Shown: positions 1-43,490 of the stretch, in pieces
How the letters are laid out: each line of letters opens with the position of its first letter
Position numbering within the stretch: the stretch's first letter is position 1
Source of the DNA: a virus
Direction: 5' to 3' (one strand)
Length of the DNA: 43,490 bases
IMG/VR virus record: IMGVR_UViG_3300029268_001171
Span: 1 to 43,490 of that record
Translations under genes and position numbers: made by a program
Notes under the pieces: model-generated
Told to the model about the DNA's origin: nothing
Databases searched by the model: none
The model's input: only the letters and a program-made list of their open reading frames with translations

Positions 1-96
1 AAAGTTTCCGATGAAGAGATGCGTGGAGTTCACATCGAACGGCATAAGTTTCATGGAGAATGGAACTATGCAATCATGCCTCAGCCTAAACCATGA
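1..96 (+). CDS. C-terminal end of an ISAzo13-type transposase (partial)
   Basis: The first 31 codons, read in frame 1, end at TGA 94-96. They match the typical C-terminus of ISAzo13/Rhodopirellula-type DDE transposases: a VSDEEM block, then HKFHGEWNYAI, then a short P/Q/K tail (family pattern known from memory, not searched). The 5' part, with the catalytic residues, lies outside the window. The gene runs head-on into the phage gene ending at 111, only 14 bases away, so the right end of the element would fall in or just past this gap, but no terminal inverted repeat can be recognised without the other end. This may be an IS at a prophage edge, an insertion in the phage, or host DNA. Confidence 0.7.
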   Translation, partial: KVSDEEMRGVHIERHKFHGEWNYAIMPQPKP

Positions 97-110
97 CTTG
101 CTACCTTTAT

Positions 111-287
111 TTATTGACGCCGCCTAAAGGTGATCTGGCCGCCGGCGTCCTCGGTGACAACCACGGAACTATTTGTGGTTCGCGCCCCGCGTTCGGTCGT
201 CGCGGTGACGTTATCCTCCGACGACACATTGGAGATTGTGCCTTTGGACAATGTGCGGGTCAGGGTATCAACAAGCCAGGTTGCCAT
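111..287 (-). CDS. small hypothetical protein, 58 aa
   Basis: This 58-codon ORF starts with ATG at 287 and ends at TAA 111-113. A near-perfect Shine-Dalgarno GAGGAGG lies five bases before the ATG, inside the last codons of the upstream gene. The two genes overlap by one base (TAATG), which supports coupled translation. The product begins MATWLVDTLTR, is rich in Thr, Ser and Val, and ends with a basic FRRRQ tail. No signal peptide, membrane segment or known motif is visible. It is the last gene of the left-end minus-strand group and faces the transposase remnant. I do not recognise the family; its position among tail and neck genes makes a virion or accessory role possible, but nothing in the sequence shows it. 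Confidence 0.6.
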   Translation of the reverse strand: MATWLVDTLTRTLSKGTISNVSSEDNVTATTERGARTTNSSVVVTEDAGGQITFRRRQ

Positions 288-574
288 TATGCCTCCTCAA
301 ATGAATCGTATTGGTAAAAGGACACTTCGATGTCGTCTCCGCTTTCCCCGGTATCCTGCGTTGCAATCCGTTCGGTGGTTTCGGTGTCTGTTGCCGCGGC
401 CTCGGTATTCTCCGTCGCGGTTGCCTGGGTGAGAGACTGGGCGGTGCTGACGATATCCAGGGCAAAATCCATCTTCTCCGGGATCTCTGCCTGGATCCCT
501 GCCGAGTTGGCATCTTCCAACCCCTTGCGCACGTTGAGCAGCGCATTTTTCACGAATTCCGAGACGTCCGCCAT
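287..574 (-). CDS. Trypco2-like small protein, 95 aa
   Basis: The product begins MADVSEFVKNALLNVRKGL, followed by a GIQAEIPEKMDFALDIVS segment. This order (amphipathic helix, a 'PE..dF...V' strand, an acidic end) resembles the trypsin-co-occurring domain 2 (Trypco2) small proteins, which often sit near peptidases or in phage-like loci; their molecular role is not established. Residues about 50-75 are a Thr/Ala/Glu-rich insertion that looks disordered. I chose ATG 574 because it gives the compact MADVSEF start; ATG 592 would add six residues, and neither has a clear Shine-Dalgarno site. The stop codon overlaps the next gene's ATG. The 160 bases upstream are tandem arrays with no recognisable promoter. 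Confidence 0.5.
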   Translation of the reverse strand: MADVSEFVKNALLNVRKGLEDANSAGIQAEIPEKMDFALDIVSTAQSLTQATATENTEAAATDTETTERIATQDTGESGDDIEVSFYQYDSFEEA

Positions 575-598
575 GAGGATTCGCGTTGCCATCAGAAG

Positions 599-733
599 AA
601 AAAGTGGAAGGTGGAACGTGGAAAGTGGAAAGGAGCGGTTCTGAAACGCTGAAACGCTGAAAACCTGAAACCAGGAACGAAGAACCAAGAACGAGGAACG
701 AGGAACCTTCCGCTTTTCGCTTTTCGCTTTTTC
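599..733. repeat. four successive 7-8 bp tandem arrays
   Basis: Four low-complexity arrays follow one another: about four GTGGAAN units (610-640), three or four CTGAAACG-like units (650-672), about five ARGAACN units (673-709) and three CGCTTTT units (711-732). Each has a 7-8 base period, but the sequences differ. They fill the gap between the 95-aa protein gene and the adaptor gene. Similar heptamer arrays occur at 13890-13965 and 11573-11600. No ORF or terminator fits this stretch. Confidence 0.75.
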
Positions 734-734
734 A

Positions 735-1610
735 TCAAAATCCCTCCGGTGTTCCCACCTTGTTGTTTGGCACGCCGGTATCGTGGGCCAGCAAGGGGAT
801 CCCTGTGGCTACGATATCCCCGGCGCGCGCCTCAATGCGGCTCTTGGTGCCGGCTTCCCTCCAAAGGCTGCTGGATACCAGCTTGGCCTCGCACAGTGGC
901 AAAAGCAGGTCGTCCGCGTAGTTGTCGAGAATCGGGATCTCGATCGGATTGACTAAATCCGCGAAGGTCACGCGGAGCGCGCTGCATTCCGCATCGAATC
1001 TCACGAGATAGTCTTTGGCCGGGAGCGGCCACACGCGGAGGAGGAATTGCGGGGCGGCCGCTTGCGCAACGCCGCGGCTTTCCAGTCGGAAATAGCCCGG
1101 CTCGCCCTCCTGGTGGCAAATGCGACGGTCGCGCAGGCGTTCATCCCGCACAAGCTGGCGCTGTCCACCCAAGCCCGAGCCAAGGAGATTGACCTCGCTG
1201 GTGATCCGCTCGATCGGGACATTGATCCCAACGGCGTCTCCGAACACGCGCACGGTTCCGGCCAGTGTGTCGCTCAGGTGCTCATCGAGGAGAGCCTGCG
1301 GGCCCGCCACCTCGTTGTCGAACGCCAGGTCCGGGAATGTGACCGTGCAGCCGGTGTTGGCCTCGGGAAAACTCCCGCTGGTCAGAGACCGGCTGTATTT
1401 CTCGGCGACCTCTATGCTCACGCTCAGCGGGGCCCGGAGGGTGAGGGAAAACGGGGAAATCTTGAGCCGGGTAGGTGCCAGCCGGTAAAACTGGCTCAGG
1501 CCCGCATTGATCGCGCTCAGGACATCGAGCAGGGCATCCGCCGGGGGATTCGTCGGATCATCCACGGAGAGATGCCGCGCCAGCAGGCGGGAGAGCGTGA
1601 GCGTGTTCAT
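735..1610 (-). CDS. adaptor / tail tubular-like protein, 291 aa
   Basis: The N-terminal half is predicted helical (DALLDVLSAINAGLSQFYRL, residues about 24-44). The C-terminal half has a second helical motif, DDLLLPLCEAKLVSSSLWRE. This arrangement is typical of podovirus head-tail adaptors (T7 gp11/P22 gp4-like), where an N-terminal 'L..vl..IN.gl' helix and a C-terminal 'llplc.a' helix pack as a bundle. The next gene (1735-2778) has the same two motifs, so the pair look like diverged paralogues. The ATG at 1610 has no obvious Shine-Dalgarno site and follows a 124-base inverted-repeat spacer. A neck or adaptor role is inferred from this pattern and from position near the capsid gene. Alternative: a minor tail protein. 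Confidence 0.5.
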   Translation of the reverse strand: MNTLTLSRLLARHLSVDDPTNPPADALLDVLSAINAGLSQFYRLAPTRLKISPFSLTLRAPLSVSIEVAEKYSRSLTSGSFPEANTGCTVTFPDLAFDNEVAGPQALLDEHLSDTLAGTVRVFGDAVGINVPIERITSEVNLLGSGLGGQRQLVRDERLRDRRICHQEGEPGYFRLESRGVAQAAAPQFLLRVWPLPAKDYLVRFDAECSALRVTFADLVNPIEIPILDNYADDLLLPLCEAKLVSSSLWREAGTKSRIEARAGDIVATGIPLLAHDTGVPNNKVGTPEGF

Positions 1611-1628
1611 GGTCGGCCAAGCCTCCCA

Positions 1629-1738
1629 ATGGGGAATTTTGAATTTTGAATTAGGAATGAAAAGTCTCCCGCGCGGGGCGCGGCACTCGCCGCCGTGGCG
1701 GCCAATTCCTCATTCAAAATTAAAAATTCCACATTCAT
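1629..1738. repeat. AT-rich inverted repeat with GC-rich inner hairpin
   Basis: The left arm GGGGAATTTTGAATTTTGAA is mirrored by AATTCCTCATTCAAAATTAAAAATTCC near 1709-1735. Between them lies a second inverted repeat made of GC-rich halves (GCGCGGGGCGCGGCACTCGCCGCC). The left arm itself is a short tandem of AATTTTG. The element fills the gap between the two adaptor genes and looks like a mobile or structural intergenic repeat of a kind seen in many environmental bacteria. It could fold in RNA and act as a processing or termination site, but there is no clean T-run. Confidence 0.55.
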
Positions 1739-2778
1739 TGCTGTGCTGGCTTTTCAGCCAGCGATTGCAGGCGGTTGGAGTTGCTGTCCTCGGGCTTGGG
1801 CTTTCTCGGATCGGACAGGCCCAGAAGCGTGAGCGCCCGCAGGTAGTCGGCCTCGATCTGGGTCAGCTTGTCCTTGTGGCGTGCAAAGCTCGGGTGCGTC
1901 GTCACATTCATGCGGCACAGAGGAAGCAAAATGCTTTCGTGGTATTGGTGGGGCACGGGAGGGGTGGGAGAGGTTCCGCAGAGGTCATCCGCCGTGTAGG
2001 TCGGGGGCTCTTTGATGACCGGCACCTTGAGTGTGCCAGTTGCGCTCGGCACTGGAAGCAGGTGGAGAGTGATCTTTGCTGGGTCGTCCTCGCCGGTTGG
2101 CGTGCTCATCTCGGCGGTGACGGTGGGGACGGGCGCGGCTGCCACACCGGCAGTCCAGGAAGCGGCTAAGTCCGGAGTGGCGGAAGTGCTCGCGCTGTAA
2201 TAATTCGCCCCAATCCCGATCCCTCCGAGAAGCTCCCACCGGGTTGTACCCCACCGCAAATAAATGTTTGAAGCGGTATTTTTGAAGTAAAAAGGCTTCC
2301 CGTCAATAATTCCAACAAGGGTGTATGTCCCGTTCACTACGGTTGACCCAGCCCCGGCGACAACGATATTGCCGGTTGCCTTCGCTACGGTGAGGGCATC
2401 GGACTTTGAGGACTCGACAAAATAGGCAATGGGGGTTCCGCCCGCCACCGTGCGGGAGGTCTGTCCGAGGAAAAGCGGGCCAAAGTCCTGTAGCTGGGAG
2501 CGGGAAGTGAGGGCTCTAAGAGGTTGCCCGCCGGAGAGTCGCAATGGTGCTAGCACGGTCTGCACGTCGGAATCCAGATCGTAGGAACCTGTCCCGGAGG
2601 CGAGCGACAAGTCGATATCCTCCCGGCAATAGAAATCCTCCCCTGCCAACTGCATGAGCTGCAGCCCGGCTGAGATATAGCCGAGCACCGCGACGCGCAG
2701 GGAGTTCGATGACGTGTCCGGGTTGTCCACGCCAAGCGTGCCCAGCAAATCGTCAAAGATTTGCCGCACAGTCATCAT
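1735..2778 (-). CDS. adaptor-like virion protein with inserted beta domain, 347 aa
   Basis: The N-terminus (MMTVRQIFDDLLGTLGVDNP, then RVAVLGYISAGLQLMQLAGE) and the C-terminus (HESILLPLCRMNVTTHPSFA, then a DYLRALTLLGLSDPRKP helix) resemble head-tail adaptor proteins and the neighbour at 735-1610. Residues about 135-220 form an extra unit: VNGTYTLVG, GKPFYF, YLRWGTTRWELL, YYSAS, TPDLAASW. This 'GKPYY...W.L...Y.S...TPDL..W' pattern is a small beta module found in many secreted and phage structural proteins; its exact function is unknown to me. ATG 2778 is chosen because GGAG lies 11 bases upstream inside the preceding small gene and the gap is one base. The role is probably neck or tail, with the insert exposed; this is inference. 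Confidence 0.55.
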   Translation of the reverse strand: MMTVRQIFDDLLGTLGVDNPDTSSNSLRVAVLGYISAGLQLMQLAGEDFYCREDIDLSLASGTGSYDLDSDVQTVLAPLRLSGGQPLRALTSRSQLQDFGPLFLGQTSRTVAGGTPIAYFVESSKSDALTVAKATGNIVVAGAGSTVVNGTYTLVGIIDGKPFYFKNTASNIYLRWGTTRWELLGGIGIGANYYSASTSATPDLAASWTAGVAAAPVPTVTAEMSTPTGEDDPAKITLHLLPVPSATGTLKVPVIKEPPTYTADDLCGTSPTPPVPHQYHESILLPLCRMNVTTHPSFARHKDKLTQIEADYLRALTLLGLSDPRKPKPEDSNSNRLQSLAEKPAQQ

Positions 2779-2779
2779 G

Positions 2780-2947
2780 TCAGTTCTCCGGGTTCCTCGC
2801 GGCGACGTCGGTCGCGGCCTTGATCTCGGAGGCTTTCACGGTGCGCTCCTCGCCAGCGATGGAGAGGATGACCATGCCCCGGACATTCGTGCTGCGCACG
2901 GTCAGGCTTTTGGCGGCGTCGCTTTGGTCGGTTACTTCAGTTTTCAT
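2780..2947 (-). CDS. small hypothetical protein, 55 aa
   Basis: This 55-codon ORF starts at ATG 2947, overlapping the stop of the preceding gene as ATGA, and stops two bases before the next ATG at 2778. The tight packing is good evidence for translation. The product starts MKTEVTDQSDAAKSLTVRST and continues with a VRGMVILSIAGEERTVKASE segment. It is charged, with no membrane segment, signal or metal-binding motif. It may form a small beta-rich domain. I do not recognise the family. Its place between a Pro-rich protein and an adaptor gene suggests a minor virion component or assembly factor, without direct support. Confidence 0.6.
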   Translation of the reverse strand: MKTEVTDQSDAAKSLTVRSTNVRGMVILSIAGEERTVKASEIKAATDVAARNPEN

Positions 2948-3315
2948 GCTTTGCGTTTTATCTGCAGTTTCCGAGTTTCTGATGGTGGTGGGACTTCGAT
3001 GGGAAGGGGGGGCACGTCTTGGGAGATGGGTTCCTCGGGCGGCGGGGTGTCCTCTTGGGCTGGCGCCGGCTCGGGCGATCGCTCCGGCTGCAGCGGCTCG
3101 GGAGCATCCTTCCAGGGGTAGATCCCCAGTTTGAATTTCCCGCTTCTTCCGTAGAGGAAGGCAAGGGCCTCGTTGGTCAATGTCACGAGGCGATCCATGT
3201 CATCGGTCGCCTCCTTGCGCCAGACCAGCCGGCCTTGGGACTGCACAAAGCCAAATCGCCCGACGGGCGGGCGCGAGTATCGGCTTTGGGCATCGATCGC
3301 GACGATGAATTTCAT
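2944..3315 (-). CDS. hypothetical protein with Pro/Glu-rich tail, 123 aa
   Basis: The first ~70 residues (MKFIVAIDAQSRYSRPPVGR through FKLGIYPWKD) look like a compact mixed alpha/beta domain. Residues 70-115 are a Pro/Glu-rich disordered tail, and the protein ends in a basic RKLQIKRKA. The ATG at 3315 directly follows a run of seven T on the coding strand that closes a hairpin terminator after the capsid gene, and no Shine-Dalgarno site is visible. Its stop overlaps the next gene's ATG (ATGA). In capsid operons a small protein just downstream of the capsid gene is often a head-completion or decoration protein, but no family match supports that here. Confidence 0.55.
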   Translation of the reverse strand: MKFIVAIDAQSRYSRPPVGRFGFVQSQGRLVWRKEATDDMDRLVTLTNEALAFLYGRSGKFKLGIYPWKDAPEPLQPERSPEPAPAQEDTPPPEEPISQDVPPLPIEVPPPSETRKLQIKRKA

Positions 3316-3399
3316 AAAAAAAGGGTGTGAGGAGTGGGTTTTTGCGAGCGAGGAAAGGAAGAGGGCCGTTTCACCGGACCCTCCTCCCCCCTCCTCACA
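3316..3399 (-). terminator. intrinsic terminator downstream of the capsid gene
   Basis: On the minus strand, nine bases TGTGAGGAG (3399-3391) pair with CTCCTCACA (3334-3326). This outer stem encloses an inner GGAGGAGGG...CCCTCTTCC stem, and CCC followed by seven T (3322-3316) comes after it. The stems plus the T-run form a rho-independent terminator layout just after the capsid stop at 3406. The T-run abuts the ATG of the next gene, so genes further left would depend on read-through or an unseen promoter. Confidence 0.65.
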
Positions 3400-3405
3400 A
3401 GTTGG

Positions 3406-5052
3406 TTATTCGATCTCCGGCAGCGGGAGCCCCGCGTAGGTGATCGCGTGGCGCAGGCGCATCACCGCAGGCACCCGGCTCAGGCGGTCCTTGCGGAGAG
3501 CCTGACCGAACACGGTCACGATGTAGCGCTCGGCCAGCATTCCGCCTTCCTTGCCGTCTTCACGGCGAGTGTTGCGGAATTTGCCGTAGCCGCGGTAGGC
3601 GCAGCGTTTGCCCAGCATGAGCGTGTCGCCAAAGACCTGTCCCTTGGCATTGCACGGCAGGATGAGCGCATCCTCGGGATGCACTTCGGTGTGCCGGTCG
3701 GCCCACACTCCGGTGTTCCACTGCACGCTGCCCACGGTCTCATACCCGATGCCCGCAGTCGTCGGACCGAGGCGCTTGGTGACCGCGATGGCGTTGCCGT
3801 TGTTGCCCGTGGTGTAGGCATACATGCCGATCTTGTTCGCCCCGCCCTGGCCATCGGTGGCCCACGGAGGATTCACGATCAGGAAGTAGTGCGTGAGCGC
3901 GTCCTGCGCGAGCAGGGTCACCCCGCCCGCCTTCGGGTCGGTCGAGCCGAGGAACTTGTAGGCGAAGTTCGGGAAGTATTTGAAAAACAACTTCTTCGCC
4001 TTGGCCGCGCTGGTGGCGTTGCCGCCCCCATACACAGTGAGCGCCGTGGTTCCGGCCGCAATGGCCACACCCAGCTTGGCCTTCGGGTTGAGCGGGCTGC
4101 CGATGGCTCCCTCGCCGTCGTGGTCGATCGCGGCGTATTCGCGGATGATGTGGTTGTCCACGTCCACATACCCGCCCTTGAAGGGAACCTTCGCCGCCTC
4201 GGCATTGGTCGTCTTGCCGATCAGTTCCTTGTAGGTGTCGTCCAGCTTGAGGCTGAACAGCGCATCCTTGGTGGCCACGACGTTGTTGCGCTGGATCATG
4301 TGACCATTTTCCGTGCGCATCTGGGCGGGCTGGCCGTTCTTGGTGCCCATCACCGTGCCCAGGGCCACGATGTCGTCCCATTTGAGCGTGTCCGCCGACA
4401 CGAGGGTGTCGAGCGTGTTGCTGCCGGGATACAAGACGTTTTCGCGCGGCAACTGCTCGCGGAACATCATGAACAACTGCTCGCTCTTGTAGCGGCCTGC
4501 CCAATCGCCCTGCGCGGTGTTGAAGCCGCTGAGGATCTCCCCGCGGAGGCCCATCACTTCCTCGGCACGCTCGGAAATCTTCGTGCCGTGGCGAGCCCAG
4601 TCAACAAACAGCTCATGGCTTCCAAGGAGGAATTCCTCGTAATCCTCGGGCGTGGTGAAAAGAGACTCCCCGATGTGCGGTTCATCGTAGAACCCGCTGG
4701 CAACGGTGAAGGTGATCTTTTGTCCTCGTCCCTTGGCAAGGTCGGTCTTTTCCCAGATCGTCGAGTTCGGACCCCCGATGTAGTCGGAGAAGAAGTCGGC
4801 ATTCTGGTCAAATACGTCGATGCCATCCTGCCAGAGCTGGCGCACGCTGTTCTCGTCCAGAGTGGCGAGGCTTGTGCCGGTATTCGGGCTGGTGATATCG
4901 AGAGCTACCCCGAGATTGTAAAAATCGGGCCGGACTTGGATGACATACGCCTGGGCAAGGCAGAACAGGGCGGTGGCGCCCATGATCGGCCCGAAAAACA
5001 GCCCGGAGACGATAGCCAAAACAAGGTAAAACGCCGCAAGTGGTGTTTTCAT
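3406..5052 (-). CDS. major capsid protein (N4 gp56 / DUF4043-like), 548 aa
   Basis: From about residue 60 the protein reads like the N4 gp56/DUF4043 group of HK97-fold capsids: DENSVRQLWQDGIDVFDQNA, WEKTDLAKGRGQKITFTVAS near 100, a MGLRGEILSGFNTAQGDWAG helix, then YVDVDNHIIREYAAIDHDGE and the C-terminal ERYIVTVFGQALRKDRLSRV. Length and position next to a scaffold-like gene agree. The oddity is the N-terminus: residues 1-37 (MKTPLAAFYLVLAIVSGLFF, then GPIMGATALFCLAQAYV) look like a signal peptide or membrane helices, which capsid proteins normally lack. Translation from ATG 4983 would remove most of it, but the upstream hairpin and Shine-Dalgarno arrangement supports ATG 5052. An intrinsic terminator follows the gene. 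Confidence 0.85.
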   Translation of the reverse strand: MKTPLAAFYLVLAIVSGLFFGPIMGATALFCLAQAYVIQVRPDFYNLGVALDITSPNTGTSLATLDENSVRQLWQDGIDVFDQNADFFSDYIGGPNSTIWEKTDLAKGRGQKITFTVASGFYDEPHIGESLFTTPEDYEEFLLGSHELFVDWARHGTKISERAEEVMGLRGEILSGFNTAQGDWAGRYKSEQLFMMFREQLPRENVLYPGSNTLDTLVSADTLKWDDIVALGTVMGTKNGQPAQMRTENGHMIQRNNVVATKDALFSLKLDDTYKELIGKTTNAEAAKVPFKGGYVDVDNHIIREYAAIDHDGEGAIGSPLNPKAKLGVAIAAGTTALTVYGGGNATSAAKAKKLFFKYFPNFAYKFLGSTDPKAGGVTLLAQDALTHYFLIVNPPWATDGQGGANKIGMYAYTTGNNGNAIAVTKRLGPTTAGIGYETVGSVQWNTGVWADRHTEVHPEDALILPCNAKGQVFGDTLMLGKRCAYRGYGKFRNTRREDGKEGGMLAERYIVTVFGQALRKDRLSRVPAVMRLRHAITYAGLPLPEIE

Positions 5053-5055
5053 TTT

Positions 5056-5081
5056 AGTGGTCGTTGTGGACCACTCTTCCT
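5056..5081 (-). promoter_or_regulatory. hairpin between Shine-Dalgarno site and capsid start
   Basis: On the minus strand AGGAAG (5081-5076) is followed at once by a perfect 7-bp stem with a 6-base loop: AGTGGTC, CACAAC, GACCACT (5075-5056). Then come AAA and the ATG. Unfolded, the site is too far from the start; folded, AGGA lies about five bases from the ATG. This suggests a structure-assisted ribosome binding site for the capsid gene. Confidence 0.6.
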
Positions 5082-5118
5082 GCCATTTGCACCCCGTTTG
5101 GGGCGCGACACCTCGGAA

Positions 5119-6261
5119 CTATCTGGCGAGCTGTTCTACAGTCGCCTCGTAGTCTGCCGGGGTGCGGATTTTTCCAATAGCTGGCGTGGGTGGTCCGTGT
5201 GGAGTTGTGCGGGCGCTGGCGGGGGCCGGCGTGACCGCTGATGGCGGACGCACCACTGCTGTTCGAGGAACAAGCTGCGGCTTTGGGGTGGCGAGTGTGG
5301 GTGATTTTGGCGCTGCGGGTGCTGCAGGAGCGGCAACGGGCGGCTGGGAGTCGGGGTCAAGCGGCGGGATCCCGAGGTTGTTCGCGGCCATCTGATAGAC
5401 CTTGAACGGGCAATCCTCCTGAGTGATCAGGGGGTTATTGCTCTTGGCAAGGGCCTCGTAGATGCGGTTGGCCTCGGCGTGGATCGCGTGGTTTTCCATC
5501 GTGTAGGCCGGGTAAACCTGCGCGGTGAGCGCATGGCTTTCCGCAACCTTGGCCTCGAACACGGTCTGCTGGGAAACCACGGTCTGCTGGACCTTGGAAG
5601 AGATTTCCCCAGACTCCTGCTCGAGTTTGCGGATTTTGTCCTCGGCCTCGAATTGCCTGTCGGGATCCAGTTGGCGGATGGCCTCCCGGCGGTCCTTCTC
5701 CGCTTGCTCAATCTCCGCTTTCACTACCTCGGCAGTGCGCTCGGGCTCGGCATTCGGGTCGGGGGCCGGTTCGGGCGAGACACCGTATTTCGCATCGACG
5801 CGACGTTCGGCCTCGGCAAGCGTGATGGGTTTCCCCTCGGCAGCGAGCGCGTTCGCGAGAACGACGGCCTCCTGCTTGCGGGAATCCAGCGCTTTGAGCC
5901 TTGGCCGGAACTCCTGGCGGGCAGGTTCGGCGGCGGGCGGACTGGGCGGCGGATCCGTGGGCGTTGGCGGGGTAACGGCTGGTGCGACCGGCGCGGGTGC
6001 GGCGGGTTCCTCGGCGGGTTGCCCCGGCGTCGGTTCCACTGCTGCAGGCGCTTCTGTCACCTCGGCAAGCCTTCGCTCATAATCACTCACACTCGCCACC
6101 TTGGGCCGCGGTGCCGGTTCTTCGGCGGGCGGCGGTGGCGTCACTGTGACTGTTTCGGGCGCTGGCTGCGGCTCGGGCGAGGGATTCTCGACCGGCGCTA
6201 CCACGTCCGCCGTCTCTACTGCTGGCGCTGGATTTTCGGGTGTCCCCGGATCATCTGGCAT
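5119..6261 (-). CDS. scaffold-like protein, 380 aa
   Basis: The first ~135 residues are Pro/Ala/Glu-rich and probably disordered. A charged helical region follows (REEFRPR-like start, then KAEIEQAEKDRREAIRQLDP and EDKIRKLEQESGEISSKVQQ), giving a coiled coil at about residues 170-240. Next is a compact domain at about 250-310, TMENHAIHAEANRIYEAL...DCPFKVYQMAANNLGIPP. The C-terminus is again Pro-rich, ending DYEATVEQLAR. Disorder plus coiled coil directly upstream of the capsid gene is the usual look of a phage scaffold, so that role is inferred. The compact domain recurs in the exported protein at 32993-33517. ATG 6261 is preferred: an upstream in-frame TTG at 6297 is the first codon of the -35 box, so it lies upstream of the transcription start. 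Confidence 0.65.
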   Translation of the reverse strand: MPDDPGTPENPAPAVETADVVAPVENPSPEPQPAPETVTVTPPPPAEEPAPRPKVASVSDYERRLAEVTEAPAAVEPTPGQPAEEPAAPAPVAPAVTPPTPTDPPPSPPAAEPARQEFRPRLKALDSRKQEAVVLANALAAEGKPITLAEAERRVDAKYGVSPEPAPDPNAEPERTAEVVKAEIEQAEKDRREAIRQLDPDRQFEAEDKIRKLEQESGEISSKVQQTVVSQQTVFEAKVAESHALTAQVYPAYTMENHAIHAEANRIYEALAKSNNPLITQEDCPFKVYQMAANNLGIPPLDPDSQPPVAAPAAPAAPKSPTLATPKPQLVPRTAVVRPPSAVTPAPASARTTPHGPPTPAIGKIRTPADYEATVEQLAR

Positions 6262-6270
6262 AGCCTGTCC

Positions 6271-6297
6271 CGTATAAGGTCTGCTTGAAGCTGTCAA
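6271..6297 (-). promoter_or_regulatory. phage promoter for the scaffold/capsid operon
   Basis: Minus-strand TTGACA (6297-6292), a 15-base spacer starting GCTTCAAGC, then TATACG (6276-6271). The ATG at 6261 is nine bases past the -10 box, so the transcript should be almost leaderless. The same TTGACAGCTTSAAGC core occurs at 14084, 32922 and 36359. Confidence 0.7.
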
Positions 6298-6304
6298 TAT
6301 CTTT

Positions 6305-6331
6305 TTGACGCCATGGGAAAAAAAGTGTAGG
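6305..6331 (+). promoter_or_regulatory. divergent phage promoter for 6340-7848
   Basis: Plus-strand TTGACG (6305-6310), a 15-base spacer containing an A-run, then TGTAGG (6326-6331). The ATG at 6340 is eight bases further on. The geometry is the same as in the minus-strand promoters, but the GCTTSAAGC core is missing. It lies back-to-back with the scaffold promoter. Confidence 0.6.
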
Positions 6332-6339
6332 CGGTGGGC

Positions 6340-7014
6340 ATGCCTCTATTTACCTCGTCGGTTCCACTGGCCCCAGGTCCCAAGGCAAAACCAAGCGCCA
6401 TGAGGGAAGGGGACACGATCAAGGCGCTCGGGGAAACGCGCGGGGTTCTGGCGCGTCTCGTCTCGCTGATTTCCAGTTACCAGCCAAAATTCGTGACCGA
6501 TGTCACCGGCAGGAGGTATGAAGTGCTCGCCCGGGACATGGGGAAAGGTCCTGCAGCACAGGCACAGGAACTCGCCCACCCTTGGAAAATCTATCTGCAG
6601 AAGATCGACGGGGCGTGGAAAGTCGGGGTCGACAATCATTCCGACGTTTATGACGGGGTGACCTGGACCAAATTGACCGTTACCGGGCTCCTCACCGATC
6701 CGGCAGATCCGGCGGATGCAGGATGGGCTTCCCCGGCGGCAGAATATTTGTTCCTGTGGGGAACCATGAATGTGGACGGAATCACCGTGGACTCCATCGA
6801 AATCAAAAACGATCAGGATGACTTAGCGGACATCAAGCGGGTGGATTCCACGGCGGGATTGCAAACCCAATTTGCGTGGGTGATCGGGTATCTGTGGAGC
6901 ACTGGCACAGGAGACGCGATCAAGTGGCACTACCGGCAGGAGTGCAACCGGCATATCACCATGCTTTATGTCGTCGTCAACGGGGTGCTTTGCAAGGTGC
7001 CTTTTGAAATGTGA
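6340..7014 (+). CDS. hypothetical phage protein, 224 aa
   Basis: This is one of only a few plus-strand genes, placed between the scaffold gene and the glycosylation cluster with its own promoter. The N-terminus (MPLFTSSVPLAPGPKAKPSA) is Pro-rich. The remainder contains alternating strand patterns such as HPWKIYLQKIDGAWKVGVDN, YDGVTWTKLTVTG and EYLFLWGTMNVDGITVDSIE, which suggest a beta-rich structural protein. No membrane helix or catalytic motif is visible. ATG 6340 is chosen because it lies eight bases from the -10 box; a GTG at 6334 lies too close to that box to be used. Its stop is three bases before the next ATG, so both genes form one transcript. A tail-fibre, baseplate or decoration role is possible; the family is not recognised. 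Confidence 0.6.
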   Translation: MPLFTSSVPLAPGPKAKPSAMREGDTIKALGETRGVLARLVSLISSYQPKFVTDVTGRRYEVLARDMGKGPAAQAQELAHPWKIYLQKIDGAWKVGVDNHSDVYDGVTWTKLTVTGLLTDPADPADAGWASPAAEYLFLWGTMNVDGITVDSIEIKNDQDDLADIKRVDSTAGLQTQFAWVIGYLWSTGTGDAIKWHYRQECNRHITMLYVVVNGVLCKVPFEM

Positions 7015-7017
7015 CCT

Positions 7018-7848
7018 ATGGGGGACTCCGTTCATTTTGCGACCGTGGAAGGAGAGGTTGATTCTTCGGGGTTTAATGGCTTCCCTTTTCCGATACGCAT
7101 TAAAACTGACGAGGACATAGGAGAAGGAACAGCTTATCCTATTGGTCTCACAATACAGGAAGCAGTTATGTTGTTTTGGCGCATCAATGCCGTAAAGGCG
7201 GACATTTCGTGCACATTTATATTTAGCCGTTACAACGGTGTAGGAATTCCGTCTGGAATATCAACAACAACCTTATCTGTAACTCAGACAACTAACGGAG
7301 AATTTTTATACTCGGTCGGATATGACGATGACTACGAGGAGGTATTTGCTTCGTCTGAGACGGATCTTCTCAAAGTGTCGTTGTCCGCTGGAAATGGCCC
7401 AAATGCCATAGGCGGTGCCGCGCTAACTGGAATCAGCGTGAGCGTTTCTCCATCAAGCCCGCCCGGAAGTCCGAGCGGTTCTTTAAATTGGAGTTTCAGG
7501 GTTGCATCCAACTGGCTTTATGATTCAGGGCTAATCTATCCTCGTGTTTACGTTAGCATGTCAATATCCGCTGTCGGGGTTGGTTCTGCAAATGCAGCAT
7601 TGAGTTCAATTCTTCCTACTGTTGGAACGAATCAAGAACTAATAACGTGCCCAATAACAATTTTTGGCAAGGATGCTAATCTATATGGAGTCAGATCGAA
7701 TGTTGGGATACTACCAACTCTCCCGCAGTATGACAGTATCTCTATTGAACTTGAAATAGAAATACACGAATTCTGGCCCTACAAAAACTCCGCCGGAGAT
7801 GCCGTTTTCGACACAACAACCGGGGCGCAAATTGCGCCAATTTCCTGA
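7018..7848 (+). CDS. hypothetical beta-rich protein of lower GC, 276 aa
   Basis: This gene follows the previous plus-strand gene after three bases and is clearly more AT-rich than its neighbours, with many ATA, TTA and AAT codons. The product is rich in Ser, Gly, Val and Ile, with repeated strand-like segments (ISTTTLSVTQTTNGEFLYSV, GISVSVSPSSPPGSPSGSLN, YDSISIELEIEIHEFWPYKN). It has no signal peptide or hydrophobic helix. Such a composition fits a fibre or receptor-binding protein, often exchanged between phages, which would also explain the base composition; this is inference. It ends 13 bases before the stop of the convergent glycosyltransferase gene. I do not recognise the family. Confidence 0.6.
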   Translation: MGDSVHFATVEGEVDSSGFNGFPFPIRIKTDEDIGEGTAYPIGLTIQEAVMLFWRINAVKADISCTFIFSRYNGVGIPSGISTTTLSVTQTTNGEFLYSVGYDDDYEEVFASSETDLLKVSLSAGNGPNAIGGAALTGISVSVSPSSPPGSPSGSLNWSFRVASNWLYDSGLIYPRVYVSMSISAVGVGSANAALSSILPTVGTNQELITCPITIFGKDANLYGVRSNVGILPTLPQYDSISIELEIEIHEFWPYKNSAGDAVFDTTTGAQIAPIS

Positions 7849-7861
7849 CTGGCAATCCCGC

Positions 7862-9163
7862 CTACGGCAGCTCGTCGAGGTCAAGTTTCCCATCGGGCAC
7901 AAACAGCGCGTTTTTTCGTTCTATGATGCTGTCGGGGTTCCATGTGCTGGTTTCCTGAACAATCGGGTGCCCGAGCCCCATGGCGACCCAGCAGGGGGCG
8001 CTTTGGTTTCCGATGAAAAGACGGCTTCCTGAGATGATCTCGGCCATTTCCAGAAAATCCCGCATGGCGCGGCCTTCGATGTGGCGTCCGATCACTTCCT
8101 GGAATGCCGATTTTTCCTCATCGTGGCCGATGAAAAACAGACTCTCCCCGTAACGCTTGGCGATCGCCTTCCACGGGAACAGGTCGTTGTGGTAGCGCGG
8201 GCTTCGGGAGACGGTCACACGGCCCGCCATGGCGGGATCTGGCTTTGCCTTCAACCATGGGGAAAGGGAAAGCTTTGTCAGCTTGGCGTGTCTGGCATGG
8301 GCGAGTGCCAGGCTCTTGTGCGGTTCGTAGCTGCCACGGAAATAGGTAAAGTCGCAATCAACCTGGGATTTCTCGTCATATTCCACCCCGGAAATATAAT
8401 CCTGGGCTGCCAGTAGCGGGCGCATCGCCTCGTATTTTTCCCCTTGGATGGGACGATAAAACTTCGTGGTCTGCGTCTCCGGGTGGTTGCGGATGAGCAA
8501 GCGCCCGCCTCCCATCTGTCGGATCACCGGCAAGGCTGCGATGCAATCCCCGATGTCGCCCGGGTGGGCAAATCTCAGCGTGCGCGAGGTGGAAAAAAAG
8601 CCTTTGATGATGTCCTGGTGTTTGTCGCGGTGGAAGATCGCGGCATCCGATCTGAGCATAAAAGCGTCCCGGGGGAAGCGGTGTTCGCGGACACAGCCGT
8701 TTGCGTCATACGCCCAGTAGCTGTGCTGAACGATCGGCGAGCGTTCCACGAGCGGGGCAATGTGGTCGATCATCCAGCCGTCAAATCCTCCCTTGTGGAT
8801 CCTCTCTGGAATCAACCAATGGGTCTCGGGTCCAAATACCCCGATCCCCCCCACCATGTCATGAGGAGGGTTCGCGTCGCTGCTGATGAGCATTGCCTTT
8901 CCCGATTTTCGATATGCCTCGGCCAGTTCCTTGACCCAGCCTTTGCGCAATGGCGAGGCGTCGGGCTCAAGCCAGATGAATGCGCGGCCTTTCATGGCGA
9001 GCGCGGCCTGGTGGAAGGCGGAATTATTCCGGTGCGGATAGGCTTCGCCCCGCTCGCGGGCTGGCAATACCCAGACTTCCGTGCCATCGAGGCGCCGGCA
9101 ATACTCGACAAGGCGTTTCACCTCGGCCATTTGCCGTGGGGCCGCCACAATCAGCGGTTGCAT
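7862..9163 (-). CDS. two-domain glycosyltransferase, 433 aa
   Basis: The first ~185 residues resemble a GT-A glycosyltransferase fold: MQPLIVAAPRQMAEVKRLVE, then AFIWLEPDASPLRKGWVKEL near 61-80, with an acidic E-x-D at the expected sugar-nucleotide and metal site. From about residue 195 there is a GT-B type region like family 9 heptosyltransferases: TLRFAHPGDIGDCIAALPVI, later SGSRLFIGNQSAPCWVAMGL, which matches the 'S.lf.G..s.p.hla.alg.P' donor-binding block. Two glycosyltransferase domains in one chain suggest addition of two sugars or a bifunctional enzyme. It is the last gene of the 7862-11561 cluster, overlapping the methyltransferase gene by 13 bases. Targets could be host surface glycan or virion protein; the sequence does not say which. 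Confidence 0.7.
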   Translation of the reverse strand: MQPLIVAAPRQMAEVKRLVEYCRRLDGTEVWVLPARERGEAYPHRNNSAFHQAALAMKGRAFIWLEPDASPLRKGWVKELAEAYRKSGKAMLISSDANPPHDMVGGIGVFGPETHWLIPERIHKGGFDGWMIDHIAPLVERSPIVQHSYWAYDANGCVREHRFPRDAFMLRSDAAIFHRDKHQDIIKGFFSTSRTLRFAHPGDIGDCIAALPVIRQMGGGRLLIRNHPETQTTKFYRPIQGEKYEAMRPLLAAQDYISGVEYDEKSQVDCDFTYFRGSYEPHKSLALAHARHAKLTKLSLSPWLKAKPDPAMAGRVTVSRSPRYHNDLFPWKAIAKRYGESLFFIGHDEEKSAFQEVIGRHIEGRAMRDFLEMAEIISGSRLFIGNQSAPCWVAMGLGHPIVQETSTWNPDSIIERKNALFVPDGKLDLDELP

Positions 9164-9738
9164 GGCTCCTTTCGGATCACAAATTCATTCCAGCACTCGA
9201 CGCCGGCGGATTCCTCCCTCGTCTGGTCGCGGGAGGTCCCAATCCGGTAGTCGTAGTTGGCATCCACAAACCGGGCGAGAAGCACCTCCACGGGGAATTT
9301 TGAAAGGTATGTCGGGATGTGGATATGGATCGGGGCGATGGACCCGCGATAGATCATGGACCAACTGCTTTTGTGGTCCGGGTTGTTTGCCGACGGCCAG
9401 CGCATCCCCTCGTAGGCAACCCAGTCGGGAACCGTGCAGATGACATGCCCTCCGGGCTTCACCACCTTCAACCACTCGGCCAAGGCCGTGGTGGGGTCGT
9501 GCATGTGCTCCAGGCATTGCGAGGCGTGGAGATAGTCGAAATGGCCCGCCGGAAAATACCGGGAAAGCCGGTTGGCGTCTCCGTCCTTCTGGTCAAATGG
9601 CTGGCAGTTTCCAAAGGGGAGCGGGTCGTCACCGCATCCGACATCGATCCCCTTGCCAACGAAAACGCTTTTCCACGGGAATCCTCCCTGCGATTCCTCG
9701 CACCAGCGCCGCCGAGTCGCCTTGGAAGTCTCTTTCAC
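9151..9738 (-). CDS. class I SAM-dependent methyltransferase, 195 aa
   Basis: A Rossmann-type methyltransferase is indicated by the glycine motif GKGIDVGCGDDPLPFG (residues about 28-43), an acidic residue after strand 2 (PFDQKDGDA), and the YLHASQCLEHMHDPTTALAE and VKPGGHVICTVPD blocks typical of small-molecule or sugar methyltransferases (Methyltransf_11-like). The start is GTG at 9738, which overlaps the previous stop as GTGA and so supports this codon. Lying between glycosyltransferase genes, it probably methylates a sugar, a lipid-linked intermediate or a glycoprotein. A nucleic-acid substrate is unlikely, since no NPPY or ENV motif is present. Confidence 0.75.
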   Translation of the reverse strand: MKETSKATRRRWCEESQGGFPWKSVFVGKGIDVGCGDDPLPFGNCQPFDQKDGDANRLSRYFPAGHFDYLHASQCLEHMHDPTTALAEWLKVVKPGGHVICTVPDWVAYEGMRWPSANNPDHKSSWSMIYRGSIAPIHIHIPTYLSKFPVEVLLARFVDANYDYRIGTSRDQTREESAGVECWNEFVIRKEPCNR

Positions 9739-10028
9739 GCCTCGGGCAGGGCGTCGGGTTCGATCCCGAGAATATTGCGGCAGCCGGCTTCGTCGTTGGA
9801 GAGGAGGGTTTCCACTTCATTCCACACCAGAAGCAGGCGCTTTTCGTAAACCAGCGTATCGTCGGGAGTCGATTGGTTGAGAACCTTGGCCTCCTGGTCC
9901 CGTTTCTTTTCCGAGATTCGACGCTTGAAGTAGGCGAACGGGGGAAAGGATTTCAGGCGCATGATGTCCTCCAAGTCCGACTGGGCCTTGGCTTCGCTTT
10001 CGAGCTGTTCCTGGGATTTTTCGCTCAT
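9735..10028 (-). CDS. small hypothetical charged protein, 97 aa
   Basis: This ORF is fixed on both sides by 4-base overlaps: ATGA with the upstream glycosyltransferase gene and GTGA with the downstream methyltransferase gene. The product begins MSEKSQEQLESEAKAQSDLE and continues with PPFAYFKRRISEKKRDQEAK and TLVYEKRLLLVWNEVETLLS. It is mostly helical and highly charged, possibly a coiled-coil adaptor. No enzyme motif is seen. Longer readings of this frame upstream, towards 10463, are shadow translation of the glycosyltransferase gene. I do not recognise the family; a partner role for one of the flanking enzymes is possible. Confidence 0.65.
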   Translation of the reverse strand: MSEKSQEQLESEAKAQSDLEDIMRLKSFPPFAYFKRRISEKKRDQEAKVLNQSTPDDTLVYEKRLLLVWNEVETLLSNDEAGCRNILGIEPDALPEA

Positions 10029-11110
10029 GGCAGTTGGATGATGTTGCTTTCCTTCACTTCGCGGGTGGCCAGCAGTTTGTGGATGGTGGTCACGATGCGC
10101 TTCGGGTCGATGTTGGCGAGCGCCATGCACCGGCCTTTCTCGGCCCCGGGGCAACCCTCCGGCCAATCCTGCCCGCTGCCGGCGTGGTGGTGGCAGGGCG
10201 CGCATTTGGCGTGCCCGTCGATCGCGGTCACGCTCGGGGCGTATTTCGTCCTGATTTCGGACTGAAATGGCCCAAAGAGTCCGAGGGTCGGGATATTGAG
10301 CGCCCCGGCGACATGGCAGAGCGAGGAATCCGGGGCAAGCACGGCGTCGCAGGTGGCGAGGATGGCGCAACTCTGCCGGAATGTCGGCTTGATCTCCGCA
10401 AGGTTCACAAACTCCGGACCCGCCTCGATATGGTCCCCCACCCCGAAAAGGAATACCTCGCACCCGCTTTCAACGAGTTTGCTGGCGACCTTCACGAGAA
10501 GATCTCCGGGATAATCCCGGTTGAGCGCGCTGGATTCGACCTGGATTCCCACCCTCGGCTTGTCGGTCTTCGGGTAGCAGTCCAGTGCGGCCGCCCGTTC
10601 CTTCTCGGTGAGGCAAAAGCGCATCGTCTTGTCCTCGACCTTCACCCCGGCGGCGCTGGCAATCAGGTCGATCGCGTTCACGCGCTCGGCGTCCTCGCGG
10701 TCCTCAAGAATTCTTTCCAGCCAGACATGCCGGTCGGCGGCTTCCCAGTCCGCCACCGGGACCGGATAGGGGATGACCTCATCGACATCCGGGTTTTCCC
10801 GCAGGGCCGGGGCGAACTTCCCGGCGCATGAAACGGTGATCTTGCAGGCGGGAAACTGCTTTTTGAGCGCGCGAAGTGTCGGCGTGAGGAAAAGCAAGTC
10901 CCCGAATCCCCCAGGGCGGACGAAAAGGACTGTTTGCCACTCCTCCCGTGTCGTCTCATTGAGCGGACGGTAGGAATCCAGTCGTTCCAACTCGACCTTT
11001 CGGAACTTTGCAAAGAGCACTGCCGCGTGCTCGCGCTCCAAGACAAACCGGCCTTTGCTAAGGATGCCGATGGGTTCCGGGAAATCGGCGATGTATTTCG
11101 GGGTATTCAT
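10025..11110 (-). CDS. glycosyltransferase family 9 (heptosyltransferase-like), 361 aa
   Basis: The protein shows the GT9/ADP-heptose:LPS heptosyltransferase pattern: FVRPGGFGDLLFLTPTLRAL (residues about 62-81) as the N-terminal Rossmann start, PRVGIQVESSALNRDYP mid-way, and the C-terminal donor-site block LAPDSSLCHVAGALNIPTLG followed by LFGPF. A Cys/His-rich stretch (CAPCHHHAGSGQDWPEGCPG) near residue 305 is unusual and may bind a metal. GT-B enzymes of this family add heptose or a related sugar to LPS or other glycans in the cytoplasm. The start overlaps the DUF551-like gene as ATGA. Together with 7862-9163 it makes a sugar-transfer pair within the late genes. Confidence 0.8.
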   Translation of the reverse strand: MNTPKYIADFPEPIGILSKGRFVLEREHAAVLFAKFRKVELERLDSYRPLNETTREEWQTVLFVRPGGFGDLLFLTPTLRALKKQFPACKITVSCAGKFAPALRENPDVDEVIPYPVPVADWEAADRHVWLERILEDREDAERVNAIDLIASAAGVKVEDKTMRFCLTEKERAAALDCYPKTDKPRVGIQVESSALNRDYPGDLLVKVASKLVESGCEVFLFGVGDHIEAGPEFVNLAEIKPTFRQSCAILATCDAVLAPDSSLCHVAGALNIPTLGLFGPFQSEIRTKYAPSVTAIDGHAKCAPCHHHAGSGQDWPEGCPGAEKGRCMALANIDPKRIVTTIHKLLATREVKESNIIQLP

Positions 11111-11349
11111 GATTTCAACTCAACGTTGGTCGGTAATGGGGGAAGCTCCATCCAGTGTGTTATTTTCTTATCGTCAAAATCTATGTCAGCTTCCATGCCT
11201 GAGATCCAATCCGGCATTGACCAATACCATGTTTTTCTATCGTGTCTGAATTCACGATAGAGCATCGCTATTTCAGTTCCGTCCGTGACAAGGACATTTC
11301 GTTTTTCTTCCGGAAGCGAAGTTTCAACCGGAATCCATTTTACATCCAT
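11107..11349 (-). CDS. DUF551-like small protein, 80 aa
   Basis: The sequence MDVKWIPVETSLPEEKRNVL, then VTDGTEIAMLYREF, KTWYWSMPDW and finally ITHWMELPPLP matches the DUF551 pattern 'W.p....lP.....VLv...dg.....y...W........I.hWmplP.pP', common in phages. Its function is not established. ATG 11349 is used because it gives the usual MDVKWIPV start, and AGAGG from the end of the cold-shock gene lies 11 bases upstream. The stop overlaps the glycosyltransferase start as ATGA. DUF551 proteins are often single phage accessory genes without a fixed neighbour. Confidence 0.75.
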   Translation of the reverse strand: MDVKWIPVETSLPEEKRNVLVTDGTEIAMLYREFRHDRKTWYWSMPDWISGMEADIDFDDKKITHWMELPPLPTNVELKS

Positions 11350-11354
11350 AAGAC

Positions 11355-11561
11355 TTAAATCCTCTGCACGTTGAGCGCCCGCAGTTTTCCCTCGACCGTT
11401 GTCTCGACATCCAGCCTGACGCACTCGCTTTCGCGCAGGTTTCGGAATCCCGTGCCCTCGATCGCTGAGAAGTGGACAAAGATATCCCCGCTGGCCTCGG
11501 GACTGGTGATGAAACCAAACCCCTTCTTTTCGTTAAACCATTTGACGACGCCGGTTATCAT
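11355..11561 (-). CDS. cold-shock (CspA-family) protein, 68 aa
   Basis: A full-length cold-shock domain: [17 protein letters not shown] (RNP1 KGFGFI), [12 protein letters not shown] (RNP2 VHFS) and a C-terminal [13 protein letters not shown] strand. Length and motifs match bacterial CspA proteins, which bind single-stranded RNA/DNA and melt mRNA structure. ATG 11561 has AAGGA three bases upstream. It lies between portal and glycosylation genes, behind a spacer containing an octamer repeat. In a phage it could help translation of structured late mRNAs such as the capsid leader; this is speculation. The DUF551-like gene follows after five bases. Confidence 0.92.
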
Positions 11562-11572
11562 AAATCCTTTTT

Positions 11573-11600
11573 CACGCGGAGACGCGGAGACACGGAGGGA
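11573..11600. repeat. octamer tandem repeat (CGCGGAGA)
   Basis: Three imperfect 8-base units (CGCGGAGA, CGCGGAGA, CACGGAGG) lie in the 78-base spacer between the portal stop and the cold-shock gene. It belongs with the other 7-8 bp arrays of this window (599-733, 13890-13965, 38499-38522). Confidence 0.6.
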
Positions 11601-11639
11601 ACGTGTTCCCCTCGAGCCCCCGCGACTTTGCGTGATTGT

Positions 11640-13883
11640 TCATTGTGCCATGGGGTCCGTTGGGGCGGCTCCCGCGGGTTGTGGCGGGGGCAACTCCATG
11701 GGTTCGATGATGTTTTCCGGGCGGGGCACCTTCATGGCCTTGAGCCGGTTTTGAGCGAAGGGTTTGAGGCGTTGCTGCAAGGGCAGCGGGAGGGAATAGT
11801 AGTTGTTGATCACTCCCTCGGCCACGTTGCCGGCTTCGAGCGTCTGCTTGTCGCGAGTGCGGGTGATCGAGAGGCGCACGTTCACCGCGAGATCGCGCAC
11901 GTCGTCGGGGGTGAGTTCGAGAATCTCGTTCGCCTCGCCGTTGAAGTAGGTAAACACCTGGTTCCGGTCGATGTTGGAGAAAAGGACATCGAGCACGGAG
12001 GTGAGCGCCGCAATCTCCCCGTTGTAGAGATTCATCAGGAACAGGTCGAAAAGTTCGTCTCCGCTCTCGGTGATGAGTTGCTCCTCCCCCAGCGTCTCGC
12101 TGCTGGGCATACTCGAGGTGTTGCGATCCGCCCCGGTGAGCACACCGGTTTTCATCTGCAGGAGCTGCAACATGAAGTCGCGCGTGCCCTTCATGTCGGA
12201 GGTGTCGTCGGGAAGGATCACATAGGAGAGCACCTCCTCGTTTTTAATTCCGGGCTTCGGCGTGTAGGTGCCGCCATCGTTGAGACGAAGGTTGCGATCC
12301 CGGTCGCCTTCCAGCGTGTTGTATGGCCTCCACAGGGTCACCCGTCCGCTTTTGCTCGCCCGATAGCTTTCACGATTGAGCATGAGATCGATCGGCTCCT
12401 GTTCGGTCTCCAAATATTCCATGCCGCCCATGCCATACCAGCGGCCATCGATCGCGATCGCCCGTTGGCGGTCGAAGGGGCGCACTCCGCGCAAGGTCAC
12501 GTTGGCCGTGTATTCGTAAAAAACCGGCACCTTGTTGTTGCGGGCGAGCACCATGAAGAACTCTTCCTCCACGCCGTCCCCGTCGCAATCGTAGGTCCCC
12601 CAGACTTCGGCAAATTCGCTGAGCGGGTTGTTTGTGCTGGCGTCGGTGTCCTGCTCCTTGAAGTCGCGCCGGGGCTGGCCGGCGGCGCTCTTGGGTGCGG
12701 AACTCTGCGAGAGCAAATCCACAAGGATCTGGACGGCGCTCTGGAAGTTCTCCAGCCCCTCGTCGCCTTCCTCGAACTGCTGGCGGAACATCTGGGCGAC
12801 CTGCAGCGCGCTCTTGTCGTAGAGGTGGGCGATCAGGTCGGCCTCTCCGGCCTGCAAGCCCGGGGCATTGAGAGGGGCGAGAAAATCAAGGTAATGGCAA
12901 ATCCGGCTGTCCGGGCCGGAGAATGTGACAATGCGCCGGGTCAGCACGCCGGTTTTCCAAATCGGAGACTTTGGCTTTACCGTCACACCGTCGCGCTTGA
13001 GGAGTTCGTTTCCTGTTGGAATGAGCGCCATTTGCTCGGGAGGCTCCGCGGCTTCCTCGTAGTCCCCTGTTCCCTCGGTTGTTTCTTCCACCGGGGGCAG
13101 GGGCTCCATGATCGCCAGGTGTGCCTGCTCGGGCGGGACGGACGCGGCGGGAACCTGCTGTTGCTCGGGGATCCACGCATCCCCGGCACAGATATAATCT
13201 CCGTGCACGTCGAGGATCGGCTCCCCGGCGGGATCGACAAGATAGGTCTCGGTGCGCTTGAAAAGCTGGAAGACTTCGCTGTGGGTCGTCTTGATGACGG
13301 TTTCTCCCCGCACAAATGCGAACTCCACGGCCTGCGCATGGTTCGCCTTGACCTTGTTCTTCTTGATCACGAACCGGGCGTATTTTTTCACCTTGTCGGC
13401 CAATGTGTCGTCCTCGATCCCGATCCCCTCGGCGGTGAACCATTCGTCATCGTCGGGTTGGCCGAAAAGGAACGATGTCGCCTTGGCCACCATCTGCCGG
13501 ACCGCCCGCTGGCTCACGCTGGCCGTGAGGTTCGAGTAGTTGTAAATCGTGTCGCCCGGAGAGCCCGGCGCGGCTTTCGTCTTTCGGTCCTCGACGTGGT
13601 TGTAGTAGCGGGCGGTGTATTTCTGCCGCTTTCCAAAAAAGCTTTCCGGGTCGCAACTGATTTCCCAGTCTTTCCCCGTGCCGGTCTTCCCGCTTTGCTT
13701 GCCCAGTTGCTTCTCGATCTGGTCGAGCCTATCGCAAACGTGGTCCACCAGCGCATCCTCCTGTTCCCGGGTGAGAACCAGCGCGGTCTTGAATGGGATC
13801 CGCGGCTTGTCCGGGTCGTCCCCAGTGTTGGCAGGCAAGTTTTCCCGCAACGATTCGACCTGGGACTGGCCTCGGAAGCTCAT
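11640..13883 (-). CDS. portal protein, 747 aa
   Basis: The size and pattern fit podovirus P22/N4-type portals. The N-terminal half has the clip/wing-like region YNYSNLTASVSQRAVRQMVA (residues about 120-140) and a KKYARFVIKKNKVKANHAQA helix. The core has FYEYTANVTLRGVRPFDRQR and GMGGMEYLETEQEPIDLMLN, the 'G.g..e.l...Q..id.l.n' portal signature, then TSDMKGTRDFMLQLLQMKTG and NVRLSITRTRDKQTLEAGNV. Residues 240-300 hold an acidic Pro/Glu-rich insert, and the C-terminus is Pro-rich. The portal forms the ring through which DNA and probably the giant protein leave the capsid. It starts at ATG 13883, next to a heptamer-repeat spacer and without an obvious Shine-Dalgarno site. Confidence 0.8.
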   Translation of the reverse strand: MSFRGQSQVESLRENLPANTGDDPDKPRIPFKTALVLTREQEDALVDHVCDRLDQIEKQLGKQSGKTGTGKDWEISCDPESFFGKRQKYTARYYNHVEDRKTKAAPGSPGDTIYNYSNLTASVSQRAVRQMVAKATSFLFGQPDDDEWFTAEGIGIEDDTLADKVKKYARFVIKKNKVKANHAQAVEFAFVRGETVIKTTHSEVFQLFKRTETYLVDPAGEPILDVHGDYICAGDAWIPEQQQVPAASVPPEQAHLAIMEPLPPVEETTEGTGDYEEAAEPPEQMALIPTGNELLKRDGVTVKPKSPIWKTGVLTRRIVTFSGPDSRICHYLDFLAPLNAPGLQAGEADLIAHLYDKSALQVAQMFRQQFEEGDEGLENFQSAVQILVDLLSQSSAPKSAAGQPRRDFKEQDTDASTNNPLSEFAEVWGTYDCDGDGVEEEFFMVLARNNKVPVFYEYTANVTLRGVRPFDRQRAIAIDGRWYGMGGMEYLETEQEPIDLMLNRESYRASKSGRVTLWRPYNTLEGDRDRNLRLNDGGTYTPKPGIKNEEVLSYVILPDDTSDMKGTRDFMLQLLQMKTGVLTGADRNTSSMPSSETLGEEQLITESGDELFDLFLMNLYNGEIAALTSVLDVLFSNIDRNQVFTYFNGEANEILELTPDDVRDLAVNVRLSITRTRDKQTLEAGNVAEGVINNYYSLPLPLQQRLKPFAQNRLKAMKVPRPENIIEPMELPPPQPAGAAPTDPMAQ

Positions 13884-13889
13884 GGAAGA

Positions 13890-13965
13890 AAAAGCTGAAA
13901 GCTGAAAGCTGAAAGCTGAAATTTCAGGCTTCCGGTCTCAGGTCTCAGGTTTCCGGTTTCCGATT
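13890..13965. repeat. heptamer tandem arrays upstream of the portal gene
   Basis: About four AGCTGAA units (13891-13921) are followed by CAGGCTT/CAGGTCT units and TTTCCGG units up to about 13963. As at 599-733, several different heptamers are strung together. The stretch separates the tRNA from the portal start and shows no ORF. Confidence 0.7.
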
Positions 13966-13975
13966 TCATGAAATT

Positions 13976-14050
13976 TGGTTGCGGGAGGCGGACTCGAACC
14001 GCCGACCTCCGGGTTATGGGCCCGGCGCGCTACCGCTGCGCTACCCCGCG
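13976..14050 (-). tRNA. tRNA with CAU anticodon, initiator (fMet)-like
   Basis: The minus strand reads CGCGGGGT at the 5' end and CTCCCGCAACCA at the 3' end, so CCA is encoded. C1 faces A72 unpaired, as in bacterial initiator tRNAs, and G2-C71 to G7-U66 form the rest of the acceptor stem. The anticodon stem-loop is CCGGG CCCATAA CCCGG, with the three G-C pairs of initiators and anticodon CAU. The D-stem has C11-G24, which is elongator-like, whereas most initiators have a purine at 11. The T-arm GGCGG TTCGAGT CCGCC is normal. It has its own promoter and lies between the portal gene and the zincin gene. Elongator tRNA-Met or tRNA-Ile2 are less likely alternatives. Confidence 0.9.
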
Positions 14051-14061
14051 ATTGAGCGTTC

Positions 14062-14089
14062 CTTTAACGTGTCGGCTTCAAGCTGTCAA
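14062..14089 (-). promoter_or_regulatory. phage promoter upstream of the tRNA
   Basis: Minus-strand TTGACAGCTTGAAGC starts at 14089. With a 16-base spacer the -10 box is TTAAAG (14067-14062); with the usual 15-base spacing it is GTTAAA. The tRNA 5' end is 11-12 bases downstream. The core is identical to that at 32927 and 36364, but here it drives an RNA gene. Confidence 0.65.
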
Positions 14090-14108
14090 TCTTTTCGCGG
14101 GGAAAATT

Positions 14109-14450
14109 TCACGGCACCGGGATCCAGCGGGCGTAGCGCCAGAGGACCATGCGGGAGATTTCCTCGCTCGGCTCGTCCCAGATCCCGCACCGCCGCATTT
14201 CTGCGCGGGCAAAAGCGTCTGCCTCCCACTCGACCCAGAGGCGGGCAATCCGTCGCACCCAGAGCAGGAAACAAGTGACCTCCCAAAACCGGTAGGCGAT
14301 CGTGAGCGTCCGGTGTTGCCGGGCGTGCGCCCACTCGTGGACGGCGACATAGCACGGGGCGTTGGGGTCGAGGTGGATCTTCCTCGTGCGCGGGTCGTAG
14401 TGCGAGCCGCGGACAGTCTCCCAAACCAAGTGGCGTTCTTTTCGGCTCAT
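14109..14450 (-). CDS. small zinc metallopeptidase-like protein, 113 aa
   Basis: The motif VAVHEWAHARQH (residues about 36-47) is an HExxH zinc site. Further on, WVEWEADAFARAEM (about 70-83) supplies the E-x-x-A-D/E-A-D-x-F-A block that gives the third ligand in gluzincin-type and 'Zn_peptidase_2'-like proteins. A hydrophobic segment (RFWEVTCFLLWVRRIARLWV) lies between them and could be a membrane-associated helix. The ATG overlaps the stop of the giant gene (ATGA), so the two are translationally coupled. The protein may process the giant polypeptide or another virion protein, or attack a host barrier; these are inferences. With only 113 residues it has little beyond the zinc core. Confidence 0.65.
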   Translation of the reverse strand: MSRKERHLVWETVRGSHYDPRTRKIHLDPNAPCYVAVHEWAHARQHRTLTIAYRFWEVTCFLLWVRRIARLWVEWEADAFARAEMRRCGIWDEPSEEISRMVLWRYARWIPVP

Positions 14451-17400
14451 GGGAACATGCGCTTGCGGGTCATCGTGCGGGCGTCCTCGAAGGCTTTTCG
14501 AATGGTGTCCACGTCATCGATCTTGGGTTTTGCGATCTTGGCGGCGGTGAGTTTGCCTTTCAGGATCGCGCTGGCAAAGCGTCCGGAGGCGACACTGAAC
14601 CGGTGGTATTGTTCGGCGGTCATCTTGTGCTCCTTGCCTGCGCGCTGGTAGGTGTCTGCCGGGGCCTGGGGAGCATAGGCTTGCGAGGGGTTCTCCCGGT
14701 TCCAGTTGAGAAGCAGGCGGTCGGCGGACTCGAGTTGCGCGTCGGCTTTGAGCGGGGTGGTGAGGAAAAGCCGGAGCACCGGGTTTCCGCCCTTTTGCAT
14801 GTCCTTCCCGTAGATGGTGGTCTTTGGCGGCGCGAAGTCTCCCGAGGGCAGGGCTTGATACATGGCCTCCGCGTGCTTGGTGTCGCGCACGTAGTCATCG
14901 AGGTTGCGAAGCGGCTGGCGGATGATGTTGGGAACGATCGCCTGCATGAGAAACCGCTTGGTTCCCTCGCCGACGTTCGCGCTTCCCTCCAAGGCTCTTG
15001 AAATGTCGGAGAATCCCTGCAGGAACGTCTTGGATTGCGCCTGCGCCATGAGGTAGCCGTAGAGCGCATCCATGTTGTCTGCCGTGGCGCCTTTGCTCTT
15101 GATCGCGCGGATCGTGTCGATGGTGGTTCCCAGCACCGTGGCGAGCGGCTCGTAGCGACCGTAGTGAAAGGTCCACCCATTGCGGCCGCCAATGCGGATG
15201 ACATAATCCCCGCCGTAGGCGCGCTGCTGGAGTTCGCGCTGGCCCCGGCTGATCAAGTTGTAGGGCATCGATCCGGTAATGAGCACCGGCTTGTCATCGT
15301 CGTCCCCGTCGCCTTGGGCCGCTCCCCAAAGCAGGGCGAGCGCGGTCCAGGCAATGAGCTGCTCGGAGACATCGCGCACGGCCTCGGGGTGGGTCGTGAG
15401 GTAGGGTTGCCCGTTTTTCAGTCCCATAAGTCCTCGCCCGACCTGCCATGCCAGATTTGCCGATCCCAGCGGGGTTTTGCGGATCCCCATGCGGAAAATG
15501 TTGTAGGGAGTGCGGACGAACGGAAAAAACAGCCCCAGAAGCCGGTTGCTGCCGCGCATGGTCTGAATCTTGGCCGCGAGGTCCTCGACCATGTTCCCGC
15601 CCTCTTCGCTTTCCCGCAAATCCTGCTGGAAGGTCAGTTCCTTGGATTTTTCCACCGCCCGCTGCCATGCGGCGTCGCTCCAACCGGCCTCGCGGGCCAT
15701 GTCGAAGGCGGTTTGCTCCCGGGCCATCTCCCATGCCTGGCTGGACCGGTCGGCAATGAGATCGTCGGATTTTAGGGTTTCATCCTTCTGAGCGAGCGCC
15801 TTGGCGAAAAATTCGACCATCTCGGCGGATGGCCGGGCCTTGGCGATATTCCCCGCAATCACCTGATCCCGGGTCTGGGAAAGCAGGGCAACGCGATCGG
15901 TAAGTTTCTTTCCAGAAAGCCCTTCGGACTTGGCAATGCGGTAGGCAACCGCCCCCACTTCGACCTGTCCGATGGCCGTCTTAAAGAACGAATCCGCGAA
16001 AAGGAGTGCCCGGCCCGGCACCCGGACCAGCCGGCCCAGCTTGCCGGGGATGGCGGACCGGACGTTTCCGGCCTTGTCGAAATTGTCGATCTCCATCGGG
16101 GTTCCAAGCACCGTGTGCTCAAAAAAGTCGTGTTCGGCGCTCCAAGCGCGTGCGACCATGGAGAGCCCCTTGGCCATTCCGGGGAGGAGCCCTTTTGCCA
16201 AAAAGCGGAATTCTCCGAGCCGGGCGGCCTTGCTGTCGCGGATCACCAGGTTGACCGTCGCCTCCATGCCGCGCTGCACGGTCATATCCCATGCGGCGTT
16301 GACCGTGTTGCCCGCGATATTCACGAATTGGGTTTGTGGCCCGGAGAGGATGTTCATGATCCACCACTCGTAGGCCATATCGAGCACGTTCGCCCGGGTG
16401 GCCGCCTGGATGGCTCGTGCCATTCGCATGACATGGGCGGGATCCTCAATGTTGAACCTTGGCCGACCCTGCTTCGCATCGTCCACGATCCCCAGCACCC
16501 CAAGCCATTTTGAGAATTCCCGCTCGGCAGTGGCATCATCGACGGTCTTCCCGGTAATCAGGGTGGCAGAGTCCGCCTTTGCCCCGGCCTGGAACTTGGC
16601 AAAATGCTGGGCGCGCATCTTGGCGATGAAATCGGTTTTGATCTGCTTGACCTCGGATTCGCTGATTCCCGCGGCCTTGGCGATGTCGGAAAAGGAACGG
16701 TTGCGCAAGATCATCCGGAAAGCCCGCTGGCGGCTCTCCTTGTCTCCGGCGGCGCGGGCAAGGAGTTGAACGAACTCCTCGATGATGTTGCGGTTTTGCA
16801 GGGAGAGCGTCACCCGATCCTTGAGGATGTCATCCACGTTGATCCCGGAGGCCTTGAGTTTTTCCAGCAGCGCCTTGGTCTCGGCGTCAATGATGGCGGT
16901 TTTCTCTGCCGGCGTGGCCGCTGCGTCGATCGCCTTCTGTGCCGCGGGCCGTGGTTTCAAAATCAAATCGGTGAGGAAATCCCGGTAGCGTTGCGCCGGG
17001 GTCTTGAGCGGATCCCGCCGGCTGGCCAGCGCGCGGCCCGCTGCCGTGCCGGTTCCCCGGAATGCCAGCCAAAAGACGTTGAAAGCGGCCCGGCTCTCCG
17101 GCGTTCCGGTTTTCAGCATCGCGTTGCGCAGGTCGGTGGCGATTTTTTCCGCGGCCTTTGTCTGCGCCGGAGAGATCGTCTGCCCGCCCAGACCCGCGCG
17201 CTCGATCGCCAGCTTCGTCCCGGCGTAGTCGCTGGCCAGCATGTTATCGGCTTCAAGCTGCCATTGTGTCTCCGACTGTGGGGAGAAATGGTCGGTGTAG
17301 TATTGGTCGGCTCCCCGCACGTCGGCATTGTCGGCCCCGTGGGCAAGGTCCGGCCGCCCGATCGTCTTGCGCCCCCCGGCGTCTTCCTCAACCAGCGCGG

Positions 17401-20400
17401 CAGCCTGGTAGTCGGGGATCTCGGAATCCAGGTCGCGCAAGAGCGCGTCGATGTCGGAAAAATCCTCTTCGGCAGAGGAATTAGTCTCTTCGGCTCCACG
17501 GGCAAAAAGAGCCTGGTTTTCAGAAAGGGAAATTTCCCCGCCCGGATGGTCAAGCAAATGCACTTTTCCCGAGGCATCGGTAAAGAGAGCGCGGGCCTGC
17601 GGGGTGCGCGGAAGCATCCAATAGGCGCGGCCCGGGTGCGAGGCATAGGCGGAATCGATTTCGCGAATGGTTTTCTGGAATTCCTTTGTGGCAATCTCTT
17701 GCGCGAGGGCAAAGTCCGTCGCGTTCGCCTTGTAGTCGCTCCGGTAAATCGGAAGCTGGCTATTTGTGACAGCAATGCTGCGCTCCCGTTCTCCTCCGGT
17801 TGTCTGGAAGAAATCGGCGAGTCTGGCTACTCCCCATTCTCGGGCTGGAGCGTAGGAGATTCCTTGGAAGGCTCTTTCCGCCGGTATGCCGTAGGGTCCG
17901 CCGTAAGCCTGTGCGCTTTTATCGGGCGAGGGATGCCATGGGGATTGCGTTTGCGATCCTTTTCCAGTTTGCGCCACTGGTTTTCCGGCGTCGTGTGGTA
18001 AGGGGCGGGATATTCCATTTGATTGCCCATACGAATCTCCTGGCGTTTCGTCAACCTGATACCCGCGCGCCATGAGTTGAAGCGTCGAGTTCAACCCGCG
18101 TTCCCCCAGATTTTTCCGCATGATTCGCAGGGCGGCTTTCAATACCTGCTCTGCCCTCTGCTTGCTGAGCCCGCCCATATCCTGCCCGATTTGTTCAAGC
18201 GTCTTGTGCTCGCTGAATCCCTGAATGGCGATCTGCATTTGGGGGGTCAAAGCGGAGATACTTTTATCCAAAACCCTCCTGCTCTCCCTCAAAGCGGCGG
18301 CGTCGGGAGCGGCAAGCGTGCGGGTGTCTGCGGCGAAATCTCCCCGTGTTTCGGAATCCGGGTCATCCGTCCTCGGTTCATCGAGAGAAACCGGAAACAG
18401 GCTGCGCCGGGTATCTTCCTTGCGGTAGAGCGAGCGGAGGCGGTTGCGCACAGAAACCCCGGCATAGGCGGAAAACGGCTTCCCAAGCGTCCCGTCGAAC
18501 TTCCGCGCGCTATCGGCGAGGGCCAGCCGGGCAACCTGCCGGATTTCCTCCTGGTCCACCCCGGGGATGTTGTTCCATGCGGAGGCGATGCGCATCGCCT
18601 GCGGGAGTTCCGCCTTGAACCGATCGAGCGGATACAACTCGGCGTCGGCCTGCGCCGCGGGGCGGTCCTCGGGGATCGAGTCGAAGTCGAAAAGCTCCTG
18701 ATTCGGGTCGTAGGTGGTCTTGCGCGCCTGGAGTTGTTGCGGTGTGTGGGCTCGCTGGTGGCGCTCGTCGGCATAGAGGGCCTCGGTCTCCACCCGTTCT
18801 TGTGAGAGCGTGTCGTATTCCTCTTGATACGGCCATGCTGCCGTTTCGGACATTCCGGCCAGTTGGCGCAAGCGTTCGGAATTCATGGCCTGGCCGCGCC
18901 CGAGAGATTCCACCGTGTCCACAAGCTCCTCCAATCGGGAAAGAAGCGTTCCCGGGCTGGTCACGACTCCAAAGCTCAAATCGTTCTCTGCGTCGGCGGC
19001 GCCGGTCACCAGGTCGAATGTCACCGCGCTCCGCTGCACCATGCGCTTGGCGTCCTCGTCCCATTCGTTGTCCACCTTCACGGTGGGGTGCAGGAAAATG
19101 GGCGTCCCGTTGACAGTGATCGAGGTCACGGGCGGGGAGATCTGGCGACCGTCGGCGCTCAGTCGCAGGGATCCGCGCGAGGCATCCAGCGCGGCCTTGA
19201 CGGCCTCGGCGGTGGCCGCTTTGGTCTCGAATGTCTCCCCGTCCACGGCCAGCACGATCCCCTTCTCGGCGATACCGGCGGCGAGGCGCCGCATCTTCTC
19301 GACAGAGGGAGCGAGGCGGGCAATGCGCTCGTCGTAGATTCGCAGGTGGTTTTGCGCGTTGGAAATCTCGGATTTCCGTCGATCGGCCTCCATTTCGTGC
19401 GCGTAGCGGGACATGCGCAGTTCGTCGAGCCGGGTGTTGATCTCCCAGAGCCGGCGACCGTATCTCCCGGAGAGCACGGCCCGCTGTTCCTGCAGGTTGA
19501 GGCTGGTTTTGTCCTCGGCCAGCTCGCGGCCCTTGATCTTGCCGGAAAGCGCGGCGTAGGCAAACCGCTGCTTGGTCTCAAGCTTTTGCCAGAGGGCGGC
19601 ATCCAGCGTGTCCTCCATGCCATAGCGCAGGAGTTCAATATCAACCCCCATCTCGCCGTGGACGTTTCCCTGGCGGAAAACCCGACCGTCGCGCTGCTCG
19701 AGTTCCGCCGGCGTCCATGGCACGTCCAGATGGTGGGCCGCGATCATGCGTTGCTGCATGTTCACTCCGGTTCCGAGTTTCTTCGTGGACCCGATGATGA
19801 CGCGGATCTTCCCCTCGTTCACCATGTCGAAAAGCGCCAGCTTCTTTTTATCGTTGTTCCATTTGGAATCCGTGATGACGGCGATTTCTTCCGCCGGGAT
19901 CCCTTGGGCGATCAGCTTTTCGCGGATGTCGTCGTAGAGGTTGAACGTCGTCCCCGGTCCTTTTTCGGGATCCAGCTCAATGTCAAGGCTTGAGGGTGTG
20001 ACGGCATCAAAGAGCGTGATTTTCTGTTGGTTGAAGGAATCGGCGAAAATCACCTGTGTGCCCTTGTAGGCGTCGGTGTCGTGGTAAAGGTCCATCAGAC
20101 GGCCAATCATGCGGTTGACCTTGCTGCCGGGTTCATCCTTGGCGCGGGGTTCGATCAGGCGGATGTCGATTGCGGCCGCCCGGCTCGCCATGAACGCCTG
20201 CACGGGCACGGCCCCAAGGCTGGGATTCTCGGCAATGTCCTTCCCGTCGAGTTGGGAATAATCATCCAGAACTCCGCGGATGTAGCGCACCCACTCGGCC
20301 ACGCCATTGCTTCTGGGCACCGCCACGAGTTCCGGGGCGCCGCCTTTGATTCCCGGGCGGTTCTTTACAACAAGGTCGTCTCCCAGTTTCACGTCGGCAG

Positions 20401-23400
20401 CCTGTCGCAAAAACGTGGCCCACTCGGGCAGGTTTACAAACCGGGAAAGCCGGTCCACGTTCTTGAAATCCCCATTGGCTCCCATCTCGCTCTCGGTGGT
20501 GACCACGGCAAATTTGCTCACAAACTGGTCGAAAAGTTCCACCTTGTAATCCCGCAGGACGTTCGGTGCCACCAGGCGGATCATATTCCAGATTTCCCCC
20601 AGCGTGTTTGTCACCGGAGTGCCGGTCATGGAAAAGACGTTTTTTCCACCCATCTGCGCCTGAATCTGCCGGGCGCGCATGAGCAGCGCGTATCCCTTTG
20701 CGCTCATGCCCCCGTCGATCCCCTTCGCCTCAAGCTGGGTGGAGAAGGGCATCTTCTTGAACTCGTGCACCTCGTCCACAATGAGGGCATCCACCCCGAG
20801 CTGTTGGAAATTGAGGAGCCCGGTATCGGTCCGGCGCTTCTTGGCCGAGTCAATGCGGCCTTCGAGTTTTTCGATTTGCTTGACCAGGGCCTTGACCGTC
20901 GGGGGCTTCCGGCGGTCCTCCTTGGCGTCAGCCACACTGTCGTAACCTTTCTCCTTCAACGTGGCCATGGCCTCGTCCACCAGCGCGCGGGAATGTTTGA
21001 TCTCCACCTCGGGATCATCCTCGATGAGACCAAACGTGGAATGGGCGATGACAACGGCATCCCAGTCGCCGGCGGCGATGCGCATCAAGAATTCTTTGCG
21101 CTTGGGTCCGCCCAGCTCGTCCTTGCGCCCGACCAGCACCCGGGCGGTCGGCGCCATCTTGGCGATTTCCTTTGCAAAGCCTTCCAGCGTGGCGTTGTGA
21201 ACCACGATCATGGGCTTGCGCGCCATTCCCAGCCGGCGCATTTCCAGAGCAATGCCGCTGCCGATGATCGTCTTGCCCCCGCCCACACCGTGCGCGATGA
21301 GCCCGAATCCCTCCTGGATCGCCCGCCAAATCGTGTTCTTCTTGTCGGGGTAGATGTTGAAATCCTTGTTCGCCCATGGGAAGGCGAGAAATTGCCCGTC
21401 GTAGGTGCGCTGGACGTGGGAGTTGACTTCCTGATTGTAAACCTCGGCAAGTTCGGCGGCGACATCCTCGGTTCCCCTCACCCAGGAAATGAATTTTTCC
21501 CCCAGCAGTTTCGCCCTTTCGCGCGCGGCGGTGGTGGCTGCCTGGTCGATCCCCCCTCCCTCTTTCTCGCTCTTGGTGATCGTGATGGCCTTGAGATTGA
21601 GCAGGGAATCCATGATCCCCTCGATCGGGGCGGAGGTCGTCTCGTAATCCTTGTATTCCACCCCGCTCTTGGAGTTGCGCTTGTCCCGGACCATCTCCCA
21701 CTCGCTGCGCTCGTTCTCGGTCTTGTAAACGAACCGGTAGCCGGAGACTCCCAGGCTTTCCAGGAATCGGTTGTAAATGTCCGCCGGGATCCATGTCGCC
21801 CCGACCGAAAACCGGATGTCCTCGATGCCGACACGCTGGGGCTGAATGGATTCCAGCATCCGCACATTGCGGGCGTAGTCCGGGCCCGCGGACTGCGCGA
21901 TGATCAGCTTTTTGCGCACGTTGCCCGAAAGGTATTGCTCGCGGGAGAACAGGCGCCCGGTTTCCGGATCCCGCACGGCGATCTCCTGCACAAGCAGGGC
22001 GTTCTCGACTTGCTCGGGGGTCTGTCCCAGCAGGTCGGCCATAAACCGGGAATCCACGGAATTGCGCCAGCCGAGGGAAATCCCAAAGGCATCTTCCAGG
22101 GTGTCCGCCTTGGTCGGCTCGCTGCGCGGCTCGAGCACGCGCTTGGTGAAGATGTCGGCCTTGACGTATTCCTTCTTCTGTCCCTTTTTCGCCCATTCCA
22201 GAATGGCGGACGTGCCCTTGTTGGCCGCTTTTTCCACCTCGGCCCCCAGCAGGCGGAAGTAATCCGGGTCATCGATGAAAAGGGCCTTGTTCCGGCGGTC
22301 GTGGAACTCGGCGAATTTCGCCTTGAAGGCGTCGTAATTCTGGTTGAGCTGGCGGCGGTTGTCTTCGATCTCCTCCGCGCTCGCCGTATCGGAGAGTTCC
22401 AAGTCGTATTGCCGGTTCAGGGCGTCGCGCACGTCGAGGAACCGGGAGACCCGCGGGGCATTCTTCGGGGCGTTGAGATCGGCATCGGGTTCGTCGTGGC
22501 CTTGGAAGTAATATTTCCCGTCCCGGTAAACGATGTTGCCCATTTTGACAACGGAAGCGCCGTTTCGCACCGGGCCGCTCTCCTCCACTTCTCCCATGAT
22601 CCCCTGTGGGATGGTGGCAAGGTCCTGCTGCATCGCCACCGAGGGCGGGCGGTTGGAATCGCCATGGACGGTCATTTCCTCTTTCTCCCCATACATGGAC
22701 CCGTCGTTGTCGAGCAGGCCGAGGATATTCTTGGGATTGGCCGCGAAGTATTCGTTGATCCGGATGTCCGCTCCCTTCTGGGTTTTGGCGTCTCCAAGGG
22801 TCGTCCACGCCTGGGCGTGCGGGAAGGGTTTCCCGTCCTTTTTCCGTAATACAATAATGTCGGTCACCACGTCGGTGCCGGCATTGTCCTTGAAGGCGTC
22901 GTTGGGCAGCCGGTAGGCGGCTACCAGGTCGGCGCGTTCGGAGAGCCATTTGCGGATCTCGGGGTTTCCCTTGTCCATTGTGAACGCGCTGGTGATGAAG
23001 ATTTGCACCCCGCCGGGTTTGAGCTTGGTCAGCGCCTTGCCAAAAAAGTAGTCATGCAGGTTGCTCACGGGTCCGCCCATCGCCTCAAGCGCCTTGTCGG
23101 CAACCGGGATGTTGGCAAACGGCACGTTCGAGATGGCGAGATCAATCGAGTTGTCGGCGATGTCGGCTTTCTGGAACCCGATGTTCTGGATATCGGCCTC
23201 GGGATAGAGCGCCTTGAGAATCTTTGAGGTGTAGGAGTCGAGTTCCACTCCAAAGAGTTTGCTGCGATCGGCAATCTCCTCGGGCATGAGTCCGAAAAAG
23301 TGTCCGATTCCCGCGCCCGGTTCCAAGACATTCCCGCCTTTGAATCCCATCCATTTCGCAATGTCCCACATGGAAGCGATGATTTGCGGGCTGGTGTAGT

Positions 23401-26400
23401 GGGCGTTGATCGTGCTGCGCTTGGCCGCCCGGTATTCCTCCTCGTTGAGAAGGGATTTCAGCTCCGCGTGGGCCTCGCCCCATTGGTTTTTCCAGTTTTC
23501 GAGGGATTGGGCGGCCGCAAGCTGGCTTTCGGCCTCGCTGCGGTAGTAATCGCTGTCCCCGTAGCTGCGGGTGCGCTCTGCCGTGCGCCGGCGGGTTTCA
23601 ATCTCTCCATTCTCCACGCGGTCTGCCTTGTCGTCGTCGAACGCCTGCGAGAGTGCGCCCCAGCCGGAAAATTTCACAAGCGCCTGTTTTTCCTCTGCCG
23701 TGGCCAGCCGGCCCTCGGACTCCATGGCCTTGATGATGCGCAAGGCTTCCAGGTTCGCCCGCAGTTTGCTCACGGTGCCCCGCGGGGCAAGCGCCTGATC
23801 GCGCGAAAGGGTGATGTTGCGAGCGGGATCCCCGACGGGCGGGCGCTGGGTGGTTACTCCTGAACCCGGTTGAGCAATGACATTGCTCTTTTTTGCAGGT
23901 CGGGGGGAAGCGGATCGTCCGCCCTTTCCTCCCAGTCCTCCGGATACGGGAAGAGTTCCTTGAGGGCTTCCGTCTCCTCCCGGTCGTCGAGTTTCATCGC
24001 CTTCACGAGTTGGAGCGCCTTCTGGTCCATCCACTCCAAGAACTCCTCCTCCGGCCCCTCGAGTCGTTCCTGAATCTCGCTCGGCGTCGCGCTGGCCAGC
24101 CAGGACTGAAAACAGGTCTCCCATTCCTCCGTCCGGCGGACGTTCTTGCGTTCTTCCGGCGTGAAGTTTCCGAGCAGGATTCGCTGCTCCTCGGGTGAGA
24201 GTTTGGTTTTCATTTTGTGGCTCCTGGTTGCTGATACGTTTGGGATCTCCATTCGTCAAGGGGCTCCCGAAAAGATCGAGTGCGACCGGGGCGGACACCC
24301 CAAGGTCGGACATGGCGGCGGCGGCTTTTGCCGATGGTGCGGAGATCCCCTCCCCTTGGAGCGCCTTGTCATAGGCGGCGATCTCCGGGGCGGAAAAGGC
24401 AAAGAGGTCGCCGGTCTGGTCGTCTTTGCTGGCGCGGCGGGCCTGCAACTGCACAGCTGGCGGGATATAGCCGTGAACGACGGCGGTTTTCTCCCACATG
24501 GGAAGGTCAGCCGATTGGATGACCCGATGGTAAATCTGTGCGAGGCGGCGTTTGGCCTCGGCTTCGGGGAGGTTCCTTAGTGAACCTTCGGGAGTTTGTC
24601 CCCGTGCTTGGCCTTCCACTCGGCCTTCGCGCGGTCGAAGTGGGCTTGCCTCTCCTGTTCGGTTTGGCCCGCCGGCCCGGTCGGTCTTAGCTTCTTGGTC
24701 TCGTTGGTTTTCATCCTCTAAGCTACCATACGCACTAGACATCAAATCGTCAACGCCTTTTGACCTATAAATGTGATCAATATGGCCTTCGTTGGTAATA
24801 ACCTCGAAGGGATATTTGTCTCCAAATTCGCGATAGAGTCTTAGGAAAACTTTTTGCGCCTCATAGTGCGCCTGGCCGAGGGAATCCTTGTCGAGCGGGC
24901 GTCCGATGTCCCGCAGTCTTTGGATGGCTGCCTCGGAAGCGTTTTGAAACGGGCGATAGACGAAGGTCAAATGAGGAGTCAGCCCGGCTGCCTCAACCTC
25001 CCCAATCATCCTCACCGCCCGGTCATAGTTTCCAAGGACTGTATCCATGAAAATGGCGGTCCGACGCTTGTCGTCATCGTCATACGTCTTGTGAACGGAA
25101 GTCGTCTTCCCGCTGGCCATCCCGCCGGCCATGAAAACCACTGTTCCACGCTTTGAGGGATCGGTGTTTTTGAGCCAGTGATCCCATGCCAGACGGGAGG
25201 TGATGTAGCCAGCCGGTGCCAGCGTGGCCCGGTCTATGGCGGGACGAAGGTCTTTGTTGTCGCGGTAGAGCGGGTAAACATCCCGGGCGAGGTCGGCATT
25301 GAGGTAGCGGCCTTCGGCTTCCTCTCCAAAGTCCTCTTTGGCAAGGGCGGTATATTTCCCAAGGGACTCCTCGGGGGATTTGGAAATTTGCGCGGCAAAG
25401 TGGGCTTCGATCGTGCGCTCGTATCGAGTGAGCCTGGGCGATGGCATAAAGCCGGGGAGCCCGGGATATCCGTTGGCGGCATCGGCCTCGACCGCTGCGC
25501 GAAACGCCTCGGGGAGTCCGTTCCATGCCCCCTGCACCGAGCGTTCGAGTTTTTTGCGCGAGGGATGATCGGCAGGAACGTTGGTTTCCTGCGGCAACGC
25601 TTGAGCAAGGATGTCTTCCGCGGCCTGGCGGCTCGGGCTGTCCACCGGCCTGCGCGCCATGAGCTGCATTTGTTCGACCGGGGCCCGGGGGATCCCGATG
25701 CGCACAAGTTGCGTTTCCAATTGGAAGTTGTCCGATAGCGCTTGGTCAAAGAACCCCATGAACTCCTGCCCGCTGGTCTTTTCAAGCTGGGTGAGTTCCG
25801 CGCTCTCCCAGCGGGTGAGGCTCTCGCCTTGGCGCTTGCGCTGCAGGTCCCGGATCCGGCGCGATCGGTTGAAACCCGTTCCCCGGGATTGGAGTTGGGG
25901 GGAGATCGATGAAACCTTGCGGAAGTGGGCTTCGATGGCTGCGTTGAGCGTCTCGGCCATGGTGGGGGCAGATCCCAGCAGATCGGCCTCACCTGTGAAA
26001 TGTTCCACGCCGCTGGCGAGGTCGGAGAGCAAGTCATCGAATCCGGCAGAGGTCTCGTCGGCATCCACAGAAAAGATGCCTTTTTTGTTCTTCGGAAGGA
26101 ATTCGACCTTCGAAGCGAGCGCGGAGGCGATGGCCTGGATAACCGGACCGTCCTCCCCGATTTCCTGTTGTTCGGCAGCCTGGGAAATCGCCAAGTTGAG
26201 CTTGCGTCCGTTCCGGGCATATTCGCTCACGCGCTCGAGTGTGCGCCCGATGGCGTCGGCAATGTTGCCGTGGCCTTTTGAGCGGAGTTGCAAGGCTGTG
26301 CCCGTCGCGCTCTTGATCAAGCTGGCGATCGTGGCGTGTCCACTCGACCATTGCGCGGAGGTGACAAACTCCCCGAGGGCCTTGCTGCGGAATGCGGCGG

Positions 26401-29400
26401 CAATCAGGAGGCGTTGAATGTAAAATTGCGACTGCGCGGGATTTTTTACCAGACCGGCGACCAGGTTGCGATCGATGCCGAGTTTCTCGGAATCGCGCAC
26501 AAGCCCGACCATGACGTCGCGCGCGGACTCGGGGGAGAGGGAAAGCGGGATGTCGAGCAGGCGTTCGACGGGGATATTCAGCGCGGCGTCGATGTCGGCC
26601 CGGGCGGCGGTGTCCTGCACAACGCCCTGATTGGGGTTGAGCTTATCGACAAGCTGCTGGTATTCCCGATTGCGCGCCTCGTCCCGCAGGTCATAGACCC
26701 CAAGGAAGCGATACCCGCGCCACCCATCTGGCATGTCTGAGAGTCCGAACTGAGCCCCACGGGCGGACCATGCGTCCGAGAGTCGTTCCTGATCCGCAAG
26801 GGGAGCGAGGTTGACTCCCTGTTCCCGGCCATTCCCGCCGGCGGTTTGCAGGGAAACGCGCAAGGCACCGGTGGAATCGTTGAAAATGGCGAGAACGACC
26901 TGGGCCGGGCCGTCGGATGCGCTCTTGGCGTCGGTGACTACGGAATCTTCATCCAGCGCGCCGGCCCGAGCCATCGATAGAACTTTGTTTTGCTCGGTCT
27001 CGTCGCTGTGGTAGGGCCGGGTATTCTCCCCTCCGTAGAGGGGGTTTTTGTGGAAGTCGGTCCCGGCATGGCTGGCCTGCACGGTTCCCGGAGCGGCCGC
27101 CACATAGCTGGCGGGCAGGCGTTCCCGGTTCGCCCCCAGAACGTAGGTGGAGCTTCCCATTTGCACTTGGGTGAGCACGTCGGCGACAAGGGCCCGCGCG
27201 TCTTGTGGAACCTTGGAAAGAATGGCCTCTTTGCTTCCGCTGGCCTCGGCCCGGCGCTGCACCGCGAGATTGCGGCGTTCAAGCGCACGCTCTGCCGCGG
27301 CGTCGCGGTCGGATTTTTCGGCCTCTAATTGAGCCAGTCGCGCGTCCCTCGCTGCATTCGCGGGCGCACCAGTTGATCCAGCAGGAACTCTTGGACCACC
27401 CGGCGCCGGAGTTCCTGCCTCCATCGTTCCCCCGGTATCTCCTCCTCCATGGCCGCCATGACCGCGTTGATTTCCTCCTCTGCCTTCGCTTCCTCCTGCG
27501 GGCTGAGGGGTTCCGGTGGCCGCGGCATCAGTTGGAGTTCTCCCTGCATATTGCGCCTCATACGCGGCACGTCGGGAATTGTCAGCCGCTTTTTGAAAGT
27601 TCCTGAAAATTTTTACCGATTCTTTCCTCGCCTGGTCGATTCGACCCAGCAAATCGTCGATTTCCTCCTTGGGGCGTCCCTCTTTGGTGAGCTGGGCAGA
27701 GAGCGTGCTGCGGATCTCCCCAAAGGCGGCGAGCAACTTTCGGAAAACCTCCCGCAGGCGTTCCACCAAATCGGGGGACATCGTTTGCTCGGTGAGAACC
27801 ACGCCGTCGGCTGTGGTGAATTTCCCGTCGGCAATCGCGATGTCGTGTTGGAGAAACATCCGGAAAAATTCCATGCCGAGCACCCCGGGGGCTTCCAGGA
27901 GTTCTTTTCCCCGGATGGCCCGCACATGGTCCTGAACCTCTTTGGGCAGGTCGCCAAAAATCTCTCCGGCCTCGGCCAGCGCGGAATCAAAGGCGTCTCC
28001 GGCTTCCCCCGTGCGGGAGGAGCGGATTTTTGCCAATGCCGTGATGTTGGCGAGGTGGGAAATTTCCTCGTTGACCGTGCGCTCTGCCCCGGCGTCGTCC
28101 TGCAGGCTGCGAAGTGTCGAGGCGCTGAGAAGGTCGCCAACATTGAAGTTGAACGTCATCCCCTGGCTGACTCCAACTCCTCCCCCTCCCTTTTTTCCCA
28201 TGTTTGCCGCGATCTCGCGGACCGCTCCGGCGTAGGTCAGCAGTTCGGGGGCAATCCGGAGACGGATGATATGGTCCAGGCGCGCCCGCTTCTCCGAGGG
28301 AAGCGCGACGTATTCGGCTCCCAGGTCGGAAACCACCTTCGCGTGGATCGCTTCGATCTCCGGCTGTTGGGATTTGCTGCTGGAAAAAATCGCCTTGCGG
28401 ATGGCCGTCGGGTTGGTGCGTCCCCCGGCTTTCTCGAATTCCGCCACGGCTGCATCGATTTTTCCCGCTCCCCATGCGGTGGTGCCTTCGCGGCGCACAA
28501 AGTAATCCGCATAGTCCTTGGCCGTTGAGGCATCGATCCCGGTTCCCGCCAACCGCGCCTGCAATTGCTTGGACGCGCCTTTTTCCTTCGGCGTGACCAA
28601 GGGGCCAAACTTCCCGACGGGCAAAGGAGGGAGGTCTGTTCCACGCGAAACATTCAAATCGCCTTCCGGCGTTGTTATTCCGGCTTGCCCAGTCGAATCT
28701 TGAGTTTGCGGGCGATTCGCGCCACTTGCCGGCGGGTTGCTCCCTGTTTGATCTGTCGGCGTCCCTGATTGTTGTGGTGTCTCCGGTTCTTCATTTTTTT
28801 GAAGGAGTTCGCCGCGCAGGCTTTCCTCGTCGCGAATGGCAAGTTCTGCGGACATCGGGGCGACCTGCTGCAGGCGCGAAAGCTGTCCCTTGGTGATGAC
28901 AGGAACCCCGCCCACGTCTTCCATGCGGGGGGATTTGTCGGGCAATTTGCTCTCCAGGGCGGTCCGTTCCTCAGCCAGCAGGCTTTCCATGGGCCGCCCG
29001 GAAATGAGTTTGATCGCTCCACTGGCTGCAAGTCGCTCGGTTTGCGCCCCCTCGGGCGAAAGCCCGGCGGGCGGCTGCCAGTTGTCGATCTGGACCTTTA
29101 CCGCGGCAACCTGCTCGGGCAGGATCGCGGGAGCTGCGGGTTTGGCCGGGGTGGCTTTGGGAAGGCTGTCTGCAATTCCCATCGGGGCGAACATCGCGCC
29201 TCCGGCGGCTCCGGCAACGATGTTTTGCCCGAGTCCTTTGGTGAGAGTTTTCCCTGAAAAATCTCCGCTGATCGAGGAGGTATTGAGGTTGGAAAGGATC
29301 TGTTGCTGGCCTTCCTGCAACCCTTCGAATCCCGACTTGACCGCGCCATCGGTGAGGATCTTTGCTCCCAGCGCCAGTTTCGGACGGGAACCGGAAAATT

Positions 29401-32101
29401 TCGCGATCTGCCTCTTGAGGTATTTCCCTCCGGGGATTTTATCCCATGGCACTTTTCCAATCAGCAGTTTGTCGGCAAAGGTTTCCAGAACGGCATTAGG
29501 GATGGCGCTTCGCAGGGCCGTCCACGTCGCTTCGGCTTCGAAGTTTTCCCGTTCATTCTGCGGAACATTTTTCAGCCATTGTTCAGGGGTCAGGCCTTTT
29601 TTCTGTGCTTCCCGGGCGGCGATGGCTTCGAAGTTTTGTCCCTTGTCCTGCTGGAGCATTTGCAGGGTATTCGAGGTGAAGTTCGCCGCGGTTCCCAGGA
29701 ATGCCGTGGCAATATTGGGCGCCGCCTGTGTGACGCCTTGAATCCCCGCCGTCGTGAGCCAGTGCATACGCGGATCGTCGGGAAACGATTCTTGGACTCC
29801 TGTATTTTCCTCCCGGAACTGTCGGGCTTTGGCCTGGCGCTCGCGTCCGAATTCCGTTCCTTTGAAGATGGCCGCAAGCACCTCGTCCGCGCCTCCCCAA
29901 AGCGAGGTCCACACGCCAATGAATCCCTTCGCATTGTTGTGATACCACATGCGAACGTGGTCGGCGGCCTCCGGCTCCTCGAAGAGTTTTTTATCCAGGT
30001 CGGAAGTGCCGGGATACAGCTTCTCCATGACCGGGCGCATCTGAATGGCGAACTGCTTCTTGTAAGCGGCGACTTCCGCCGGGGTGAATTTTTCCAGCCC
30101 CTTCCCGCTTTTGATCGCCTCGATGATGGTATTTGGGTCGTCCTCTCCCTCGAAAACCTTCCCCACTTTTTGAATCGCCTGGGACTCTTCGTTGGTGAGG
30201 CTCCCGTCGTGCCCCATGACGATGTTATTGACCGCCCGGCTGTGAAGCTGGCTTTGCTTCGCATAGGTTCCTTCAAGGGCAGAGAGAGTTACCGCCTTGC
30301 TGTCCTGAAAAGCTGCCTGCAATTCCTCGTTGGTCGCGTTGGGATTGTTGGCGGAAAGGTAATCGCGATTCTGCGCCTTCCACTCGTCAAAGGTCTGGTT
30401 TTTCCAATAGTCGTAATGGCCTTTGATTTTGTCATAGACCGCCCGGTAGTTTTTCTCCTCTTGGAATTGGATTTGCTTTTCCCGGGGGAGTGCCCGCCAT
30501 GCCTTTTTGTCGGCGGCGTCCCATTTCGTCTCGTCGAGGCTTTTGGGGAATCCTCCGCTTGCCGCTACTCCGAATTCTGAGGAAATCTCGTTCTGCTTTG
30601 CCTGGAGTTCTTTCTGCAGCGCATCGGTGGCCGCTTGTTTCTCCGGTCCGTCGGGCATCGCCTGGACTGCGGCAAATCGCTGGGTGGCCTCTGCGTCGAG
30701 CGCGTCGAGCCGGTCGGCGAATGGCGCCGTGGCAGGATTCTCCCGGATTTTCGCGCGATCTGCCTTTGTTTGTTCGCTGCGCTTCTGCTGGATTCCTTGG
30801 ATTCCCGCGTTGGTCTCGTCGGCCATGGCATTGCGCCGGGCGAGCGATTCCTGAATTGCCTGGCTTTCGGAAAGCAGGCCGGCGCGTTCGCGTTCGATCT
30901 CGGCGGACCGCTCGGCGGTGACCCCGCGCTGTTGCTCCAAGTTGAGGGCGGCAGAGCGTTCTTGGAGTTTCGTGGACCGGGCAGTGATCTCCTGGTCCGC
31001 GCCCTGTAACTCGGCTCCGCGCTTTTCCAATTCGGCGGCAGCTTGTTCGGGAGGAAGATTCGCGAGCCCGGCGGCGCTCTGGGCTCGGCGGCGGCCGAGA
31101 AATCCAACCGGCCCGCCATCCTTCGCCGATTTGTGGGCAACGGCCAGCTCGTAGGACTGCTTTTCCATCCCGGCGCGCTCGTCGTCGAGAGCCAGCGCGG
31201 AATCGATCTTCGAAAGTTGGGCCTTGCGCTCCTCTTCCTGGGCAATCCAGGCGGTGTTCGCGTCGGCGGTCGCCTGCTGGTTCACGCCAATGCCGAACAT
31301 TCCGGACTTCGGGGCAGGCTTGGGCGTTTCGACTTGGAGTGCCTCCCTCGTGGTGGCGAGTTCTTCCCGCTTGGTCGGAGCCAGCTTGGGTGGACGGCTC
31401 GGGTCGCCCAGCTTCAAGGCAATGTCGGCGCGGTCGCTCTCGATCTTCTCGAGTTCGCGGCGGTGAAGGAGCCGGGCGCTGGCGGCAACCAGCTTCCCGT
31501 CTGAGGATTTCAGGCCTTCCTCGGGATCAACCGGCTGCCATGGTGTCGCCTTGGTCCTGCGATAAATGAGCGGGTCGTTCGGGTCGTCCGGGTTCTCGCC
31601 ATAGTCGGCGTTCTGGTCGGGATCCTCGATCGTGCGCGACCCGTCCTCGGAAATCCGGACCTGATACGGTTTCCCCGAGGCATCAAATCGCACGGGCGTC
31701 GTGCTCGGGGTGAATTTCCGCTTTCCGGTCTCGGCATCGATCACGGGTTGAGCCAATCCGCGCTCGTCGGTGAGGTATTGCGCCCCGGTCTGCTTGGAAT
31801 CCCGACGGGCCTTGGTGTTGTGGATCCGTTTTGCGTTGGCCGCGGCGGTCCTCGCATCGAATCGCTTGACCGACTGGGCATGTTCGGCAATCCGGTTCAG
31901 ATTGCTCATGGCCGAGCCCGGGGTCTGGCTCAATCGCGGAAATTCCGGCGCGCTTTCCGAGGAAGGAATTTCCTCCGGAGTGTCGGAAGGAACGTAGTCC
32001 TCCGGGGTGGAGCCCGGTATTGGCTCCTCAATGGGATCCGGCTCAGGAGTTACGGCTGTCTGCCGTCTCTGCTGTTCCTCTTCGTCGGAAGGAAACCCCA
32101 T
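14447..32101 (-). CDS. giant polyvalent protein, 5,884 aa
   Basis: One uninterrupted frame. Domains in order (approximate residues): 1-60 acidic/Pro-rich; 200-500 coiled coils; 640-1000 helical virion-like region with a glycine-rich stretch; 1340 NEEISHLAN, a degenerate zincin-like site; 1670-1760 DdrB-like ParB domain (ASHAGTDFHKNP, GGNGREQGV); 2320 zeta-type kinase P-loop GGMASGKTT; 2924 EPGAGIGHF and 2990 NVPFA of an N6-adenine methyltransferase; 3605 GVGGGKT, 3770 DEVH, 4135 QRDGRVFRQGN of an SNF2-like helicase; 4490-4675 sigma-70-like regions 2 and 4; 5130 another HTH; 5240-5884 LPD38-like C-terminal region with FFPFVRTPYNI and a hydrophobic helix. Such polyvalent proteins are thought to be ejected with phage DNA and to protect or establish it. 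Five linkers are overprinted by small ORFs. It is coupled to the zincin downstream. Confidence 0.9.
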   Translation of the reverse strand: MGFPSDEEEQQRRQTAVTPEPDPIEEPIPGSTPEDYVPSDTPEEIPSSESAPEFPRLSQTPGSAMSNLNRIAEHAQSVKRFDARTAAANAKRIHNTKARRDSKQTGAQYLTDERGLAQPVIDAETGKRKFTPSTTPVRFDASGKPYQVRISEDGSRTIEDPDQNADYGENPDDPNDPLIYRRTKATPWQPVDPEEGLKSSDGKLVAASARLLHRRELEKIESDRADIALKLGDPSRPPKLAPTKREELATTREALQVETPKPAPKSGMFGIGVNQQATADANTAWIAQEEERKAQLSKIDSALALDDERAGMEKQSYELAVAHKSAKDGGPVGFLGRRRAQSAAGLANLPPEQAAAELEKRGAELQGADQEITARSTKLQERSAALNLEQQRGVTAERSAEIERERAGLLSESQAIQESLARRNAMADETNAGIQGIQQKRSEQTKADRAKIRENPATAPFADRLDALDAEATQRFAAVQAMPDGPEKQAATDALQKELQAKQNEISSEFGVAASGGFPKSLDETKWDAADKKAWRALPREKQIQFQEEKNYRAVYDKIKGHYDYWKNQTFDEWKAQNRDYLSANNPNATNEELQAAFQDSKAVTLSALEGTYAKQSQLHSRAVNNIVMGHDGSLTNEESQAIQKVGKVFEGEDDPNTIIEAIKSGKGLEKFTPAEVAAYKKQFAIQMRPVMEKLYPGTSDLDKKLFEEPEAADHVRMWYHNNAKGFIGVWTSLWGGADEVLAAIFKGTEFGRERQAKARQFREENTGVQESFPDDPRMHWLTTAGIQGVTQAAPNIATAFLGTAANFTSNTLQMLQQDKGQNFEAIAAREAQKKGLTPEQWLKNVPQNERENFEAEATWTALRSAIPNAVLETFADKLLIGKVPWDKIPGGKYLKRQIAKFSGSRPKLALGAKILTDGAVKSGFEGLQEGQQQILSNLNTSSISGDFSGKTLTKGLGQNIVAGAAGGAMFAPMGIADSLPKATPAKPAAPAILPEQVAAVKVQIDNWQPPAGLSPEGAQTERLAASGAIKLISGRPMESLLAEERTALESKLPDKSPRMEDVGGVPVITKGQLSRLQQVAPMSAELAIRDEESLRGELLQKNEEPETPQQSGTPTDQTGSNPPASGANRPQTQDSTGQAGITTPEGDLNVSRGTDLPPLPVGKFGPLVTPKEKGASKQLQARLAGTGIDASTAKDYADYFVRREGTTAWGAGKIDAAVAEFEKAGGRTNPTAIRKAIFSSSKSQQPEIEAIHAKVVSDLGAEYVALPSEKRARLDHIIRLRIAPELLTYAGAVREIAANMGKKGGGGVGVSQGMTFNFNVGDLLSASTLRSLQDDAGAERTVNEEISHLANITALAKIRSSRTGEAGDAFDSALAEAGEIFGDLPKEVQDHVRAIRGKELLEAPGVLGMEFFRMFLQHDIAIADGKFTTADGVVLTEQTMSPDLVERLREVFRKLLAAFGEIRSTLSAQLTKEGRPKEEIDDLLGRIDQARKESVKIFRNFQKAADNSRRAAYEAQYAGRTPTDAAATGTPQPAGGSEGRGGNQRGHGGHGGGDTGGTMEAGTPAPGGPRVPAGSTGAPANAARDARLAQLEAEKSDRDAAAERALERRNLAVQRRAEASGSKEAILSKVPQDARALVADVLTQVQMGSSTYVLGANRERLPASYVAAAPGTVQASHAGTDFHKNPLYGGENTRPYHSDETEQNKVLSMARAGALDEDSVVTDAKSASDGPAQVVLAIFNDSTGALRVSLQTAGGNGREQGVNLAPLADQERLSDAWSARGAQFGLSDMPDGWRGYRFLGVYDLRDEARNREYQQLVDKLNPNQGVVQDTAARADIDAALNIPVERLLDIPLSLSPESARDVMVGLVRDSEKLGIDRNLVAGLVKNPAQSQFYIQRLLIAAAFRSKALGEFVTSAQWSSGHATIASLIKSATGTALQLRSKGHGNIADAIGRTLERVSEYARNGRKLNLAISQAAEQQEIGEDGPVIQAIASALASKVEFLPKNKKGIFSVDADETSAGFDDLLSDLASGVEHFTGEADLLGSAPTMAETLNAAIEAHFRKVSSISPQLQSRGTGFNRSRRIRDLQRKRQGESLTRWESAELTQLEKTSGQEFMGFFDQALSDNFQLETQLVRIGIPRAPVEQMQLMARRPVDSPSRQAAEDILAQALPQETNVPADHPSRKKLERSVQGAWNGLPEAFRAAVEADAANGYPGLPGFMPSPRLTRYERTIEAHFAAQISKSPEESLGKYTALAKEDFGEEAEGRYLNADLARDVYPLYRDNKDLRPAIDRATLAPAGYITSRLAWDHWLKNTDPSKRGTVVFMAGGMASGKTTSVHKTYDDDDKRRTAIFMDTVLGNYDRAVRMIGEVEAAGLTPHLTFVYRPFQNASEAAIQRLRDIGRPLDKDSLGQAHYEAQKVFLRLYREFGDKYPFEVITNEGHIDHIYRSKGVDDLMSSAYGSLEDENQRDQEAKTDRAGGPNRTGEASPLRPREGRVEGQARGQTPEGSLRNLPEAEAKRRLAQIYHRVIQSADLPMWEKTAVVHGYIPPAVQLQARRASKDDQTGDLFAFSAPEIAAYDKALQGEGISAPSAKAAAAMSDLGVSAPVALDLFGSPLTNGDPKRISNQEPQNENQTLTRGAANPARKLHAGRTQERPPDGGMGDLFSVLAGQRDAERDSGTTRGAGGGVLGVDGPEGAPTREGDETRRPGGDGSPQGTLPVSGGLGGKGGRSASPRPAKKSNVIAQPGSGVTTQRPPVGDPARNITLSRDQALAPRGTVSKLRANLEALRIIKAMESEGRLATAEEKQALVKFSGWGALSQAFDDDKADRVENGEIETRRRTAERTRSYGDSDYYRSEAESQLAAAQSLENWKNQWGEAHAELKSLLNEEEYRAAKRSTINAHYTSPQIIASMWDIAKWMGFKGGNVLEPGAGIGHFFGLMPEEIADRSKLFGVELDSYTSKILKALYPEADIQNIGFQKADIADNSIDLAISNVPFANIPVADKALEAMGGPVSNLHDYFFGKALTKLKPGGVQIFITSAFTMDKGNPEIRKWLSERADLVAAYRLPNDAFKDNAGTDVVTDIIVLRKKDGKPFPHAQAWTTLGDAKTQKGADIRINEYFAANPKNILGLLDNDGSMYGEKEEMTVHGDSNRPPSVAMQQDLATIPQGIMGEVEESGPVRNGASVVKMGNIVYRDGKYYFQGHDEPDADLNAPKNAPRVSRFLDVRDALNRQYDLELSDTASAEEIEDNRRQLNQNYDAFKAKFAEFHDRRNKALFIDDPDYFRLLGAEVEKAANKGTSAILEWAKKGQKKEYVKADIFTKRVLEPRSEPTKADTLEDAFGISLGWRNSVDSRFMADLLGQTPEQVENALLVQEIAVRDPETGRLFSREQYLSGNVRKKLIIAQSAGPDYARNVRMLESIQPQRVGIEDIRFSVGATWIPADIYNRFLESLGVSGYRFVYKTENERSEWEMVRDKRNSKSGVEYKDYETTSAPIEGIMDSLLNLKAITITKSEKEGGGIDQAATTAARERAKLLGEKFISWVRGTEDVAAELAEVYNQEVNSHVQRTYDGQFLAFPWANKDFNIYPDKKNTIWRAIQEGFGLIAHGVGGGKTIIGSGIALEMRRLGMARKPMIVVHNATLEGFAKEIAKMAPTARVLVGRKDELGGPKRKEFLMRIAAGDWDAVVIAHSTFGLIEDDPEVEIKHSRALVDEAMATLKEKGYDSVADAKEDRRKPPTVKALVKQIEKLEGRIDSAKKRRTDTGLLNFQQLGVDALIVDEVHEFKKMPFSTQLEAKGIDGGMSAKGYALLMRARQIQAQMGGKNVFSMTGTPVTNTLGEIWNMIRLVAPNVLRDYKVELFDQFVSKFAVVTTESEMGANGDFKNVDRLSRFVNLPEWATFLRQAADVKLGDDLVVKNRPGIKGGAPELVAVPRSNGVAEWVRYIRGVLDDYSQLDGKDIAENPSLGAVPVQAFMASRAAAIDIRLIEPRAKDEPGSKVNRMIGRLMDLYHDTDAYKGTQVIFADSFNQQKITLFDAVTPSSLDIELDPEKGPGTTFNLYDDIREKLIAQGIPAEEIAVITDSKWNNDKKKLALFDMVNEGKIRVIIGSTKKLGTGVNMQQRMIAAHHLDVPWTPAELEQRDGRVFRQGNVHGEMGVDIELLRYGMEDTLDAALWQKLETKQRFAYAALSGKIKGRELAEDKTSLNLQEQRAVLSGRYGRRLWEINTRLDELRMSRYAHEMEADRRKSEISNAQNHLRIYDERIARLAPSVEKMRRLAAGIAEKGIVLAVDGETFETKAATAEAVKAALDASRGSLRLSADGRQISPPVTSITVNGTPIFLHPTVKVDNEWDEDAKRMVQRSAVTFDLVTGAADAENDLSFGVVTSPGTLLSRLEELVDTVESLGRGQAMNSERLRQLAGMSETAAWPYQEEYDTLSQERVETEALYADERHQRAHTPQQLQARKTTYDPNQELFDFDSIPEDRPAAQADAELYPLDRFKAELPQAMRIASAWNNIPGVDQEEIRQVARLALADSARKFDGTLGKPFSAYAGVSVRNRLRSLYRKEDTRRSLFPVSLDEPRTDDPDSETRGDFAADTRTLAAPDAAALRESRRVLDKSISALTPQMQIAIQGFSEHKTLEQIGQDMGGLSKQRAEQVLKAALRIMRKNLGERGLNSTLQLMARGYQVDETPGDSYGQSNGISRPLPHDAGKPVAQTGKGSQTQSPWHPSPDKSAQAYGGPYGIPAERAFQGISYAPAREWGVARLADFFQTTGGERERSIAVTNSQLPIYRSDYKANATDFALAQEIATKEFQKTIREIDSAYASHPGRAYWMLPRTPQARALFTDASGKVHLLDHPGGEISLSENQALFARGAEETNSSAEEDFSDIDALLRDLDSEIPDYQAAALVEEDAGGRKTIGRPDLAHGADNADVRGADQYYTDHFSPQSETQWQLEADNMLASDYAGTKLAIERAGLGGQTISPAQTKAAEKIATDLRNAMLKTGTPESRAAFNVFWLAFRGTGTAAGRALASRRDPLKTPAQRYRDFLTDLILKPRPAAQKAIDAAATPAEKTAIIDAETKALLEKLKASGINVDDILKDRVTLSLQNRNIIEEFVQLLARAAGDKESRQRAFRMILRNRSFSDIAKAAGISESEVKQIKTDFIAKMRAQHFAKFQAGAKADSATLITGKTVDDATAEREFSKWLGVLGIVDDAKQGRPRFNIEDPAHVMRMARAIQAATRANVLDMAYEWWIMNILSGPQTQFVNIAGNTVNAAWDMTVQRGMEATVNLVIRDSKAARLGEFRFLAKGLLPGMAKGLSMVARAWSAEHDFFEHTVLGTPMEIDNFDKAGNVRSAIPGKLGRLVRVPGRALLFADSFFKTAIGQVEVGAVAYRIAKSEGLSGKKLTDRVALLSQTRDQVIAGNIAKARPSAEMVEFFAKALAQKDETLKSDDLIADRSSQAWEMAREQTAFDMAREAGWSDAAWQRAVEKSKELTFQQDLRESEEGGNMVEDLAAKIQTMRGSNRLLGLFFPFVRTPYNIFRMGIRKTPLGSANLAWQVGRGLMGLKNGQPYLTTHPEAVRDVSEQLIAWTALALLWGAAQGDGDDDDKPVLITGSMPYNLISRGQRELQQRAYGGDYVIRIGGRNGWTFHYGRYEPLATVLGTTIDTIRAIKSKGATADNMDALYGYLMAQAQSKTFLQGFSDISRALEGSANVGEGTKRFLMQAIVPNIIRQPLRNLDDYVRDTKHAEAMYQALPSGDFAPPKTTIYGKDMQKGGNPVLRLFLTTPLKADAQLESADRLLLNWNRENPSQAYAPQAPADTYQRAGKEHKMTAEQYHRFSVASGRFASAILKGKLTAAKIAKPKIDDVDTIRKAFEDARTMTRKRMFP
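17827..18030 (-). CDS. embedded small ORF, 67 aa (overprints giant gene after sigma-like domain)
   Basis: This frame is +1 relative to the giant gene and overlaps its residues about 4691-4758. The ATG at 18030 has AGGAG six bases upstream, a near-ideal Shine-Dalgarno site. The product starts MGNQMEYPAPYHTTPENQWR and continues KLEKDRKRNPHGIPRPIKAH; it is basic, with Trp, Tyr and His residues and balanced composition, unlike shadow translations. In the same DNA the giant frame reads a Gly/Ser/Pro/Gln-rich linker. An earlier in-frame TTG at 18054 is less likely as the start. Function unknown; it may be a small early or DNA-binding protein. Confidence rests on the ribosome site and composition, not on a family match. 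Confidence 0.6.
   Translation of the reverse strand: MGNQMEYPAPYHTTPENQWRKLEKDRKRNPHGIPRPIKAHRLTADPTAYRRKEPSKESPTLQPENGE
23854..24213 (-). CDS. embedded ORF, 119 aa (overprints giant gene before methyltransferase/helicase)
   Basis: The largest embedded ORF, in the +1 frame relative to the giant gene (its residues about 2630-2749). ATG 24213 has AGGAG seven bases upstream; an earlier ATG at 24252 lacks this. The product, MKTKLSPEEQRILLGNFTPE then WETCFQSWLASATPSEIQER and EEEFLEWMDQKALQLVKAMK, is acidic and mostly helical, with normal amino-acid variety. It looks like a folded phage protein. Over the same stretch the giant frame is a GGxGG, Arg/Pro-rich linker. It ends just before the methyltransferase-helicase module begins. 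Function unknown. Dual coding is the best explanation, since the giant frame stays open over all 119 codons. Confidence 0.65.
   Translation of the reverse strand: MKTKLSPEEQRILLGNFTPEERKNVRRTEEWETCFQSWLASATPSEIQERLEGPEEEFLEWMDQKALQLVKAMKLDDREETEALKELFPYPEDWEERADDPLPPDLQKRAMSLLNRVQE
24577..24714 (-). CDS. embedded small ORF, 45 aa (overprints giant gene after zeta-like kinase)
   Basis: ATG 24714 to TAA 24577 in the +1 frame relative to the giant gene (its residues about 2463-2508). AGAGG directly precedes the ATG, so the Shine-Dalgarno spacing is poor. The product, MKTNETKKLRPTGPAGQTEQ then ERQAHFDRAKAEWKAKHGDK, is charged and helical, and has the look of a small real protein. In the giant frame the same DNA reads RAGGPNRTGEASPLRPREGR, a low-complexity linker right after the zeta-like kinase. 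The embedded frame starts like the 119-aa ORF (MKT). Function unknown. Confidence 0.45.
   Translation of the reverse strand: MKTNETKKLRPTGPAGQTEQERQAHFDRAKAEWKAKHGDKLPKVH
27325..27549 (-). CDS. embedded small ORF, 74 aa (overprints giant gene before ParB-like domain)
   Basis: In the +1 frame relative to the giant gene, overlapping its residues about 1518-1592. I chose ATG 27549 because GAGG lies six bases upstream; GTG 27570 and ATG 27528 are alternatives. The product, MQGELQLMPRPPEPLSPQEE then AKAEEEINAVMAAMEEEIPG and ERWRQELRRRVVQEFLLDQL, is strongly helical with an acidic N-half and a basic C-half. In the giant frame the same DNA encodes GGSEGRGGNQRGHGGHGGGD, a Gly/His/Arg linker between the zincin-like and ParB-like modules. 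Function unknown; a small adaptor-like or DNA-associated protein is possible. Confidence 0.55.
   Translation of the reverse strand: MQGELQLMPRPPEPLSPQEEAKAEEEINAVMAAMEEEIPGERWRQELRRRVVQEFLLDQLVRPRMQRGTRDWLN
28675..28794 (-). CDS. embedded small basic ORF, 39 aa (overprints first linker of giant gene)
   Basis: In the +1 frame relative to the giant gene, overlapping its residues about 1103-1142. The product, MKNRRHHNNQGRRQIKQGAT then RRQVARIARKLKIRLGKPE, is very basic and has a helix-turn-helix-like 'TRRQVARIARKLKI' end, as in small nucleic-acid-binding peptides. No Shine-Dalgarno site is visible; a run of seven A precedes the ATG. The giant frame here reads a Thr/Gln/Pro/Ser-rich linker between the N-terminal virion-like region and the zincin-like region. 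This is the weakest of the five embedded ORFs by ribosome site, but its residue pattern is convincing. Confidence 0.4.
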   Translation of the reverse strand: MKNRRHHNNQGRRQIKQGATRRQVARIARKLKIRLGKPE

Positions 32102-32104
32102 CGT

Positions 32105-32890
32105 TCAGGCTACAACAGGTTTGAAAAGCGGGTTGACTTTCGGATTGACGATCGCGCTCTGCACAACCTTCTTCGGTCGGAGCGGGGGCCGCATCAATGT
32201 TCCGGAACTGGGTGTGCCGCGGCTCATTTGAGAAACGGCAGCATCCACGGCAAAGGGATTGGAGGCCGAGGCCACGGGGCTTCCAAAGCGGTTCACGCTG
32301 CTGACCGGTTTCCTCAACCTGCCTGCGTCCAGGCCCGGAGTGGCAACAACGGCTTGGCCCGCTTGGATTCGGTTTCCGCCCATGATCGGGCCGGCGGGTG
32401 CTCCGGAAGCTTTCGCTTGGTCGGCGGCGCTCATTGTGGTTTTTCCGATTCCGCCACTGATCCGGTGCTGAAACCGCTGCCCCATCTTTCGCTGCAGCTC
32501 GTATTTCGCGCCTGTGAGCGATTGCTGCTTGAGAGCGGTATCGGAAGCTTGATTGGCGAGTTCGGCGTCGATCAACGGCTTCTGCGCCGCAATCGCTTCC
32601 CGCGCCATGTCGGGAGTGGTCGGGGGAACAGAAGATGTGCCAATGGGAGGCGGCGTCCCAGGTGAGGGTCGAAGGGGGGCCGGCGTTCCGTTTGGACTCG
32701 TCATTGGTGATGGCAAGGCGAGCGCGGCATTTCCGTTAAACGGGCGGTTTAGCTGCTGGTCTTGGATCCCCTGCGCTGTGCTCTGATCCATGCCCGGAAC
32801 GTTCTGGATGGGAACCGATGGCTTCTTTCGCTTGTTCGAGTCCTCCTGCGCGCTTCCAAGCCCCATCTGTAAGCCGATTGTTGCACCCAT
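32105..32890 (-). CDS. Pro/Ala/Gln-rich hypothetical protein, 261 aa
   Basis: This gene immediately precedes the giant gene; its stop is three bases before the giant ATG. The N-terminus is MGATIGLQMGLGSAQEDSNK, a small glycine-rich hydrophobic start like those of some internal virion proteins. A long Pro/Ser/Thr-rich disordered part follows, then a helical segment (AREAIAAQKPLIDAELANQA, residues about 93-112), and a Pro/Lys-rich C-terminus. ATG 32890 is chosen because an upstream in-frame TTG at 32902 falls inside the -10 box, and the ATG is ten bases past it. It may be a co-packaged or chaperone-like partner of the giant protein, inferred from position and shared transcript. No family is recognised. 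Confidence 0.6.
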   Translation of the reverse strand: MGATIGLQMGLGSAQEDSNKRKKPSVPIQNVPGMDQSTAQGIQDQQLNRPFNGNAALALPSPMTSPNGTPAPLRPSPGTPPPIGTSSVPPTTPDMAREAIAAQKPLIDAELANQASDTALKQQSLTGAKYELQRKMGQRFQHRISGGIGKTTMSAADQAKASGAPAGPIMGGNRIQAGQAVVATPGLDAGRLRKPVSSVNRFGSPVASASNPFAVDAAVSQMSRGTPSSGTLMRPPLRPKKVVQSAIVNPKVNPLFKPVVA

Positions 32891-32900
32891 GGACACCGCC

Positions 32901-32927
32901 AATATCTTGACCGCTTCAAGCTGTCAA
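32901..32927 (-). promoter_or_regulatory. phage promoter for the giant-protein operon
   Basis: Minus-strand TTGACA (32927-32922) continues GCTTGAAGC. After a 15-base spacer comes GATATT (32906-32901), with the ATG ten bases beyond at 32890. The core is extended here into a 21-base near-palindrome, TTGACAGCTTGAAGCGGTCAA. It drives the 261-aa protein, the giant gene and the zincin gene. Confidence 0.7.
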
Positions 32928-32958
32928 ATGAAAAATGCGTTGGCGTTCCGATTTCCCC

Positions 32959-32985
32959 TTGACTATTCTGCCTCCCGTTCGTCCA
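32959..32985 (+). promoter_or_regulatory. possible weak divergent promoter
   Basis: Plus-strand TTGACT (32959-32964) lies 28 bases before ATG 32993, close to the spacing of the other phage promoters. The expected -10 position reads CGTCCA, a poor match, and the GCTTSAAGC core is absent. Confidence 0.35.
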
Positions 32986-32992
32986 AAGCCTT

Positions 32993-33517
32993 ATGAAAAC
33001 GAAGTTTTTCCTTCTGGCAGCTCTGCTTCCTATCACTGCCCTGGCCCAGACCTCGGACATGTGGAAATCGATGGAAGCGGATTCCCGGGCAGCCTCGGTC
33101 AGGAACCAGTTAATTATTAACGACCAAAACCGGAGGCAGGATTCTGCAAAGACAGATTACTCCTCCCCTGTTGCCCGGCCTTCCCGGGTGCTTTATGTGC
33201 CGACTCCGACAGGCGTATCGGTTGAAAAATACCAGGCGCTTGAAGCGAAATATAACGCGATGCTCTTGCGCTCCCAAGGCCTCGAATGCTCAAACAAGCA
33301 GGCGCTTTTCGACGCACTGGTTGAAGCAAGTCAGGCACGGGTTGCCGCTTCATTCCCGGATTACGCCGATGAGAATCACCCGATCCATGCAGCGGCAGAC
33401 AAGATTTACACGGAGTATCAAAAGGCAAATTCCCCGGTGATCTTGCAATCAGACTGCCCTTGGATCGTTTACTCGGCAGCGGCCAAGCAACTTGGAATCA
33501 ATCCCGTCGTGCCCTGA
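32993..33517 (+). CDS. exported protein sharing a domain with the scaffold-like protein, 174 aa
   Basis: The N-terminus MKTKFFLLAALLPITALAQT is a classic Sec signal peptide: a basic n-region, a hydrophobic core and an ALA|Q cleavage site near residue 18. The mature part has a disordered stretch and a helical YQALEAKYNAMLLRSQGLEC segment. Its C-terminus, FPDYADENHPIHAAADKIYT then SDCPWIVYSAAAKQLGINP, aligns closely with residues 250-310 of the 5119-6261 product (shared ENH.IHA.A, DCP..VY and LGI.P). A plus-strand gene with its own start between two minus-strand blocks looks like a moron. A periplasmic protein in a phage could act in lysis, exclusion or host alteration; nothing shows which. Its TGA abuts the terminase stop in a TGATCA palindrome. 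Confidence 0.7.
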   Translation: MKTKFFLLAALLPITALAQTSDMWKSMEADSRAASVRNQLIINDQNRRQDSAKTDYSSPVARPSRVLYVPTPTGVSVEKYQALEAKYNAMLLRSQGLECSNKQALFDALVEASQARVAASFPDYADENHPIHAAADKIYTEYQKANSPVILQSDCPWIVYSAAAKQLGINPVVP

Positions 33518-35401
33518 TCACCACCGCTGCGCAATCCCGCCGGCGTGCGCAGCCTCCTCGTCCATCAACGCCTGGATCTCCGGCGGAATGAAATCCGGGC
33601 GGACATCTCTTCCCATGATCGTTCCTGAGCCAAGGTTGTAGTAGCCAATGGAAAGAGAAAGAACGTCGTCATCGTGTCCGTTTCCGGCCTCCATCCGACC
33701 TTTTTTATCAACGAAATCGACAAGTTCCGAGTGAACGTGTGGGCATGAGCAATCCAGAGCCTTGTTGCGGAGAGCCTCGTGCAGGTGCCAGATGATCGTC
33801 GCGCGAAGCCCCTTGTATTCGGCTGAATCCGTCGTTCGCCACCCGTCCCACCGCCTTTCAATCCCGCTGTGAGGGTCCACCTCCATTCGCTGCCAGATCG
33901 GAGGGCAGTCGGGGGCCATCCTCAACGCGGTAATCAGCGCCATGCCGCTGTTGTTCATCTCGGGAAGGATGCAACATCGCCCGTAGTAGAGCGAAAGCCA
34001 GCGCACCATGCGCGAAAGCGGGATCATCGGCATCCGGTTCGGCGGCCGCAACCGCGCCACCAATTTTGCTTTGTGGATCACTCTCCGCGGGTCCATGTAT
34101 TCATCCCGCAAGACAAGCACGCTGTGACGGTCAGGGTCTTCCCCCTTCGTCTGGTCCTCGCCTTCCGCCGGATCCACAATCAGCAGATACCGGCATCCCA
34201 CCATCGGGGGTTCCCACACCCAGTAGTTTGCCGCTTGTTCTGCTGTGCGCGTCCAGAATGCTCCCCCATCGCGCTCTGTCAGCACGCCATATTCCGGAGC
34301 AATCCGGCATTGAATCTGCAAGTGAGTGAGTGCGTCTTCGTCAAACACCTGTCGCCCGGAGGCGAGGAAGCAACTGCGCGGGTCACGGGGGTGTTCCTCG
34401 TCGAAGATCCGGGCGCTTCCACGGCATTTCGTCTTGATCGTCACACGGCGCCAGGCGAGCTGCTCCCACACGTCGCAATTTTCAACCTCGTTTCCGAGGC
34501 GCAATCCCATCGGCCCCTCGTTCCCATACAGATCGATCAAAGATTGCTCCCCAAGATACCAGCTTTCGGAATCGATCGTCTGGCGAATCTCTTCTTTCTG
34601 CTGGGGCGTGAGTTCGATGCGGGAGTTGTCGAACTCATACCAGGCTGCAAATATCCGAACAAAGTCATGCTTGGAAAGCGGGTCTGCCGCTGAGTCCGGG
34701 ACAAGGCTTTCCCACTGCTTCCAGTAAAGTATCCCGTCGTAGCATTCCTCGTCTGTCGGCCAGCGCGCGTTGTTCCATGTTATCGCAAACGGCCCATCGG
34801 CTCCGTAAGGCGTGGACTCGAGGATCACGACATTGAATCCATCGTCCGGGATGGCGTTCATTGCCGCGTCGAGTGCTTCTGCTGCAGCCTCCCAGTGCGC
34901 GACTTCCGTTCCGTGAATAAATTGAGGGGTGGATCCGCGGGCTGTGGCTTTCCCTCGTGCCGTGCCCTGGGAGAGTCGAGCCCCATGTCTCCACTCAATC
35001 AATTCTTGCAGTCCCGTGTGTGGGCTTCCCCATTTCCCTTGCTTGAGGAACTCGTCGCTCAATGCGTAGTTCTCCATCATCCGGAAAACGATGTCGCTGG
35101 TATCCAACTTGTCTCCGATGATCAGCCCCTCATGGGGATTCATCTGGAGTTGGCTGTAGTGAACTGCCCCAACCATCGTGCTCGCCCCGCGCTTTCTCGG
35201 CTTGACGAGGATCCCACGGCACGGGCGGCCCGCATTTGAGCACGCCATGTAGTAGGCGTTGATTCGTCTCTGAAGGACGTTTAACTTTGGACGCTCCTGC
35301 TTGCCTTGGGCGTTTTTTATGCGCCCGTGCGTCTCAAGCCACGCTCCGGGATTCAGACGGATGATGTCGTCGATATCAACCCGCAGTTGTGAAGATGGCA
35401 T
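33518..35401 (-). CDS. terL: terminase large subunit, 627 aa
   Basis: ATPase plus nuclease terminase. The Walker A-like motif GILVKPRKRGASTM lies at residues about 62-75, the adenine/coupling region FNVVILESTPYGADGP near 190-205, and the RNase H-like nuclease begins at LLIVDPAEGEDQTKGEDPDR, giving the first Asp. A late NGHDDDVLSLSIGYYN block supplies further acidic metal ligands. Size and order match phage TerL proteins that cut and package DNA into the portal. ATG 35401 is chosen because GGAG lies nine bases upstream, inside the HNH gene, whose end overlaps it by 26 bases; an upstream start at 35437 would be deeper inside that gene. Confidence 0.85.
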   Translation of the reverse strand: MPSSQLRVDIDDIIRLNPGAWLETHGRIKNAQGKQERPKLNVLQRRINAYYMACSNAGRPCRGILVKPRKRGASTMVGAVHYSQLQMNPHEGLIIGDKLDTSDIVFRMMENYALSDEFLKQGKWGSPHTGLQELIEWRHGARLSQGTARGKATARGSTPQFIHGTEVAHWEAAAEALDAAMNAIPDDGFNVVILESTPYGADGPFAITWNNARWPTDEECYDGILYWKQWESLVPDSAADPLSKHDFVRIFAAWYEFDNSRIELTPQQKEEIRQTIDSESWYLGEQSLIDLYGNEGPMGLRLGNEVENCDVWEQLAWRRVTIKTKCRGSARIFDEEHPRDPRSCFLASGRQVFDEDALTHLQIQCRIAPEYGVLTERDGGAFWTRTAEQAANYWVWEPPMVGCRYLLIVDPAEGEDQTKGEDPDRHSVLVLRDEYMDPRRVIHKAKLVARLRPPNRMPMIPLSRMVRWLSLYYGRCCILPEMNNSGMALITALRMAPDCPPIWQRMEVDPHSGIERRWDGWRTTDSAEYKGLRATIIWHLHEALRNKALDCSCPHVHSELVDFVDKKGRMEAGNGHDDDVLSLSIGYYNLGSGTIMGRDVRPDFIPPEIQALMDEEAAHAGGIAQRW

Positions 35402-35999
35402 CTTGTGGGCTCCATCCCTTTCTGAGCCGGGCATCAATCGTTGTGTGTTTCACGCCTGATACGTCGGACCATTCCCGTATTGTCTTCGTTTGGCCGTCGC
35501 ACTCGATAAGGCGAACTCCGCGGCGGTTGTTGTTCTGGATCAGTCTCGGCGCCCATTGGCAGTTGCCAGGCTGGTAATCTTTGCTGCCGTCTTTTCGGTC
35601 AATCGAATGGCCGGCTGGCGGCTCGCCCATGTCGGAGACGAAATTTCGAACGTCGTGCCAGCGGTCGATCACTCGAATCCCTCGACCGCCATAGTTGGGA
35701 AAGCTGATGTCCTTCGGGTCGTAGCATCGCTTCATCATGCAATGCCACGAGGAGTAGGCTTTTGTTTTGTGCAGGCCATGGCGGTATGCCTGCTTGCTTT
35801 GGTGCTCGCGTCGGAAACATCCGCAGGAGGTTGTCTGTCCTCCTCTCAGGTGTTTGGTTCGAACCTGTGTCATCTGCCCGCATTCACAGCGACAAATCCA
35901 ACTGGATCGGTTCGATTTGAATTCTGTCAACTCCGGCCCGCGCTCAATAATCGTCAGGCGACCGATGACCTCGCCCGTAAGATCAAGTATTTTGCTCAT
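35376..35999 (-). CDS. HNH-type homing endonuclease-like protein, 207 aa
   Basis: The first third has paired cysteines around WICRCECGQMTQVRTK and TTSCGCFRREH, a zinc-finger-like unit. The middle has the HNH/AP2-associated pattern of phage homing endonucleases: YSSWHCMMKRCYDPKDISFP, NYGGRGIRVIDRW and GHSIDRKDGSKDYQPGNCQW. The C-terminus is a helix-turn-helix-like EWSDVSGVKHTTIDARLRKG recognition region, as in NUMOD-type domains. Such enzymes nick or cut DNA at specific sites and are often freestanding beside terminase genes. The start overlaps the upstream stop as ATGA, and its last 26 bases overlap the terminase start. It may be a selfish insertion or a packaging-associated nuclease. Confidence 0.85.
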   Translation of the reverse strand: MSKILDLTGEVIGRLTIIERGPELTEFKSNRSSWICRCECGQMTQVRTKHLRGGQTTSCGCFRREHQSKQAYRHGLHKTKAYSSWHCMMKRCYDPKDISFPNYGGRGIRVIDRWHDVRNFVSDMGEPPAGHSIDRKDGSKDYQPGNCQWAPRLIQNNNRRGVRLIECDGQTKTIREWSDVSGVKHTTIDARLRKGWSPQDAIFTTAG

Positions 36000-36328
36000 G
36001 GCTTGCCAAGGACCGTCATCAGCGCCTCGTGCAGGTGGTCAATGTGCGCCTGCTTCGCTGCAATCACCCCGTCGGCGTTCGGCTTCCCGCTTGGCCGGAA
36101 GCCCGCCTTCACCATGTCGTCGAAAAGCTTCTGCGCGCTCGCCTGGGGCAGCCTCACAATCTCGCTGATCTCCCCGTCCGCCGGGTCCTGAGCAAACTGC
36201 AGCCCCGTCGCCGGGAACACCCGCCCGCCCTTTTCGATGAACAGGCAGATGGGGAACTCGGGCTCCCGGGGGAAATTCTCCTCGCGTTGAAGGCGAATGT
36301 GCAGGACATCGGCAGAGGGCTCGCTCAT
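35996..36328 (-). CDS. hypothetical protein, 110 aa
   Basis: The product starts MSEPSADVLHIRLQREENFP and continues with REPEFPICLFIEKGGRVFPA and a helical SAQKLFDDMVKAGFRPSGKP, ending near DHLHEALMTVLGKP. It looks like a small alpha/beta protein without a membrane segment. It has a strong phage promoter and an ATG nine bases beyond the -10 box, so it opens the HNH-terminase operon, and its stop overlaps the HNH start as ATGA. A small first gene in a terminase operon is often a packaging or regulatory factor. I do not recognise its family. Confidence 0.65.
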   Translation of the reverse strand: MSEPSADVLHIRLQREENFPREPEFPICLFIEKGGRVFPATGLQFAQDPADGEISEIVRLPQASAQKLFDDMVKAGFRPSGKPNADGVIAAKQAHIDHLHEALMTVLGKP

Positions 36329-36337
36329 GCCCCCTGC

Positions 36338-36364
36338 CCTACAACGACGGCTTCAAGCTGTCAA
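36338..36364 (-). promoter_or_regulatory. phage promoter for the HNH-terminase operon
   Basis: Minus-strand TTGACA (36364-36359) and GCTTGAAGC, then TGTAGG (36343-36338) after a 15-base spacer. The ATG at 36328 is nine bases further on. The -35 box overlaps the stop codon of the upstream 98-aa gene. Confidence 0.7.
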
Positions 36365-36657
36365 GCGTTCGGTTGGGTTTCCTTCTCCAATGCCAACAGC
36401 AGGCCCTTGCATACGCCCTCCTTGTTCTCCTCCGTGATCCTGTGCTTGGTCCGCCCGCATTTGACCCATATCGGCATCTTGATTTCCCCTGTCATCACTG
36501 CGGTCATCAGACTTCCGATTGTGAAATCTCGGATGTCTATCTCAGCGCGGGCTGGGCATTCTTCGGCATCAATGCCGCCCATGCCGACTCGCGCGATCAC
36601 CCCGCAGTGTTTGCACTCGTCTGTCATTCCCCTGGAGGTCCATTCGTGACGATTCAT
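36361..36657 (-). CDS. small Cys-containing protein, 98 aa
   Basis: The start MNRHEWTSRGMTDECKHCGV contains a CxxC pair, with further Cys at AEECPA and WVKCG and one more near GVCKG, so a zinc-binding fold is likely. The C-terminus KHRITEENKEGVCKGLLLAL is helical. ATG 36657 overlaps the integrase stop as ATGA. Small HEW...CxxC proteins of this kind are common phage accessory genes; their function is not established. Its final codon carries the -35 box of the next promoter. Longer readings of this frame upstream are shadow translation of the integrase gene. Confidence 0.65.
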   Translation of the reverse strand: MNRHEWTSRGMTDECKHCGVIARVGMGGIDAEECPARAEIDIRDFTIGSLMTAVMTGEIKMPIWVKCGRTKHRITEENKEGVCKGLLLALEKETQPNA

Positions 36658-37229
36658 AGCACGTCCTTCCCGTGTTCTTGCATGTCCCGCTGCGCACTCG
36701 CCCCGCTCGCCTTGACGTAGTGCTGGGCCGTCCGCAGTTCGTTCCACCCGAAATGTTCCATCAGGCCTGTGATCGAATAGCCGGCCATGGCAAAGCGCGT
36801 TGCCCCGGTCGCCCGCAACCCGTGAGGCGTCACCGGATGGCCGATGCCCGCCCGGCTCGCCATCCCCTTCACCCGGTTCCATACCTGGACCCGGGAAAGC
36901 CTGATGCCGTCCTCAAGGTCAAAGAACCCCTGCAAGACGGCAGAGATCCGCTCAATCTTGCCGAATGGGACGATGCGCGCTTTCTGCCGCTTGGCAACCG
37001 AGGCCGGGATCTTGATCGTCCTGGCCGCGAAGTCCACCCATGCCTTGTCAGCCGATGCGATCTCCCCGGCCCGGAGCCCGATGAGCCCGAGGCACAGGAT
37101 CGCCTTGTCCTTCGCGTTTTTGCCGGCGTCCATCATGGCGCTGATCTCCTCCAAGGTCAGGATGGAATCAAGCGCCTTGGTCCGCCGGTCACCAGGCGCG
37201 ATGTCGTGAGATTTGGGCAGGAGTTTCAT
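36654..37229 (-). CDS. tyrosine recombinase, catalytic domain only, 191 aa
   Basis: The catalytic tetrad of a phage integrase is visible: Arg in LGLIGLRAGEIASA (residues about 46-59), Lys in ASVAKRQKARIVP, HxxR in TPHGLRATGATRFA, and a final GWNELRTAQHYV with the nucleophile Tyr. About 190 residues is just the catalytic domain; the usual N-terminal core-binding and arm-binding domains are missing. ATG 37229 is taken because it overlaps the upstream stop as ATGA. Minimal recombinases of this type may integrate DNA with help from another DNA-binding protein, or resolve dimers. It supports a temperate life style or chromosome-like integration; no att site could be confirmed. Confidence 0.8.
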   Translation of the reverse strand: MKLLPKSHDIAPGDRRTKALDSILTLEEISAMMDAGKNAKDKAILCLGLIGLRAGEIASADKAWVDFAARTIKIPASVAKRQKARIVPFGKIERISAVLQGFFDLEDGIRLSRVQVWNRVKGMASRAGIGHPVTPHGLRATGATRFAMAGYSITGLMEHFGWNELRTAQHYVKASGASAQRDMQEHGKDVL

Positions 37230-37870
37230 GACTCGAAAGCACACCGCCGCGGGGTGAAGGTTGGCAGCCCGGCGAAATTCCAGATTTCAGCGCGGTCGGG
37301 CCAGTCCATGACGTGGGCAATGGCATGGTAGGCCAGCTCCTGGGTGCTGGACTGCATACAGAGAACGACGATCGCGAATGCTTCGATGATGGATTTATCT
37401 CGGGTTTCAGCATAGAGATCGATGATGTGAACGGCTGCGGTTAGCGCCCGGTAGTCGGTGCCGGTGAGTGGCGCGAGGCAGGTCTTCCCCAGGTTGGACC
37501 GCAACCACGGCAGGAGGGTCGAGCATTTGGGCTTGGCGCGGGAAGCGATTGCGGCCAATACTGCGTTTCCGAGATCTTCGGTAGGGCTGAATCCTTTCCC
37601 TTCCAGAGCTGGTAGCATTTCTTTCAGTGCAGCAAAGAGTTCCAGGGCGGCGGCGATCAGGCGGGCGTTTGCGGCGGACTCCTCAAATTGAGGTGTGCCG
37701 AAATCCCCATAAAGCAGGATGTCCGCAACTGGCCGCGTCGGCTTCACTCCGAAAACCCGTTGGCTCCGATAGGTCCAAGGTCCCGGAGTGTGCGCGGCGG
37801 TGGAGTTCCCCGCGCCCGTTTCGATTTTGGTTTTTGTGCTCACGGGTTCTGAGACGCTTGAAGCTGTCAT
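37226..37870 (-). CDS. hypothetical protein with phage 'HTPGPW' N-terminus, 214 aa
   Basis: Residues 25-90 contain AAHTPGPWTYRSQR and then ESAANARLIAAALELFAALK, a pattern of many small phage proteins that end at about residue 90. Here a second part follows (residues about 105-214), with helical segments such as SIIEAFAIVVLCMQSSTQEL, of unknown role, so it looks like a fusion. The first codons ATG ACA GCT TCA AGC form a degenerate copy of the phage promoter core. A GTG at 37843, with a TTGACG box 28 bases before it, is an alternative start. The stop overlaps the integrase start as ATGA. Function unknown. Confidence 0.6.
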   Translation of the reverse strand: MTASSVSEPVSTKTKIETGAGNSTAAHTPGPWTYRSQRVFGVKPTRPVADILLYGDFGTPQFEESAANARLIAAALELFAALKEMLPALEGKGFSPTEDLGNAVLAAIASRAKPKCSTLLPWLRSNLGKTCLAPLTGTDYRALTAAVHIIDLYAETRDKSIIEAFAIVVLCMQSSTQELAYHAIAHVMDWPDRAEIWNFAGLPTFTPRRCAFES

Positions 37871-37980
37871 TCGTCAACCGGTTTTCTTAACTATTTTTCC
37901 GATTTGTATCATTTCTTTCACCGGATTGAAGTCGGAACAGGCCGTTTTGAGCCGTCCGCTTATCATCTTCCGGTATTCTG

Positions 37981-38493
37981 TTAATCGTCTTGGACGGTGA
38001 ATTCCCCATCGATAACCACCCCGCCGGCCTCGACCCTCACCCCGCCTTTTTGCAGATTCCCGATCGCTTTGAGCATCTCCGGCGACTGAGAAACCCTCTC
38101 CCGGGTCTGCTCCATGCTTTCGAACTTCTGCACGAGGATCGCCTGGCGCTGGACCGGCAAGCCCTCCTTGTAGGCAGCGATCATGTCGGCGCAAGACTTC
38201 CGGACTTTGTAGTCGGGAACCTCGACCCATTTTCCCCGGAGCCTCCCCTTGTCATCGGTCCAAGCGTTCTCGTGCCAAATGCGCTGCGTTGCCTTGAGCC
38301 CGTCGCGATAGACCGCGGCGACGTCGGCCAGGTCCTCGTCGGTCAGGATGGCAGCCAATGAGGACGCGATTCGTTGCGAGGTGGATATTTGGTCCGGGCG
38401 TTTCTCCTGCGCGGACGCGCGCGAGAGATTTGCCCGCTTTTTCGGTTTCTTCTCTTTTGATTTTTGGGCCTGAGCCTTTGGTATGAGTTTCAT
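37981..38493 (-). CDS. hypothetical protein, possible small terminase-like, 170 aa
   Basis: The N-terminus is strongly basic (MKLIPKAQAQKSKEKKPKKR), followed by a helical core: ISTSQRIASSLAAILTDEDL, AAVYRDGLKATQRIWHENAW, VPDYKVRKSCADMIAAYKEG, then a short C-terminal strand region. The 'D..vR..a...i....g.P' helix is reminiscent of small terminase subunits and related DNA-binding proteins, but the match is weak and the gene lies five genes away from terL. ATG 38493 is chosen because it gives the conserved-looking MKLIPK start; longer readings run into the repeat region. The start lies next to the candidate iterons, so an origin- or cos/pac-binding role is attractive. Confidence 0.45.
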   Translation of the reverse strand: MKLIPKAQAQKSKEKKPKKRANLSRASAQEKRPDQISTSQRIASSLAAILTDEDLADVAAVYRDGLKATQRIWHENAWTDDKGRLRGKWVEVPDYKVRKSCADMIAAYKEGLPVQRQAILVQKFESMEQTRERVSQSPEMLKAIGNLQKGGVRVEAGGVVIDGEFTVQDD

Positions 38494-38662
38494 AATTTGG
38501 TGCAGAGGTGCAAAGGTGCGGTGAGCATTGATGCGGAATAGATGGTGCAGGTGCAGCGGTGTGTTATCCCCTTTATGGGGGAACACCACTGCACCTCACC
38601 AATCCCGCTGCAATGGGCCGATGCAGTGCATTGGTTATACTGCCGATGCAGCGTTTGGTTAT
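38494..38662. other. candidate replication origin or pac region with iteron-like repeats
   Basis: Three groups of repeats are present. Three GGTGCANA octamers lie at 38499-38522. A 14-bp inverted repeat, AGGTGCAGCGGTGT / ACACCACTGCACCT, spans 38549-38596 with a TCCCC/GGGGG continuation inside. Two direct copies of GCCGATGCAG..TTGGTTAT lie exactly 25 bases apart (38617-38638 and 38642-38662). The region flanks replication genes. No ORF is evident apart from the end of the next gene. Confidence 0.5.
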
Positions 38663-39174
38663 TCACGGTTAGAATCGGCGTTGATTCCGCCGTATGTTTG
38701 GGAAGATTGGTCGAACGCGATTGCTCCTGAATTAGCGATCTTCGACCAAAGATAGCTGAGGATTTCCGGTTGAGTCATGAGCCAAGAAACGGTTTCGGAG
38801 CGGTAAATGTCGAATGGTTCGGGCTTGTTCGGGTAGTGGGAGAGACCGCGTGGCATGAGAGTGGCGACCTGGAAAGCCTTGGAGTTTTTGAATGTGGGCT
38901 TCGCTCCTTTTGGGGCCGGCGGGACTTCCTCAATAACTGGATCTGGAGGAATAATGGCGTCGGGATGGACGGAGAAGAATCGGCCATCTTGGAAAACAAG
39001 CGGGGATTTTTTCACCTCGTCTGTCCACAGGTTCCATAACGTGCGAGGTGACATCCCGAGTTCGTTGCTCGCCATTCTCTGGATATCAGAAGAAGCAAGT
39101 TTTTGCTGGCTTTCTTGGAGGACTCTGAGGATGTCGTTGCCGGTATACTTGGGTATGAATTTTACTGATTTCAT
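38659..39174 (-). CDS. winged-helix-like DNA-binding protein, 171 aa
   Basis: Residues 8-70 (IPKYTGNDILRVLQESQQKL, SDIQRMASNELGMSPRTLWN, LWTDEVKKSPLV) align with the C-terminal 62 residues of the 588-aa ATPase at 39639-41405 (KYTPEDLLEVLR...GIKERTFWGIWKQLKES). Both look like a winged helix ending in an F/W-rich recognition helix. Residues 75-170 have a Pro-rich linker and a mixed domain of unknown type. Its position between replication genes and the iteron-like repeats suggests an origin-binding or replication-regulating role (inference). ATG 39174 has no clear Shine-Dalgarno site. Confidence 0.55.
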   Translation of the reverse strand: MKSVKFIPKYTGNDILRVLQESQQKLASSDIQRMASNELGMSPRTLWNLWTDEVKKSPLVFQDGRFFSVHPDAIIPPDPVIEEVPPAPKGAKPTFKNSKAFQVATLMPRGLSHYPNKPEPFDIYRSETVSWLMTQPEILSYLWSKIANSGAIAFDQSSQTYGGINADSNRE

Positions 39175-39188
39175 GGTGTGGATGGTTA

Positions 39189-39219
39189 GGGCAGCCCGGG
39201 GATCGGACCCGGCTTGCCC
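39189..39219. other. strong hairpin between RyR-like and winged-helix genes
   Basis: GGGCAGCCCGGG (39189-39200) pairs with CCCGGCTTGCCC at the other side of a GATCGGA loop, with one or two mismatches. It lies in the 54-base spacer between two minus-strand genes. There is no T-run, so it may be a processing or attenuation structure. It also resembles a tRNA T-arm, but no full tRNA can be folded. Confidence 0.5.
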
Positions 39220-39228
39220 GGTTGATGG

Positions 39229-39642
39229 TCAACTGAGGGCGGCCACGATCGCCTTGAACAGGGAGTCCTTGCGCTTTTGATCGTCCGGCAATTCCTCGTA
39301 TGGGACGAAGCACGGATGTTCCTTTTTCTCGGGGTCTTTGACCGGTCCGTATTTCCATCCGGTGGCTTTTTTCTCTGCCAGCCATGAGTCATGGTTAGCA
39401 CTCGCCGGGGCATCCGGATTTGCGCGGCAGAACTCAACTCCCTTGATGGCGCTGTCGCGTTGCCATTGGGGAGCATCGCCCCAAGGAAGCTGGGAGTCGT
39501 CACCGATGGTTGCGCACCATGCGCGGTTTGTTTCGTGGCACACGATGGCCACCTGTTCGACTGTTGGTGTTGGTATCATTGGTTTTTGGTTGGCCACGCG
39601 GGCGAGTTCACCACTCAGCGGCAGGTGACGCCGTGAAATCAT
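39229..39642 (-). CDS. RyR-domain protein, 137 aa
   Basis: From about residue 30 the protein matches the phage form of the RyR domain (Ryr family): VAIVCHETNRAWCATIGDDS, QLPWGDAPQWQRDSAIKGVE, ANHDSWLAEKKATGWKYGPV and KDPEKKEHPCFVPYEELPDD. These small proteins are widespread in phages and bacteria; their phage function is not known, and nucleotide binding has been suggested for the domain in other settings. ATG 39642 is set by an ATGA overlap with the stop of the upstream ATPase gene. It ends the replication operon before the hairpin at 39189. Confidence 0.85.
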   Translation of the reverse strand: MISRRHLPLSGELARVANQKPMIPTPTVEQVAIVCHETNRAWCATIGDDSQLPWGDAPQWQRDSAIKGVEFCRANPDAPASANHDSWLAEKKATGWKYGPVKDPEKKEHPCFVPYEELPDDQKRKDSLFKAIVAALS

Positions 39643-41405
39643 GCTGTTGGCGACCAGCGGCTGTCCTTTTCGACCACTCGGAACGATTCTTTGAGTTGCT
39701 TCCAGATGCCCCAGAACGTGCGCTCCTTGATTCCAAGCTGCTCGTGGCACAGGGCCATGAGTTCGGACGGCTTGCGGGGCGTCCCGGCGTTCCTGAGAAC
39801 CTCCAGGAGGTCCTCCGGTGTGTATTTGGTCTCGTATTGCCCGGAGTTCTTGCGCTTGGCCCCCTGTTTTTCGACTTCCTCTGGCTGGGCGATCTGCTCC
39901 CAGAAGATGGCGTGCTCGGCGTGCTTGAGATAAACGACGTCGGTAAAGGGAGGGATATGGTCGGTCGTGCCTTCTGGATGCGGGTTGTATTCGCGGAGGC
40001 CCGAGCGCTTCCCTCGCTTGGAAAACCTGAGTTCGAAGTTTCCATTCCCGAGCGAGCGTAAGACATTGACCGCCCGGGCCCAGTTCACGAGTTCTGAGGA
40101 CCCAAAGGCGGCGTAGCTGAAATCGTGGTCCGTCCAGTGGGCTTTGGCTTTGGGATCGGTCGAGGGCTTTCCCGTGTGGTGGAGGAGCATCCAGCAGATG
40201 CCGGTATCGAACGCGATCGGGTTGAGCGTGTTTCTCAAAAACTGGCTGGCAACCTTCTGCGAGGAAATGTCATCGCCGGCGTAGGAGAGGAGCGGATCCA
40301 CCCAGACGAGATCCGGGCCGTATTTGTGGATCAACTTTGCGGCCGAGCGGGCGAAGTCCGTCGAGGTGTGGATCGTGTCGCGCACGAAGATCATGGATTT
40401 CCGCATCTCTTGGATGAACTCCTCCCGGGACGTTCCCTCCGGGATGGGATAGGCTTTCAGCACCCCCTGCATCATCTCTGCCATGTCGCCCGAGTCGTTT
40501 TCGGCCTGGATGAAGAGTGATTTCAGCCGTTTGCCCTTCGTCGGAGCCACCCCGAAAAGCGATCGTGCCTGTGCCCACATCATGCCGGCCTGCATCGCGA
40601 GCGAGGATTTCCCGATGCCGGACTGACCAACCCAGAGAGACGATCCTCCCCGGCAGAGCCAGCGCGAGCCCAAGACAGAATCCGGGTCCTCCTTCGTGTT
40701 GAAATCCAGCATGTGATCGAACGAATGAACCTCGATCCCCTGCTCAAGGCCGCCGGTCGAGAGTGAGATCCTTTCGATCTTCTCCTTGGCAGCCTGGATG
40801 ACATTTCGGATGTCGGCGCCGGGAACGAAGGCCTCGACAGTCAAACTCTCTGTCAGTCCGATGACCTGCCGCAGCGCGTGCTTCTCTTGCAGGATTTCGA
40901 TGTAGTGGTCGATGTTCGCTCCCGTCGGGGTGAACGTCAGCAGGTCGGTGACAAGCGCTGCTCCTCCGACCTTTTCAAGAATCCCCTCGTTCTCCAAGGC
41001 GTTCGTGAGGGTGATCAGGTCGAGCGGTTCGTTGTCGATGTGGAGCTGCTTGATCGCCTCAAAAATCTGCTGGTGTGCTGGGAAATGGAAATGAGAGTTC
41101 CCGATCTTCCCCTCGACCATGAACATGACCTTGCGAGCGATGTCGGGTCCACGTTCGGCAGAGAGCAGGATTGATCCCAAGACCCCCTTTTCCGCATCGA
41201 GGGACTGCGGGAGCGAACGATGGATTTCCGGGAGGTAGGATTGGCGAGCCGGACGAGCCGGACGAGATGTTGGCAACTCTGCCGGCAACGGGTCTTGTAT
41301 GACTCCATGCTTCCGCAATTCGTCCTCGGAAATGCGGCCATTGGGTTCAGGGCGGGCCGCAAGTTCTGCCCGTTTGCGGGCCAGGTCGTCAGCAATTTTG
41401 CTCAT
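39639..41405 (-). CDS. DnaB-N/RepA-like replicative ATPase with C-terminal winged helix, 588 aa
   Basis: Three parts. Residues about 65-175 match the DnaB N-terminal helicase domain (SLPQSLDAEKGVLGSILLSA, FPAHQQIFEAIKQLHIDNEP). Residues about 225-500 are a RecA-like ATPase of the RepA/AAA_25 type, with Walker A SLWVGQSGIGKSSLAMQ (about 256-272), Walker B DLVWVDPLLSYAG and the sensor MLLHHTGKPS. Residues 527-588 form a winged helix also found in the 38659-39174 protein. It is probably the replicative helicase or origin-remodelling ATPase, as hexameric RepA is in plasmids. The mixture of a DnaB-type collar with a RepA-type motor is unusual. Its start and stop both overlap neighbours as ATGA. 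Confidence 0.8.
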   Translation of the reverse strand: MSKIADDLARKRAELAARPEPNGRISEDELRKHGVIQDPLPAELPTSRPARPARQSYLPEIHRSLPQSLDAEKGVLGSILLSAERGPDIARKVMFMVEGKIGNSHFHFPAHQQIFEAIKQLHIDNEPLDLITLTNALENEGILEKVGGAALVTDLLTFTPTGANIDHYIEILQEKHALRQVIGLTESLTVEAFVPGADIRNVIQAAKEKIERISLSTGGLEQGIEVHSFDHMLDFNTKEDPDSVLGSRWLCRGGSSLWVGQSGIGKSSLAMQAGMMWAQARSLFGVAPTKGKRLKSLFIQAENDSGDMAEMMQGVLKAYPIPEGTSREEFIQEMRKSMIFVRDTIHTSTDFARSAAKLIHKYGPDLVWVDPLLSYAGDDISSQKVASQFLRNTLNPIAFDTGICWMLLHHTGKPSTDPKAKAHWTDHDFSYAAFGSSELVNWARAVNVLRSLGNGNFELRFSKRGKRSGLREYNPHPEGTTDHIPPFTDVVYLKHAEHAIFWEQIAQPEEVEKQGAKRKNSGQYETKYTPEDLLEVLRNAGTPRKPSELMALCHEQLGIKERTFWGIWKQLKESFRVVEKDSRWSPTA

Positions 41406-42547
41406 AGTAATGTTCTTTCGTTTGAAACCTCGTAGCCAAGCGACTCATACAGGCTGATCCGGCGCTTCGATTGGGCGCGCAGGAAGTAATGCTGCACATC
41501 GTCGAAATCATTGATGAGCCCATGGGTCTTGTCCTTGAAAGTGCGGAGCACCCGGCCTGTGCGCTGCTCGGCCTTGGCTGCCGACCGGCCGCCCGCGGCG
41601 AGGGTCAGGACATTGGCGCGCGGCACGTCGAGCCCCTCATCGGCCAGGCTCGTTGCAAACATCGTCTTGAGTTCGCCCGCGGCGAATGCCTGGATTGCAT
41701 CCCTGCGCTTCTTCTGGCCCATCTTTGAGAACACGACGACCGAGCCCGGGAGCTGCTCCTGCAGGGCTTGTCCATGTTCGATCGACCCAATGATGATCAA
41801 GTGGGAATCTTGCTTGTGCAGGAGGCCAAGCCTGACGATATCGGAATTCCGTTTTCGGTTGTTTGAGATCCCGATTTCCTGAACCACTTGCCAGATACAT
41901 CGGTTCATCTGCTTTTTCTCATCCTGCGGGGTCCGGAAAAGGAACCGCCATTTCTTCCTTCGCTCATCGTAGAGCGGTTGTGCTGCCTCCTTGACCTCTT
42001 GCTCCATCTCGTTCTCTGCGTTCGGCTGGTGGATGATCACCCGGGCCTTGGCCAGTTGGCCGGCTTGGACAAGGGCCGCCCGCTCCACGATATGGACAAT
42101 CGGACCGATGAGGTAGAAGACATCATTCGCCAGTTCATCGGCTCGTTTTGGGGTAGCCGACAGTCCCCAGCGCCAGCCTTCATTGAATTCCAGAATCTTG
42201 CGGAACTCCGGGGCCGAGATGTGGTGGCACTCGTCGAGGATTACCAAGTCAAAGGACGCGAGCGACATCCCCGCGGCATAGCAACAAATCGTGACATCCG
42301 CATATGTTGGTAGGTCCGTGAACGCATCCAGTGCCCGGCGTGCCTGGTCGCATTGCTCGGTCGTATTGGCCACCCAGGCAACGCGCATCTTCCGCCGGGC
42401 CAACCGCGAGCGGGGAGCGGCCCAGCGATACGTTCCCGCCGCCCCGATGATCGTCTTGCCCGATCCCGCCGGCGCTTGGATGATGCCCCGCCTGTTATCG
42501 ATGAGAGCGGCCACCGCCGGGACTTGGTAATCTCGGAGTTCGATCAT
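41402..42547 (-). CDS. superfamily 2 DEAD/DEAH-type helicase, 381 aa
   Basis: An SF2 helicase with Q/R-like start MIELRDYQVPAVAALIDNRR, Walker A QAPAGSGKTII (residues about 24-34), DECHH box (105-109), the WGLSATPKR motif III (about 130-138), and helicase C motifs including SLADEGLDVPRANVL and AEQRTGRVLRTFKDK. It is of the compact type I restriction/phage UvsW-like class. It probably remodels DNA forks or recombination intermediates during replication or strand repair. Start and stop overlap neighbours as ATGA. The length is complete for a minimal two-RecA-domain helicase. Confidence 0.88.
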   Translation of the reverse strand: MIELRDYQVPAVAALIDNRRGIIQAPAGSGKTIIGAAGTYRWAAPRSRLARRKMRVAWVANTTEQCDQARRALDAFTDLPTYADVTICCYAAGMSLASFDLVILDECHHISAPEFRKILEFNEGWRWGLSATPKRADELANDVFYLIGPIVHIVERAALVQAGQLAKARVIIHQPNAENEMEQEVKEAAQPLYDERRKKWRFLFRTPQDEKKQMNRCIWQVVQEIGISNNRKRNSDIVRLGLLHKQDSHLIIIGSIEHGQALQEQLPGSVVVFSKMGQKKRRDAIQAFAAGELKTMFATSLADEGLDVPRANVLTLAAGGRSAAKAEQRTGRVLRTFKDKTHGLINDFDDVQHYFLRAQSKRRISLYESLGYEVSNERTLL

Positions 42548-43011
42548 AGCCCCAGCCCCTTCGTTACGGTTGTCCGCCTCTCAATGAGCGGGATGTAATC
42601 CGGGTTGAGTTCGATCAGGATTGCCTTGCGCCCGTGTTCGAGCGCGACATGGCCAGTTGTCCCCGAGCCCCCGAAAGGATCGAGCACAGTGTCACCCGGG
42701 CGGGATCCTGCCAGAATGCAGGGAGTGATCAGCGCGGGTGGGAATGTGGCAAAATGGGCCTCTGGATAGGCGTCGCCCATATTCACCCAAGCGGTCCCAT
42801 CGGATTTGAGCACCCGGCGAACCTCGCGGAACACCTCGACCAGCTTCGCAATGAACTCATCGACAGTCGCCTCGAGCCCGATCTGCCCGGCGCACCCATA
42901 ATCCCGCAGGCCCCAGTAAGGCGGCGACGTTACGCAACACTGGACCGAGCAATCCGGGAGCGTCCGGAGCATTTGCAAGGCATCGCCGTTGAGGATTGTC
43001 AAGGCGCTCAT
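42544..43011 (-). CDS. shortened SPPY-type DNA methyltransferase, 155 aa
   Basis: Motif IV CVTSPPYWGLRDYG (residues 26-39) and motif I DPFGGSGTTGHVALEHGR (111-128), with ELNPDYI after it, identify a beta-group DNA methyltransferase (N4-cytosine or N6-adenine) that would modify phage DNA. Usual family members have roughly 250-350 residues, with the target recognition part between the NxGD block and the FATFPP block. Here WVNMGDAYP (76-83) runs straight into EAHFATFPPALITPCILAG, so the whole recognition part is missing, in frame. It may be inactive, need a partner, or be very relaxed. ATG 43011 is set by the ATGA overlap with the upstream gene. Confidence 0.8.
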   Translation of the reverse strand: MSALTILNGDALQMLRTLPDCSVQCCVTSPPYWGLRDYGCAGQIGLEATVDEFIAKLVEVFREVRRVLKSDGTAWVNMGDAYPEAHFATFPPALITPCILAGSRPGDTVLDPFGGSGTTGHVALEHGRKAILIELNPDYIPLIERRTTVTKGLGL

Positions 43012-43208
43012 AACGGCAGGGAGAGTTGAGGGCTGACCGGATTCCACAAGTCCGCCACCGCATAGGTGCGCCGGGTCTTGCACCCCTGCAGGCGGATCGC
43101 TACAAGCCCCTTCTCGCGGTCCAGTTCGACAACGATATTCCGATCCTTCCCGCGGTAATTAACCTTCGCGCGGACCCACCGTGAGAGGTGCATTCGGGAT
43201 TTACTCAT
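43008..43208 (-). CDS. small hypothetical protein, 66 aa
   Basis: ATG 43208 overlaps the stop of the preceding gene as ATGA, and its own stop overlaps the methyltransferase start as ATGA, so the frame is well supported. The product starts MSKSRMHLSRWVRAKVNYRG and continues RNIVVELDREKGLVAIRLQG, a short beta-barrel-like, basic protein that could be an SH3/OB-like nucleic-acid binder. No known family is recognised. Lying between two DNA methyltransferase remnants, it could be a recognition or regulatory partner for the shortened methyltransferase. Confidence 0.6.
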   Translation of the reverse strand: MSKSRMHLSRWVRAKVNYRGKDRNIVVELDREKGLVAIRLQGCKTRRTYAVADLWNPVSPQLSLPL

Positions 43209-43441
43209 GGGAGACTCCCTCCAAGAGCGAGCCACGCTGCGGCAACCACTGCCGGAACCTGTCCATCTCCAACGGCGCTGATGCGGTCCACCCGATGGGC
43301 CACCCCGATGAGCTTTGCGCCGAGAATTCCGCCACCAGCGCCCGCGAAAAGCGCCAGCTCATTCCGTGTTGCCTCAATGAAAAAAGACACTTTGGGGTAA
43401 AATAGTTTTGTCTCCTTTGGCGGATAGCGAGGCTTGTTCAT
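43205..43441 (-). CDS. internally deleted C5-cytosine methyltransferase remnant, 78 aa
   Basis: Residues 29-46 (LALFAGAGGGILGAKLIG) are motif I of a phage cytosine-5 DNA methyltransferase. Directly after comes GVAHRVDRISAVGDGQVPAV (46-65) and an AAAW helix, which is the C-terminal motif IX/X region of the same enzymes. The PC catalytic block, ENV, the QxRxR motif and target recognition domain are all absent, so about 200-300 residues have been lost in frame. It cannot be an active methyltransferase. The stop overlaps the next ATG (ATGA), so it is still translated as the first gene of the operon. The first 28 residues are not typical of the family, and a later start is possible. Confidence 0.65.
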   Translation of the reverse strand: MNKPRYPPKETKLFYPKVSFFIEATRNELALFAGAGGGILGAKLIGVAHRVDRISAVGDGQVPAVVAAAWLALGGSLP

Positions 43442-43442
43442 A

Positions 43443-43490
43443 AACGCCCGGAGGGCGAGGTAGCGGCAGCCCGAGCCCGAAGGGCTGAGC
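43443..43490. repeat. GC-rich inverted repeats at the right edge
   Basis: CGCCCGGAGGGCG (43444-43456) and AGCCCGAAGGGCT (near 43473-43487) are small hairpins in the last bases of the window, upstream of the 78-aa gene. They look like dispersed intergenic repeats. No promoter could be seen before the window ends. Confidence 0.45.

Follow-up and report, generated by a model that had tools for sequence, protein, structure and literature searches.

Conserved small genes nested in the linkers of a giant DarB-like phage gene suggest long-lived dual coding

Introduction

When several small ORFs lie inside one very large viral gene, are they genes in their own right, and what does the larger frame make of the DNA that it shares with them? 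This question is raised by a viral sequence of 43,490 nucleotides (IMG/VR record IMGVR_UViG_3300029268_001171), all of which constitutes the window analyzed here. An earlier note had described five ATG-started ORFs overprinting the inter-module linkers of a single giant gene, and had proposed that separate module genes and small spacer genes were once fused by the opening of one frame while the small genes were kept. Our analysis supports much of the description and only part of the proposed history.

Results

The outer gene is an uninterrupted frame of 17.7 kb (5,884 codons by ORF reading), in which four features define the protein:

14447..32101, minus strand: giant gene for a DarB-like polyvalent protein of 5,884 residues, a single open frame with a Cys count of 0 (DarB-like PHROG 10089, E=0)
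18803..23869, minus strand: conserved core of the giant, an N6-methylase plus a SNF2-type helicase (Pfam/PHROGs; 65-74% identity when aligned with relatives)
24764..25069, minus strand: Zeta-toxin-like P-loop module (Pfam PF06414, E=8e-8)
18413..18619, minus strand: sigma-70 region-2-like module, ahead of the linker that holds the ORF e5 (PF04542, E=4e-5; PHROG 351 sigma factor, E=3e-12)

DarB-like polyvalent proteins are very large, multi-domain products of phages and plasmids built on a methylase-SNF2 helicase dyad (Iyer et al. 2017, PMC5512222), and the giant resembles them in dyad, further domains, size and carriers. Its N6-methylase is fused to a SNF2-type helicase—a profile search matched Pfam SNF2, ResIII, Helicase_C and methylase in the core—and two in-frame modules, one Zeta-toxin-like and one sigma-70-like, add disparate activities to the one polypeptide. 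Cys is absent or almost absent from the giants of this phage and its relatives; neither this feature nor linker-nested genes are mentioned for DarB-like polyvalent proteins in PMC5512222.

All five ORFs are where the earlier note had placed them, each with an ATG start and each +1 to the single open giant frame:

28675..28794, minus strand: e1, a 39-codon +1 ORF, unsupported as a gene (codon-usage signal, homologue and good Shine-Dalgarno (SD) sequence all absent)
27325..27561, minus strand: e2, a predicted nested +1 gene of 74-78 residues (ATG at 27549 or 27561), with nested homologues at the same junction in the relatives L023, L006 and L007
24577..24714, minus strand: e3, a nested +1 ORF of 45 residues beside the Zeta-toxin-like module, 59% identical over 44 residues to a nested ORF of L002/L023
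23854..24213, minus strand: e4, a predicted nested +1 gene for an acidic helical protein of 119 residues (pI 4.55), finishing where the core starts
24221..24225, minus strand: AGGAG, SD-like, 7 nt ahead of the e4 ATG (duplex energy -6.6)
17827..18030, minus strand: e5, a predicted nested +1 gene of 67 residues (alternative start MEYP at 18018), in which MEYPxPYH..RNPxxIPxP is kept in L023, L006 and L007
18037..18041, minus strand: AGGAG, 5 nt ahead of the e5 ATG (18030), by direct sequence reading

Over all five, the giant frame reads as a low-complexity, Gly/Arg/Pro/Ser-rich linker, which is the odd reading of the two. ORFs as such are unsurprising in this gene: its GC content at codon positions 1/2/3 is 64/45/73% and its shadow frames meet a stop every 60-68 codons, which explains why the +1 frame holds 33 ATG ORFs of at least 30 residues, mostly Ser/Arg/Pro-rich shadow sequence. 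In a codon-usage frame scan scored against synonymous-shuffle nulls, the null maximum of 13.3 was beaten by e4 (44.1), e2 (28.0), e3 (16.5) and e5 (14.0) only; e1 stayed below it and nothing in the +2 frame rose above it. Across giants, the same scan returned 36 significant segments in +1 vs 1 in +2, most of them finishing at the start of the core. The view that the small ORFs resemble ordinary proteins and that both frames are used is thus borne out by codon usage and conservation, and the count of five small genes comes down to at least four in the linkers: codon usage, relatives and the e4 fold support e2, e3, e4 and e5 as genes, and e1 lacks such backing. In L023/L007, the position of e1 is occupied by a Lys-rich +1 ORF unrelated to it.

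The strongest candidate, e4, is kept in every close relative (33-53% identity) and yields a confident AF2 model (pLDDT 88.7, pTM 0.81). In all near relatives and most distant ones, the methylase-helicase core is directly preceded by a small acidic helical +1 ORF; these add up to dozens of loci, from phages to plasmids in several bacterial phyla, and the maintenance of such a gene at one place over these distances suggests that the same DNA has been preserved for two proteins. Among 40 such loci, which are not phylogenetically independent, the small protein has a pI <6 in 37. An SD-like signal is enriched ahead of the starts (KS p=5e-6), which were picked by eye and include one invalid start codon (L040); the nested starts of L023, L006, L007 and L010 are without a good SD. 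Core genes without an ORF at this position—P1 darB, those of Enterococcus, Rhizobium, Rhodoferax and Aeromonas plasmids, and that of one Streptococcus suis element—indicate that in some elements the core can do without the small gene. In P1 darB, the methylase start has no nested ORF of normal protein composition.

Similarity searches with single sequences, which are too divergent, were unproductive: tblastn gave no match for e4 in phages or for the Itty13-type small protein in plasmids. The core had no relative among the genome contigs searched, and the e4 fold had no significant match in PDB or BFVD. In the isolate-phage records checked the e4-position gene is unannotated, because gene callers avoid overlaps, and in an Arthrobacter plasmid record the start of the large gene has been set downstream of the small ORF.

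Is the giant frame kept open by selection? The estimate of about ten chance stops at ~62% GC was of the right order, since, given the five small proteins and the codon usage of this phage, we expect 8.2 in its giant frame alone. Over the e4-position ORFs of the 40 loci, the expectation is 204 stops and 61 Cys in the giant frame, and 0 and 0 are observed; in the other shadow frame, 171 Cys are expected. For e2, e3 and e5 together, 26.7 stops and 8.8 Cys are expected in the four-phage clade and none is observed. In the small frame, substitutions are fastest at position 3 (giant position 1) and slowest at position 2 (giant position 3), which makes this frame the better conserved of the two; the core, used as a control, has the reverse pattern. 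Giant-frame similarity over e4 nonetheless exceeds the resampled expectation (mean z 3.0), with fixed Leu/Phe/Glu/Arg columns, and one spot appears to be constrained in both frames:

24107..24121, minus strand: giant-frame GDLFS overlying part of e4 'WETCFQSW' (giant-frame Leu in 9/9 and Phe in 8/9, beyond synonymous resampling of e4)

At the level of sequence, these comparisons demonstrate that both frames are open and conserved, the small one with native codon usage and the giant one excluding stops and Cys, and that the giant reading is itself conserved over part of the linker. As expected for nested genes, the small frame is conserved with a codon pattern of its own, and across the overlap the outer frame remains open and under constraint.

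Relatives outside the giants bear on how the overlap arose. Stand-alone homologues of the related phage-type small gene exist, with the overlapping frame closed, as in a Variovorax copy that has an SD and begins at the corresponding ATG. Such copies, freed of constraint, contain stops and Cys in the would-be giant frame. Short or plasmid versions already have the overlap, with only ~20-50 residues of outer gene before the small ORF, where the protein extends upstream through motifs of the QISIFDF or GQLSLESLW kind. We found no relative in which these small genes split the modules, and e2 and e5 were found embedded only.

Discussion

The arrangement is probably best explained by small genes nested in dual-coding linkers and initiated internally, with the giant translated through them. 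The giant gene would be one translated, polyprotein-like cistron in which e2-e5, nested at +1, would each be translated independently from their own ATG, while a ribosome translating the giant would read the shared DNA as a disordered linker, flexible, hydrophilic and free of cysteine. Internal initiation is what we infer from the pattern of starts and SD sequences. At the e4 position, the gene would have accompanied the methylase-helicase core for a long time, locked in one phase.

How this came about is a separate matter from present function. A late fusion, in which separate module genes and small spacer genes were joined by the opening of one frame, would account for the location of the small genes at module junctions and for the existence of related stand-alone genes, and the linker reading, being the one of unusual composition, is probably the younger. 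However, short, unfused versions already contain the e4-position overlap, which makes nesting there older than the giant fusion, and both the absence of split-module relatives and the embedded-only occurrence of e2 and e5 argue against it. We therefore consider late fusion unlikely as a general history. Of the earlier proposal, the opening of a larger frame over an older small gene is made plausible at the e4 position by the stand-alone copies; the later fusion of separate modules and spacers is not supported in the form proposed.

Programmed +1 frameshifting is a still less probable alternative, in which some ribosomes would shift into the small frame and terminate there, producing shorter proteins that carry the small domain at their C terminus. 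Slippage would explain why every supported nested ORF is +1, and PBC5 does have its small ORF in frame with the N-terminal module, but that record is old, and the shared frame could equally well come from an indel or a sequencing error. Moreover, Met starts are consistently placed and SD-enriched, the stand-alone homologue has its own SD and begins at the corresponding Met, and ahead of the start the +1 frame stays open for a median of only 14 codons, so that a shared slippery site would have little space. That the small ORFs are real and the giant not read through—the modules being separate proteins and the open frame incidental—is strongly disfavoured: conservation is higher in the small frame and the linkers resemble shadow sequence, but such an incidental frame should have accumulated the 204 stops and 61 Cys missing from the 40 loci, stand-alone copies of the related small gene, being unconstrained, do contain stops and Cys there, giant-frame residues are kept beyond what e4 forces, the module after e2 is without an obvious start by direct reading, and DarB-like giants are annotated at ~4,000-5,000 residues, and mass spectrometry finds that of JC1, with 4,515 residues, in virions (PMC9144972). 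DarB-like polyvalent proteins are carried in the virion and delivered with the DNA, a trait that the present giant may share; the virion detection concerns the JC1 protein. Least credible is that the +1 ORFs are functionless shadows of a GC-rich gene, a reading that the 33 such ORFs invite and that we accept for e1 and the Arg/Ser/Pro-rich ORFs and reject for e2-e5 on the strength of native codon usage, the small-frame conservation pattern, the e4 fold and stand-alone homologues of related type.

If nested, internally initiated genes are the answer, what might e4 do? Its likeliest role, put forward tentatively, is that of a small acidic protein that partners or chaperones the methylase-helicase, which it would hold inert or delivery-competent until head packaging or export through a secretion channel. 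It would then act much as VirE1 does with VirE2. Nesting would give both proteins from one mRNA and prevent their separation by recombination. It is possible, if doubtful, that a companion nested at fixed phase since before the split of phages and plasmids acts as a delivery chaperone or inhibitor of the protein encoded around it, and that giants have repeatedly added linkers through the reading of small genes in this one phase because it yields flexible, cysteine-poor sequence.

Known systems offer partial parallels. P1 Ulx, listed as 'Aids DarB localization' (PMC9024508), is likewise a small protein encoded beside a methylase-helicase; unlike e4, it comes from a separate, non-overlapping gene downstream of darB. 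No homology between e4 and Ulx was detectable (hhalign E 0.14 and 0.2), and the proposed role is analogous to that of Ulx with P1 DarB, homology not being implied. The nested ORF of the relative L034 scores above the gathering score of TnpV (Pfam PF14198; 41 vs 27 bits), whereas e4 has no match to this profile at E<=0.1. Comparison of the e4 and TnpV-like profiles (hhalign P=0.005, probability 7%), together with a similar predicted helix order in two confident AF2 folds, makes homology only suggestive. The TnpV-like model fold had no significant match in BFVD, where the best was Q8W6J4, a 1,093-residue piece that presumably comes from PBC5. In the literature searched, which covered few subscription journals, we found no description of TnpV nested inside another gene, and nothing on overlapping genes in DarB/polyvalent genes or on cysteine-free injected proteins. 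Rz1, which lies within Rz (PMC9144972), is a further parallel in that two proteins share one DNA stretch in different frames of the same strand, but here there are several nested genes per giant gene, at constant phase, and what the outer frame encodes is a linker.

Should both readings prove functional, this would be long-lived and widespread dual coding, with a ready experimental handle, as a nested start codon could be silenced without altering the large protein. It suggests a route by which very large multi-domain proteins may gain linkers, and offers, in the small protein, a candidate partner for methylase-helicase antirestriction proteins, which are little understood. Many giants also carry sliding-clamp-like motifs (x-L-D-L-F) ahead of the core.

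Results

Which of the nested ORFs are supported as genes

One minus-strand frame stays open over 5,884 codons. The five small ORFs proposed in the earlier note all lie where they had been placed, each +1 relative to this frame.

14447-32101, minus strand: giant gene, DarB-like polyvalent protein
18803-23869, minus strand: core of the giant (N6-methylase and helicase)
28675-28794, minus strand: nested ORF e1
27325-27549, minus strand: nested ORF e2
24577-24714, minus strand: nested ORF e3
23854-24213, minus strand: nested ORF e4, just upstream of the core
17827-18030, minus strand: nested ORF e5
7 nt upstream of the e4 ATG, minus strand: AGGAG
5 nt upstream of the e5 ATG at 18030, minus strand: AGGAG

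The core is a DarB-like N6-methylase joined to an SNF2-type helicase (PHROG 10089, E=0), with a Zeta-toxin-like P-loop upstream and sigma-70-like modules downstream. The window, from a 43,490-base virus record, also encodes portal-, terminase- and replicative-helicase-like genes, which makes it a tailed-phage fragment. A sigma-70 region-2-like module (18413-18619) and helix-turn-helix-like modules directly precede the e5 linker (before 18030), and a tRNA-Met gene (13976-14050, minus strand) lies immediately 3' of the giant gene's stop.

Composition alone yields many +1 shadow ORFs: GC at codon positions 1/2/3 of the giant is 64/45/73%, its shadow frames have one stop per 60-68 codons, and its +1 frame holds 33 ORFs that start with ATG and reach 30 aa or more, the majority Arg/Ser/Pro-rich shadow sequence. 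Shadow-frame codon usage was therefore scored with synonymous shuffles of the gene itself as the null. In the window, e2, e3, e4 and e5 alone rose above the null maximum, and nothing did in the +2 frame. Four of the five proposed small genes are thus supported by codon usage, while e1 is not: it failed this test, no homologue of it was found, it has no good ribosome-binding site, and two relatives (L023 and L007) carry a different, Lys-rich +1 ORF at its position. The starts of e2, e3 and e5 (27550-27575, 24710-24735 and 18025-18045) share a GCGTATG/CGTATG-like sequence at the first ATG in several phages.

Distribution of the nested arrangement

A core profile search gave 37 loci. Two IMG/VR relatives have giants of 5,832 and 6,292 aa, each with an uninterrupted frame; in L002/L023 the +1 frame again holds nested copies of e2, e3, e4 and e5, and in L001/L009 one of e4. 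Homologues of e4 are nested just before the core in all close relatives (L006, L007, L008, L009, L010/L011, L013, L014/L037 and L023), and e2 and e5 have nested homologues in L006, L007 and L023, with none found elsewhere in a scan of the collection. Other giants contain further +1 nested ORFs of ordinary protein composition (L008 5952-6278, L012 8433-8624, L039 16488-16619, L040 15774-15830), with no sequence kinship to e1-e5 as far as seen.

A homology-free frame scan of all giants found 36 significant segments in +1 versus one in +2, most of the former terminating at the core start, and almost all distant loci carry a small +1 ORF of ordinary composition at that point. The majority of these belong to one recognisable family (L..L....P.....L...G.L...L), and that of locus L034 scores above the Pfam gathering threshold for TnpV (PF14198). 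Such ORFs occur unannotated in the isolate phages Atu_ph08, Itty13, VvAW1, PEp14, SopranoGao, BcepIL02, USP_25 and Y7. They are also present on plasmids of Arthrobacter, Corynebacterium, Campylobacter and Parabacteroides, and nine additional viral contigs, one of which is the same contig as the bacterial-genome match L057, share this layout. In Sinorhizobium phage PBC5 (L044) the N-terminal module is read in the frame of the small ORF, which differs from that of the core, and the giant is therefore split into two annotated genes; either a sequencing error or a natural frameshift would explain this.

Short core genes are found in the Arthrobacter, Corynebacterium, Campylobacter and L027 loci. 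Their frame is nonetheless open over the entire small ORF and starts upstream of it with a real-looking N terminus, e.g., MARRKSLNPNQISIFDFL or MAPRKSKNHIEGQLSLESLW. The Arthrobacter annotation, which puts the core-gene start downstream of the small gene, misses this N terminus. The small ORF is thus nested in the core gene and does not simply lie beside it, and the overlap at the e4 position is older than the giant fusions.

Both frames are maintained

That the giant frame is held open over small genes, as the earlier note had claimed, is borne out beyond the window. With the small proteins held fixed and synonymous codons redrawn from each element's own usage, the e4-position ORFs of 40 loci should give 204 outer-frame stops and 61 outer-frame cysteines, and none of either is seen; the probability product (10 to the -91) is no true p-value, the loci being related and gathered via the core. 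Across the e2, e3 and e5 overlaps of the four-phage clade, 26.7 stops and 8.8 cysteines were expected and none occur. Two homologues of the phage-type small gene that stand alone provide a natural control: the equivalent frame has one stop and one cysteine in Variovorax (L059) and three stops and two cysteines in a Marinimicrobia MAG (L058). In Variovorax sp. WS11 (L059 5320-8322) the small gene is divergent from the DNA methyltransferase gene that adjoins it; this methyltransferase and a helicase encoded nearby are products of separate genes.

No cysteine occurs in the 18,008 residues of the three giants of the window, L001 and L002, and the giants of relatives have 0-8 (P1 DarB has 9). Together with linkers devoid of cysteine, this suggests from sequence that linkers and modules belong to the same translated protein. 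The scarcity may reflect unfolded passage through the portal or tail.

Within the overlaps, the substitution rate is highest at small-frame position 3 (giant position 1) and, in e4 and e2, lowest at small-frame position 2 (giant position 3), whereas in the core control it is highest at giant position 3; the small frame is thus the dominant source of constraint. Giant-frame similarity is nevertheless higher than conservation of the small protein alone would impose (mean z of 3.0 in 36 pairs, the closest pairs being inflated by shared ancestry), and the signal persists in pairs of widely differing genomes (z 4.4 for L010-L013). Giant-frame columns in GDLFS...AERDS are fixed or nearly so (Leu 9/9, Phe 8/9, Glu 8/9, Arg 9/9), and this stretch shares its DNA with WETCFxSWL, the best-conserved stretch of e4.

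The small protein

AlphaFold2 models e4 as all helical (pLDDT 88.7, pTM 0.81; nine sequences) and gives the TnpV-like type (pLDDT 88.1, pTM 0.71) a similar helix order; a fold search with both models returned no significant match. The pI is below 6 in 37 of 40 small proteins. SD-like complementarity is enriched at small-ORF starts (KS p=5e-6), with several members lacking it. In the stand-alone copy of Variovorax the start lies at the equivalent methionine and has an SD, an observation more in line with internal initiation than with frameshifting.

Discussion

Nested genes in general are already known, but we found no description in the openly accessible literature of their occurrence in the linkers of polyvalent proteins. 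The paper that defined these proteins (Iyer et al. 2017, PMC5512222) is silent on both the overlap and the absence of cysteine.

Within the e4-position family, common descent fixes the phase. We infer that the +1 phase also suits a flexible linker in a cysteine-avoiding protein. The outer frame is -1 to the small gene, its codon position 1 falling on the wobble base and position 2 on the first-position base, and resampling gives it 61 cysteines versus 171 in the other frame and 16% versus 25% order-promoting residues.

The nested product is small and acidic, and its gene precedes the methylase-helicase in both phages and plasmids; these features suggest that it may be a dedicated partner or chaperone. 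P1 carries a small gene next to darB, the non-homologous ulx, whose listed role is to aid DarB localization (PMC9024508). Sliding-clamp-like motifs also occur before the core in the giant frame, as ALDLF (24269-24283) and GDLFS (24107-24121) in the window and as QISIFDF and QELSLFDF in the N-terminal regions of L048, L050 and L055; such recurrent motifs may anchor the giant protein to the replication clamp.

Follow-up and report, generated by a model that had tools for sequence, protein, structure and literature searches.

The window analysed here is the whole 43,490-base virus record IMGVR_UViG_3300029268_001171. Its largest gene is an uninterrupted 5,884-codon open reading frame on the minus strand, which has portal, terminase and major-head genes as neighbours (the head match is weak). 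The encoded giant protein matches phrog_10089 (DarB-like antirestriction) with 1063.6 bits and is about 33% identical to annotated DarB-like proteins of Atu_ph08, PEp14, PBC5, BcepIL02 and VvAW1. Based on these similarities it is assigned to the DarB-like methylase-helicases of the 'polyvalent' type, and zeta-toxin-like, methylase, helicase and sigma domains are indeed assembled as disparate parts of one polypeptide, as is characteristic of polyvalent proteins (Table 1). The DarB-like branch of these proteins in Bcep22-, PBC5- and PEp14-like podophages (Iyer et al., 2017, PMC5512222) likewise comprises giant multidomain proteins that combine a methylase with an SNF2-type helicase and whose genes lie among those for virion proteins. 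It differs from the window's protein with regard to the sigma domain: the eight cultured relatives yielded no module match over the cut-off, and the word sigma does not occur in the main text of that survey.

Table 1. Coordinates of the giant gene, its predicted domains and the promoter-like repeats in the window.
Feature	Position	Strand	Basis
Giant DarB-like polyvalent protein gene, 5,884 aa	14447..32101	-	single open frame; phrog_10089 match
DarB-like methyltransferase and SNF2-type helicase core, residues 2870-4446	18764..23494	-	phrog_10089, SNF2-rel_dom, ResIII and Helicase_C matches
Zeta-toxin-like P-loop domain	24767-25069	-	PF06414, 28.9 bits
Sigma module, residues ~4495-4672 (~180 residues)	18086-18619	-	
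Sigma region 2, residues 4495-4563	18413..18619	-	Pfam PF04542; fold match to RpoS region 2
Region 3.2-like finger linker, residues 4569-4600	18302..18397	-	aligned with RpoD and RpoS region 3.2
Sigma region 4 with helix-turn-helix, residues 4609-4672	18086..18277	-	TIGR02937; PDB profile alignment
Second region-4-like helix-turn-helix	16613..16720	-	PF04545, 24.2-26.6 bits (cut-off 24.1)
Promoter-like TTGACA-N17-TAGGGC, ATG 7 nt downstream	36336..36364	-	exact repeat; family
Promoter-like TTGACA-N17-TATTGG, ATG 8 nt downstream, before 261-codon gene running into giant gene	32899..32927	-	exact repeat; family
Promoter-like TTGACA-N17-TAAAGG, before tRNA-Met and portal gene	14061..14089	-	exact repeat; pre-portal sites of relatives
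Promoter-like TTGACA-N17-TACGGG, ATG 7 nt downstream, before capsid-gene cluster	6269..6297	-	exact repeat; family
tRNA-Met (CAT) gene, between promoter repeat and portal gene	13976-14050	-	
Palindrome GCTTSAAGC just past the -35	36350-36364, 32913-32927, 14075-14089, 6283-6297	-	

A preliminary description of this DNA had proposed a sigma-70-like domain at residues ~4490-4675, made up of a region-2-like block and a region-4-like helix-turn-helix. This proposal is borne out by sequence models, an alignment-based profile and the predicted fold; its three quoted motifs are located at residues 4532, 4552 and 4618 and lie on the minus strand, the strand not having been given originally. Region 2 is recognized by Pfam Sigma70_r2 (PF04542; 30.1 bits, cut-off 24), while TIGR02937, a two-domain sigma model, spans residues 4498-4665 with 62.6 bits (cut-off 42.9). 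The module is also matched by phrog_351 and phrog_1740, both annotated as 'RNA polymerase sigma factor'. Region 4 by itself scores 17.5 bits against PF04545, under the cut-off of 24.1; evidence for it comes from the fold, from models spanning both domains and from the profile search of the PDB. When compared with solved structures by phmmer, residues 101-206 of the piece align with RpoD, including a region 3.2 finger (PVSLDEPRTDDPDSETRGDF opposite RpoD PISLETPIGDEEDSHLGDF) that had been overlooked in the preliminary description. A profile built from eight phage copies retrieved, at E <= 0.001, 83 different chains of solved structures, the best 60 of which are sigma factors throughout, with RpoS at the top (E 1.2e-23). 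The match to sigma factors is far beyond chance.

Region 2, finger and region 4 of RpoS and RpoD all align with the module. In the profile alignment, only ~8 module positions face the roughly 60 RpoS residues separating regions 2 and 3.2, indicating that domain 3 (regions 3.0/3.1) is absent, and no match to region 1.2 was found upstream of the module. It therefore lacks the regions (1.2 and 3.0/3.1) that mark group 1/2 sigma factors of the RpoD and RpoS type. The layout read from these alignments is domain 2, finger, domain 4. Such a compact arrangement is not unique, as region 2 leads directly into the finger in the spore-type sigma factors encountered here, too.

An AlphaFold model calculated with five sequences has a mean pLDDT of 71.6 and consists of two confident helical parts, with the linker 104-133 (the finger region) disordered; the low pTM of 0.43 would be expected if the domains were free to move. 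Structure prediction against sigma-70, one of the checks named in the preliminary description, returned sigma factors as best PDB matches. All three Foldseek matches at E <= 0.001 are sigma chains, and the PDB fold matches listed for the model are sigma factors in every row (Z up to 10.8). In VIA-align, domain 2 superimposes on a Legionella RpoS fragment with Z 10.7 and an rmsd of 2.8 over 85 residues; for small helical domains a Z of ~10 is by itself not decisive, and here the sequence evidence concurs. The modelled structure supports a sigma fold, and the identity of the module as a member of the sigma-70 family is well supported. The second helix-turn-helix of the giant protein (Table 1) is situated in a conserved C-terminal part that, according to the alignment, is common to the sigma-less relative G002; its fold search was weak, with zero structure matches at E <= 0.001.

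Individual residues may contribute to answering the question of what the module does. In sigma-70 numbering, the positions of F419, G424 and F427 are invariant among the eight phage copies, that of Q406 is kept in seven of the eight, and Y430 is present in the window's copy. The tryptophan pair of region 2.3 (W433/W434), present in RpoS and RpoD, is replaced and the Q437 position is occupied by N in all eight copies. The recognition helix opens with K-Q in the five close phages, where sigma-70 has R584-E585, and differs in the other phages. Core-contact positions are more conserved than the promoter-opening tryptophans. This pattern would fit both core binding and altered promoter use and is proof of neither; with W433/W434 replaced and region 1.2 missing, promoter opening is uncertain. 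Better conservation of core contacts is also what speaks for capture of the polymerase or host shut-off, a process in which the module would take the core from host sigmas or hold it at the incoming DNA without any choice of promoter. Modification of host proteins, polymerase among them, has been predicted for other polyvalent proteins (PMC5512222), in line with such a role, but the recognition helix of region 4 and the finger have been retained under selection, and we regard this explanation as unlikely. Judging from fold and kept residues, the module is likely to act on host polymerase, presumably binding the core via region 2.2 and region 4 surfaces.

The module is not restricted to the window but resides inside the giant open reading frame of ten further viral records (G001, G005, G006, G007, G008, G010-G013 and G020), with 40-52% identity in the first four and more divergent sequences in the remainder. 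In nine giants that were mapped, it is located 744-1,106 residues past the helicase DEVH box. In sister phages that lack it, such as G002 and G003, different domains occupy that place, a RadC-like HNHPSGDP stretch included, and the module may thus be regarded as acquired and exchangeable. In L005 and L006, from sister phages, the module's place past the helicase part is taken by other domains; the RadC-like HNHPSGDP motif is among them, and L006 has an HExxH motif as well. An HExxH peptidase motif, which might free the module, was looked for in the window's giant protein and not found. A DPNQLELDF-type peptide, which resembles a sliding-clamp-binding motif, directly precedes the module in L008, L014, L015 and the window (~18700). 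Since the module is fused just past the helicase in all mapped cases, it is conceivable that a sigma fold which has lost its polymerase role merely places the methylase-helicase on DNA or loads the giant protein into the capsid. The region 3.2 finger is a structure that works within polymerase, and its preservation in the closest copies makes an adaptor of this kind quite improbable.

Relatives of the giant protein were reached via its helicase part and small alignments, as an IMG/VR search with the module alone yielded nothing; scans of bacterial and archaeal genomes for a relative of the module were likewise negative. The cultured phage Itty13 gave one weak match, in a separate 258-codon open reading frame, and the distant DarB-bearing record G015 contains a stand-alone sigma gene, ECF-like and 244 codons long (L051, 1345-2076), ~9 kb from the helicase part. 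Matches in human-gut 'Bacteriophage sp.' entries were set aside, not being giant proteins; they are stand-alone sigma open reading frames of 192-295 codons, several of them spore-type.

Nei-Gojobori omega values of the module range from 0.063 to 0.092 for the three closest pairs and amount to 0.28 for the nearly saturated pair of window and G001. The module is under purifying selection. Some promoter-contact residues are replaced and region 4 alone stays under the Pfam cut-off, features that could be taken as signs of an acquired sigma gene in decay and now functionless. With the frame open in eleven records, omega at 0.06-0.09 in close pairs and the order of domains constant across 23-52% identity, this is hardly credible.

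Concerning delivery, 51 unique peptides of the DarB-like homologue gp69 were detected in virions of the Bcep22-like phage JC1 after purification in CsCl (PMC9144972), and DarB of phage P1 is described as prepackaged in the capsid (PMC6630229). By analogy, the window's giant protein is likely to be packed into the virion and delivered, its injection being deduced from the presence of JC1 gp69 in virions. The term 'ejectable protein' used in the preliminary description is supported to that extent, that is, by homology. In the open-licence papers searched, we found no description of a sigma domain within a polyvalent protein.

The sequence TTGACAGCTTSAAGC occurs exactly four times in the window, always on the minus strand, at 36364, 32927, 14089 and 6297. 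Repeated promoters had been noted before at 6292, 32922 and 36359; they belong to a real family, to which the site at 14089 has to be added. The pattern TTGACAGC-N15-TA was observed four times against an expectation of 0.1, and two to four sites each (expected <=0.1) are present in the sigma-bearing G001, G005, G006 and G007. The sigma-less relatives G002 and G003 have zero and one, respectively, and none was found in the distant sigma-bearing G008, G010, G013 and G020. A de novo search for 8-mers upstream of genes returned TTGACAGC-type words in G000, G006 and G007 and in none of the other genomes searched. Three of the four repeats in the window have an ATG 7-8 nt past the -10, as in leaderless messages. 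A final T is missing from all four -10 hexamers, and all four -35 elements are perfect host consensus, which host sigma-70 could use. The palindrome listed in Table 1, present as GCGAAACGC-type versions in G001, is a possible repressor operator. At 6297 (-) and 6305 (+), promoter-like sites are placed back to back, the former reading into the capsid cluster and the latter into a gene of 224 codons; G005, G006 and G007 have retained a comparable pair.

All four sites precede virion genes or the tRNA-portal unit: they are found near terminase, before the giant gene itself, before the tRNA-portal unit and before the capsid operon, and the sites of relatives are likewise near terminase, giant and portal genes. 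The set looks like one of virion genes with a host-type -35 rather than one of obvious early genes. This placement would fit a late, self-reinforcing sigma factor, by which newly made giant protein would drive virion-gene promoters including its own, its presence in the virion being incidental. Late sigma factors have been described in phages (PMC7824862). A stand-alone gene would suit such a task better, however, whereas its being part of a packaged antirestriction protein suggests that the module is used at entry, and the first round of virion-gene expression would require another start. We consider the late alternative rather unlikely. Presence and absence of promoters and module agree well in the five close phages, the same ones whose recognition helix opens with K-Q, and unevenly beyond them, the motif being absent from distant sigma-bearing phages and present once in sigma-less G003. 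Because of the placement before virion genes, the host-type -35 and the absence of the motif from distant sigma-bearing phages, coupling of the module to these promoters is unproven, and we put the link forward as a hypothesis.

Of the explanations considered, a virion-delivered sigma module is the most likely. Domain 2, the finger linker and domain 4 would together make up a compact sigma-70-type factor, one exchangeable module of the DarB-like polyvalent protein. As its homologue suggests, this giant protein would be packed in the virion and enter the cell with the DNA. There, the module would help the host polymerase to start at the phage's own TTGACAGC-N15-TA promoters, while the adjoining methylase-helicase is thought to shield the same DNA from restriction. 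Recruitment of host polymerase to the repeated promoters immediately upon ejection is plausible. For this explanation as a whole, a virion-delivered module acting on host core at phage promoters, we see the chances as evenly balanced.

Comparable solutions exist in other phages. The virion RNA polymerase of N4 would likewise give transcription at entry via a very large virion protein, and N4-like RNAP has been named among the polyvalent proteins (PMC5512222); N4 supplies a whole polymerase, whereas the window's protein would provide only a sigma factor requiring host core. The injected ADP-ribosyltransferase Alt of T4, predicted to act on host polymerase (PMC5512222), modifies the enzyme chemically, while the module would be a specificity subunit. 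Jumbo phages recruit host core polymerase by stand-alone sigma factors (PMC7824862), which are separate genes expressed after infection and not, like the module, a domain of a putatively packaged protein.

Phage transcription is known to start from strong host-type promoters, by packaged polymerase or with the aid of packaged polymerase-modifying enzymes. If our explanation is true, packaging a sigma factor would jump-start it by a simpler route and give another answer to the 'first promoter' problem. The small size of the module (~180 residues) and the mapped candidate promoters make the idea accessible to direct tests. We tentatively propose, at somewhat less than even chances, that the phage particle carries a working sigma factor in its antirestriction protein, such that one injected molecule would both shield the DNA and direct host polymerase to phage promoters. 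Its fusion to an antirestriction machine would then link the protection of the incoming DNA with its first transcription.

Follow-up and report, generated by a model that had tools for sequence, protein, structure and literature searches.

Evidence for a small gene nested in the +1 frame of a giant DarB-like antirestriction gene of phages

Introduction

Can the low-complexity linker of a giant phage protein be, at the same time, the coding sequence of a second, much smaller protein? This question is raised by a viral sequence of 43,490 nt (IMG/VR record IMGVR_UViG_3300029268_001171, positions 1 to 43,490; hereafter the window), in which one gene of the minus strand (14447–32101) encodes a protein of 5884 aa. 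A first-pass annotation of the window, made from the letters alone, pointed to an ORF of 119 codons inside this giant gene as its strongest single case for dual coding. To our knowledge, long genes that are fully nested on the same strand have seldom been proven in bacteria or tailed phages, and annotation normally drops them.

The giant is a DarB-like polyvalent antirestriction protein with a methylase–helicase dyad. It matches phrog_10089 (E = 0, 1335 bits) and carries SNF2-rel_dom and Helicase_C matches (19667–20656, minus strand), and so meets the test for a DarB-like protein, a methylase fused to an SNF2-type helicase. The N6-methylase domain (22985–23341, minus strand), just downstream of the nested ORF, is recognized by a Methyltransf_31 match that scores under the cut-off of that family; a Zeta-toxin-like kinase match lies upstream of the ORF (24767–25069, minus strand). 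Multi-domain polyvalent giants of this class, including DarB and the methylase–SNF2 dyad, were described in phages and conjugative elements by Iyer et al. 2017 (PMC5512222), and the text of that paper makes no mention of TnpV or of overlapping genes. Our literature search, which did not reach many subscription papers, found no paper describing the nested genes considered here.

Results

Position, start and product of the nested ORF

The ORF (nested ORF1, P0001; 23854–24213, minus strand) meets the positional test for an overprinted gene, as it lies wholly within the giant gene on the same strand and is offset from it by one base (the +1 frame). It begins with an ATG at 24213 and its stop codon ends at 23854. 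The Shine–Dalgarno sequence AGGAG (24221–24225, minus strand) is separated from the ATG by seven bases, CCACAAA, so that the length, start and spacing first proposed match the sequence exactly. An alternative in-frame ATG at 24252 would yield a 132-aa product; this version is less favoured because the homologues start near 24213. The translation of the giant confirmed that its own frame is here a GGxGG/Arg/Pro linker.

The product had been expected to be an acidic helical protein, and it has a pI of 4.55 and a charge of −12; AlphaFold2, run on a six-member alignment, predicted an all-helical structure with good confidence (pLDDT 84.8, pTM 0.78). Foldseek comparison of this model with PDB and BFVD gave no match, and neither did a search of the protein against PDB sequences. 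Nothing meaningful was found in PHROG, NCBIfam or Pfam, and there was no match in tblastn against the phage collection, in a scan of genome contigs with the family profile, or in a comparison with TnpV (PF14198, family cut-off 27 bits).

Selection on both reading frames

Five other viral contigs (L002, L003, L004, L005 and L010) encode homologues of the nested protein with 45–63% identity. In all of these and in the window the giant frame is uninterrupted and the nested location identical, and the proposal of dual coding, which the absence of homologues would have refuted, is thus supported. The family (A3) has six known members including the window, and the pairwise comparisons within it are not independent.

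When the giant was recoded synonymously, the nested frame stayed open in 6–38% of the trials per genome, so the length of nested ORF1 alone is not beyond chance. The same probabilities (0.06–0.38 given the giant) lend some support to the possibility that a Gly/Arg-rich linker automatically yields an acidic helical frame whose conservation is merely borrowed from the giant, as does the fact that GGA/GAG-rich DNA is read as Gly or Glu according to frame. The significance of nested ORF1 comes not from its length but from its codon-position composition, substitution pattern, frozen synonymous codons and conserved ribosome sites. The GC content at the three codon positions of the giant is about 0.64/0.45/0.73 elsewhere and changes to 0.78/0.65/0.44 over nested ORF1, a flip that restores a normal coding pattern when the DNA is read in the nested frame. 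Differences between genomes are most frequent at the third position of the nested codons and rarest at the second. The latter coincides with position 3 of the giant, which as a rule is free to vary, and position 1 of the giant is the silent site of the nested gene. When five giants were aligned codon by codon over their full length, the region of nested ORF1, i.e. the Gly/Arg/Pro linker (23830–24268, minus strand), is the sole stretch where the giant position 3 is less variable than position 1. Between the window and L002, 46 of the 50 synonymous giant codons over nested ORF1 are identical against 21.3 expected (z 7.2), and in a sliding synonymous-constraint scan of the whole giant the nested ORF1 windows come first (mean z 4.16; background sd 0.87), which bears out its initial ranking as the best dual-coding case in the window. 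In 15/15 pairs, conservation is also higher for the nested protein than for the part of the giant that overlaps it; purifying selection on the nested frame exceeds that on the host frame, as the test for an overprinted gene demands. A frame merely shadowing the giant would account neither for these frozen synonymous sites and this better conservation nor for the presence, at the same site elsewhere, of a true TnpV that has stand-alone homologues (see below). The shadow explanation is refuted by the codon-position pattern and retains next to no credibility.

Any second constraint can reduce change at position 3 of the giant, and the lowered change observed over nested ORF1 could in principle be due to an RNA structure or a DNA site that is conserved, rather than to a protein. 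As inferred from the sequence comparisons alone, the three-base periodicity fits the nested frame, with its position 3 free and its position 2 tight, the constraint spans exactly the ORF, and indels are tolerated only in threes. We therefore regard an RNA or DNA element as the cause to be hardly conceivable.

The reverse possibility is that the giant is not one protein, nested ORF1 being a normal gene between two others and the giant frame being open by accident. The linker is indeed of low complexity, and the nested frame exceeds it in conservation. In recoding simulations, however, the probability of the giant frame being open given the nested protein was 0.04 for the window and fell to <0.0002 in three genomes, although none of the six relatives has the frame interrupted; since it would rarely stay open by chance, both frames are maintained, and the test of a maintained host frame is also met. 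Moreover, the homologous giant of the Bcep22-like phage JC1 is annotated as one protein of 4515 aa and was detected in virions (PMC9144972). A split giant is accordingly very improbable. As judged from these comparisons, nested ORF1 is kept by natural selection in the related phages.

The next peaks in the same constraint scan are two further ORFs in the same relative frame of the giant. Nested ORF2 (27325–27561, minus strand; 78 aa) has a C-terminal LLDxIRPPGLQ-like tail conserved in L002–L005. Nested ORF3 (17827–18030, minus strand; 67 aa) is preceded by AGGAG (18037–18041) six bases before its ATG, and its MEYPxPYH start is conserved in three of four relatives (L003–L005) and absent in L002, where the region differs. 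Both are weaker cases than nested ORF1, with support mainly among L003–L005.

Counterparts at the same linker in other phages

A TnpV-like ORF of about 105 aa lies directly ahead of the methylase domain in twelve sequences (the A4 family), from phages of Klebsiella, Erwinia, Vibrio, Pseudomonas, Ochrobactrum, Agrobacterium, Sinorhizobium and Microcystis and from two viral contigs. Nesting in the +1 frame, as in the window, holds for all of the twelve except Sinorhizobium phage PBC5. There the TnpV-like segment (L036 7495–7803) continues the frame of the upstream half of the giant; this split may be natural or may come from a frameshift introduced by sequencing. The family phrog_938 likewise terminates with an A4-type segment. 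Nested counterparts are also present at this linker in Burkholderia phages, the version of the Lessievirus being more distant (z 4.8). No clear nested ORF was found at this site in four giants (L011, L012, L020 and L045).

In the phage records checked the nested ORFs are unannotated, only the giant being given or, in Pseudomonas phage Itty13, other frames; there the giant region (L031 4588–15846) is annotated as three hypothetical proteins of the opposite strand, apparently by mistake.

The constraint seen in the window family recurs here. In L017 and L018, whose nested ORF is homologous to the A4 type (hhalign 94%), position 3 of the giant differs least across the nested ORF, and synonymous codons are identical in 44/46, 47/48 and 38/40 cases against about half in the neighbouring intervals. 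In the Erwinia pair the nested ORF is the top synonymous-constraint interval of the entire giant.

How ribosomes would enter the nested frame has to be considered at this point. A Shine–Dalgarno sequence of at least 4 bases precedes 18/21 nested starts against 24% of other +1 ATGs (P = 5e-9); in the window family no clear one is found before the nested start in L003–L005 (3/6 members). Shine–Dalgarno-like sequences are able to stimulate frameshifting, and ribosomes reading the giant might slip by a programmed +1 frameshift into the nested frame, producing a shorter giant that ends in the helical domain and lacks the methylase–helicase half. PBC5, whose A4-type domain terminates the upstream half (orf33), and phrog_938 would both agree with such a product, although the PBC5 sequence may itself contain a sequencing frameshift. 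In the Erwinia and Klebsiella phages, on the other hand, an in-frame stop lies two codons upstream of the nested ATG, which leaves almost no room for slipping and argues against access by frameshifting, and start codons with enriched Shine–Dalgarno sequences at initiation spacing fit initiation. We consider frameshifting unlikely and favour independent initiation.

TnpV at the equivalent site of Firmicutes elements

Two contigs of gut phages or elements (L042 and L044) carry nested ORFs that are genuine TnpV (PF14198; E 1e-24 and 4e-39, 86.8 and 133.5 bits, above the family cut-off), located in the same frame inside a methylase–SNF2 giant. Among 29 TnpV loci of Firmicutes, 8 (L047–L054) are nested in open frames of ~920–2,460 codons, and the remaining 21 are not within a long frame, i.e. 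tnpV also exists as a stand-alone gene. Over the nested tnpV genes of L047–L054, and exactly there, change at position 3 of the giant is 0.12–0.15 against ~0.45 around them. The nested Firmicutes genes start behind AAAGGAG at good spacing, and their frame relative to the giant is identical in all nested cases. The existence of TnpV as a single gene at other loci makes it probable that, of the two frames, the nested one came first and that the Gly/Arg/Pro linker of the giant was overprinted on it later. In an SNF2-related gene of an Enterococcus faecalis plasmid (L076 5502–11699) we noticed a +1-frame TnpV-like tblastn match with a stop near the start of the match.

The relationship of the three types of nested protein is not equally clear. 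Pfam TnpV is matched by 8/12 A4 proteins, but weakly: the best E is 1.8e-4, and the scores (20.7 bits with one protein, 22 bits when the genome was searched) stay under the 27-bit cut-off. The window family could not be aligned by profile with A4 (hhalign 0.5%, z 0.14), and its hhalign values against TnpV or A4 are 0.5–0.6%, with no Foldseek link either. The predicted helices of the window protein (residues 29–41, 44–52, 55–75 and 80–87) and of A4 (2–18, 20–29, 32–52 and 57–68) are likewise not linked by Foldseek; the two families have in common the site and the frame and, apparently, the order and similar lengths of the helices and an LFP motif after helix 4. The window family may be either a much-diverged homologue of TnpV and A4 or a replacement of it, and we do not file it as TnpV.

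Discussion

We observed two constrained frames, recurrence of nesting at one site and frame, and enrichment of ribosome sites; the ORF at 23854–24213 is very probably a real protein-coding gene nested in the +1 frame of a DarB-like giant, its translation, history and function being inferred. In the absence of expression data, ribosomes would most likely initiate independently at ATG 24213 by means of AGGAG, and other ribosomes would read the giant frame straight through nested ORF1. Its product may represent, in the window, a small helical protein that many methylase–helicase giants encode at the same site and in the same frame and that, at the equivalent nested site of the Firmicutes elements, is TnpV. 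Historically, a tnpV-like gene is likely to have stood ahead of a methylase–helicase gene, to which an upstream gene was then fused across the intact small gene.

TnpV of the Tn4451-type elements (PF14198) is a close known parallel in position, being nested in the same linker and frame before the methylase–helicase module in Firmicutes and weakly matched by A4; unlike A4, the window protein has no detectable similarity to it. The genes have been described as stand-alone and postulated to be excisionase-like (PMC3158075), and by analogy a DNA-binding helper is an alternative role for the nested protein. The Dar system of phage P1 (DarB with Ulx, DdrB and Hdf) offers another comparison, as the giant of the window is DarB-like and P1 DarB, a head protein ejected with DNA, depends on small partners from the head, among them Ulx (PMC9024508, PMC12810830), which is listed as aiding DarB localisation (PMC9024508). 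By this analogy, the simplest guess is that the nested protein is a partner translated from the mRNA of the giant that aids folding, packaging or inactivity of the giant before ejection, a role that we can put forward only tentatively and that is open to considerable doubt. The equivalence is not positional: in P1, ulx stands on its own directly downstream of darB, and darB itself contains no nested ORF of this kind, so Ulx was rejected as a positional equivalent of the nested protein. Rz1 within Rz, noted in Bcep22-like phages (PMC9144972), resembles nested ORF1 in lying entirely inside a second gene of the same strand while being read in a different frame. Rz1, however, is a lysis lipoprotein in a small host gene, whereas proteins of the nested ORF1 type are cytoplasmic and helical, lie in a virion gene of 4,000–6,000 codons and are common to conjugative elements.

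A more general hypothesis is that methylase–helicase antirestriction giants have, in the tnpV-like gene, an obligate partner encoded in cis. Fusion of the giant across this intact gene, whose alternate frame became the linker, would explain why the nesting and its frame have persisted all the way from Firmicutes conjugative elements to podoviruses of Proteobacteria, and some giants, including that of the window, would carry up to three such genes. We find this plausible, with the doubts still slightly outweighing the support. The recurrence of a nested gene at one site and frame in Firmicutes elements and in phages of Proteobacteria and of a cyanobacterium, with selection on both frames clear in several independent comparisons, indicates that a component of a widespread antirestriction machine has been overlooked, and provides a concrete case of gene fusion through overprinting of an existing gene. 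It also suggests that further genes may be concealed in linkers of low complexity elsewhere among the giant proteins of phages, and a scan by codon position can detect them.

Several minor observations were made along the giants. At the same linker, unassigned +1 ORFs are present in three other giants (L021 5684–5914, L030 8708–9022 and L046 3708–4016), the last resembling the Burkholderia type by eye. The Erwinia phage giants contain a further conserved +1 ORF upstream (L025 6287–6598 and L026 6053–6364), whose substitutions follow the same signature as those of the nested ORFs at the linker (0.28/0.18/0.10). In the giant of the window, matches resembling sigma-70 region 2 (18413–18619, minus strand) and region 4 (16613–16708, minus strand) stand far apart, with nested ORF3 between them.
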